Shown: in pieces, positions 1-37,372 of the stretch
Layout of the letters: the number at the start of each line of letters is the position of its first letter
Position numbering within the stretch: the stretch's first letter is position 1
NCBI GenBank assembly: GCA_021847065.1
Contig: JAJZVR010000006.1
Coordinates: forward strand, 1 to 37,372
Direction: 5' to 3'
Source of the DNA: Planctomycetota bacterium
Lineage (GTDB): Bacteria; Planctomycetota; Phycisphaerae; WQYP01
DNA: 37,372 bases
Made by a program: the position numbers and the translations under genes
Notes under the pieces: model-generated
What the model saw: only the letters and a program-made list of their open reading frames with translations
What the model was told of the DNA's origin: nothing
Databases searched by the model: none

Positions 1-884
1 ATCAATCCCCGTGTCGTCAAAATAAAAATGTCCAAGTATCTTAAAAAACGCGCCGAACACTTGTCGCCACCACAACCCTTGGTCCCCTTCGAGAACGATG
101 TTGTCATTCTTAAGTAAACCGTATTGGGTCTAAGGCGAAAGTCCCTTTCCTGTTCGTAGGCAACTTTCTCGATCGAGGGAAAGACCTCAATGAAGCGACC
201 TACCAAGCTTTGGAATTCATCGGCATGCGACTCTTGAAGTAGCACCATTTTCTCGGTGGTGCTGGCTTGGGTATTCCGGAGACTCTCCACGGAATGATCC
301 CCAACCTCTCCCTTGAACCGTTCGACGGTGGAAGACGAGACAGCTAATAACCTATTCATTGATGAGGAATGGTCAGTGAAGACAACACGATCAAACGACC
401 GAGATACGTCACGTATCGCATCTTCTTCCCGCAAAAGGAAAAGCACGCTTTCGTCCGGCGAGAGTTTCGGAGTCTCTTTTCCGCGTAATCTGATATTTTC
501 CGATTCTCTTTCGACAAGCACCTCTCCTCCAACGCAGGCCAGTGATTCGGACAAGAACTTCGGCTGCGGCCTGGCCCTCCGCACATCGGCCCCCGGCTCC
601 ATTTCCTGGCCCACACCGGCAGAACCGTCAGGCTGCGCCTCCAAGGAGGCCGACCACTTATATGTTTTGCCATCACCAATCTGGAAAAGAAGAGACCAGC
701 TAGCCCCCCAGAGCTCTGTTGCCCGTGATCGTGCAGCTCGGACGACCTCGAATAGTGATTTAAGGATACGGGTTTTCCCAACCCCCGACACCCCAACCAA
801 GAGATTCAATCCGGGATCGAAATCCATACCGGGCAACGCCCATCCGCTGTCGCCCTCGGAGAACTCAAAACGTATTAGCCGCAC
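1..884 (-). CDS. AAA-family ATPase, N-terminal part, off left edge, probable frameshift
   Basis: Seen: reading the minus strand from a GTG at 884 gives an open frame beginning MRLIRFEFSEGDSGW, with a Walker A motif GVSGVGKT at residues 31-38, as in SMC/RecF-like AAA ATPases. A GGAG six bases before the GTG supports this start. The frame has no stop before the window edge, so the gene is partial. Downstream the text stays protein-like (a segment reading FIEVFPSIEKV at about 165-200). Near 110-145 the plausible protein switches to the -1/+2 frame (LLKNDNIVLEGDQGLWW, then FFKILGHFYFDD), while the original frame becomes unconvincing. This suggests a one-base indel: a real frameshift or a sequence error. 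Role unknown; such ATPases often work with a nuclease or another effector encoded next door, here outside the window. The plus-strand ORF over the same bases is a shadow. Confidence 0.72.
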   Translation of the reverse strand, partial: MRLIRFEFSEGDSGWALPGMDFDPGLNLLVGVSGVGKTRILKSLFEVVRAARSRATELWGASWSLLFQIGDGKTYKWSASLEAQPDGSAGVGQEMEPGADVRRARPQPKFLSESLACVGGEVLVERESENIRLRGKETPKLSPDESVLFLLREEDAIRDVSRSFDRVVFTDHSSSMNRLLAVSSSTVERFKGEVGDHSVESLRNTQASTTEKMVLLQESHADEFQSLVGRFIEVFPSIEKVAYEQERDFRLRPNTVYLRMTTSFSKGTKGCGGDKCSARFLRYLDIFILTTRGL

Positions 885-1122
885 GGCAGTCTCCAAAACA
901 TTCCGGCATTCGCGCCACGAATCCTATAAATCGTATACCGGGATACCCTGCAATGCCAGCTATCGCTCTTAGATCCGGCATTTCTCCTGAACAGATAAAG
1001 GGTCGGCGGATGCCCGCCCCCCCAGGCACCGAATAAATCCCGTCGTAACTGCCGCGAACGCATCAACGCCGCCGATTCGCTGTGACGTTTTTTTCGCGGC
1101 ACTTTTCGTTTATGATACCGGC

Positions 1123-1680
1123 ATGGCGGAGCAGTTATTGGCGGACAATTCGACTTTGCGCAAGCGGCTGCTGGTGGGAGCTTTGGCTTTTTTGCTGCTG
1201 CTGGCTATCGGCAGCGCGTATGCCGTCACCCTGATAACCCGCATGGACGGCAACACCCTTTATGGCTCCCGCGGAAACTTGCACGCGGCAATCAAAAGTA
1301 CTCAGGGATTGCAATACATTACCTCCGGCAATATCGATTTGGAAGGCCGCAATCGGCATTATCAGCAGGTTTATCTGGTGCTCGCGAAGGGACTGAAAAC
1401 TCCGGCCAAGGCTCTTGCCGACCATGTATACCGGCAAATGCTCTCCAAGGGATGGCCGCACGAGAGTAATGTGTATGTGAAAACCACCTTTCGCCACGGC
1501 AACATGTATATTTATAAAGCCATGGGCGGACCGAATGGTAAATTTATCTGGGTAGCCGCCATGCGCCATGGCCAGGTGGTTAATTTGATTAGTTATGCCG
1601 GCGATAGTCTGGATTTACCGTTAGATCAGCAGGAATTTAATACACTGATTCAGTGGGTTCAGCAGAACCAAGCCAATTAA
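1123..1680 (+). CDS. Unrecognised membrane-anchored protein, first gene of a five-gene set
   Basis: A 185-residue protein with a single N-terminal membrane helix (about residues 15-37, RLLVGALAFLLLLAIGSAYA) preceded by basic residues, so the rest is probably outside the cytoplasmic membrane. The remainder is a globular domain of about 140 residues without a motif I recognise. No convincing ribosome binding site precedes the ATG, so the start is the least certain part. It lies 23 bases before the next gene on the same strand and is probably co-transcribed with four more genes, the last two being glycosyltransferases. That context suggests an envelope role, but no function is assigned. Confidence 0.7.
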   Translation: MAEQLLADNSTLRKRLLVGALAFLLLLAIGSAYAVTLITRMDGNTLYGSRGNLHAAIKSTQGLQYITSGNIDLEGRNRHYQQVYLVLAKGLKTPAKALADHVYRQMLSKGWPHESNVYVKTTFRHGNMYIYKAMGGPNGKFIWVAAMRHGQVVNLISYAGDSLDLPLDQQEFNTLIQWVQQNQAN

Positions 1681-1703
1681 TTTAATCTCGCACGGAGTTC
1701 TCT

Positions 1704-3311
1704 ATGCGCGCACTTGCGATACTACAATTGTTCCATATACCTCACCTGCGCCAAGCCAGCACCGCGTTGGGCGTACTGCTGGCAATTGGCATCGGCTCTT
1801 CAGGAATATTTCCCCCCAGCCTCGCGGCACAAACGCCCGATACAAATATGCTCGCCCCGCTTTGGATTGACGCTTTAGACGGCTTTGAATTGCGTCCGCC
1901 ACTGAATTGCGACGTTCTGCAACCCAAATTTCAAGCAGCGCCGCCGCAAAAAAATGGAACCCTCCCGGTCAGGCCGGGCAATCTGGTAACGTTCGTAAAT
2001 AATTCCCTGCGATGGGGCATTATCGTACATCTAAGTGAACTGGAAAAAGCTGTGCCCCTGAAAACATTGCTGGACGAAACCGTCGCCGAGGCCAGACATA
2101 ATTATCCAAAAGTGCGGGTTCTGGCCCGGCGGATGGTAACAAACTCCGGTAAACCCGCGGGCATTCTCGTTCTACAACTCACCACCGCTTCCAACAATAA
2201 GCCGGTTATGCGCCAGCAGCTTATTATCCGGGCGGCCCCCAAGCTCTATTACCTGCTTACGTTTTTCAGCCCCGCGGGCCAGGCCGACGGCGCACGGGCA
2301 TGTTTTTCCGCCATGATCAAAACCTTCCGCCTGCTCAATATGGCAAAACTTCAACAGCAGCGGGCCGCAGCGGTAATCGCCGGACGCAAATGGCTTCAGG
2401 GAATCACCGCTGAAATGCTTAAAAAAAAGGATATTCATCCCCATTTATATCAGATTAAAGTCAACGGAAAGGGCATCGGATACGTACTGGTGTCATGCTA
2501 TCCCGGCGCGGAAGATGGTTATACCGGCATGTTCAGTTCTACCAACGCCCGAACGTTTTTGCCCAATGGAGACGCGATACTTTCCAAAGTGATCTGTTTC
2601 TGGGCGTATGCCCAGCAGGGCAAAAAAACCGGACCCGCCACGCATTACACCACTTGGTATAAAGCGGTTGAAACCCTGGTCCCGATTAATAACCCCCAGG
2701 AAGTTAAAATGCGCCAGGAGCGCATTGTTATCGATCCCAAAACCAATAAGCCCAAACTCGAACATATCAAAATTCCCTATCCCAATATGCAAATTCACTG
2801 GGTCCGGGAAACCGGTGATGAACAATCAGCCTATGTTCCGCAACTCGATAAACATGGCAACCCGACCGATTTTTTTGTCCGCCACCGCTGGATGACTGTT
2901 TATATGCAGCGAAGACATGTTTTGCCCGGCCAACCCAATAAGCCAACTCACTTCGAATTGCCTTCCTATATGCCGGCCTATTTACCGCTGACCTTAAAAT
3001 ATTTCTGGCCCCGGCTGGTAAATCTGGCCAAACCCTCCGCCATGGGTTTTGTCACGTTTAATTCCGGCTCCCGCCGCTTGGGCCTGCGCCTGCTGCGTGT
3101 GCGCGGCATACAGCGCATCACCGTTAATGGCCGCAAAATCGCCGCGCGTCACCTCACCGAACAACTGGACCCCGGAATCGCAAACCTCTGGGTGAATTCC
3201 AGAGGCATGTTGATAAAATACCTTGGTTCAGACGGCAGCGCATGGACCCCAACCACGGCGGCGGCCATGAATAAAAAATGGAAAGCCCGGCTGGCCGCCC
3301 TGAAACAATAA
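1704..3311 (+). CDS. Unrecognised secreted protein, 535 residues
   Basis: Start supported by GGAG six bases before the ATG. The N-terminus has a hydrophobic stretch (about 20-40, STALGVLLAIGIGSSGIF) ending near SLAAQ, consistent with a signal peptide. Residues about 75-205 (from LVTFVNNSLRWGIIV to MIKTFRLLN) have the alternating strand/helix pattern and closing helix of PsbP/DUF1795-like domains; this is a fold guess, not a recognised match. The C-terminal 300 residues are rich in Pro, Lys and Tyr and unrecognised. It sits between two other unknown envelope proteins, ten bases before the next gene. Confidence 0.7.
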   Translation: MRALAILQLFHIPHLRQASTALGVLLAIGIGSSGIFPPSLAAQTPDTNMLAPLWIDALDGFELRPPLNCDVLQPKFQAAPPQKNGTLPVRPGNLVTFVNNSLRWGIIVHLSELEKAVPLKTLLDETVAEARHNYPKVRVLARRMVTNSGKPAGILVLQLTTASNNKPVMRQQLIIRAAPKLYYLLTFFSPAGQADGARACFSAMIKTFRLLNMAKLQQQRAAAVIAGRKWLQGITAEMLKKKDIHPHLYQIKVNGKGIGYVLVSCYPGAEDGYTGMFSSTNARTFLPNGDAILSKVICFWAYAQQGKKTGPATHYTTWYKAVETLVPINNPQEVKMRQERIVIDPKTNKPKLEHIKIPYPNMQIHWVRETGDEQSAYVPQLDKHGNPTDFFVRHRWMTVYMQRRHVLPGQPNKPTHFELPSYMPAYLPLTLKYFWPRLVNLAKPSAMGFVTFNSGSRRLGLRLLRVRGIQRITVNGRKIAARHLTEQLDPGIANLWVNSRGMLIKYLGSDGSAWTPTTAAAMNKKWKARLAALKQ

Positions 3312-3321
3312 AGGACTTGCA

Positions 3322-4089
3322 ATGCGGAATTTTCTAAAACGCGTGATTGTTCTGGTGGTACTGACAACCATCATGGCCACTGCTATTAACATGGCCATCT
3401 ATTTCACATCCCGCAACGCCCGCATCCTGCAATTGGAACGTGAACGCAAACACCTCCAAACCGTCATCAACCGCCTTACCGGAAAACGCCGCATGGCCGA
3501 ACTGGTGGTGGATGGGCAAGTCACCAATGGCCAGCGGCAGGTGCTGCAAACCACGCTTCTGTGGGAAGAATTCGTCACCGGGCCTGATGGCCGCCGCATA
3601 GCTCTACCAATCAAAAAAATTATTATCCCCGGGGATACCCCCTATGTGGACGGTTATGTGCTCAAATTCCAGGATAAGTTTGTCGAACAAGGCAATTTGC
3701 TGCGTGGCAAGTCCCTGGCTTTTTTCCGCCGGATTTTCTCAACAAAACAATCCCCCCACCTGGGCAACTCCCTGCTGGATTCGCACGGTGTGCCGCCTTG
3801 TCTGGACGGGAAAGCCGGTCGCCCCGACACCTTTACACTCGATCTCTGGCAACATATTCAGCAGCTTATGCAGCATCCAGCGTCCGCCAAAAAACTGGGC
3901 CTGGATATTGTCCAGGGGCAGGCGGTATATCGGCCCGTCAAGCCCGGACGCTTGTATGTCATTTATCTGCAAAATGACGGCGGAATGGAATTCACGCAAC
4001 AAGCCGGCGAATCTTCACTTATTAATCGACTCCTGAAAGAAGCGGATCATACTCACTCGCAAACCGCGACCACCCCGGGCGCGCAGTAA
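3322..4089 (+). CDS. Unrecognised protein with N-terminal membrane helix and coiled coil
   Basis: A 255-residue protein preceded by an AAGGA six bases before the ATG. Residues about 7-27 (KRVIVLVVLTTIMATAINMAI) form one membrane helix. A charged heptad-like segment follows (LQLERERKHLQTVINRLTG, about 36-54) that can form a short coiled coil, as in FtsL/DivIC-type bitopic proteins. The remaining domain includes repeated references to a GDTPYVDGYVLKFQDKFVE-like beta segment and is not recognised. It is only ten bases from the upstream gene and 26 from the downstream transferase, so it is almost certainly in the same transcript. Confidence 0.68.
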   Translation: MRNFLKRVIVLVVLTTIMATAINMAIYFTSRNARILQLERERKHLQTVINRLTGKRRMAELVVDGQVTNGQRQVLQTTLLWEEFVTGPDGRRIALPIKKIIIPGDTPYVDGYVLKFQDKFVEQGNLLRGKSLAFFRRIFSTKQSPHLGNSLLDSHGVPPCLDGKAGRPDTFTLDLWQHIQQLMQHPASAKKLGLDIVQGQAVYRPVKPGRLYVIYLQNDGGMEFTQQAGESSLINRLLKEADHTHSQTATTPGAQ

Positions 4090-4115
4090 CCTGTAAACCA
4101 ATTAAAAGGTGGCAC

Positions 4116-5570
4116 ATGGTCTCTGATGGCTCTCCAGCACTGATGACCAACCACACCCGCCCGCCCTTGCCATCATCGGCAATTGCCACCACCGTGTGGC
4201 TGATAACCGGCACGGTACTTATCGCCTTGGCGATTTTGCTGCGCCTCAACGCGCCAACGCTGGCCCACAGCGTGTTACGTCACCTGACCATCCGTAACCT
4301 GTTTGTCGCCGGCAACGTCCTGGCCGGAACAGTATTTCTATGCAGTTGCCTCTTCCTGCGGCGAAACATGGGAAAATATCTGTTTTTCTGGATGCTGCTG
4401 ACTGGCCTGACATGTCGGCTGATTATCCTAAGCGGAACGCCGGTATTATCCACCGATTACTATCGCTTCCTCTGGGATGGCGCGGTACTCGCACAAGGCC
4501 ACAACCCCTGGCTTTACAGCCCAAAAGCGGTACTGGATCATTCCAATCCCACAATAAATCCAGCTTTAACCGCCTTGGCACAGGCCCATCGCGCCCTGAT
4601 GCTCCACATCAATCACCCGGATTTGCCGACCATTTATCCGCCGGTCAGCGAGTTTGCGATGGCACTGGCGGCCAAAATCGCGCCGTTCAGCGCCACCGCT
4701 TTGCGTTGCGTGTATTTGGTTTTTGACACCGCCACCGCTATTTTCATCGCCATAATCCTACGTCGTCTGCATCGCCCCAGTTCCTGGCTGCTGATCTACT
4801 GGTGGAATCCCGTGCTCATCAACGCCTTTTATAACGAAGCACATATGGATGTAATGACCCTGGCGTTTGTTGCGCTCTTTGCGTTAATGCTCGTTATGCA
4901 GCGCCCCAAATCCGCCGCAACTGCATTGGGTTTGGCCATTGGTGCAAAATTCTGGCCCATCGTATTGGCTCCGGTTCTACTGCGGCCACTATTGAAAAAT
5001 CGAAAACAATTGGCAATCGTCACCACGGTCTTGGCGCTGGTCAGCGCCGCCGCGCTGATTCCCATGTTTTTAACCGCCGGGCCCGCACTGCATTCACTGC
5101 TGAGCTATGGGCGATATTGGCACGAAAATGACGGCGTATTTCGCCTCGTTTCCATGTTCTGGCACCATGTATTTCCCGCCACAGCATATATGCGGCCCGC
5201 AGTTGCATCGCGTATCACAATTGCAGTTATTTATCTCACCGCACTGATTATCCTCAATCGCAAAGCCGCAACCCCAAGCCACGCCATACGGGTTTGCCTG
5301 TTTTCCGTCATGTTCATTTTTCTGTTAAGCCCGACGGAATTTGCCTGGTACTACACCTGGCTGCTGCCTCTGCTGGCTATTTACCCGCGCATTTCACTGT
5401 TGGTCTGGTCCTTAACGCTGGGCCTTTATCACGCCCACTATTTTTATCCTTGGATGATCTGGCTTGAACATGGGCCCGTCTGCGCGCTGCTGATTTTAGA
5501 ATTGCTCTGGCCCCGTCTGGCCAATTGGTTTGTTGCGGATTCTCACACCCCTTTGCCCATTGCAGCGTGA
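4116..5570 (+). CDS. Multi-pass GT-C-fold glycosyltransferase (GT87/mannosyltransferase-like)
   Basis: A 484-residue, very hydrophobic protein with about ten membrane segments. Residues 112-132 contain STDYYRFLWDG followed by GHNPW, the first-loop D-Y-x-R-F-x-W-D-G signature of GT-C glycosyltransferases that use polyprenyl-phosphate sugars (GT87/DUF2029 and related mannosyltransferases). Asp114 is the candidate catalytic or metal-site residue. A second family-like loop is YWWNPVLINAFYNEAHMD. An AAGGTGG four bases before the ATG supports the start. The next gene is a DPM1-like GT2 enzyme, the kind that makes polyprenyl-phosphate sugars. The inferred pair is donor synthesis followed by transfer on the outer face of the membrane. 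The acceptor is unknown. Confidence 0.82.
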   Translation: MVSDGSPALMTNHTRPPLPSSAIATTVWLITGTVLIALAILLRLNAPTLAHSVLRHLTIRNLFVAGNVLAGTVFLCSCLFLRRNMGKYLFFWMLLTGLTCRLIILSGTPVLSTDYYRFLWDGAVLAQGHNPWLYSPKAVLDHSNPTINPALTALAQAHRALMLHINHPDLPTIYPPVSEFAMALAAKIAPFSATALRCVYLVFDTATAIFIAIILRRLHRPSSWLLIYWWNPVLINAFYNEAHMDVMTLAFVALFALMLVMQRPKSAATALGLAIGAKFWPIVLAPVLLRPLLKNRKQLAIVTTVLALVSAAALIPMFLTAGPALHSLLSYGRYWHENDGVFRLVSMFWHHVFPATAYMRPAVASRITIAVIYLTALIILNRKAATPSHAIRVCLFSVMFIFLLSPTEFAWYYTWLLPLLAIYPRISLLVWSLTLGLYHAHYFYPWMIWLEHGPVCALLILELLWPRLANWFVADSHTPLPIAA

Positions 5571-5682
5571 CCTTGAACCCCGACGACCAACACCCATCGC
5601 AAACTCCGTTGCCCCGCTGCGTTGCCCATGCTCACGTTTCCCATGCTCATTGGCAAATCCGCCACATGGGCCGTAAACTCCC

Positions 5683-6429
5683 ATGATGAATGCTCCGTCC
5701 ACTACGTTTCCCGGAATAAATTCTCTCCGCGTGGCGGTTATTATCCCCGCCATCAATGAGGAAAAATCAATCGGACAGGTCATCGCGGATATTCCCGCAT
5801 GGGTAACAGAAATTATCGTCGCCGATAATGGCTCCACGGATAACACCGTCGCCGTCGCTCAACAGGCCGGAGCCAAAGTCGTGCCCGCCGCTGTTCGCGG
5901 CTATGGCAGCGCCTGCCTCGCCGGTATTGCAGCCGCGGAAAATGCCGATATTCTCGTTTTTATCGATGGCGATTTCAGTGATTATCCCCAGCAAATGCAC
6001 ACGCTGGTTCAACCCATCGCTGAAAATCACGCCGACATGGTTATTGGATCACGCACACTCGGACACCGCCAACGCGGTTCATTAACCATTCAGCAGCGCT
6101 TTGGCGGGGCGCTGGCCTGCTGGCTTATGTGGCTTCTGTGGTCTGTGCGCTATACCGACCTCGGCCCATTTCGCGCTATATCTCGCCCGGCGCTGCTGCA
6201 ATTGCGCATGGATGATCGTAATTTTGGCTGGACCGTGCAAATGCAGATTCGCGCCGCCATCACCGGCCTGCGAACCATGGAAGTTCCCGTCGATTACCGC
6301 CGGCGCATTGGCCGATCTAAGATTTCCGGCACGCTGCGCGGTGTAGTCATGGCCGGATATAAAATTTTGTACACCATCGGCAAAGAATTTTTGGCCGCCC
6401 GGCATTTTTCCGGAAAAGCCGGTAAATAG
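5683..6429 (+). CDS. GT2 glycosyltransferase, polyprenyl-phosphate hexosyltransferase (DPM1-like)
   Basis: A 248-residue GT-A glycosyltransferase. Seen: VAVIIPAINEE near the N-terminus (residues 17-27), VADNGSTDNT (47-56), the metal-binding DGD at 95-97 within FIDGDFSDYP, GSRTLG after the DxD, and YRRRIGRSKISGT near the C-terminus, the R-x-x-G-x-S-K-I-S-G block of DPM1/ykcC-like enzymes. No C-terminal membrane pair is obvious, so it resembles the soluble DPM1 class. It would load a sugar from a nucleotide donor onto a polyprenyl phosphate for the GT-C enzyme encoded 112 bases upstream. Two ATG codons in a row occur at the start and neither has a clear ribosome binding site. Confidence 0.85.
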   Translation: MMNAPSTTFPGINSLRVAVIIPAINEEKSIGQVIADIPAWVTEIIVADNGSTDNTVAVAQQAGAKVVPAAVRGYGSACLAGIAAAENADILVFIDGDFSDYPQQMHTLVQPIAENHADMVIGSRTLGHRQRGSLTIQQRFGGALACWLMWLLWSVRYTDLGPFRAISRPALLQLRMDDRNFGWTVQMQIRAAITGLRTMEVPVDYRRRIGRSKISGTLRGVVMAGYKILYTIGKEFLAARHFSGKAGK

Positions 6430-6459
6430 AGTCCTTGATTTTGCACGGGAATATACGAT

Positions 6460-6482
6460 GGAATGGGAATTTCCCTCATTCC
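6460..6482. terminator. Imperfect hairpin after the glycosyltransferase gene
   Basis: GGAATG and CATTCC bracket a GGGAATTTCCC core, giving a compact imperfect inverted repeat 30 bases after the GT2 stop codon. No run of T follows, so termination is only a possibility. The rest of 6483-6738 shows no gene or motif that I can support. Confidence 0.3.
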
Positions 6483-6738
6483 GCGCATGGCCGCCACGCC
6501 GGATTTTGGGCAAAAATAGTGTTATCGGAAGCTTTCCGGCCCAGCCCACTAATGCTCTGCCACGCCTAAATAAACTCTTAACCAACCGCGCCCAACCCCG
6601 CGCCAACGTCCGTATATAACCGCGAAAGTCCCGCATTTCAGTGCTTTGCGACTGATAACCGTCCCGCTGGCAAACCTGTGGTCTTTTCTTTACCTGCAAC
6701 GCGCCGTTGATCCGATGCAAGAGGTGTTGTTACTCGCC

Positions 6739-6760
6739 GGCGACCGGGCCTTCGGTCGCC
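6739..6760 (+). promoter_or_regulatory. Perfect 8-bp stem-loop in the leader of the subtilisin-like gene
   Basis: GGCGACCG (6739-6746) and CGGTCGCC (6753-6760) are exact reverse complements with a six-base loop, 41 bases before the start codon at 6801. It lies inside a 29-residue reading frame (ATG 6715, TGA 6802-6804) whose stop overlaps the next ATG as ATGA. It could be an mRNA structure affecting translation. I found no match to a known riboswitch consensus. Confidence 0.4.
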
Positions 6761-6800
6761 AGAGTTGTTTGGGCCGCAGCGCCCATTACGGAGCCTTCCG

Positions 6801-8456
6801 ATGACCACGAAACTTCCCCCCATGCCCCTACGTCCGAAAATGCTTAGTGTTGTAGATGATAACACTTCTACATCACATTCCAACGCTGCGCGGTGTGCCG
6901 GCGCGGCGGTCGCATTGGCGGCTGCGTTTGCCGCCGCCAATGCTGTTCATGCCAATACCACGTTTGATCAAATTGGCCTCACACAATTGCAAAGCATCGC
7001 TCCCAACATCAACGGATCAGGTGTTAATGTCGCGCAGGTCGAGGCCTCCGTCAGCAGCACCACTCAAAACGCCTTTGAACCCAACCCCGCCAATCTCAAC
7101 ACCCATGCCCAGTTTACTTTCATTGATTCATCCGGAACTTCTTCCGGATCTTACAACAGTGCCGACGCCTCCTGGCACGCGGAATATGTCGCTTCACTAT
7201 TTTACGGCGGTGCCGGTGCGGGCGTTGCACCGGATGTTTCACATGTTTATGTCTATGCCGAAAGTTATTATTTCAATACGCTCTACGCCGTCACCGCGCC
7301 GATCAACAGTTCCGCCGGCCTGGCGCCTTCCGTCGTGAATCAAAGCTTTATTTATCCCGGCGTGACAAGCTCCACCAGCCAGTACCTCGATCAAATCTGG
7401 GATAATTATGCCGCGCAATACAACACGTTGTTTGTTACCGCCATCGGCGATGGCCAAACCACCAGCACCTCGACACCCAGTTATGTCAATGCACCGGCAG
7501 ATATGTACAACGGTATTGCCGTCGGTGCCTACACCGGCATTGGTGGCACACCCTCCACGTGGGTCGGCCCAACTTGGGATGGGCGATCCGCGCCAGATCT
7601 GATCGCGCCAGGCAGCTACACCAGCTATACCGCACCGTTGGTCAGCGGATCGGCCGCACTGTTAATCCAGGCTGGTAACGCCGATATCGGCGGCACCGGC
7701 ACCGCCAGCGCCGCCACCGACATCCGCACCGTTAAGGCACTTCTGTTAAATGGTGCCACCAAAATTCAGGGCTGGACCAACTCTTACTCCGCCAACAGCG
7801 GCACCTACACCTACAACGCCGCCAGCGCCAACGCCACCACACCGTTGGATCCACGCTACGGCGTAGGCATGGTCAATGTCTACAACGCGTACACAAATCT
7901 CGCCGGTGGCGAACATAATTACTCAGCCGCCACCAGCTCTGCAATCAGCGCGTTCTCCACCAATACCACCGCCGCCCCAACCGCCAACTTCACGGGAACT
8001 GCTGTCACAGCAACAACCGGATGGAATCTCGCTTCCATCACCGCGTCCTCCAGCAAAAATGCGGTTGAAAATTATGACTTTAATCTGCCGGGAACATCCA
8101 TCAATAGTTGGGATTTAACCGCCACGTTAACCTGGAACAAAGATTACCAGGCCAGTGGAATCAATCATCTGCTGCTGTTTTTATTGAATTCCTCCGGCCA
8201 GCAGGTCGCCAGCAGCACCAGCATGTCGGACAATCTGCAACAGATCAACATTAATTCCAGCCTCGGCATGACCACCTTGGCCCCCGGCCAATACGATCTG
8301 GCCGTAGAAATGCTCGGCGGCAGCAATCTTATATCCAATTCCGAAACCTACGCCCTAGCCTGGAATTTTGTCGACCCAGTCTCCGTCCCCGAACCCGGCG
8401 CCATCGCCATCCTCCTCGCCGGCTCCATGTTCGCAATGCTGAAACGGAAAAGCTGA
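6801..8456 (+). CDS. Subtilisin-like (S8) secreted protein with PEP-CTERM tail
   Basis: The start at 6801 is preferred over an upstream TTG because GGAG lies seven bases before it. Residues about 29-51 (AARCAGAAVALAAAFAAANAVHA) form a signal peptide. The S8 blocks are all visible: GVNVAQVEAS (75-83), WHAEYVASLFYG (His126), VVNQSFIY (oxyanion Asn190) and TSYTAPLVSGSAALL (nucleophile Ser275). The first catalytic position, normally Asp in a V-x-D-T-G context, reads Glu81 here, so activity may be altered or lost. A beta-rich C-terminal half follows. The protein ends with VPEPG, a hydrophobic helix and KRKS, a PEP-CTERM sorting signal handled by an exosortase, which is not encoded in this window. 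Confidence 0.85.
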   Translation: MTTKLPPMPLRPKMLSVVDDNTSTSHSNAARCAGAAVALAAAFAAANAVHANTTFDQIGLTQLQSIAPNINGSGVNVAQVEASVSSTTQNAFEPNPANLNTHAQFTFIDSSGTSSGSYNSADASWHAEYVASLFYGGAGAGVAPDVSHVYVYAESYYFNTLYAVTAPINSSAGLAPSVVNQSFIYPGVTSSTSQYLDQIWDNYAAQYNTLFVTAIGDGQTTSTSTPSYVNAPADMYNGIAVGAYTGIGGTPSTWVGPTWDGRSAPDLIAPGSYTSYTAPLVSGSAALLIQAGNADIGGTGTASAATDIRTVKALLLNGATKIQGWTNSYSANSGTYTYNAASANATTPLDPRYGVGMVNVYNAYTNLAGGEHNYSAATSSAISAFSTNTTAAPTANFTGTAVTATTGWNLASITASSSKNAVENYDFNLPGTSINSWDLTATLTWNKDYQASGINHLLLFLLNSSGQQVASSTSMSDNLQQININSSLGMTTLAPGQYDLAVEMLGGSNLISNSETYALAWNFVDPVSVPEPGAIAILLAGSMFAMLKRKS

Positions 8457-8493
8457 ATGGGAGCAACACTGCGCCGTGGACGACCAGTAGCGG

Positions 8494-8538
8494 CAGTATT
8501 ATCAGTAATGTCAGTAATGGTCAGTAATTTCAGTATTT
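8494..8538. repeat. Short degenerate tandem repeat of TCAGTAATG type
   Basis: Five close copies of CAGTA(A/T)T in 45 bases (CAGTATTAT, CAGTAATGT, CAGTAATGGT, CAGTAATTT, CAGTATTTG), with units of nine to ten bases, just after the PEP-CTERM gene. No function apparent. The rest of 8457-8684 shows no supported gene. Confidence 0.55.
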
Positions 8539-8684
8539 GCAATCCGGCGAAGCCGTTACGCCGTCCGAAATAGCCGACAACCATCCGCAAACCAAGCCGC
8601 GCCTGTGCCACTGACATAACCACACGTACCTCATGCCCAAAGATTATTCACATCCCGAAGCTACGCGGTAGACGTGGTTCATAG

Positions 8685-8846
8685 CGCGGACACACCAATA
8701 CCGGCCTGCATGTGACGGTGGACATTCTCAACAAGGTCTACGAAACCGGACGCCAATGCACCAAAGAATTCAAACGCGACATGAAAATCCGCTTCGATTC
8801 GTTCTTGCCCCAGTGGAACTACCGGGCCGCCCCTGTCACCACGTAA
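8685..8846 (+). pseudogene. ISAzo13-like transposase, C-terminal remnant
   Basis: The plus strand after a TAG at 8682-8684 encodes a 53-residue tail with NTGLHVTVDILNKVYETG near its start and LPQWNYRA near the end, closing at TAA 8844-8846. In ISAzo13-family transposases the C-terminus typically reads TGLxVxxxxxxxxYxxG followed by xxWNY, which this copies. The body of the transposase is absent upstream, so this is a relic of an insertion. No terminal inverted repeats were found. It lies immediately beyond the 3' end of the beta-mannosidase gene and marks one edge of the carbohydrate locus. Confidence 0.65.
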
Positions 8847-8904
8847 ATAGGGAAGTTATTTCGGCCCCGTTCCTTACGGAGTTGTTGCCTATTTTATAAT
8901 GTTG

Positions 8905-11412
8905 CTATTTTAAAACCGCGTCAGCACTGGCTTCGTGGAGAAGGTTTCCAGTAAAAAGGATACGTGGTGGCTTGACATGGGGCCACGTGATGCGATAGGG
9001 AACGCCGGGATAGAGGTCGAAAAAATTATCCCCAAGAGGCTGCTCTCCATCCAAGTCGAGGCAAACGCCCCATACCAATGACGCACTTTCGAAAATGGCG
9101 TAACCATGATCCATCCGGACACTGATTTCGGGCTTCGCCCAATTCATCTCCTTGAATAATGGTCGGATCAGACGATTTCTCGCCAGCAATACGCCATTTT
9201 GCGTTAATATGGCAAATCCAATGCTGTCCCTTGGATTCGGCCAACTTGCCATTGGTAACAATGCCAGTGGCGTAGAGCTATTTGGAGGCAACACAACTGA
9301 TTCCTCACGACGCGAGGATGACTGGCCATCCAGAGAAAAGAAGCCGAAATCAAGCGTACCGGCAACCGGGGCGAGCGTGTCATTTATGCCGTATATAACC
9401 AATTGTTCTTCCCGGATCGCCAAGACGATGCTTATGGGCTGCAAGGCTCGCCGAACCGACCAGAACGCCGGCGTGCGCCGCAGATAATAGTCTACGATTG
9501 TCCAACTTCGAGTCGCCGGCCAGCAGTCGTTATACATCCAAAACACCGCCGCGGCGCTATCAAACATTCGGACGCGGAAATTTTCGCAATACTCCCGTAA
9601 GGCTTCACCGTGCAGCAGGCCTCCCCAGTAGGTGTATTCCTCAACGGAAAGATCGTTTATATTCTTGCCCAGCCAGAACTCAATGATTTGATCGGGACTG
9701 CTTGGTTCGGTCCAACTGTCCACGCCGTTGTCGTGTATTCGCCATGCAAAGTTGTGAATGGTTTGGTCGCGACCGAGGCAGGCGCGCATTGTCGGCAGGG
9801 CTGTTGGGCCAAGCATTCCGCCCTCCGATGCAAAACGGCACGTCAATTCGCGATACTTCCGGAAATCATTCTCCGAGAAGCCCACGTCCCAAGGGTGTTG
9901 ATCGCCTCTATCGTTGGCGTCTGGTGGAATCTCGGCAGATCCCGACCAGGGAGAACTGGGTTGATAGAACCGGCTGGAATCTTCCTGTTTCAGCAACTGT
10001 GGAAGCACCAGGTGAAAAAACGCGTAATCGGGGTAGACCACGCCGCGGTCATAATTCCATCGCCAATTTCCCATTTCTAGTTCGTTATTGCCGCACCAGA
10101 TAATCAAACTCGGGTGGCTTGCCAACCGCCGTATCTGATATATGGCCTCTCTTTTAGCGTTGTCGAAAAATTCCTGATCCTGCATTGGATACTTGGCGCA
10201 AGCATAAATGAATTCCTGCCATACGAGTATGCCATGGGAATCACATAATTCGTAGAAGTCTTCTGATTCATACAGGCCGCCACCCCAGACTCTCAGGAAA
10301 TTAAAGTTTGCTTCAATGGCGCGGTCTATCAATTGGACGTATCGATCTCGATCAATCCGCGCCAAGATCATATCCGCCGGCACGAAATTTGCGCCTTTGC
10401 AGAAAATCCTCTGTTTATTGATGGTGACAACACAATGTGTTCCAGATACGGGATGAACCGATTGGTCAATGTGAACATGGCGAAAGCCTATCCGTTTTGA
10501 CTTCTGGCCGACGAGCTTTGATCCGGTAGTCAGTCGGGCGCATAGCGTGTAATAATTTTGTTCACCATGTCCCCTGGGCCACCACAATGCGGGATTTTCG
10601 ACATGCAAAGTCAATTCAATACTTTGATGGCCCGGGAGAATTTGAACCTGCTGTGTGCTTGATGCGCCGGATTCCACTAGCTGCACATGAAGTTCACCGA
10701 CAACAGACTGTTCCACCAGTCCTTCGATGAACAATCGAACCCGAACCGAACCCCGCGATAAATCATCCGATAGTGTGGCCACGGGAACCAACTGATCGAT
10801 GCGCACCGGAGCATCCGTCATCTCAAGCCGAACCGCTCCAAATATGCCGACGTTTACCAGGCGGGGAGCCCAGTCCCAACCAAACTGGAATTGCGGTTTA
10901 CGCATCCAGTGCCGCTTATTCCACCGCGTATCGGCGTCGCCGTAATAGCCGATGGATGGCTTTTCCGCCATCTCCCACACGCCGCTATCCAAGTGGACGG
11001 TCAAAACATTGGTTCCGGAACGAAGTTTACCAGTTGTTTCAAGTCGGCAGGGATAAAATGTGTTCGTGTGTCGGCCGATCTCGTGCCCATTAAGTACGAT
11101 CCTCGCCGCCAGGTCCAGTCCCTCAAATACGAGCCAGGATTGGCTCGTGTGGGAACCGGCGGGAACCTCGAATTCGCGTCGATAGCTCCACAACATCTCC
11201 TCAACCCATCGCGCGGCCAGCACGTTAGTTCCCACACAAGGATCTTCAATCCATCCCGCTTTCCAGACGTCGAGATGGATTTCTCCAGGTACCTGCGCAT
11301 CGATATATCGCGATAAGTCCGTCCGATCCCGTTCCGCATATTCCTGTCGCCCGCGACGGCCATCATACCACCGTAGTTTCCATGTTCCGTTAAGATCAAT
11401 TATTTGCATCAT
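8905..11412 (-). CDS. Beta-mannosidase, glycoside hydrolase family 2
   Basis: An 835-residue enzyme of the usual GH2 beta-mannosidase length. N-terminal sugar-binding beta-sandwich (about 1-190, with LNGTWKLRW and VPGEIHLDVW), an immunoglobulin-like domain (about 200-300), then the TIM barrel. The barrel shows RVWGGGLYESEDFYELCDS, the acid/base in WCGNNE (Glu444) and the nucleophile in RFASEGGM (Glu530). It removes non-reducing beta-D-mannose from manno-oligosaccharides. No signal peptide is visible, so it should act in the cytoplasm on imported oligosaccharides. Its ATG overlaps the stop of the upstream truncated GH31 gene by four bases (ATGA), implying translational coupling. Last gene of the 17914-8905 set. 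Confidence 0.92.
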   Translation of the reverse strand: MMQIIDLNGTWKLRWYDGRRGRQEYAERDRTDLSRYIDAQVPGEIHLDVWKAGWIEDPCVGTNVLAARWVEEMLWSYRREFEVPAGSHTSQSWLVFEGLDLAARIVLNGHEIGRHTNTFYPCRLETTGKLRSGTNVLTVHLDSGVWEMAEKPSIGYYGDADTRWNKRHWMRKPQFQFGWDWAPRLVNVGIFGAVRLEMTDAPVRIDQLVPVATLSDDLSRGSVRVRLFIEGLVEQSVVGELHVQLVESGASSTQQVQILPGHQSIELTLHVENPALWWPRGHGEQNYYTLCARLTTGSKLVGQKSKRIGFRHVHIDQSVHPVSGTHCVVTINKQRIFCKGANFVPADMILARIDRDRYVQLIDRAIEANFNFLRVWGGGLYESEDFYELCDSHGILVWQEFIYACAKYPMQDQEFFDNAKREAIYQIRRLASHPSLIIWCGNNELEMGNWRWNYDRGVVYPDYAFFHLVLPQLLKQEDSSRFYQPSSPWSGSAEIPPDANDRGDQHPWDVGFSENDFRKYRELTCRFASEGGMLGPTALPTMRACLGRDQTIHNFAWRIHDNGVDSWTEPSSPDQIIEFWLGKNINDLSVEEYTYWGGLLHGEALREYCENFRVRMFDSAAAVFWMYNDCWPATRSWTIVDYYLRRTPAFWSVRRALQPISIVLAIREEQLVIYGINDTLAPVAGTLDFGFFSLDGQSSSRREESVVLPPNSSTPLALLPMASWPNPRDSIGFAILTQNGVLLARNRLIRPLFKEMNWAKPEISVRMDHGYAIFESASLVWGVCLDLDGEQPLGDNFFDLYPGVPYRITWPHVKPPRILFTGNLLHEASADAVLK

Positions 11413-12158
11413 ATGTCACGCTGCCGCCAAAGAAATAATTTCCAAATAGTTCCGCATATTTTCACCGCAGGATCAAGGCCTGACAATACATTGGGTATCC
11501 TATCGATTCTCAAAATCAAATTACTGTCGATGCCCCGCCGTCCCCGCTGCCGATAACCGAAAAAGTACCAATCGGTTTCCCCTTGCTTGGGCCTGGGCCG
11601 AATCCAAGGGTGCGGTCCGTTGTTCATCAGCGGGGTCTGATCGTTGAGAAGGTACCAGCCGTCGCGCGAAAGCACGCCGTCGCCAAGCGGTTCCGGTCCT
11701 TGGCACTCATCCAGCGAAAGCCGTGTTCCTCCGAGATTACCCGTTTGCTTCAGGCCCGGATGCCACGTTTTCCATCGCGAACCGTCGCGAAAGGCAATTC
11801 GCAGATCATTGTCGGTTAACTGTTGGGCGCCAAGCCACGCAAGCCTTAGCCTTGAGGTGATGATGCGCAAAGCATGATTCGTGCGAAAAACCTTGAATTT
11901 AACGGGCCGAAAATGTCTGTGAATGGCAAAATATGAACGGTTATCAATGAAGTGATGCGCGGCGTCGAATTCGATCCGGATCAGGCTTGAGGTGATAACC
12001 GTAAATCGAGCATTACCTGCGGTAATTAGATTGCCCGCCCGCGCAATGGCCGCCCCTTGCCACGGCACCATGACGGCGAGCAAGGTGAAAACACCAAGGC
12101 AGAGCCGCCTTGATAGTGTAATCGGCTTGTTATTGCGCCGATGCCATTGCACGTTCAT
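11409..12158 (-). pseudogene. GH31-like N-terminal domain only, truncated gene
   Basis: A 249-residue product with a signal-like segment (about 17-41, RRLCLGVFTLLAVMVPWQGAAIARA). It then resembles the N-terminal mutarotase-like domain of GH31 alpha-glycosidases: RFTVITSSLIRIEFD, NLGGTRLSLDE (141-151), LGDGVLSRDGWYLLND (158-173) and DWYFFGY (196-202). GH31 enzymes are usually about 700 residues or more. Here the text departs from the family after RGIDSN and stops where the catalytic barrel should begin, so no catalytic Asp is encoded. Start supported by GGAG seven bases before the ATG. Most likely a deletion relic; a retained stand-alone carbohydrate-binding domain cannot be excluded because the frame is intact and coupled to the GH2 gene. 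Confidence 0.7.
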
Positions 12159-12339
12159 GATATTACTCCGCCTGCCGGTGACTCATAAATATGCCTGAAC
12201 CCAAACAAGTGAACCGCTGTCTTGTACCGTGCGTCCAAGCGCCGACACGATCAACCATGATCCGAGAATACTTCCGTGCACTTTCATCAACGATATTAAG
12301 GCAGATACCGTGCGTCACAAGCACCTCCATCATTAAGGT

Positions 12340-12369
12340 GAAATTTTATACCAATTTCGGAAATATTTC
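12340..12369. promoter_or_regulatory. Cluster of GAAAT/ATTTC half-sites, possible operator
   Basis: GAAAT at 12340, ATTTC at 12354 and a perfect ten-base palindrome GAAATATTTC at 12360-12369, overlapping the sulfatase stop codon and lying about 180-210 bases before the GH31-like start. The half-site is shared with the palindrome at 17938-17954. The rest of 12159-12339 shows no gene. Regulatory function is inferred. Confidence 0.35.
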
Positions 12370-13837
12370 AAACACACGTCTGCAAACGTGTGCGGTGGGT
12401 CCGGCGGAGGCTGTCCGCCCAGTTCCGGCGGCCTGTTTTCTCCAGGCGCGCCAGGTAAGCTGGAAGCTCTCCATGCACATGTAATCCGCCACCCTCGGCA
12501 AGAACGGTCCACATGGGATCGATTCCGGTAACGGAGGTACGCATCATTTCGGCATGCCAGAATTTCAATATCTCGGCGGCGGAAGCGACGAGTTCCGGGT
12601 GGTTTGGCGCCAAGTCGTGCTGTTCATGCGGATCGGTCTTGACGTCGAAAAGCATGGCATCAGGATAGCCGTGAAAGGCGTCATGATATGTACGAATATA
12701 CAGATGGTCCTGGAAGCGGACACCCCGCTGGCAGGCCCACGCGCCTTGTGAAATAATAAGGGACTCACGGCCTTGCGACAGACCCTGACGCAAGGCCTCT
12801 GCAAAGCTCCGCGCATCCCAATTGCAGGGTGTCTGTTGTTGGATTAGTTCGGTGATAGTCGCGGCAATATCCACAAGGTAATGCAGCGCGTGGTCTTTAC
12901 GCCCGGAGGGAAGGCCCGGCCATCGCATGATTAACGGCACTCGGCATGTACAGTGGTCCGCAGTCTGATGATCGCCATAGACATTCAACTCGCCGAGATT
13001 CTCCCCATGATCCGCCGAGATTATTACCGCCGTATCATCAAGTATTTGCCGATCGGCCAAAGTATTGAGCAGCCGGCCGATCCATTCATCGGCGTAACGA
13101 ACGCCGCAGTCGTAGCCGTCAAACATCGCGCGCACATCATCCATGCCGGCCATGCGCGCCGGCTGACGCGGATACTGCGGATCCGGTTCAGGGCTGAAGC
13201 CATTGACCTCCTGGGCGGAATGCGGGCCGGCCATTTGCCAGTGTTCAGCGCGAATCATCTCGTTGAGCCACGCGGGTAATGGTGTATCGACAAAAGGATT
13301 TCCGAAATTCTCCGGCGTGCGATAAGGCGTGTGTGGATCCCACAGGTTGACATGCAGAAACCAGTTCTCGTGTTGACCATACCGCATGAGCCACCGGGTG
13401 GCATGCGGTATGATTTCATCGGCGCACTCAAGGCCGTTGGCGCCCGTATTGGTGATATCGTTGAAATTCGCGTACCAGTGCCATGCGGAATGACGCTCGC
13501 CAAATGGGCTTACCGTAGCAGTTCGATAACCAGCCTGGCGGAACAAACGCATCCAGTTGGTCCGCGCATAGTCGGAGGCGAATCCGCGACGGCTTCCCTC
13601 AGAAAATAATTCCGCCGCCGCTCCGCCATGGTTAATTATACCGTTGTGAATTCCAAACCGGCCGCTCCATAATGCCGTGCGGCTTGGCAGGCATGGCGCA
13701 TCGGACGTGTAGACGTTGTCAAAAATCACTCCTTGCCGGGCGATACGGTCTATATTTGGACTGGTGTGACGGTGGTAGCCATAGCACCCGAGGTGGTCCG
13801 GGCGCAGTGAGTCGATGTCAATGTAAAGAATTCGCAT
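12368..13837 (-). CDS. Type I (formylglycine-dependent) sulfatase, no signal peptide
   Basis: A 489-residue S1-family sulfatase. N-terminal metal-binding block [19 protein letters not shown]; the sulfatase signature [13 protein letters not shown] places the residue converted to formylglycine at Cys49 (C-x-P-S-R). [10 protein letters not shown] and [13 protein letters not shown] supply further active-site His/Asp residues. GAGGAAG lies six bases before the ATG. Unlike most polysaccharide sulfatases it begins directly with the catalytic domain, so it should be cytoplasmic and act on small imported sulfated saccharides. That also requires a formylglycine-generating enzyme acting in the cytoplasm, not found in this window. 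It is 51 bases from the transporter gene on the same strand, so the two probably share a transcript. The exact substrate is unknown. Confidence 0.9.
12373..12392 (-). terminator. Stem-loop at the end of the sulfatase gene
   Basis: CACACGT and ACGTGTG are exact complements with a six-base loop, covering the last sense codons of the sulfatase. On the minus strand TTTGAAATATTTCC follows, only weakly T-rich, so it may be a partial terminator or chance. Confidence 0.3.
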
Positions 13838-13888
13838 TCATAACTTCCTCGTCAATGAGAACAACCCGCACATCAGCAAGACGCGCGG

Positions 13889-15319
13889 TCACGGAGTCTC
13901 CGGGGGAACGTAGTTGTCCGGCCCGCCAAGTCGCCGCCAACCGCGATATACCATGAGCATCAATACGGCTGCAGCAGCATATAAGACCGTGCATAGCGCG
14001 AAGATCATACGAAAGTTGTGCGCCCAGTCCATGAAGCTACCCAGCAGATAGCTGGTTACCACGAGGCTACCGTAACCCAGGACGTTAAGACCGGACGAGA
14101 ATTGACCGAATTTGTCGCCGGGGAACAGGAGCATCATCACGGCGATCCAACCGAGCATCCACCCGACGGTGGGCGGGATAATCAATACCGCATATATCAG
14201 CCAGGTGGTCTTGCTCTGCACACAGAAGTAGGCCAAACCGGTCAAAATAGCGCCGCTGAACAGGGAGGCTAATACGACGTGAAACGCGTTGAATTTCTCG
14301 CACAGGTAACCCATGGGAATATAGAGTACCGCCGAGGCCAGACTGCTCCAGGCAAAGACCTTGCCGATCGCGTCCGCGTCCAGGCCGAGGGTTTTCTCGC
14401 CAAAGAGCACCATAAAGGAAATCGCCGGCGAGGTTACCAGAATCATCAGTGTGAACGCGATGAAAAAGTTGCGGTACAAGGGGATGGAAAGGCATTCCAG
14501 GAAATATACGCCGTAGGTCTTAATGAAATTCTTCCGATTTTCGTGCGGCGGAGGGGGTGGATAACCGCCTTCCTTGACCCGCCAGCACATCAGGAGAAAC
14601 GAGACCATGTATACCAAGCCAATGCTCCAGAACAACACTTTTGGATACGCAACGACATATTGGAACAGCCAGAATTGCAGGACAAATGCGCCAAGCGTTC
14701 CGACCACGCGGAACCAGGCGAGAAACCGAGGCATCAGCGATTGCGGCACCACATCGCGCAGCAGAAAGTAATAACTGTTGACCAGCACCATATTGAAGAA
14801 ATGAAACATGACAACGAACACCGTTAGAACAGCCAGCACGGTGACCGTCAGCGAGACCGACAGTGGAAGTATTTTGTCCGCGTGCAGCCATGCTCCTATA
14901 TTGGGGGCGTATCCGATAAGCACCAGGGCGGTGACGGTAAGCGGCGTTGACCAGAGCAGGAAGGGGATGCGCCGCCCGATGCGGCTGCGATAACGATCAG
15001 TCCATATACTGATATTTGGCAGGAACAGCAGATTCACCATCCCCGCTGTGCCTCCGGTTACCACAGCGATGGTGGTGTCGTCGGCGTGGAGTCGCTGCAT
15101 GTACACCGGCATGAACATGAAGAATATCGTCTGAAAAAGCATCCAGCAGAAATCGCCCGCCAGCAACCACAGGAATAAAAAGACCAGTTGCCGGACCGTA
15201 TATTCCAGGGTACCAACGCGGTAAGTTTTCCCCGGCTTGCCACCGGTCTCGTCCGTGGGCCATTGTGATCCGCCATCTGCGGCCAGATTTGACGCGGATT
15301 CACCGATTTGTTCGGGCAT
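13889..15319 (-). CDS. MFS sugar transporter (GPH/SLC45-like)
   Basis: A 476-residue membrane protein with about twelve helices. The start at 15319 (MPEQIGES) is chosen because GGAG lies six bases upstream; the longer TTG start at 15331 would contain this ribosome binding site. The loop between helices 2 and 3 reads SIWTDRYRSRIGRRIPFLLW, matching the D-R-x-x-x-x-x-G-R-R-x-P-F signature of GPH and sucrose-type glycoside carriers. A central cytoplasmic loop (WRVKEGGYPPPPPHENRKN) separates two six-helix halves. Placed between the F5/8-domain hydrolase and the sulfatase, it is the likely importer of the saccharide handled by this locus. Whether it is a proton or sodium symporter cannot be told. 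Confidence 0.85.
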   Translation of the reverse strand: MPEQIGESASNLAADGGSQWPTDETGGKPGKTYRVGTLEYTVRQLVFLFLWLLAGDFCWMLFQTIFFMFMPVYMQRLHADDTTIAVVTGGTAGMVNLLFLPNISIWTDRYRSRIGRRIPFLLWSTPLTVTALVLIGYAPNIGAWLHADKILPLSVSLTVTVLAVLTVFVVMFHFFNMVLVNSYYFLLRDVVPQSLMPRFLAWFRVVGTLGAFVLQFWLFQYVVAYPKVLFWSIGLVYMVSFLLMCWRVKEGGYPPPPPHENRKNFIKTYGVYFLECLSIPLYRNFFIAFTLMILVTSPAISFMVLFGEKTLGLDADAIGKVFAWSSLASAVLYIPMGYLCEKFNAFHVVLASLFSGAILTGLAYFCVQSKTTWLIYAVLIIPPTVGWMLGWIAVMMLLFPGDKFGQFSSGLNVLGYGSLVVTSYLLGSFMDWAHNFRMIFALCTVLYAAAAVLMLMVYRGWRRLGGPDNYVPPETP

Positions 15320-15367
15320 TATTTTCTCCAAAATCCCGCCAATAGGTTAACGGCACCCGCCGGGGCG

Positions 15368-17914
15368 TCACGGCCGAGCCTTAAGACCGTATATCTGCAT
15401 TTCATAGATCGAATAACCCCATCCTGTGCCGCGCTGGATGCCGAGCATCCGCACATATCGCGCTCTGACCGGCCGGGGCAGCATAATTGTCGACACGCCA
15501 CCGGTGCCCGTGCTGGTATGGTACACGGTACGCCAGGAATCCGGTGCGCCAGGCGAGTTGGACACCTGAATCGCAAATTTCCTCGCATAGGCCGAGTTCC
15601 AGTAGATCACGATAGTCTGGATACGCTGCGACTTGCCGAGATTTACACATATCCACTGATGATCGCTGTATTGCGAACTCCAGCGCGTATGCATGTTGCC
15701 GTCAAATGCGTTTTCCGGCGGATACTTGCTGTTCTCCACCGAGGACGAAAAGGCGGGTTTCTTCAATGCCAAGTTCGGCCCCATGTCCGGCTGGGCCATC
15801 CAGAAGCGCATTGCCGCGATCTTGCTGCGCAGCCTCGTGACCTCCCGGGCCCGTGATGACTGGTCATGCCAGACGACCTGCTGATCGCCACAGATATTGA
15901 AATTCGTGGGGAAACCGCGGATGAGCTTTAAAAGCCGGACGTCGTTGGCGATTTCATCTTTTACCACGGGCGTGAATTGCCGGCGAATCACAGCGGAATC
16001 CAGCGGCCGCGCCCGGTTGCGGTGCAGTATGCCGATGCAGCGGATGTAGTTGTACTGCGAATGTAGAATCAGACCATACAGTGTGGTCCAGCGGTACATG
16101 GACTCAATACGCCCATGCACCTTTGTCGGCATCGGTTTGCTTAACAGCGGCTTGAGTTCGGAATCCGCCGCCAGTACGCGCGAAGCGACGTAACCGAAAT
16201 TCCTGGCAGCCGATTTGTGGAACTGGTAGGCGTCTTTCTGTTTCAGGCACCCGCGCGATGCCAGTGACCGCGGTGTCAATGGGAGGCGATAAGGGCCAAA
16301 TGCCGTGAAAACCGCCATCCGCTGAAACCAACTGTAAATATGTAATCCATTTTGATTGTAGGGCGGCATTTTATCCGGTGGCACGTATAACGGTGCTGTA
16401 GTCACTACGGCCTTGTCCAAACTGCCCCAGAACCGCAGTACCGCAGGTGCCAGCGTCTTTCCAAAATCCCGCTGTGCGACGGCCTCCAGGACGGGATCGG
16501 GATGGGCGGCGCTGAACGGGTGCTTTTGCCGCAGTCCGGCCTTGGTCGGTTGCCATATCATCCGGTCAATGACCTCCAGATTCGGCTGATAAACCCAGCC
16601 TTCGCAACCGGACCACCAGAGGGCGAAATTTCTCACCTTGTGGGAGTACAATTTCCATATCTTATATTGCGCAACAAACGGCAACGGGAAGCCTATGGTC
16701 GGGCTGATACTTTCACAGTCGCCTGAAGCCGAGACAAGGGAAATGTAGTTCGGCCCGTATACGCTGTGGCCGTCGGCCTTGACCGCCAAAGCCGCCTTGT
16801 TGTAGTTATTGAGCTTAATCAACCAATCATCGGCGTTGCCGTGCTCGTTGTAGATCAGTCCATAACCCCGACGGGCCAATGACAGCATGTAGCTCTCGGT
16901 ACTTCGATTTCCACCCAGATTCAGGTGCCACGGCCATAATGCCACGATGATATGTCTTTTCCCGGCGGCTTGTTTGATGATCCGCAGTACCCGGCGCACG
17001 GCTTGCCAGCGCGTATGGGAATACGGTTTGCCGCCGACGACTGATATGCTTTTGCGCCCGGGCGATCCGTTATAGTCGGCAAATACGCCGTAGACAATGG
17101 TCGTCCCCCGATGCTTGCGAAACAGCGTGCGGTAAGCGTGCAGATACAACGCCGCTCCGCGGGGATTAAACGGATCCACGACCTTGCGGTGTTTACTTGG
17201 CGAAACGTAGTAGATCGCTGAAGCATTCCTGGGATTCTTAAACCAAGCCGGATCCTTTGGCGGAAGTCGCTGCTCGATCATAAGTCCCAGGCCGTATTGC
17301 TTGCGCAGCCGATACGGGATGGGCGGCCCCATCTTCTCTCCCCACACAACATTGATATAGTGATGGGCGTAATAGGAGGCTTGATCCCGGTTCGTCCATC
17401 CCGGTGGCGGCGGCTGGCTGCGGCGGTTGTTGCCGATGCGATAGTAGAAGGCCGGGGCCTCCGCCTGATCCAGATTCCCAACCGACGCGGTGCGCAGGTC
17501 TTCAAACCGAAACACGCCGTCCATGGCTCCTTTCGGCGTTTCACCGACGATCCAGAAAATCCCGCCGCGACACACGAATTGATAGCTTTCCGGCGCATGA
17601 GCCTTGAGCTTGAACGGCGCGGATTTGGACTCGGCCGCAATCAAGGCATTATCCGCGGCAGTACCGATGATAATGGCATGGGATGCCGGTATTTTCGCGG
17701 AATCCGGCGATAATAATGCGCGATGGATTTCAATGTTGAAGCGGCGCTTCAGGAATCCGGTAAGATCGCGCGCAGCGGTTTGCTCCACGATATTGGAGCC
17801 GACAATGACTTTCCACAAATTTGTGATCCTAATCGGCGCGGCCATGGACTGATTAGCGAAGACCGTAAGGGAACAAAGGGCCAATAAACCGGCCACAACA
17901 CGTCTGATCATCAT
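15368..17914 (-). CDS. Secreted glycoside hydrolase-like protein with C-terminal F5/8 type C domain
   Basis: An 848-residue protein. Signal peptide at residues 1-26 (RRVVAGLLALCSLTVFANQSMAA). Residues about 35-150 resemble the N-terminal alpha/beta domain before the catalytic barrel of GH20, GH67 and GH115 enzymes (RDLTGFLKRRF, HAIIIGTAADN, GGIFWIVGETPKGAMDGVFRFED). A long central region follows with barrel-like strands (YINVVWGEK, HIIVALWPWHLNLGG, GYGLIYNEHG). The last 140 residues are a discoidin/CBM32-like sandwich (NLALKKPAFSSS, FDGNMHTRWSSQ, RARYVRMLG). The central region is not assignable to a family with confidence, so its substrate is open. AAGGA lies seven bases before the first ATG and the palindrome 17938-17954 just upstream. 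First gene of the set running to 8905. Confidence 0.75.
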   Translation of the reverse strand: MMIRRVVAGLLALCSLTVFANQSMAAPIRITNLWKVIVGSNIVEQTAARDLTGFLKRRFNIEIHRALLSPDSAKIPASHAIIIGTAADNALIAAESKSAPFKLKAHAPESYQFVCRGGIFWIVGETPKGAMDGVFRFEDLRTASVGNLDQAEAPAFYYRIGNNRRSQPPPPGWTNRDQASYYAHHYINVVWGEKMGPPIPYRLRKQYGLGLMIEQRLPPKDPAWFKNPRNASAIYYVSPSKHRKVVDPFNPRGAALYLHAYRTLFRKHRGTTIVYGVFADYNGSPGRKSISVVGGKPYSHTRWQAVRRVLRIIKQAAGKRHIIVALWPWHLNLGGNRSTESYMLSLARRGYGLIYNEHGNADDWLIKLNNYNKAALAVKADGHSVYGPNYISLVSASGDCESISPTIGFPLPFVAQYKIWKLYSHKVRNFALWWSGCEGWVYQPNLEVIDRMIWQPTKAGLRQKHPFSAAHPDPVLEAVAQRDFGKTLAPAVLRFWGSLDKAVVTTAPLYVPPDKMPPYNQNGLHIYSWFQRMAVFTAFGPYRLPLTPRSLASRGCLKQKDAYQFHKSAARNFGYVASRVLAADSELKPLLSKPMPTKVHGRIESMYRWTTLYGLILHSQYNYIRCIGILHRNRARPLDSAVIRRQFTPVVKDEIANDVRLLKLIRGFPTNFNICGDQQVVWHDQSSRAREVTRLRSKIAAMRFWMAQPDMGPNLALKKPAFSSSVENSKYPPENAFDGNMHTRWSSQYSDHQWICVNLGKSQRIQTIVIYWNSAYARKFAIQVSNSPGAPDSWRTVYHTSTGTGGVSTIMLPRPVRARYVRMLGIQRGTGWGYSIYEMQIYGLKARP

Positions 17915-17937
17915 TACGAAATCCTTAATACAACCAA

Positions 17938-17954
17938 CGGGAAATAATTTCCCG
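17938..17954. promoter_or_regulatory. Perfect 17-base palindrome, candidate operator
   Basis: CGGGAAAT-A-ATTTCCCG, eight-base arms around one A, 24 bases upstream of the 848-residue hydrolase start codon. Its position before the first gene of a five-gene minus-strand set, and related GAAAT/ATTTC sites before other enzymes of the locus, suggest a repressor-binding site. The regulator is not proven; the LacI-type gene at 24162 is the obvious candidate. The rest of 17915-18085 holds no gene that I can support. Confidence 0.5.
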
Positions 17955-18085
17955 ATATCATTCTATCTTGTTTAGGGCCGGCGCATCTTTAACTTCGGGG
18001 TTTACGACTGCTATACCGGCCAAACGTCCGCGGGTTTCCACCGCGTGGATGCATGGATGCCGCAGAGTCATACTTGCTCCGGTCC

Positions 18086-20176
18086 TTAGCCAATTCCCCT
18101 TCTTTTGGCGGACTGCTTCATCAGTCCGACCGACAGCAACGCGGCACCGAGCATCACCAAAGAAGCTGGTTCCGGAACCGGCGAAGCCGCCATCATTGTT
18201 GCCCAGCTATTTCCAATGAGGAAATTGGAAAACAGATTGCTGTCGCCATTCTGCATCGCCCAGGCTTCCATGCCTAACGTTTGAAAGGATGTCAACGCGT
18301 CGGCAGTATTTGTACCCAGCGAGGCCACCGCCATGGGGGAGAAGAAATCGCCGGATGAGGGATTCACCCACAGGGCCATGCGGTCAAACGGTCCGGTGCT
18401 TACGGCCGTGCTCTTGAAGAGAAATGCCACAATATAGTATACCTTTCCCTTCTGAATGCTTCCACCGGCGGATGCGGCCGTGCTGTTCGCATCGGTCTGC
18501 ACAAAAAACTCATTGCCGGTACCGCCGGTTCCATTAATTCCCACGCGCGGGCCATTGGAATTTCCAAGCCACACAAACAGTTGCTTGCCCGCGGCCATGG
18601 TGGACCCGCCGCCCGAATTGGCCGCATTGCTGTATAGGAAACTTACGAAAACGCCATTACCATTCTGCGGTGAGGCAAGGTTCCGCGATATAACCGTCGG
18701 GTTGTACATGGCGTTGGTCAGTTGCACGGCCTGGTGGGCCATCATAAGGCCGCCACCCGAAATTTGATAAGACATCGGCGTCGTGGGCGTGACCACGTTG
18801 ACCTTGGTGGTGTCTATATTAACAGCCCATGAGCTGCCGGGTGCCCAGCCCGTCCCGCCGGCTTGGCCATTAAGCTCTCCGCCTGTGTTCGTGTTGAGAT
18901 AGGCGGACGTCAGAACCGCCGGCTGAACCGTCGCCGGTCCCGATGTGTTCATGATATTATTGAGAATATTCTGCTTATACTGGTCTACGGTGGTCCAGTC
19001 ATTCTGCAGCAAACCACCGGTGTCACCGCTGTTGGGATTGACATCCCAAAACGTCCAGTAAAGATTGTTGCTCTTGATGTAGCTGGTCAGGGCATTAATC
19101 CATTGCAGCTCCGCCGTGGACGAACCTGCGTCATTTTGCGGGCCGCCAAACTCGCCCACCCAGACCGGCGCAATATTGTCCTTGGAAATGTAGCCCCATT
19201 CCTGATTCCAGTAGGCCGGAAGATTATTCGGATAATTCGCGGCATTAAACCACGGCTGATTATATACCTCCGGACCATAATCATGCGGCGAATAAACGAC
19301 CTGATTGGGAACATTGAGTTCCACCGGGGCGGTGGCGACCCCCTTCAAATCTCCACCCCACCAAGCACTACCGGTCGTGCCATTTTGACTTTGAACCCCC
19401 TCAACGCCTATTAACAGATGCGGATTAACGGCTTGGATTGCATTGCCGGCTTGTTCGGCCGCCAGCCGCCAATCCGTCGCCGGATTGCCGGTGCCCCATG
19501 TCGTCGGGTTGTGGGGTTCATTATGAAGATCAAAGCCGATAACGGTGGGATTATTCTTATAACGTGTAGCCAAGGTGGTGAGGTCACTGACCCATTGCGT
19601 TGTGGTCAGATCCGGGGTGTTGGTACTGCCGGGATATTGTGGATTGGTATACCAGAGCGGTGACTGGCCGCTGGCGTCCGGGCGATGCTGATCCAGGATA
19701 ACTTTCATGCCGTAAGAGCCGGCGGAGTTTATCAACTGATCCAGACACTGCAGCGAAGTCAGGCCCTGGAGGTTCTGATTCATCGGTCCGTTAGTGCCAT
19801 AGTAACTGATGCCATTGGGCATGGTATTGGGATCCTGCACGATCGTGTCACAATAGGGAATCCGCAACAGGTTATATCCCAGGCCGGACAAGGTTTTCAG
19901 GACACTGTTCATGGACACCTGCCACAAACCGTTCACCACGTAATTGGCTGTCTCAAATCCAAACCAGTTGATGCCGTTGAACGTGGCGGTCGTGCTGGCA
20001 TTTGGGCCAGTGCTCTCGACAATCCGATTTCCGCTGGTGCCATACCAGCCGTTGTAGGTGATCGCGTCAGGGCCGGTTGTGGCGGTGGTGGTGGCAGCGC
20101 TGGCCCACGTCTGAGCGGAAACCACGGCCATGGCTGCCACCGCAAGGATGGAATATCTGTTTTTTGCGTACTTCAT
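18086..20176 (-). CDS. Secreted GH5 endoglycanase (cellulase/mannanase type) with PEP-CTERM tail
   Basis: The start at 20176 is favoured by GGAGG nine bases upstream, giving 696 residues; a longer frame to 20281 lacks such support. Signal peptide 1-27 (AVAAMAVVSAQTWASA). The GH5 domain spans about 30-410: LLRIPYCD, VILDQHRPD, acid/base in FDLHNEP (Glu220), YSPHDYGP, nucleophile in VWVGEFGG (Glu342) and YWTFWDVNP. Residues about 430-660 form a beta-rich sandwich module, concanavalin-like in appearance. The C-terminus VPEP, hydrophobic helix and KRRG is a PEP-CTERM sorting signal. It would cut beta-1,4-glucan or mannan while held at the surface. Subfamily and substrate are not decided by sequence reading alone. 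Confidence 0.9.
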   Translation of the reverse strand: MKYAKNRYSILAVAAMAVVSAQTWASAATTTATTGPDAITYNGWYGTSGNRIVESTGPNASTTATFNGINWFGFETANYVVNGLWQVSMNSVLKTLSGLGYNLLRIPYCDTIVQDPNTMPNGISYYGTNGPMNQNLQGLTSLQCLDQLINSAGSYGMKVILDQHRPDASGQSPLWYTNPQYPGSTNTPDLTTTQWVSDLTTLATRYKNNPTVIGFDLHNEPHNPTTWGTGNPATDWRLAAEQAGNAIQAVNPHLLIGVEGVQSQNGTTGSAWWGGDLKGVATAPVELNVPNQVVYSPHDYGPEVYNQPWFNAANYPNNLPAYWNQEWGYISKDNIAPVWVGEFGGPQNDAGSSTAELQWINALTSYIKSNNLYWTFWDVNPNSGDTGGLLQNDWTTVDQYKQNILNNIMNTSGPATVQPAVLTSAYLNTNTGGELNGQAGGTGWAPGSSWAVNIDTTKVNVVTPTTPMSYQISGGGLMMAHQAVQLTNAMYNPTVISRNLASPQNGNGVFVSFLYSNAANSGGGSTMAAGKQLFVWLGNSNGPRVGINGTGGTGNEFFVQTDANSTAASAGGSIQKGKVYYIVAFLFKSTAVSTGPFDRMALWVNPSSGDFFSPMAVASLGTNTADALTSFQTLGMEAWAMQNGDSNLFSNFLIGNSWATMMAASPVPEPASLVMLGAALLSVGLMKQSAKRRGIG

Positions 20177-20207
20177 TGTCTTGATCCTCCAAATTGTTTT
20201 ATCAATT

Positions 20208-20217
20208 AAATTATTTC
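20208..20217. promoter_or_regulatory. GAAATAATTT site before the PEP-CTERM GH5 gene
   Basis: On the minus strand GAAATAATTT, identical to the ten-base core of the palindrome at 17938-17954, lies about 31 bases before the GH5 start codon. The right arm is not fully symmetrical here. Possible operator, inferred. Confidence 0.3.
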
Positions 20218-20326
20218 TGATGGAACATTGGAAAAAAACACCGCAATTCCTTGAGCCGACCGATATTTCCAACGCTCGCACTATGCGCCAATCTTTATCC
20301 GGTTCGATCCCAGGGGTTTGAGAAAG

Positions 20327-20366
20327 AAAAGGGAGGCTACCGCCTACTACTGGGTACCTCCCTTTT
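20327..20366 (-). terminator. Rho-independent terminator of the PEP-CTERM gene
   Basis: AAAAGGGAGG (20327-20336) and CCTCCCTTTT (20357-20366) are exact complements, extended inward by TACC/GGTA across a one-base bulge. On the minus strand it lies 16 bases after the stop codon at 20383 and ends in TTTTCTTTCTC. Confidence 0.8.
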
Positions 20367-20382
20367 CAACACGGACAATCGC

Positions 20383-21285
20383 TCACGCCCGAGCGAATCG
20401 CCGTTTGAGAATCAGTAAACCAAACCCCGCAATGCCCATCAGGGGAAGCACCGCCGGTTCGGGCACTGGGCTGGCCACGCCACTGATGGCAAATACCCCT
20501 GTTTGCGCACCGCCACTGTTAAATGTGATGCCGGTGATTGGCGTAGTAGCCTCAACACCGCTCAATGCCACGTCGGTCTCATAAAGCCCAAAGGTATGAC
20601 CGCCGGTGGTGGGGCTGGCACCGCTATCATAGCGATCGAAACCGTTCGGAACTGCTTCCGATGCTATGCCCGTCCCATTACCCCAATCCGGCGCGCTAAA
20701 GGTAAACGCGCTAGAGGAGGTTCCATTAGCAAAGTTGACCACGAACGTTCCGGATGTCGTGGATGAAGCATTCGCGCTGGTTGCGAGAATCGCCAGGGAA
20801 CTGTATGCCGTCGGAGTGCTCAATGTGAGCGTTCCCGGCGCGCCAAGCCCGGTCGTGGAATTGTAAAGATACAGAACATTGTTGGTTCCAACATAGCCGG
20901 CACTACTGCTGCCGGTAACCAGTGTATCCTGAAGTTGGAACGTTGTGTTGCCACCGGTGACCGTATTGGTCGCGGCACTGACAAAAGTGTTCGTGCCGGT
21001 ATCCGCGGTTGGCAGTCCTTTGGTATCGTTTGCGAACCCGCTGCCAAAAAATAGTGTGGAACTACCATTGTAACCGTTACCGAAGCTAACTGTTCCAGCG
21101 GTTGTCACTGCTGCGGGTCCGGTCGAGTTGGCATTCGGAGACAGAATCGAATCTTGATTCCAGCCGGTGGCCGTAATCGGTGTGGGAGCCATGCTCGCAC
21201 CGGCGACACCGGCGAAAGCCAGGCTCATAGCGGCCGCAAGCCCAAGAATACCGATAGAGGGTCGAGTTGTTTTTTCCAAGATCAT
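20383..21285 (-). CDS. Small secreted PEP-CTERM protein with a beta-sandwich domain
   Basis: A 300-residue protein with a signal peptide (about 10-31, SIGILGLAAAMSLAFAGVAGAS), a Ser/Thr/Gly/Asn-rich body and a PEP-CTERM tail (VPEPAVLPLMGIAGFGLLIL then KRRFARA). GGGAG seven bases before the ATG supports the start. The segment SSLAILATSANASSTTSGTF, then VVNFANGTSSSAFTFS and DW, follows the pattern of the four C-terminal repeats of the GH8 protein at 25283-29071 (VTILATAVNG, TGTFTITYTDG, ITDW). So it is probably a stand-alone version of that module. No catalytic motif. Role may be carbohydrate binding or surface layer; unknown. Confidence 0.8.
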   Translation of the reverse strand: MILEKTTRPSIGILGLAAAMSLAFAGVAGASMAPTPITATGWNQDSILSPNANSTGPAAVTTAGTVSFGNGYNGSSTLFFGSGFANDTKGLPTADTGTNTFVSAATNTVTGGNTTFQLQDTLVTGSSSAGYVGTNNVLYLYNSTTGLGAPGTLTLSTPTAYSSLAILATSANASSTTSGTFVVNFANGTSSSAFTFSAPDWGNGTGIASEAVPNGFDRYDSGASPTTGGHTFGLYETDVALSGVEATTPITGITFNSGGAQTGVFAISGVASPVPEPAVLPLMGIAGFGLLILKRRFARA

Positions 21286-21423
21286 AAATGATCTCCCTAT
21301 TTAAGTTAACAAAATAATCAATCAAAATACAAAACATTTAGGGAAGTTCTTAAATATTGTGAAAATCATGTCCTCCTTTCTATCGGGTTGCCGTTTCATT
21401 TTTCCGATCCTTTCGCTTCAGAG

Positions 21424-21478
21424 TAGCCATCGGCATCAGCCTCACATCACTTCCGGCGACGAGAAGACCCGATGGCTA
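21424..21478. repeat. Inverted repeat, 10-bp arms, after the pseudopilin gene
   Basis: TAGCCATCGG (21424-21433) and CCGATGGCTA (21469-21478) are exact complements separated by 35 bases, just beyond the pseudopilin stop at 21488. No T-run follows on either side, so it is not a classic terminator; it may protect the mRNA end. Confidence 0.45.
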
Positions 21479-21487
21479 ATCGGATCC

Positions 21488-22369
21488 TCATGGGGGACTG
21501 GGGCGAAAGTTCTTGTAAGTGAGATTGGTTTGTATGGCGGTGCCGCCCGATCCACTGGTCACAGTATATTGGAATGTCGAAACGGATAAATCGGCCATCA
21601 GCGAATTGAGTTGATGTGTCGTACCCGTTCCATGCCGCCAACGCAGATAACTTCCCGCGGGCCAATTTGCTCCGTTCTGATCCGGCCCGGGGGCCACAGG
21701 CGTGTTATTGTCGGTCTGACTCGATCCTGGCGAATAATATTGCCAGATATTTGGGCATGTGAACAGCATTCCCCACATTAAGCTGGCGCTGGACTCGCCA
21801 TCTTGGGTATAGCGGGCGGAGTCAGTGATCATCGCCACCTGGTGCGCACGGGCCGCGTGCATATACGACAGCCGGTACCAATGTGATGGGGTGATCCACC
21901 CGGCCGTCGCAGTCCATGACTCATAAAACAGGTAAGGATTGACCGCGTAGCCGCGTTGTGTGCCAGGGGGCAGACCGCTGACGATCTGCTCGGCCGGGCA
22001 TTGAAAAATGCCGGAAATCTGCGGATAACCCGGGTATGGGTTCCGTAAGACGGAGACCGACAGCGAATTGGCCTCAATTTCATTCTGCAGCGACTCCCAC
22101 CACTGCGCATAATAGGTGTTGGGGGATATATAGTTGTAATCAGCCGATGGGATCGTGTCTTGGTATTGGTCGGCATAGATCGCGGTAAGGATACCAAGCT
22201 GCCGCAGGTTTGATTTACAGGAGACGCTTAGCGCGGCTTTACGCGCCATCGCCAGTGCCGGCAGGAGCAGCGCTATAAGCACCGCGATAATCGAGATTAC
22301 CACCAGCAACTCAATGAGCGTGAATGCTGATTTTCCACGCGTTCGTTCCAACCAACTCTTGGTAGTCAT
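21488..22369 (-). CDS. DUF1559-type pseudopilin-like protein with prepilin cleavage motif
   Basis: A 293-residue protein whose N-terminus reads [28 protein letters not shown] (residues 13-40, in two parts [12 protein letters not shown] and [15 protein letters not shown]), a type IV prepilin/pseudopilin signal with the conserved Glu at +5 and a membrane helix. CKSNLRQLG follows, as in the large DUF1559 families of planctomycetes and lentisphaerae. The C-terminal [20 protein letters not shown] block matches their H-x9-DG-type box, here with MAD rather than ADG. GGAG lies ten bases before the ATG. These proteins are thought to be exported by a type II secretion/pilus machine. Its place among surface enzymes suggests a role in holding or taking up polysaccharide, which is inference. 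Confidence 0.88.
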
Positions 22370-22465
22370 GATGAAAAATCTCCAATATTTCTGTCCGCAT
22401 TTACATTCAGTGTTTCAAACTGCGGCGACAGATCCGCAATAGGATACACATGTTTTAGGCCTCTT

Positions 22466-23686
22466 TTACCTTCCGACGGCGATGGATACCGACCCAGGCT
22501 CGCGGGGCATCCGCAAACCAAGAGCCTTCACAATCGCACGATCCGGTATAATTTGATCGCCTTGCCGCTTGACCAGATGGAAACCACCGCAGTAATCCCA
22601 CATGGTCCATCCTATGTGATAGCGTTCAAAAGCAATTCTTACGTCGTGAATCCAATCCGCACGCGATCGCGGCGGAGCGTATTTTGCAAACACACCAAAC
22701 TCATCACAGATCAACGGGACCTTGTATTTTCGTCCCCATGCCGCAGCCTTGGCGATAGCATCGTTAATCCTTCGGCCATTCCATCGTTGCCGCCCATACT
22801 TAAGAATAATGCTCCGCGCCGCTGGATTTTCCACTCGTGCGGCAATAGGTGCCACGATTTTGGGACTTGACGGGTACGGCAGGCCCCGTATGAATTTCCA
22901 CGGCGGATAGGCCCATTGTGCCCCCTGCTGCGCAAACGCTCCAGGCTGGTAAAAGTGAAAATTGTATACAATATCAGAATACGGAAGGGGCTTGAGTCGG
23001 CAGAGTTGCCGTATGCTCGACCAGCGCGTCCCGGTAGCGATTATCGTAAAATTCGGGGCGCTTTTGCGAATCGCCTCCACGACGCGGAGTTGTATCGCCT
23101 CCCACGCCCGCAGGCGCGGCGCGGTGGGTTCGTTGAGCACTTCTAAAAACACACGGTTCGGATTAAACCGATACGCCAGATTCGCGGCCAGCAATCCCCA
23201 TAATCGCACGAGCGCGTTTTGTGTTGATCTATTCGCGGCCAGCGATTTTGTAAACGCGTGATCGGGATGAATATCGACAATTACAGCCAGATCGTGGGCG
23301 AGAACAAGGCGTATTGCTGCATCGAATTCCCGGAGGCGCCTGGGTGGGATTGAAATCACACCATGTTCTTGCAAGCGAAAAAACTTGCGCGGATTAACCG
23401 GGATGCGCACATGATCCATTCCCATCTCATGGATCAGGCTAATATCCCGTGCGGTGATATAGCTACGAACATGTTCCGCGGTGTCACCGGAACCATAAAC
23501 CTGTGAGAACCAGCCGCTTAAATTAACGCCACGAAGCAGATGCCGCAGGCGCTGCGCGGGAACCCCGCCACTAGCCCGATCCACTGCTCCGGCGGCATGA
23601 GAATTTGACGGCCGGGCAACCATGGCCAGCAGGAAAATCAGCCCCGCCAACCACATCCATAATTTTAATTTTAACATCATAGTCAT
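22466..23686 (-). CDS. Secreted GH5 endoglycanase
   Basis: The reading frame is open up to 23824, but the start at 23686 (MTMMLKLK) places a normal signal peptide at the N-terminus (LWMWLAGLIFLLAMVARPSNSHA), giving 406 residues. The ribosome binding site is not clear for either start. GH5 blocks: LLRGVNLSGWF, DHVRIPVNPR, AVIVDIHPDH, acid/base in EVLNEP (Glu186), YNFHFYQPG, nucleophile in ICDEFGVF (Glu329) and WTMWDYCGGF. The enzyme is a beta-1,4-glycanase, probably cellulase- or mannanase-like, without an extra module or PEP-CTERM tail, so probably free in the periplasm or outside. It is divergent from the LacI-type regulator gene. Confidence 0.88.
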   Translation of the reverse strand: MTMMLKLKLWMWLAGLIFLLAMVARPSNSHAAGAVDRASGGVPAQRLRHLLRGVNLSGWFSQVYGSGDTAEHVRSYITARDISLIHEMGMDHVRIPVNPRKFFRLQEHGVISIPPRRLREFDAAIRLVLAHDLAVIVDIHPDHAFTKSLAANRSTQNALVRLWGLLAANLAYRFNPNRVFLEVLNEPTAPRLRAWEAIQLRVVEAIRKSAPNFTIIATGTRWSSIRQLCRLKPLPYSDIVYNFHFYQPGAFAQQGAQWAYPPWKFIRGLPYPSSPKIVAPIAARVENPAARSIILKYGRQRWNGRRINDAIAKAAAWGRKYKVPLICDEFGVFAKYAPPRSRADWIHDVRIAFERYHIGWTMWDYCGGFHLVKRQGDQIIPDRAIVKALGLRMPREPGSVSIAVGR

Positions 23687-24158
23687 CAACCATTCAGTTA
23701 ATGAGGCGCGACCGCCACCCAAAATTCGATCACCCGCAAGTCGGCCCGCCACACGCAAAGCAGACTTGAGTATGAAAGCAGTCGGGCTGCGAAAATCGTC
23801 ACGATTGAAGTGTACTTTGTTCACTAGGCTGTGTCAAGCAAGACTGACATATGAGATGCGCTATGAAGGCAAAAAATAATATGTAACTACAGCATACAAA
23901 ACGACTTACAATCAATGAATATTTTTCTCATGCAATAAAATATTTTTTTATGATATTTATTATCAGCCTTAATCAGGACTGTATCGCGTCATTAAACTTT
24001 TCATTCCAGCGTCCGATGCGTGCCAGCTTACAGTGGACGCCGACGATGAAAACAGGTTCCCAACAGTTCGCGGGTGATCGGAATGATGTTCAGATTAAAC
24101 CATATCATCTATACTGCAATGGGCTTTATCGGATTGGCCGTTTTTTGGAGCACTATAT
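23687..24158. promoter_or_regulatory. Divergent AT-rich intergenic region between GH5 and regulator
   Basis: This 472-base stretch holds no supported gene. 23870-23960 is strongly AT-rich (runs such as AATAAAATATTTTTTTATG), as expected for promoters of both divergent genes. I could not fix -35/-10 boxes or an operator with confidence. Confidence 0.4.
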
Positions 24159-24161
24159 TTG

Positions 24162-25226
24162 ATGAGGCAGCGCCCTGACGACAGAATGAAGCGACGTCGT
24201 GTTAACAATCCCGGTACAACGCGCAGTGCGACTATATCGATCACGGACGTTGCCGCGATTGCAAAAGTTTCCGTCGGTACGGTTTCGCGGGTATTTAATC
24301 AAAACCCCACTGTTGACCAGGACCTGCGAAAGCGGGTACTTAAAGCGAGTCGCAATCTGGGGTTTGTTCCCAGAACCCTCCAGCGGTGCATCGGTCTGAT
24401 TACGGGGCGGGCCAGCCCGGCACTTCCCATCGGATTCGTGAGCGTCATGACGAGCTTGGTTTGGCGCTATCTGGCGGCAGAGGGTTACAGCGTTGAACTT
24501 ATCGACATTTCAAATCTGGAACATGCCTATCAGGCACACATTGAGGGCGTCATCGCCATCGTGTTTGATGAACGCATTACCCGTCTGACGGAAGTACCAA
24601 ATCTCCCGATCCTAACCATCAATCATCCTATTCCCGACCACTTTATTCACAGCGTTCGCGCCGATCATTGCCAGCAGGCGGTACTCGCCGTAAACCACTT
24701 CCTCAAATACGGCCACCAGAAGATCGGTCTAATTCAGATCGAACCTGATGAGTGGGGCAGCCGCGAACGACTTCGCGGATATCAGGAAACGTTGGCCGGG
24801 CAAGGTATTGCTTTGGACGACTCCTTGGTGCAATACAGCGCCCTGCAACCGGTTTACGACGTAGTTACCAGATGGATTCGTCACGGGGTAACCGCAATTC
24901 TGAATTTTGGTGAGGATACCAGCCTTGAAGTACTTCACATTTTGACGAATATCCTGGGGGTCAAGATCGGCGTTGATATTTCAATCATATCGCTGGAAGA
25001 TATTCCAATCTACCAGTATTTTTCTCCGCCTCAAACGACCGTGCATCAACCGCTTGAGGAACTGGCGCAACTTGCCGCAAGCCACATGATTGAACTTTGC
25101 CACTCCCGGAACGCTCAACCGAAAAAAAAGGAGATTGTCGATATTTGCCTCACCAGCACACTGATTGTGCGAGATTCCGTGGTACAATGCGTCAATCCCT
25201 CTCTCGAAATCAAGCACACATCGTGA
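24162..25226 (+). CDS. LacI-family transcriptional regulator
   Basis: About 354 residues. The N-terminal helix-turn-helix is clear: ITDVAAIAKVSVGTVSRVFNQ (split as ITDVAAIAKVSVG and TVSRVFNQ, residues about 27-47), followed by RKRVLKASRNLGFVP. A periplasmic-binding-protein-like sensor domain follows (GVIAIVFDE, ILTINHPIP, HQKIGLIQIEPDEWGSRERLRGY, DISIISLEDIPI). The hinge reads PRTLQRCIGL where LacI proteins usually have P-N-x-x-A-R-x-L, so the Leu that bends the operator is replaced. GGAG lies eight bases before a TTG (24159) and eleven before the ATG (24162), so either is possible. It probably senses a sugar released by this locus; its targets are inferred. Confidence 0.92.
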   Translation: MRQRPDDRMKRRRVNNPGTTRSATISITDVAAIAKVSVGTVSRVFNQNPTVDQDLRKRVLKASRNLGFVPRTLQRCIGLITGRASPALPIGFVSVMTSLVWRYLAAEGYSVELIDISNLEHAYQAHIEGVIAIVFDERITRLTEVPNLPILTINHPIPDHFIHSVRADHCQQAVLAVNHFLKYGHQKIGLIQIEPDEWGSRERLRGYQETLAGQGIALDDSLVQYSALQPVYDVVTRWIRHGVTAILNFGEDTSLEVLHILTNILGVKIGVDISIISLEDIPIYQYFSPPQTTVHQPLEELAQLAASHMIELCHSRNAQPKKKEIVDICLTSTLIVRDSVVQCVNPSLEIKHTS

Positions 25227-25282
25227 AGTTCTTTCAGATTAGTCCGACGGGTACATCGGATTGCACGATCCCCGGCTTTATG

Positions 25283-28200
25283 TCAACTGAACAGATCCAT
25301 CGCCAACACTTCAATGTTACTATTATTGGGCAGCGTAATGCCACTAATCGGCTTGCTGGTATCCAAAGGGATGGTCAACGCATAGAGGTAAACAGTTCCC
25401 GACTGTTGCCCTGATTGGGTATTTCGATAAGGCATTGTCGCAGCGACGGAATCTGTTCCTGAAACCGGCCCCTGTGTCCAGTCATCCACGGTCTGACTGA
25501 TCGTCTCGGTAGTGCCATCCGCATAATTAATTGTGAAATTACCGGTCTGCGCACCGTTCACCGCAGCCACCAATAAGGTGATACTGGTGAAACTTCCCGA
25601 CGGAAGCGCGATGGTCTGGCCGCCGGCCTGTACTACGTTATTCGCTCCAGCGGCTCCAATGGAATAATTCGCTTGATTGAAGAGAAGATTAGTACCCAGC
25701 AGATTAGCCGAGTAACTATCACCGTACCCATCGAGATTACCGGATTTCGTATTATTGTCAGCGGTAATTCCGTTGAGGTTGTAACTGCCGGAAAGATTTA
25801 CCGAGAGCGGGGCGGCATGTGTGTCGATCGCTAATATTTTAATATTGGAATTATCGGGTAGCGTCAGGCTCACGGCATTCTTTGTGGAATTCAACATGAG
25901 CGTATATACATAAAGGAAGGGCATTGAGTTAATCTGCCCACTGCTCCCGTTGTGATATGACATTTGCATTACCGGTGCTTGCTGTGCTTCATTTCCGGTT
26001 GCTATCCAATCAGCAAAGGCCTGAGTGATAGTCGAGGTGCTTTGATCTGAATAGGTGACAGTGAATTGCCCGCTTTGACTACCATTCACGGCCGTTCCGA
26101 TTAGGGTCAGGCTGCTATATTGACCTCCAGGCAATGCAATGGTTTGTCCGGTAGCGGCTACCACGTTATTTCCACCAATCGATCCGAACGTGTACCTTGC
26201 ACCGTTGACTGACACGCTGGAGCCAAGAGTATTGGCAGAATACGAATTGCCAAATCCATCAATATTCCCCGTCCCCGGAGCGCTGTCCGACGTGATTCCC
26301 TGAACATTGAACACCCCGCCTAAATTGACCTGCGGACTGACAGCGTAGGCATCCAACGCCAAAACGACAATATTTCCGTTGGCGGGCATCGTAACACTGG
26401 TAACCACCTTCGATGGGTTTACCTGAAGGTCAACCGCATAAAGAAACCAGTTCGCATACTGCTGGCCGGACTGTGCATTTCGGTAAGCCATATCGGATAC
26501 AACAGCATCTCCAGTTGAGCTGGCTCCAACCGACCAATCCGTTAATGTTTCGTTGAATTGCTGAGTGCTTCCGTCGGAATAATGCACAGTGAACGCACCG
26601 GATTGCAGACCATTGACCCCCGTTGCCAGAAAAACCAGATTGCTGTAATTTCCGTTGGGCATCGCAATTGATTGCCCCTTGGCCTCAATGACATTGTCAG
26701 CACCAGGGGAGCCAAGGTCGAAGGATGCCCCATTATAGTAAACCATTGATCCCAAGGCGTTTGCGGAGTAACTGTCGCCATAGCCATCAATATTTCCCAA
26801 GCTCGTCGCGTTATCTGATGTAATGCCGTTGAGATTGAAACTATTGGCCAAGCTGACATGGGTTGCGGCCAATCCATTCGAAGTCGTGCCGTTGTTAATG
26901 AAAGAACTCCCGATATCCAGAGACGGGAGAGTTAAGACATCCATTGACACCACTTTAATGTCGGGGTTATTGTGCAACGTAATGCTGCTTATAGCCTTGG
27001 TCGTTGCTACGTTAAAGGTATAGCCGTAAAGGTAGACGTTCGCATATTGTTGTCCTGACGGTGCGTTACGATAAGGCATTAAAGCCGCAACCGATGGATC
27101 TGCGGAATTCCATCCCGTGGACCAATCCGTAATAGCAGGCGAAAAGGTTTGTTGGGAACCATCGGTGTAGGTTATCGTGAACGTCCCGGTCTGCGCGCCA
27201 TTTACGGCCGTGGCCAAGATGGTGACGTTCTGAACCTGCCACTGGGGCAATGTAATCGTTTGGCCGGACGCAGTGACAACGTTATTCTGGCCGGGGGCCC
27301 CGATGGCGTATGCCCCGTTATTATATTGAATACTGGACCCAAGCAGGCTCGCGGAATAGCTATTTCCCGCGCCGTCGAGATTGCCCGGTGCAGTATTATT
27401 GTTATTCGTGATGCCGTCAAGGTTGTAATAGGGAGCGATGTTGATTTCAGTTGCTGTGGAGCTGTTCTGCAATGGAGCCGTTGAGGCAAACCCCAGGCTC
27501 AACGGATTAATCATGTAGCCGCTCGTAAAAAGTGTGCCGAGCACAGCCAGCGCTCCGTTATAGTAATCTCCCTGAAAAATTTTCAGATTTTCGTTCCAGA
27601 AGGAATTCTGCACGCTGGTGTTGGTGGTAAAGGCCATCGTACAGGCGGCTGGTGCAACGAATGCGTCATTATGATATTGCCCTATGACCGAGCCGTTGAG
27701 CTGGTATCCATCTACGATGTTGGGGGCACCGATCTGCTGAAAGAACGCTTGCAGCTTTTGCACCTGGCTGAGAGCCTGGGGATCGCCGTACCACGCTGCA
27801 TCCACGGAAAGCCGCCACGCCATGCGTGTCGCGTCATAACGGTAATTGTAATCGTAGCCACTGGCCGGGGTACCTGCGGCCGTGCTCCAGTCCGGGAGCA
27901 ACCCGGTTGAATTGGCTGCCGAATTTGCGTCTATATTGGCGATAATCTTCAAGGTTTCAGCGAGAACGAGATTCCACCGATTATCACCCGTAAATTGTGC
28001 AAAGACATGGTAATAGGCTGGATTGAAATAGGATGGATCGGTAACACTCGATCCGCCCCACCATCCCGGCTTCAATACGTAGGTGTTTGGTTCCACATCG
28101 AGAGCCATGATTCGATTAATCATGGCACGAGCTTGCTGACCGTATCCCCCCCAGCGCTTGTCGGCCACAATCAGGGCGAACGCCATGTCCTGATCGGCGT

Positions 28201-29071
28201 CGGTTGCCTGCCCGGAGCCTCCATTCGCCGTGGTTCCGTTGGAATTGATCTCCCAGTTCATTAAGCCTTGGGCATTACCGCTTTGCGCGTCCATATGCAA
28301 TTGGGCGTAACCCCAGAGTTGGTTAAAAGTGCTTTGATCGCCCATATACGCCGAAAGCAGCATGCCATAGCCTATACCTTCCGAGACGGTATTACTCCCA
28401 CCTACTCGCAGATAGCCATCTGCCCCGGCACTTGTGATGTTGTTGGCTTTCCAGAGATTGTATTCGGAAACCAGAGCGCTGAGTCCAGCGGATTTGCTCG
28501 GTGCCACCATTGATCCGTAGGCATAGGGACTGATCGCATATAACTGGCTTTGCGGAATTATTTCCTGGGCAGTGGAAGCGCTCGACCATGAAAGCTGTAT
28601 GAGAGAGTTTCCAGTGTTCTGGAAATATTCCAAGATGAGATCATATTGTTGCCCGGCAGCGAGATTGATCGTGCCGCTGTCCTGCGTTGAGGAGTGGTTG
28701 CTCCAATCATTAATTAATTCACTGCCATTGACCCACATCCGTACGCCGTCGTCGCTTTGAGTGTAAAAGGTGTACGTTTGGCTGTATTGAGCCTCCACTT
28801 GCCCAGTCCATTCAACGGAGAATTGTGTGGAGGGGACGCCGGGCGCGGGCGAAGCTCCGCTCCAACTAAAATTAACAGTAGCGTCTGTGCGCGTCACCAC
28901 CGGAGATGTAAGATTCATGCTGTTGTAATAGGTGCCGGTCAGGCCTGTCCCTGAAAGCAGAAGACGCGGCTCCAAAACCTCGAAGCATGGCGATACCCGT
29001 TGCGGACGCCGTGGCTGACGCTTTTCCCCAGATTTCCTCAATCCAGCAAGACGCGTGAAAATATTCCTCAT
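25283..29071 (-). CDS. Giant exported GH8 endoglucanase with PA14 domain and four C-terminal repeats
   Basis: Start at 29071 (MRNIFTRLAG), with AGGAG seven bases upstream; 1262 residues. The N-terminus has basic residues and then FEVLEPRLLLSG (30-41), the planctomycete export-associated motif. PA14 domain about 42-175 (TGTYYNS, FYTQSDDGVRMWVNG). GH8 catalytic domain about 180-525: proton donor Glu231 in VSEGIGYGM, ATDADQDMAFALIVADKRW fitting the GH8 signature (Asp291 and Asp293), and YRYDATRMAW (Asp413). Then four repeats of about 180 residues, each with a (D/N)GIT..., GNxDGxGxSYSA, AxGQxIxLP and TGxFTxxYxDG...DW pattern. GH8 enzymes cut beta-1,4-glucan, chitosan or xylan. The repeats probably bind carbohydrate or form a stalk. 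A promoter with an overlapping half-palindrome precedes it. Confidence 0.92.
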   Translation of the reverse strand: MRNIFTRLAGLRKSGEKRQPRRPQRVSPCFEVLEPRLLLSGTGLTGTYYNSMNLTSPVVTRTDATVNFSWSGASPAPGVPSTQFSVEWTGQVEAQYSQTYTFYTQSDDGVRMWVNGSELINDWSNHSSTQDSGTINLAAGQQYDLILEYFQNTGNSLIQLSWSSASTAQEIIPQSQLYAISPYAYGSMVAPSKSAGLSALVSEYNLWKANNITSAGADGYLRVGGSNTVSEGIGYGMLLSAYMGDQSTFNQLWGYAQLHMDAQSGNAQGLMNWEINSNGTTANGGSGQATDADQDMAFALIVADKRWGGYGQQARAMINRIMALDVEPNTYVLKPGWWGGSSVTDPSYFNPAYYHVFAQFTGDNRWNLVLAETLKIIANIDANSAANSTGLLPDWSTAAGTPASGYDYNYRYDATRMAWRLSVDAAWYGDPQALSQVQKLQAFFQQIGAPNIVDGYQLNGSVIGQYHNDAFVAPAACTMAFTTNTSVQNSFWNENLKIFQGDYYNGALAVLGTLFTSGYMINPLSLGFASTAPLQNSSTATEINIAPYYNLDGITNNNNTAPGNLDGAGNSYSASLLGSSIQYNNGAYAIGAPGQNNVVTASGQTITLPQWQVQNVTILATAVNGAQTGTFTITYTDGSQQTFSPAITDWSTGWNSADPSVAALMPYRNAPSGQQYANVYLYGYTFNVATTKAISSITLHNNPDIKVVSMDVLTLPSLDIGSSFINNGTTSNGLAATHVSLANSFNLNGITSDNATSLGNIDGYGDSYSANALGSMVYYNGASFDLGSPGADNVIEAKGQSIAMPNGNYSNLVFLATGVNGLQSGAFTVHYSDGSTQQFNETLTDWSVGASSTGDAVVSDMAYRNAQSGQQYANWFLYAVDLQVNPSKVVTSVTMPANGNIVVLALDAYAVSPQVNLGGVFNVQGITSDSAPGTGNIDGFGNSYSANTLGSSVSVNGARYTFGSIGGNNVVAATGQTIALPGGQYSSLTLIGTAVNGSQSGQFTVTYSDQSTSTITQAFADWIATGNEAQQAPVMQMSYHNGSSGQINSMPFLYVYTLMLNSTKNAVSLTLPDNSNIKILAIDTHAAPLSVNLSGSYNLNGITADNNTKSGNLDGYGDSYSANLLGTNLLFNQANYSIGAAGANNVVQAGGQTIALPSGSFTSITLLVAAVNGAQTGNFTINYADGTTETISQTVDDWTQGPVSGTDSVAATMPYRNTQSGQQSGTVYLYALTIPLDTSKPISGITLPNNSNIEVLAMDLFS

Positions 29072-29176
29072 GGATAGACTCCTCAAAAAATACCTTACTT
29101 AACTACTACTGAACCGTCTACAGAATAGCGGACTATATAATTTGCTAAACAACTGCCACCATACTTTTTCAAGTTC

Positions 29177-29205
29177 ATTTTAATATGAAAAATTTCAAAT
29201 GTCAA
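29177..29205 (-). promoter_or_regulatory. Sigma-70-like promoter of the GH8 gene
   Basis: On the minus strand TTGACA (29205-29200), a 17-base spacer, then TAAAAT (29182-29177), about 105 bases before the start codon. The spacer contains GAAATTTTTC, resembling the GAAAT/ATTTC sites seen before other enzymes of the locus, a position where a repressor would block RNA polymerase. Confidence 0.6.
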
Positions 29206-29740
29206 GAGAATTATTCACATAGCAGCTGTGACGAATTGCCCTGCGGGTTCTCCGGCGAGCCGGCGTCGCGGTGCAGAGGGCAGTCACTGGGGCGCAGCAG
29301 ACCGCTGCTCGTCGGGATAGGACACGCGAGTTCAACGAGGGACGAACGAAGCGGATTCGGTTTGGTTTGCGACGCATGATGTAACGCGGGCCTTGGTCGG
29401 GGAGCACTTCCGCGAGTTTCCTCCGTTATGTGCCGCAGGTGCGTCTTGGTTTCGTTCACCGTCAGTTTTAGCTTCCCCATCATGCTCCGCATTTCCGCCA
29501 TCGCCGTTTCGGCTCTGGATCGGCAGCAGATCACGAAGTCGTCCGGATAGTTGACAATGTACGCCCCCAGCCGCCGCCGGTGGCCCAGCTTCCGCCATAG
29601 GCATGGGCTAGTACGTCTTTCCGGTACACCTTGTCATACAACGCATGGAACCGCTGCGTGGGAGAATCCTTCGCTTTGGCATGCAACGTCGCCTGCAGCT
29701 TCTGAACACGGTATGGAGTTGTTAGACTCATTTCTGGCCA
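29200..29740 (-). pseudogene. Group II intron reverse transcriptase/maturase remnant
   Basis: From 29731 downward the minus strand encodes MSLTTPYRVQKLQATLHAKAKD, then RFHALYDKVYRKDVLAHAY, the usual N-terminus of intron-encoded proteins. At about 29565 it jumps, in another frame, to LGAYIVNYPDDFVICCRSRAE, then MGKLKLTVNETKT, part of the palm domain. The YADD catalytic box is changed to YPDD and roughly 200 residues between the two blocks are missing, so it is inactive. After HITEET the text is degenerate. 29741-29970 has the look of intron leader sequence (it ends in AGGAG before the ATG), but ribozyme domains were not verified and no domain V was found at the 3' side. Nothing supported was seen in 29971-30056. 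Confidence 0.8.
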
Positions 29741-30056
29741 ATCTCCTTACATTGCGGCCTGTCAGCTCGCCGATCGCCTTACGCGACCTTTCCATCGAGA
29801 GCTTCGGCAGCTTCGTTACCTCCGCTACCTCCCTGTGAATAGAAATCCCCCATGCCGTTGTGTCTCTTCTGGGAAAATCTTTTCGGTTGTCGGCTCCGCC
29901 GCCTTGTGCCAATCCGCGAAAGAAGTTTATCCCGTGCGCGCCGGGATGGATCACCCCCATCGTTTTACTCATTATTCATCACTCATCTTGTTCATTATGC
30001 GCCAGCGCTCCCCTGTTTACACCCACTCTTTACGAGCCATGTCATTTGGCCCATAC

Positions 30057-30085
30057 TTGACTTATGTATTAAAAGTATCTACAAT
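30057..30085 (+). promoter_or_regulatory. Sigma-70-like promoter upstream of the DUF1328 gene
   Basis: TTGACT, a 17-base spacer and TACAAT, with a second TATAAT-like box close behind (30090-30095). It would give a leader of about 190 bases before the gene at 30283. Confidence 0.5.
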
Positions 30086-30282
30086 CGTTTATAATAATCC
30101 GGACGTGGGTAATAAATGTGTGTTGATGGAAAGACAAGTGCATTGGCACGGCGACGATGTGATTGGTGTGACGCCTGTTTAGTGCTCACATCAGCTTTTG
30201 GGCGCAACAGGGCAATGCGGTTAAATTGATGCCGGGGTGGAAAATAACAGTGCGTGTCGAAGTTTTTTAAGGAGTCATGAAA

Positions 30283-30447
30283 ATGCTTTACTGGGCGGTC
30301 ATATTTTTGATTGTGGCGATTATCGCCGGGGCATTTGGTTTCCTGGGTGTTGCCGGGCTGGCCACGGAAATTGCCAAAATTCTTTTTGTGGTTTTTTTGA
30401 TCATTTTTGTTATCTCCCTTATTGGCGGTTTTCGCGGCAAACGGTAA
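30283..30447 (+). CDS. DUF1328 small membrane protein (YtjA-like)
   Basis: A 54-residue protein, [16 protein letters not shown] followed by [18 protein letters not shown], then a second hydrophobic stretch, ending GGFRGKR. It matches the two-helix DUF1328 family in length and in the MLYW opening. AAGGAG (30269-30274) lies eight bases before this ATG and only two before the ATG at 30277, so 30283 is chosen. Function unknown; relatives are often found with stress-response genes. It is followed 63 bases later by another small membrane protein gene. Confidence 0.85.
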
Positions 30448-30510
30448 CGCCGAAACGCATAAGTGGGGTATTCGGTTGTTTTAACAACCGGTTTTACCGG
30501 AGTAGTGGCT

Positions 30511-30723
30511 ATGAATTCTCAACGTATTGTCGGAATTGTTTTGTTAATTATTGGTGTGGCCCTGCTGGTGGCCGGCCTTCATGCCTCGCACTCGCTGGCG
30601 GATCGGACGCATGATCTGATTTTTGGGCGGTATACCAAGATGACCGCTTTGTATATTTTCGGTGGTATTGCCCTGGGTATTGCGGGACTGTTAATGACGA
30701 TTTTTTCGTCACGCAGAAATTAA
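30511..30723 (+). CDS. DUF3185-like small membrane protein
   Basis: A 70-residue protein starting MNSQRIVGIVLLIIGVALLVAG, with GGAG eight bases upstream of the ATG at 30511. It has two membrane helices (about 6-23 and 45-66) separated by a short polar loop with an HASHSLADR segment, in the pattern of DUF3185 proteins, and ends FSSRRN. The longer frame from 30463 is not supported by a ribosome binding site. It probably shares a transcript with the DUF1328 gene. Role unknown. Confidence 0.72.
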   Translation: MNSQRIVGIVLLIIGVALLVAGLHASHSLADRTHDLIFGRYTKMTALYIFGGIALGIAGLLMTIFSSRRN

Positions 30724-30808
30724 GTCGGCCTGCCTCACGCAGCGGAAGATGTGTGATCCCCACAGGCTTATGGAGCCGATGATCGTCAGCCACCGTAAAG
30801 CAGCGGAT

Positions 30809-31129
30809 TTATTCAACAACCACAGCGGTGCCGTAGCACAGCACTTCCGATGAACCGCTTTGCCCCCCAAGGTCAGCGGCGTCATATTGCACGCCTACCA
30901 CCGCGTTGGCTCCCATTTCCGCCGCTTGTTGGGCCATAATTTCAAAAGCTTCATTGCGGGCATGCTCGCACATTACGATATAGCTGTGGTTGCGACCTCC
31001 GACAATGGATTTCAAGCCGCCCAAAAAACCCTGACCAATGGTGGGAGTGCGAACGACAATTCCCCGCACCAGCCCTTTGTATTCAATAATTCTGTGTCCG
31101 TCGATGCTGTTGGTTGTGGTAATAATCAT
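30809..31129 (-). CDS. YbjQ/UPF0145-family protein
   Basis: A 106-residue protein. The true start is the ATG at 31129 (MIITTTNSIDGHRIIEY); the long upstream extension of the frame is not family-like. It shows the full YbjQ pattern: GLVRGIVVRTPTIGQGFLGG, SIVGGRNHSYI, ARNEAFEIMAQQAAEMGANAVVGVQYD and a C-terminal VLCYGTAVVV. The family forms pentamers and is often called heavy-metal-binding, though its role is unsettled. It converges with the DUF3185 gene. Confidence 0.9.
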   Translation of the reverse strand: MIITTTNSIDGHRIIEYKGLVRGIVVRTPTIGQGFLGGLKSIVGGRNHSYIVMCEHARNEAFEIMAQQAAEMGANAVVGVQYDAADLGGQSGSSEVLCYGTAVVVE

Positions 31130-31268
31130 AAATGCACCGTAATCCTTTAAGTTCGCATCGAGATGTGGATGTGCTCCCGATGTAAAACCACCACAGATAC
31201 TAACGTATAAAGTGCATTTAACGCAACAATTTTCGGTTATTTCAACAAGCGACAAGCGGGAGGCGTTG

Positions 31269-32183
31269 TTATTCCCGTGCTGCCCGGCGGAGTTTAACCG
31301 GTGCGGCCAAGGTTCGACCAGACGGAGCATGGATGCCCAGCGCGGCAATGGCGTCATTTTGGACAATATTGCGTAATACTTCACGCGGAATGATCGGCAA
31401 GGGCGAACCCATGGCAAATTGATTGATGTTATAAAGCGTGTCAATACATTCCGCGGCGCTGGAAAATGGAAAATCACTGCCAAACAGCAGGCGGCTGGTA
31501 ACCTGCATCTGATAGGCGCGCAATAAGGCATCCCATGCGATCCACGGTCGCCGCAGCAGTCCGGCTATTCCGGCAAATACGTTGCTGTGCTTGGCTAAAA
31601 GGGTCAAGGTTTCGTCGACCCATGGGTAGCCGATATGGCTGATAACCAATTTAAGATCCGGGAAACTACGGGCTATTTCATCCAGCAGCAGGGGACGGGC
31701 ATATTCCAAGCGGGTATGGGCGGAAAGATAAGGTCCGCTGGAGAAGATAACAGGTAGTTTTAATGCCACCGCGGCTTCGTAAATGCGCATGGCCTGCGTG
31801 TCGCAGGGGTGGAAATCCTGGGCGGCGGGGGAAATGACCAGTCCCTTGAGGAACGCGCTGCGTCCGATTTCGGCCACGTGCGCCAGGGCCTCCGGTTCCG
31901 TCGGATCAAGACCGGCAAAGCCGATCATTTGATCAGCATGTTCGCTGCAGTAATCTATAATAAGATCATTGGGGATAAACGCACCAAGATAACGGCTCTT
32001 AAAGCCCAAAACGAAGCAGCGTTGAACCGGTTCACAGGCCAGCCAATGTGACGCGGTATCAGCCTTGGGCAGCAGGCGGATTTGTTCATGGCCAAAGCGC
32101 GTGGGTTGGGCAATGCGATTAATGGCTTCGCGGCCAAGCTGTTCCGGGCTTTGCCAGATGCTGGTATGACAATCAATAATCAT
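31269..32183 (-). CDS. Amidohydrolase-family (Amidohydro_2, COG2159-like) metal-dependent hydrolase
   Basis: A 304-residue TIM-barrel protein. It opens with MIIDCHTSIW, where most relatives have D-x-H-x-H, so one metal-binding His is replaced by Ser (CHTS). Other blocks: GFAGLDPTEPEAL, LKGLVISPAAQDFHP, LPVIFSSGPY, LKLVISHIGYPWVDETL (metal His) and RLLFGSDFPF (catalytic Asp). The LLFGSDFP block is characteristic of the ACMSD-like branch, which includes decarboxylases and hydrolases of small acids. The substrate is unknown. It is divergent from the M16 peptidase pair. Confidence 0.85.
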   Translation of the reverse strand: MIIDCHTSIWQSPEQLGREAINRIAQPTRFGHEQIRLLPKADTASHWLACEPVQRCFVLGFKSRYLGAFIPNDLIIDYCSEHADQMIGFAGLDPTEPEALAHVAEIGRSAFLKGLVISPAAQDFHPCDTQAMRIYEAAVALKLPVIFSSGPYLSAHTRLEYARPLLLDEIARSFPDLKLVISHIGYPWVDETLTLLAKHSNVFAGIAGLLRRPWIAWDALLRAYQMQVTSRLLFGSDFPFSSAAECIDTLYNINQFAMGSPLPIIPREVLRNIVQNDAIAALGIHAPSGRTLAAPVKLRRAARE

Positions 32184-32438
32184 TATGTCTAAAGATACTC
32201 GCTGTATGGGGGCCGGGCAAGGGTGATAGATTCACGGGTGGATGCTTTACGGAATTGTCCTGAAGGCCTAAAGTATCGCTTTAGAATCTTGCGGAGCGCG
32301 AAATTATGAACGTGAATGTGGTGGAAAAAATGGATAAACCGCCGGCGCCCTTAAAATCCGCACCGGCTTGGGCATAAGCGGCAGGCATTCTGGAAGCCTA
32401 TAGTTTGGTAGTTTGCTTGCCGCAATCAGGAGTCGCAT

Positions 32439-33710
32439 GTGTCAACAGTCAAAACCGCCGGTGGAAAAACCCGGCAGGATGTAACAACATTATCCAATGG
32501 TCTGACATTGCTCGTGGAATCAATGCCCGGCGTGCGCTCAGCGGCGATGGCGCTGCTGACGCCTATGGGAGCCGCATCCGACCCTGCCGGTGCTCTGGGA
32601 AGCGCCAACGTTCTGGCGGATTGGATAACCCGTGGTGCCGGGGAAAGAGATAACCGAGCGATAACCGATTATCTCGATTCATTGGGTGTACAAAGATCCA
32701 CAAGTGCGGAAACGGTTTTCATGCGTTTCAGTGCTTCCATGCTGGCGGATAAATTGCCGCAGGTATTGCCGGTATACGGCGATATATTGCTGCGGCCCAT
32801 GCTGCCGGAAGCCGGCTTTGGTCCCGCCCGTGACCTGGCCATGCAGCAATTGGACGCCATTGAAGATGAACCTGCGCAAAAACTCAATCTATTGATCAAG
32901 GCCCGTCACTTTGCCGAGCCGTATGGCCGACCTGTGGTGGGAAAAAAGGACCATCTCAATACGTTAACACCCGCCGCATTACGCAAAGATTTCCAAAGCC
33001 GCTGTACCGCCCGTGGTTCCATTCTCGCGGTTGCGGGCGCGGTGGAGTTTGCGGCGGTGCGGGACATGGTGGAACAGCATTTTGGCGCTTGGCAGTCAAA
33101 AGAACCGGTACAGCAGCCGGTGCGAGCGGCGGCGGGTGGCGTGTGGCATGAACAGCAGGCAAGCAATCAGGTACAGATCGGCCTGGCGTTTGATGCTATC
33201 GCGGAAACTGATCCTGACAGCATTGTGTTGCAATTGGCGATGAATATTTTAAGCGGTGGCATGGGGGCGCGGCTGTTTTCTGAAATCCGGGAAAAGCAGG
33301 GCCTGTGTTACGCCGTCAGTGCCGGATATATGAGTCTCAAACACATCGGTGCCGTTCTCGGTTATGCCGGCACGGTTCCGGAGCGCGCCCAAAAAACATT
33401 GGATTCGTTTTTGCATGAATTGCAGCGTTTCAGTTCCGGGGCCCAGCAGGATGAACTCGACCGGGCACAGGTGGGCATGAAGGCCCGCGTGATTATGAAT
33501 GGTGAAAGTTCTGCCGCCCGGGCCGGTGCCATTGCCCATGATTTTTATCATTATGGCCGCCCCCGGACCTTGGACGAATTACGCGCCCGCATTGAAAGCG
33601 TTGATCTTAAACGCCTCAATGCGTTCCTTGCGTCACATAAGGCCGGCAAATTGACGGTAGTGACCATTGGCCCGGCCCCGCTGGCGGTACCGGTGGATAT
33701 GATTGGTTAA
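32439..33710 (+). CDS. M16B peptidase-like subunit without zinc site
   Basis: A 423-residue M16-family protein. A GTG start at 32439 with AGGAG six bases before it fits; the ATG two bases earlier is out of frame. Where active M16 subunits have H-x-x-E-H, this one reads NVLADWITRGAG, so it cannot bind the catalytic zinc. It keeps the second half of the active site, the R/Y pair in FSEIREKQGLCYAVSAGY. In two-subunit M16B enzymes, related to mitochondrial processing peptidase, one partner carries the zinc and the other the R/Y motif. The zinc partner is encoded next, 76 bases downstream. Cytoplasmic; no signal peptide. Confidence 0.9.
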   Translation: MSTVKTAGGKTRQDVTTLSNGLTLLVESMPGVRSAAMALLTPMGAASDPAGALGSANVLADWITRGAGERDNRAITDYLDSLGVQRSTSAETVFMRFSASMLADKLPQVLPVYGDILLRPMLPEAGFGPARDLAMQQLDAIEDEPAQKLNLLIKARHFAEPYGRPVVGKKDHLNTLTPAALRKDFQSRCTARGSILAVAGAVEFAAVRDMVEQHFGAWQSKEPVQQPVRAAAGGVWHEQQASNQVQIGLAFDAIAETDPDSIVLQLAMNILSGGMGARLFSEIREKQGLCYAVSAGYMSLKHIGAVLGYAGTVPERAQKTLDSFLHELQRFSSGAQQDELDRAQVGMKARVIMNGESSAARAGAIAHDFYHYGRPRTLDELRARIESVDLKRLNAFLASHKAGKLTVVTIGPAPLAVPVDMIG

Positions 33711-33786
33711 TGACAATGCAGGCACGGATCGGCAGACGTCCCCTGGGCGTTGCGGCCCGGCCGTATAAATCCCGGAGAGTTTTTAC

Positions 33787-35010
33787 ATGGTAACATTCAA
33801 ACACACACAATTAAAAAATGGCATGGATATCGTGGCTGAAATAAACCCCGAAGCGCAAAGCGTGGCCATCGGATTTATGGTTAAAACCGGTGCCCGTGAT
33901 GAATCCGGCGAAGTTTACGGGGTATCACATTTCCTGGAACACATGATGTTCAAAGGCACATCCCGCCGTTCCAGTGCGGATGTAAACCGTGAGTTTGATG
34001 CCATGGGCGCACGTAACAATGCGTTTACCAGCAATGAAGTCACCTGTTACTGGGCCCATATTCTGCCGGAATTTTTGCCCGCGGCGCTGGATCTGCTGGC
34101 TGATATGATGCGCCCGGCTCTGCGCGGTGACGATTTTAATATGGAAAAGAAAGTTATTCTTGAGGAGATCGCGCTGTATCTGGATCGCCCGGGGCATGTG
34201 CTTTATGAGGCGGTTATGGAAGATCATTTCCGCAATCATCCCCTGGCGCATTCGGTGTTGGGTACCAAAGAGTCCATTACCGCGTTAACCCGCGATCAGA
34301 TGCAAACCTATTTTGACGCCCGATACGGTCCCGGCAATATGGTACTGGCCGTGGCCGGCAAGATGGATTTTGACGAATTGGTGCGATTGTCGGAGCAAAA
34401 ATGTGGCCAATGGAAACATCTGGATGTGCATCGGCAATATCCGGTGGCGGAAATTAAGGGTGGCATAAGGCATATTACCGATTCCAAGCTTAAACGCCAT
34501 TACGTTGCCATGATTTGCCCCGGCCCTTCCGCACAACATGATGGGCGCTATGCCGCACAGGTGCTTTCGGACGTGATTGGTGATCATGACGGATCGCGCT
34601 TTTACTGGGCGCTGGTTGAGCCGGGATTGGCGGATGAAGCGGACTTTTCATTTTACCCGCACGATGGCACGGGCAGCTTTTTTGCCTATGCCTCCTGCGA
34701 TCCGGCACGCTCACAGCAGGTGGCGGAAATATTACGTGGTGAATTACAAAAAATCGCCGATCATGGCCTGACCGATCAGGAAATTTCCCGCAGTAAAAAC
34801 AAAATCGCCACCGCCGCGGTATTGCAGGGCGAATTGCCGCTGGGCCGCATGCGCAATATCTGCTCGCGCTGGATTTACAATCAGGAATACAAAACCCTGG
34901 AAGAAGATTTGCAACTGCTGGAAGGCGTCAACGCGGCGGCCATTAAGAAAGTCATCCACGAATTTCCGTTCAACCCAATTACCACAACCACGCTGGGGCC
35001 AGCGGCGTGA
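33787..35010 (+). CDS. M16B zinc peptidase, catalytic subunit
   Basis: A 407-residue protein with GGAGAG six bases before the ATG. It has the full zinc motif HFLEH (His48, Glu51, His52) within GVSHFLEHMMFKGTSRRS and the downstream Glu ligand in KKVILEEIALY (about residue 127). The family blocks DAMGARNNAFTSNEVTCYW and RDQMQTYFDARYGPGNMVLAVAG are present. In its own second half the position of the R/Y motif reads GSRFYWALVEPGLADEADFSFY, without the usual R-E-K-x-G-L-x-Y, so it appears to depend on the upstream partner for substrate binding. Likely a cytoplasmic heterodimeric peptidase of unknown substrate. Confidence 0.92.
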   Translation: MVTFKHTQLKNGMDIVAEINPEAQSVAIGFMVKTGARDESGEVYGVSHFLEHMMFKGTSRRSSADVNREFDAMGARNNAFTSNEVTCYWAHILPEFLPAALDLLADMMRPALRGDDFNMEKKVILEEIALYLDRPGHVLYEAVMEDHFRNHPLAHSVLGTKESITALTRDQMQTYFDARYGPGNMVLAVAGKMDFDELVRLSEQKCGQWKHLDVHRQYPVAEIKGGIRHITDSKLKRHYVAMICPGPSAQHDGRYAAQVLSDVIGDHDGSRFYWALVEPGLADEADFSFYPHDGTGSFFAYASCDPARSQQVAEILRGELQKIADHGLTDQEISRSKNKIATAAVLQGELPLGRMRNICSRWIYNQEYKTLEEDLQLLEGVNAAAIKKVIHEFPFNPITTTTLGPAA

Positions 35011-35264
35011 CGACGGTCCCACCAAAAAATTTACACCATGTTGTCATGATCAGAAACGCGGTTCCGTGCCCCCTTTAATCCTTGGAGGCACAAGGAAATT
35101 GTCATTCTTGCCGCTGCAGAGACACCTCCCCAAACAGTCATGTTATCCGCATAGCCATCTTCGAGGACTTCCGAAATCGGTGCCAAAATCTCCAAGCTGG
35201 CTACATTTTCCGAACCGACCCCTTAGCACCACCGTCGGGTTTCGATTACTTGGTCACTCGCCCA

Positions 35265-35879
35265 TCAGGCCTTGGGCTTACCATTTTTCTTCACGAGGGA
35301 ATAAAGCCCGATTGCAGCGGCGATCAGAAATAATATCGATGCTGCGGAAAGCAACGGACTTAATACGCAGCCGACCACCGATGGGCTTCCCCAAATTTGT
35401 TGAAGCCCTCCACCAAAGCCTGCAATTCCAAGAATAACGCTGCCAGCGAAGAAAAATAGTGTCATTCCACCGATTGATTGCGCGCGTCGGGTTGCTTCTT
35501 TGTGCTCTGGAAGCATCACTGTGCCATCATCTCTGGCCCTGGCGAGCATCACCGAATCTGGAATGGGAAGGCCATTGGTGTAGCAATACATGAGCTCCAC
35601 GGCTTGGGAGGCCACCTCAACGAAAATCAGGGCGATGCCAGTCGCGATAGCCAACTCGTCGCCCCACACCACTCGGAACAATCCCGGCGCGACCAAGTAG
35701 TGGGTTCCGTGCGAATTGAGGTAGTAGCTGCCATTATTAACCGGCGTGCCCAGCGCGACGCCGAAACCGTGCCGAAATGTCAGAAGCACGTCGAGAGATC
35801 CACCCAAAAGCACCGCCAACACGCCCAATCCGGCTCCAATTTGAATGATCCGTCGGAGGAAGTTTATCACTGACAACAT
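35265..35879 (-). CDS. Unrecognised four-helix membrane protein
   Basis: A 204-residue protein, GGAG five bases before the ATG. Four predicted membrane segments: about 11-33 (IIQIGAGLGVLAVLLGGSLDVLL), 75-98, 134-154 and 168-196, with a polar loop rich in Tyr and His between the first two. It ends VKKNGKPKA. I do not recognise the family. It is convergent with the M16 pair and divergent from the ATPase gene. The gap 35011-35264 holds nothing that I can support. Confidence 0.7.
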   Translation of the reverse strand: MLSVINFLRRIIQIGAGLGVLAVLLGGSLDVLLTFRHGFGVALGTPVNNGSYYLNSHGTHYLVAPGLFRVVWGDELAIATGIALIFVEVASQAVELMYCYTNGLPIPDSVMLARARDDGTVMLPEHKEATRRAQSIGGMTLFFFAGSVILGIAGFGGGLQQIWGSPSVVGCVLSPLLSAASILFLIAAAIGLYSLVKKNGKPKA

Positions 35880-36044
35880 ATTTGCTCCGAGGTTTGGCCA
35901 GCAGCCGATTGTCCGCCGCGACTGAGAAATAAAATGAAGATTCTATGCCCCAGCGGAAAGAACGCAACTGCTTGATACTGCTTGTTGACTATTCCATTTC
36001 ACGGGAGTTGCGTTAAAATCACCTTTAGAATTGCTAGGTGAGAA

Positions 36045-37208
36045 ATGATAAAGAAATTGCGAATCCGGAACTTTAAGAGTCTGCTTGACACAGAAGTCGA
36101 ACTCTCGCGGCTAACGGTACTCATCGGTCGTAGTGGCACCGGCAAGACGAATTTCACGCAAGGCTTGGTGGCCTTACAGGGACTGCTCTCCGCCGCCGGG
36201 CCGCAGCCGTACAACGATCTGATTCGCCGCCTTGGTGGATGGGATACCCTTGGCCCCGCCGGATTGGACACGTTTGTCACTTCGTGGGAGATTGTATTCG
36301 ATGTGGATGGCATGGAAGGGGATTACCACTATCTGCTGGACGTTCAGGGGCATCGGGCCACCCAGCCATCCGCCGGACCGGTGAAGAGAGAATTCTTGTC
36401 GCTTGCGGGGAAGACGCTTTTTGAACGCGTGGATGGCAATTGGATTATTGAGCCGACGTTGAAAGTGCCGCCTCAGCAGTCGGCGATGTTGGGGTGGCTG
36501 ACTGGAATTCCTGAAATCAACATCGCTTATCTCTCGCTCACCCGAGGAATAAGCCGCTATGATTTTCCAGCGGATGTTCTGGCGAACCCCAATGTCGGCA
36601 CATCGCCCGACAATGGTTTTGGCTTTCGAACAGACGGGGCTAATTATTTCGCCGTGATTGACGCAATTCTCGGCAACCTCCAGTCGCTGAATAACTGGCG
36701 TGAAATCGCGGCGGCTATTAAGAAACTGTCAGCTTCTGTGGAGGCCATTACGACCGCGCCGTTCCAAAACGAACGCGTTACCGTTTCCTATCGCTTTGGG
36801 GGCCAGCTCGTCGCGTTGCCGTTGTCGAGCCAGTCGGGTGGCTTCAGGCGTTTCTTGGCGCATTTGCTGGCGATTTACCAGCAGCCGCCTAAGCAGGTGG
36901 TTGTATTCGAGGAACCGGAGAACGGCATTTTTCCGGGTGCTTTGACGATGCTGGGCGACTTTATGCGGGCGGTAAAAGAAAAGATCGGCACACAGTTTAT
37001 TCTCACCACGCACAGCCCGCAGTTGCTCGATGCCTTTGACGCAGATTCAATAAGGGTGGTGGAAATTTCAGACCAGGGGACAAAAATTGGCCCATTGGCA
37101 ACAGGCCAGCGAAGTGCGATTGAAGAAAGCCTTCTAAGCCCATCGGAATTGCTTACGGTCACGCAGCCGGAAATGGCACATGACGTTCAACCGACGGCCG
37201 GAGTGTAG
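36045..37208 (+). CDS. AAA-family ATPase (AAA_21/RecF-like)
   Basis: A 387-residue ATPase. It begins MIKKLRIRNFKSLLD, the usual opening of SMC/RecF-type and OLD-like ATPases. Walker A GRSGTGKT (28-35), signature-like LSSQSGGFRRF (260-270), Walker B VVVFEEPENG (285-294) and the H-loop TTHSPQLLDAF with His323. An AGGTG four bases before the ATG supports the start. The next gene begins four bases after the stop and is DUF4276-like, a partner often found directly downstream of such ATPases. The pair is reminiscent of defence or DNA-maintenance modules, but its role here is inferred only. Confidence 0.9.
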   Translation: MIKKLRIRNFKSLLDTEVELSRLTVLIGRSGTGKTNFTQGLVALQGLLSAAGPQPYNDLIRRLGGWDTLGPAGLDTFVTSWEIVFDVDGMEGDYHYLLDVQGHRATQPSAGPVKREFLSLAGKTLFERVDGNWIIEPTLKVPPQQSAMLGWLTGIPEINIAYLSLTRGISRYDFPADVLANPNVGTSPDNGFGFRTDGANYFAVIDAILGNLQSLNNWREIAAAIKKLSASVEAITTAPFQNERVTVSYRFGGQLVALPLSSQSGGFRRFLAHLLAIYQQPPKQVVVFEEPENGIFPGALTMLGDFMRAVKEKIGTQFILTTHSPQLLDAFDADSIRVVEISDQGTKIGPLATGQRSAIEESLLSPSELLTVTQPEMAHDVQPTAGV

Positions 37209-37212
37209 AGCG

Positions 37213-37372
37213 GTGCCAATTCCCAAAATTATCCCGTTTGTCGAGGGGCACGGCGACACTCAAGCCCTGCCGATTCTTATTCGGCGCATTCTCCATGACA
37301 CCGTTGCGGAAAAACTCGCCTCCAATCCGGTGCACATTCCTGATGCCTGGCGCGTTGGTCATCAGCATAAGC
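37213..37372 (+). CDS. DUF4276-like protein, N-terminal part, off right edge
   Basis: A GTG start at 37213, nine bases after GGAG, opens IPKIIPFVEGHGDTQALPIL followed by RRIL. The P-x-V-E-G-x-G-D-x-x-A-x-P-x-L-x-R block is the DUF4276 N-terminus, related to the TOPRIM-like fold where the Glu binds metal. Only 53 codons fall in the window. It sits four bases after the ATPase stop, so the two are co-transcribed and probably form one functional unit. Confidence 0.75.
   Translation, partial: MPIPKIIPFVEGHGDTQALPILIRRILHDTVAEKLASNPVHIPDAWRVGHQHK

Follow-up and report, generated by a model that had tools for sequence, protein, structure and literature searches.

One gene in the window (the whole 37,372-nucleotide stretch that was analyzed, from contig JAJZVR010000006.1 of the Planctomycetota bacterium assembly GCA_021847065.1) encodes a protein in which a leader, a PA14 domain and a GH8 catalytic domain are followed by four copies, R1 to R4, of a 173-residue domain. 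Large modular GH8 proteins are already known, and the repeat module is an unnamed, widespread domain that is at most a candidate CBM family. Judged from its sequence, the protein may be an exported CelA-type endoglucanase in which PA14 and the repeats are non-catalytic modules, the repeats binding glycan weakly and multivalently, a reading to which we give about an even chance of being right.

Domain architecture and the GH8 catalytic domain

The order leader (LEPRLLLSG), PA14, GH8 and repeats had been proposed for this gene in a preliminary description, and it is borne out by the open reading frame, by the profiles NF012209, PF07691 and PF01270, and by alignment of the repeats. The first in-frame start is a TTG, which would give a gene spanning 25283-29086; the ATG at 29071, with GAGG upstream, fits better and yields 1262 amino acids plus a stop codon, at the very coordinates of the preliminary description (25283-29071). 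The features of the gene are as follows.

25283..29071, minus strand: complete LEPR-PA14-GH8-R1-R2-R3-R4 gene, 1262 amino acids (open reading frame list, ATG with GAGG upstream)
28952..29071, minus strand: N-terminal leader, with LEPRLLLSG at residues 33-41 (NF012209, LEPR-8K, above cut-off)
28532..28951, minus strand: PA14 domain, residues about 41-180 (PF07691, E 2e-29)
27482..28531, minus strand: GH8 catalytic domain, residues about 181-530 (PF01270, E 3.1e-52; CelA 1cem, E 2.8e-85)
26930..27448, minus strand: repeat 1, residues 542-714 (repeat alignment, BLASTP)
26342..26860, minus strand: repeat 2, residues 738-910, after a 23-residue linker (repeat alignment)
25814..26332, minus strand: repeat 3, residues 914-1086, after a 3-residue linker (repeat alignment)
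25286..25804, minus strand: repeat 4, residues 1090-1262, after a 3-residue linker (repeat alignment, AlphaFold pLDDT 96.7)

At the N terminus, the LEPR-XLL leader scores 22.2 bits against a cut-off of 17 with the NCBIfam profile NF012209, and this is the single LEPR-8K match in the source genome; no classical hydrophobic signal peptide was seen in the leader segment. The protein is probably exported by way of this leader and would be either secreted or held at the surface. The PA14 domain is matched over positions 3-145 of the 147 in PF07691, and its nearest solved structures are RsgI3 and a PA14 protein. The GC content of the gene (51.2%, versus 51.6-56.7% for its neighbors) is no outlier. 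A viral origin was dropped, there being no BFVD match at E <= 0.001.

The catalytic domain is a full-length GH8 (positions 9-340 of the 341 in PF01270), and its closest solved structure is CelA of C. thermocellum (1cem), with 47% identity (159/336). Residues E231, D291 and D413 align with CelA E95, D152 and D278, and all three carboxylates are thus kept; in CelA we take Glu95 to be the proton donor, Asp278 the base and Asp152 the third active-site acid. The glutamine of 1kwf, the known E95Q mutant of CelA, stands in the E95 column of the alignment, as expected. By sequence, the domain is an intact CelA-type (GH8a) domain that is expected to be active as an inverting endo-beta-1,4-glucanase; for its substrate we infer a beta-1,4-glucan, which may be cellulose, a beta-glucan related to it, or a glucomannan. 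Mannan and chitosan, two of the polysaccharides that had been put forward for binding tests, are not the likeliest ones for this enzyme, given a CelA-like GH8 domain and two neighboring GH5 enzymes that both match endocellulases.

Whereas CelA 1cem (363 residues) is a catalytic domain alone, the protein described here adds PA14 and four repeats to a catalytic domain that is 47% identical and has the same three catalytic-site acids. Other planctomycete GH8 domains in our sample are at most 40% identical to it. Among them, two planctomycete GH8-CBM2 proteins (loci L177 and L178) of 1607-1637 amino acids also carry GH8, 36% identical to the present one, within a large multidomain chain, and L178 has a leader motif, LEVRTLLA, comparable to LEPRLLLSG; their accessory modules, however, are CBM2 (in pairs), Calx-beta and cadherin-like domains, and not the repeat domain of the present protein. 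The statement that GH8 enzymes are usually single-domain proteins was therefore too strong. No second GH8 was found in the source genome.

A cellulose/beta-glucan gene cluster

The GH8-repeat gene belongs to a cellulose/beta-glucan cluster bordered by a group II intron remnant, and the neighboring features used here are the following.

18086..20281, minus strand: GH5, closest solved structure endocellulase E1 (E 1.1e-118)
22466..23824, minus strand: GH5, closest solved structure endoglucanase CelC (structure-database comparison)
24159..25226, plus strand: LacI-family regulator, convergent with the GH8-repeat gene (PF00356, PF13377)
29177..29205, minus strand: promoter-like site TTGACA-17-TAAAAT, 11/12 consensus, with the near-palindrome TTTGAAATTTTTCATA (29184-29199) inside it (consensus scan)
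29418..29719, minus strand: frameshifted remnant of a group II intron reverse transcriptase (LtrA-like), in fragments KLQ...KVYRKDVLAHAY and YPDDFVICC

To the left of the GH8-repeat gene (8905-25226) lie genes for a GH2, a sulfatase, an MFS transporter, a protein whose tail is CBM32-like and of the chitosanase type, the E1-like GH5, a PEP-CTERM protein, a pilin-like protein, the CelC-like GH5 and LacI. Because the cluster holds two endocellulase-like GH5 enzymes together with GH2, LacI and the other members, it suggests a cellulose or beta-glucan setting for the enzyme. The sulfatase is an odd member for a cluster of this type. At 15368-17914 lies a gene for an 848-residue protein of no recognized catalytic family, the C-terminal domain of which is closest to the discoidin domains of one glucanase/chitosanase (4zy9, E 1.5e-33).

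Promoter-like sites are no more numerous in the region than in shuffled sequence. Near-palindromes like TTTGAAATTTTTCATA, with up to 3 mismatches allowed, occur at 12357-12372, 22370-22385 and 29184-29199 (minus strand), at or near cluster genes; three were found versus 0.4 expected by chance, and they are possibly operators of the LacI type.

The reverse-transcriptase remnant, whose fragment KLQ...KVYRKDVLAHAY shares up to 73% identity with annotated ltrA, sits between the GH8-repeat gene and a genus-conserved block at 30.2-37.4 kb that encodes YbjQ, an amidohydrolase, two M16 peptidases and an AAA ATPase. Six contigs, belonging to five genus mates, align with this block at 74-87% DNA identity, which rules out a mis-binned contig, and an M16 peptidase encoded within it reaches 95% protein identity with genus mates. 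In each of the six contigs the similarity breaks off sharply at about 30.22-30.26 kb, so that the DNA to the left is variable within the genus. In the genus-mate DNA fetched beyond this border, no CAZyme cluster and no GH8-repeat gene were found.

The repeat domain and its relatives

The four copies make up 692 of the 1262 residues (55%), in agreement with the earlier statement that they account for more than half of the protein. That there are four of them also stands, but the unit is 173 residues long, not 180, with starts spaced 196, 176 and 176 residues apart. In protein, any two copies align without gaps at 43-54% identity, and the match of R4 to R1 (93 of 173 residues identical, BLASTP E 8e-62) is far beyond chance. 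At the DNA level the copies are only 57-63% identical, which argues for an old duplication preserved as protein and against an assembly artifact. A maximum-likelihood tree of 82 domains, midpoint-rooted and of limited sampling, unites the four repeats in one clade (100/100), which places their duplication inside the lineage of this gene. In the same tree they group on the Chloroflexota/Streptomyces side, apart from other planctomycete copies (branches 98/89 and 100/99), and a transfer from a Chloroflexota- or Streptomyces-like source is suggested. Conserved residues of the domain include N9, D25, G62-Q63, D108-W109 and L158-P159, and their role could be purely structural; G62-Q63, D108-W109 and the N-terminal motif N-G-I...GN.DG.G.SYSA are strongly conserved across phyla.

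No full-length model for the domain was found in Pfam or NCBIfam, and none of the Pfam CBM models matched the repeats at E up to 1. An AlphaFold model of R4, computed from an alignment with 25 relatives from which five plasmid-record rows were left out, is an all-beta sandwich (mean pLDDT 96.7, pTM 0.92). A tandem model of R3-R4 keeps both folds and does not fix their relative orientation (pLDDT 89, pTM 0.66). On these models the repeats are predicted to be real folded domains. The sole convincing Foldseek match to R4 is AziU2 (7wuw, 8gs1), with E 1.8e-13, TM 0.89 and rmsd 2.0 over 175 columns, and a profile-sequence search reaches the same protein independently (E 7e-27 over about 177 profile positions; E 3.5e-26 in a second search). 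Weak Foldseek matches to CBM11 and CBM6 (TM about 0.35, E about 0.01) reflect the common beta-sandwich. AziU2, or Azi28, of Streptomyces sahachiroi has the same fold over the whole repeat domain, but it is a separate single-domain subunit of an antibiotic pathway, 19% identical, without tandem copies or a glycosidase. Its structure was solved in complex with AziU3, and AziU3/U2 works as an aziridine synthase (PMC12559475). By predicted fold, the repeats belong to an AziU2-like domain family, the likeness being one of domain only and not of aziridine function. The fold search on one repeat that the preliminary description had proposed thus led to a non-carbohydrate relative, a subunit of an aziridine synthase, which goes part of the way toward refuting the binding module that it had envisaged.

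A profile built from the four copies finds the domain in other planctomycetes and in Dictyobacter aurantiacus. It also finds it on plasmids of Streptomyces and Burkholderia, the hosts annotated there being GH92, GH3 and SGNH proteins. A broader profile gives matches in 22 further genomes out of the 392 sampled in Planctomycetota, some of them weak or partial, and in 21 of 251 sampled Chloroflexota genomes. Host domains recognized by Pfam are GH92, GH3 with PA14, GH38, glucodextranase/GH15, GH39-like and SGNH/GDSL, and further ones are peptidase-S9-like with NPCBM, PQQ propellers, and a kinase with PA14 and LRR. The domain is mostly a terminal or linker module on glycosidases, and several copies lie beside NPCBM, Ricin-B or PA14. 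The C-terminal domain of Streptomyces and Ktedonobacteria GH92, GH3 and SGNH proteins is the same domain (26-38% identity, full-length profile matches), but there it is usually a single copy, often on an exo-acting host, whereas here four copies follow an endo-type GH8. One planctomycete contig (L028:3621-9407, plus strand) has a 1929-residue frame that joins kinase, PA14, repeat domain and leucine-rich repeats.

Arrays also occur elsewhere. The Dictyobacter aurantiacus genome has 29 matches, with exactly four copies in each of five proteins of 844-912 amino acids, and other Ktedonobacteria-type proteins have arrays of three, five or six copies; these Ktedonobacteria arrays are without a recognized catalytic domain. 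The four-copy array is therefore a recurring design, found beyond the GH8-repeat gene. No other copies were found in the source genome, and other sampled members of the source's own family gave weak partial matches only, with no full-length copy. No description of the domain was found in the open-access literature on AziU2, GH92 C-terminal domains and GH8-PA14 proteins. Of the earlier suggestion of an undescribed binding or anchoring module, the undescribed accessory module holds, since no Pfam or NCBIfam model covers it and its glycosidase hosts are many; a module private to this GH8 enzyme does not, the family being large.

What the repeats may do

In the reading that we favor, the LEPR-XLL leader would mark the protein for export, the GH8 domain would cut beta-1,4-glucan by an inverting mechanism, and PA14 and the four repeats would be accessory, non-catalytic modules holding the enzyme on its substrate or on a surface, with the repeats raising local substrate or surface affinity through weak multivalent glycan binding (avidity). 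An accessory role is suggested because the domain is fused to many unrelated glycosidases, and multivalency because Ktedonobacteria repeatedly show arrays of 3-6 copies. A CBM-like role is proposed by analogy, because other planctomycete GH8 proteins have two CBM2 domains, the job of which the repeats would do here, and because a confidently predicted beta-sandwich has CBM11 and CBM6 among its weak structural neighbors. Against glycan binding, AziU2, the sole strong structural relative, serves a biosynthetic enzyme, and the domain also lies beside kinase-LRR and PQQ propellers, which need not bind glycans.

The repeats might instead form a structural stalk of beta-sandwich beads that spaces the catalytic domain from the cell surface and has no ligand, which we regard as rather unlikely. 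The linkers R2-R3 and R3-R4 of just 3 residues, the beads-on-a-string arrays of 3-6 copies without a recognized catalyst in Ktedonobacteria, and the well-folded units of loosely defined orientation in the R3-R4 model are all in line with it; yet a stalk would be of little use where a glycosidase carries one terminal copy, as is the case for many relatives, and that D108-W109, G62-Q63 and the N-terminal motif are so strongly conserved across phyla argues against it as well. That the only clear solved relative, by profile and by fold, was captured in complex with AziU3, and that the domain adjoins many unrelated catalytic domains, would fit AziU2-like protein-docking or enzyme-stabilizing domains, whose contacts would be with the catalytic domain or with a partner protein and not with polysaccharide. 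We consider this slightly less likely still, as four divergent copies exceed the needs of one catalytic domain and arrays without recognized catalysts exist. Surface repeats of the Rib/MiiA type, known from Gram-positive adhesins, are very improbable and were rejected: although both PF08428 (Rib, E 2e-8) and NF053582 (MiiA, E 2.1e-6) score above their cut-offs, Rib, aRib and MiiA matches are confined to fragments of 16-32 residues at the YxDGS hairpin, with 25 of the 76 Rib model positions aligned and 16 residues in the best stretch for MiiA. In the R4 surface protein 6s5y, too, the profile matches the hairpin only, over about 29 residues, and the whole 173-residue domain of the present protein matches AziU2 instead.

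Carried further, weak multivalent glycan binding by the repeats would allow a broader proposal, which we offer tentatively and hold to be possible without being probable, that the domain is a new CBM family, carried by GH92, GH3, GH38, GH15-type, SGNH and GH8 proteins in at least four phyla, from which AziU2 was recruited, out of a glycan-binding ancestor, into antibiotic biosynthesis. The main domain libraries searched, Pfam and NCBIfam, do not describe the module, though it occurs on many glycoside hydrolases in several phyla; with a confident fold, an alignment and a solved homolog, it can readily be named and tested. Should it bind glycans, the domain would count as a new CBM family and could serve to keep enzymes on plant biomass; should it not, it would show how a single beta-sandwich is put to use beside enzymes as different as glycosidases and an aziridine synthase.
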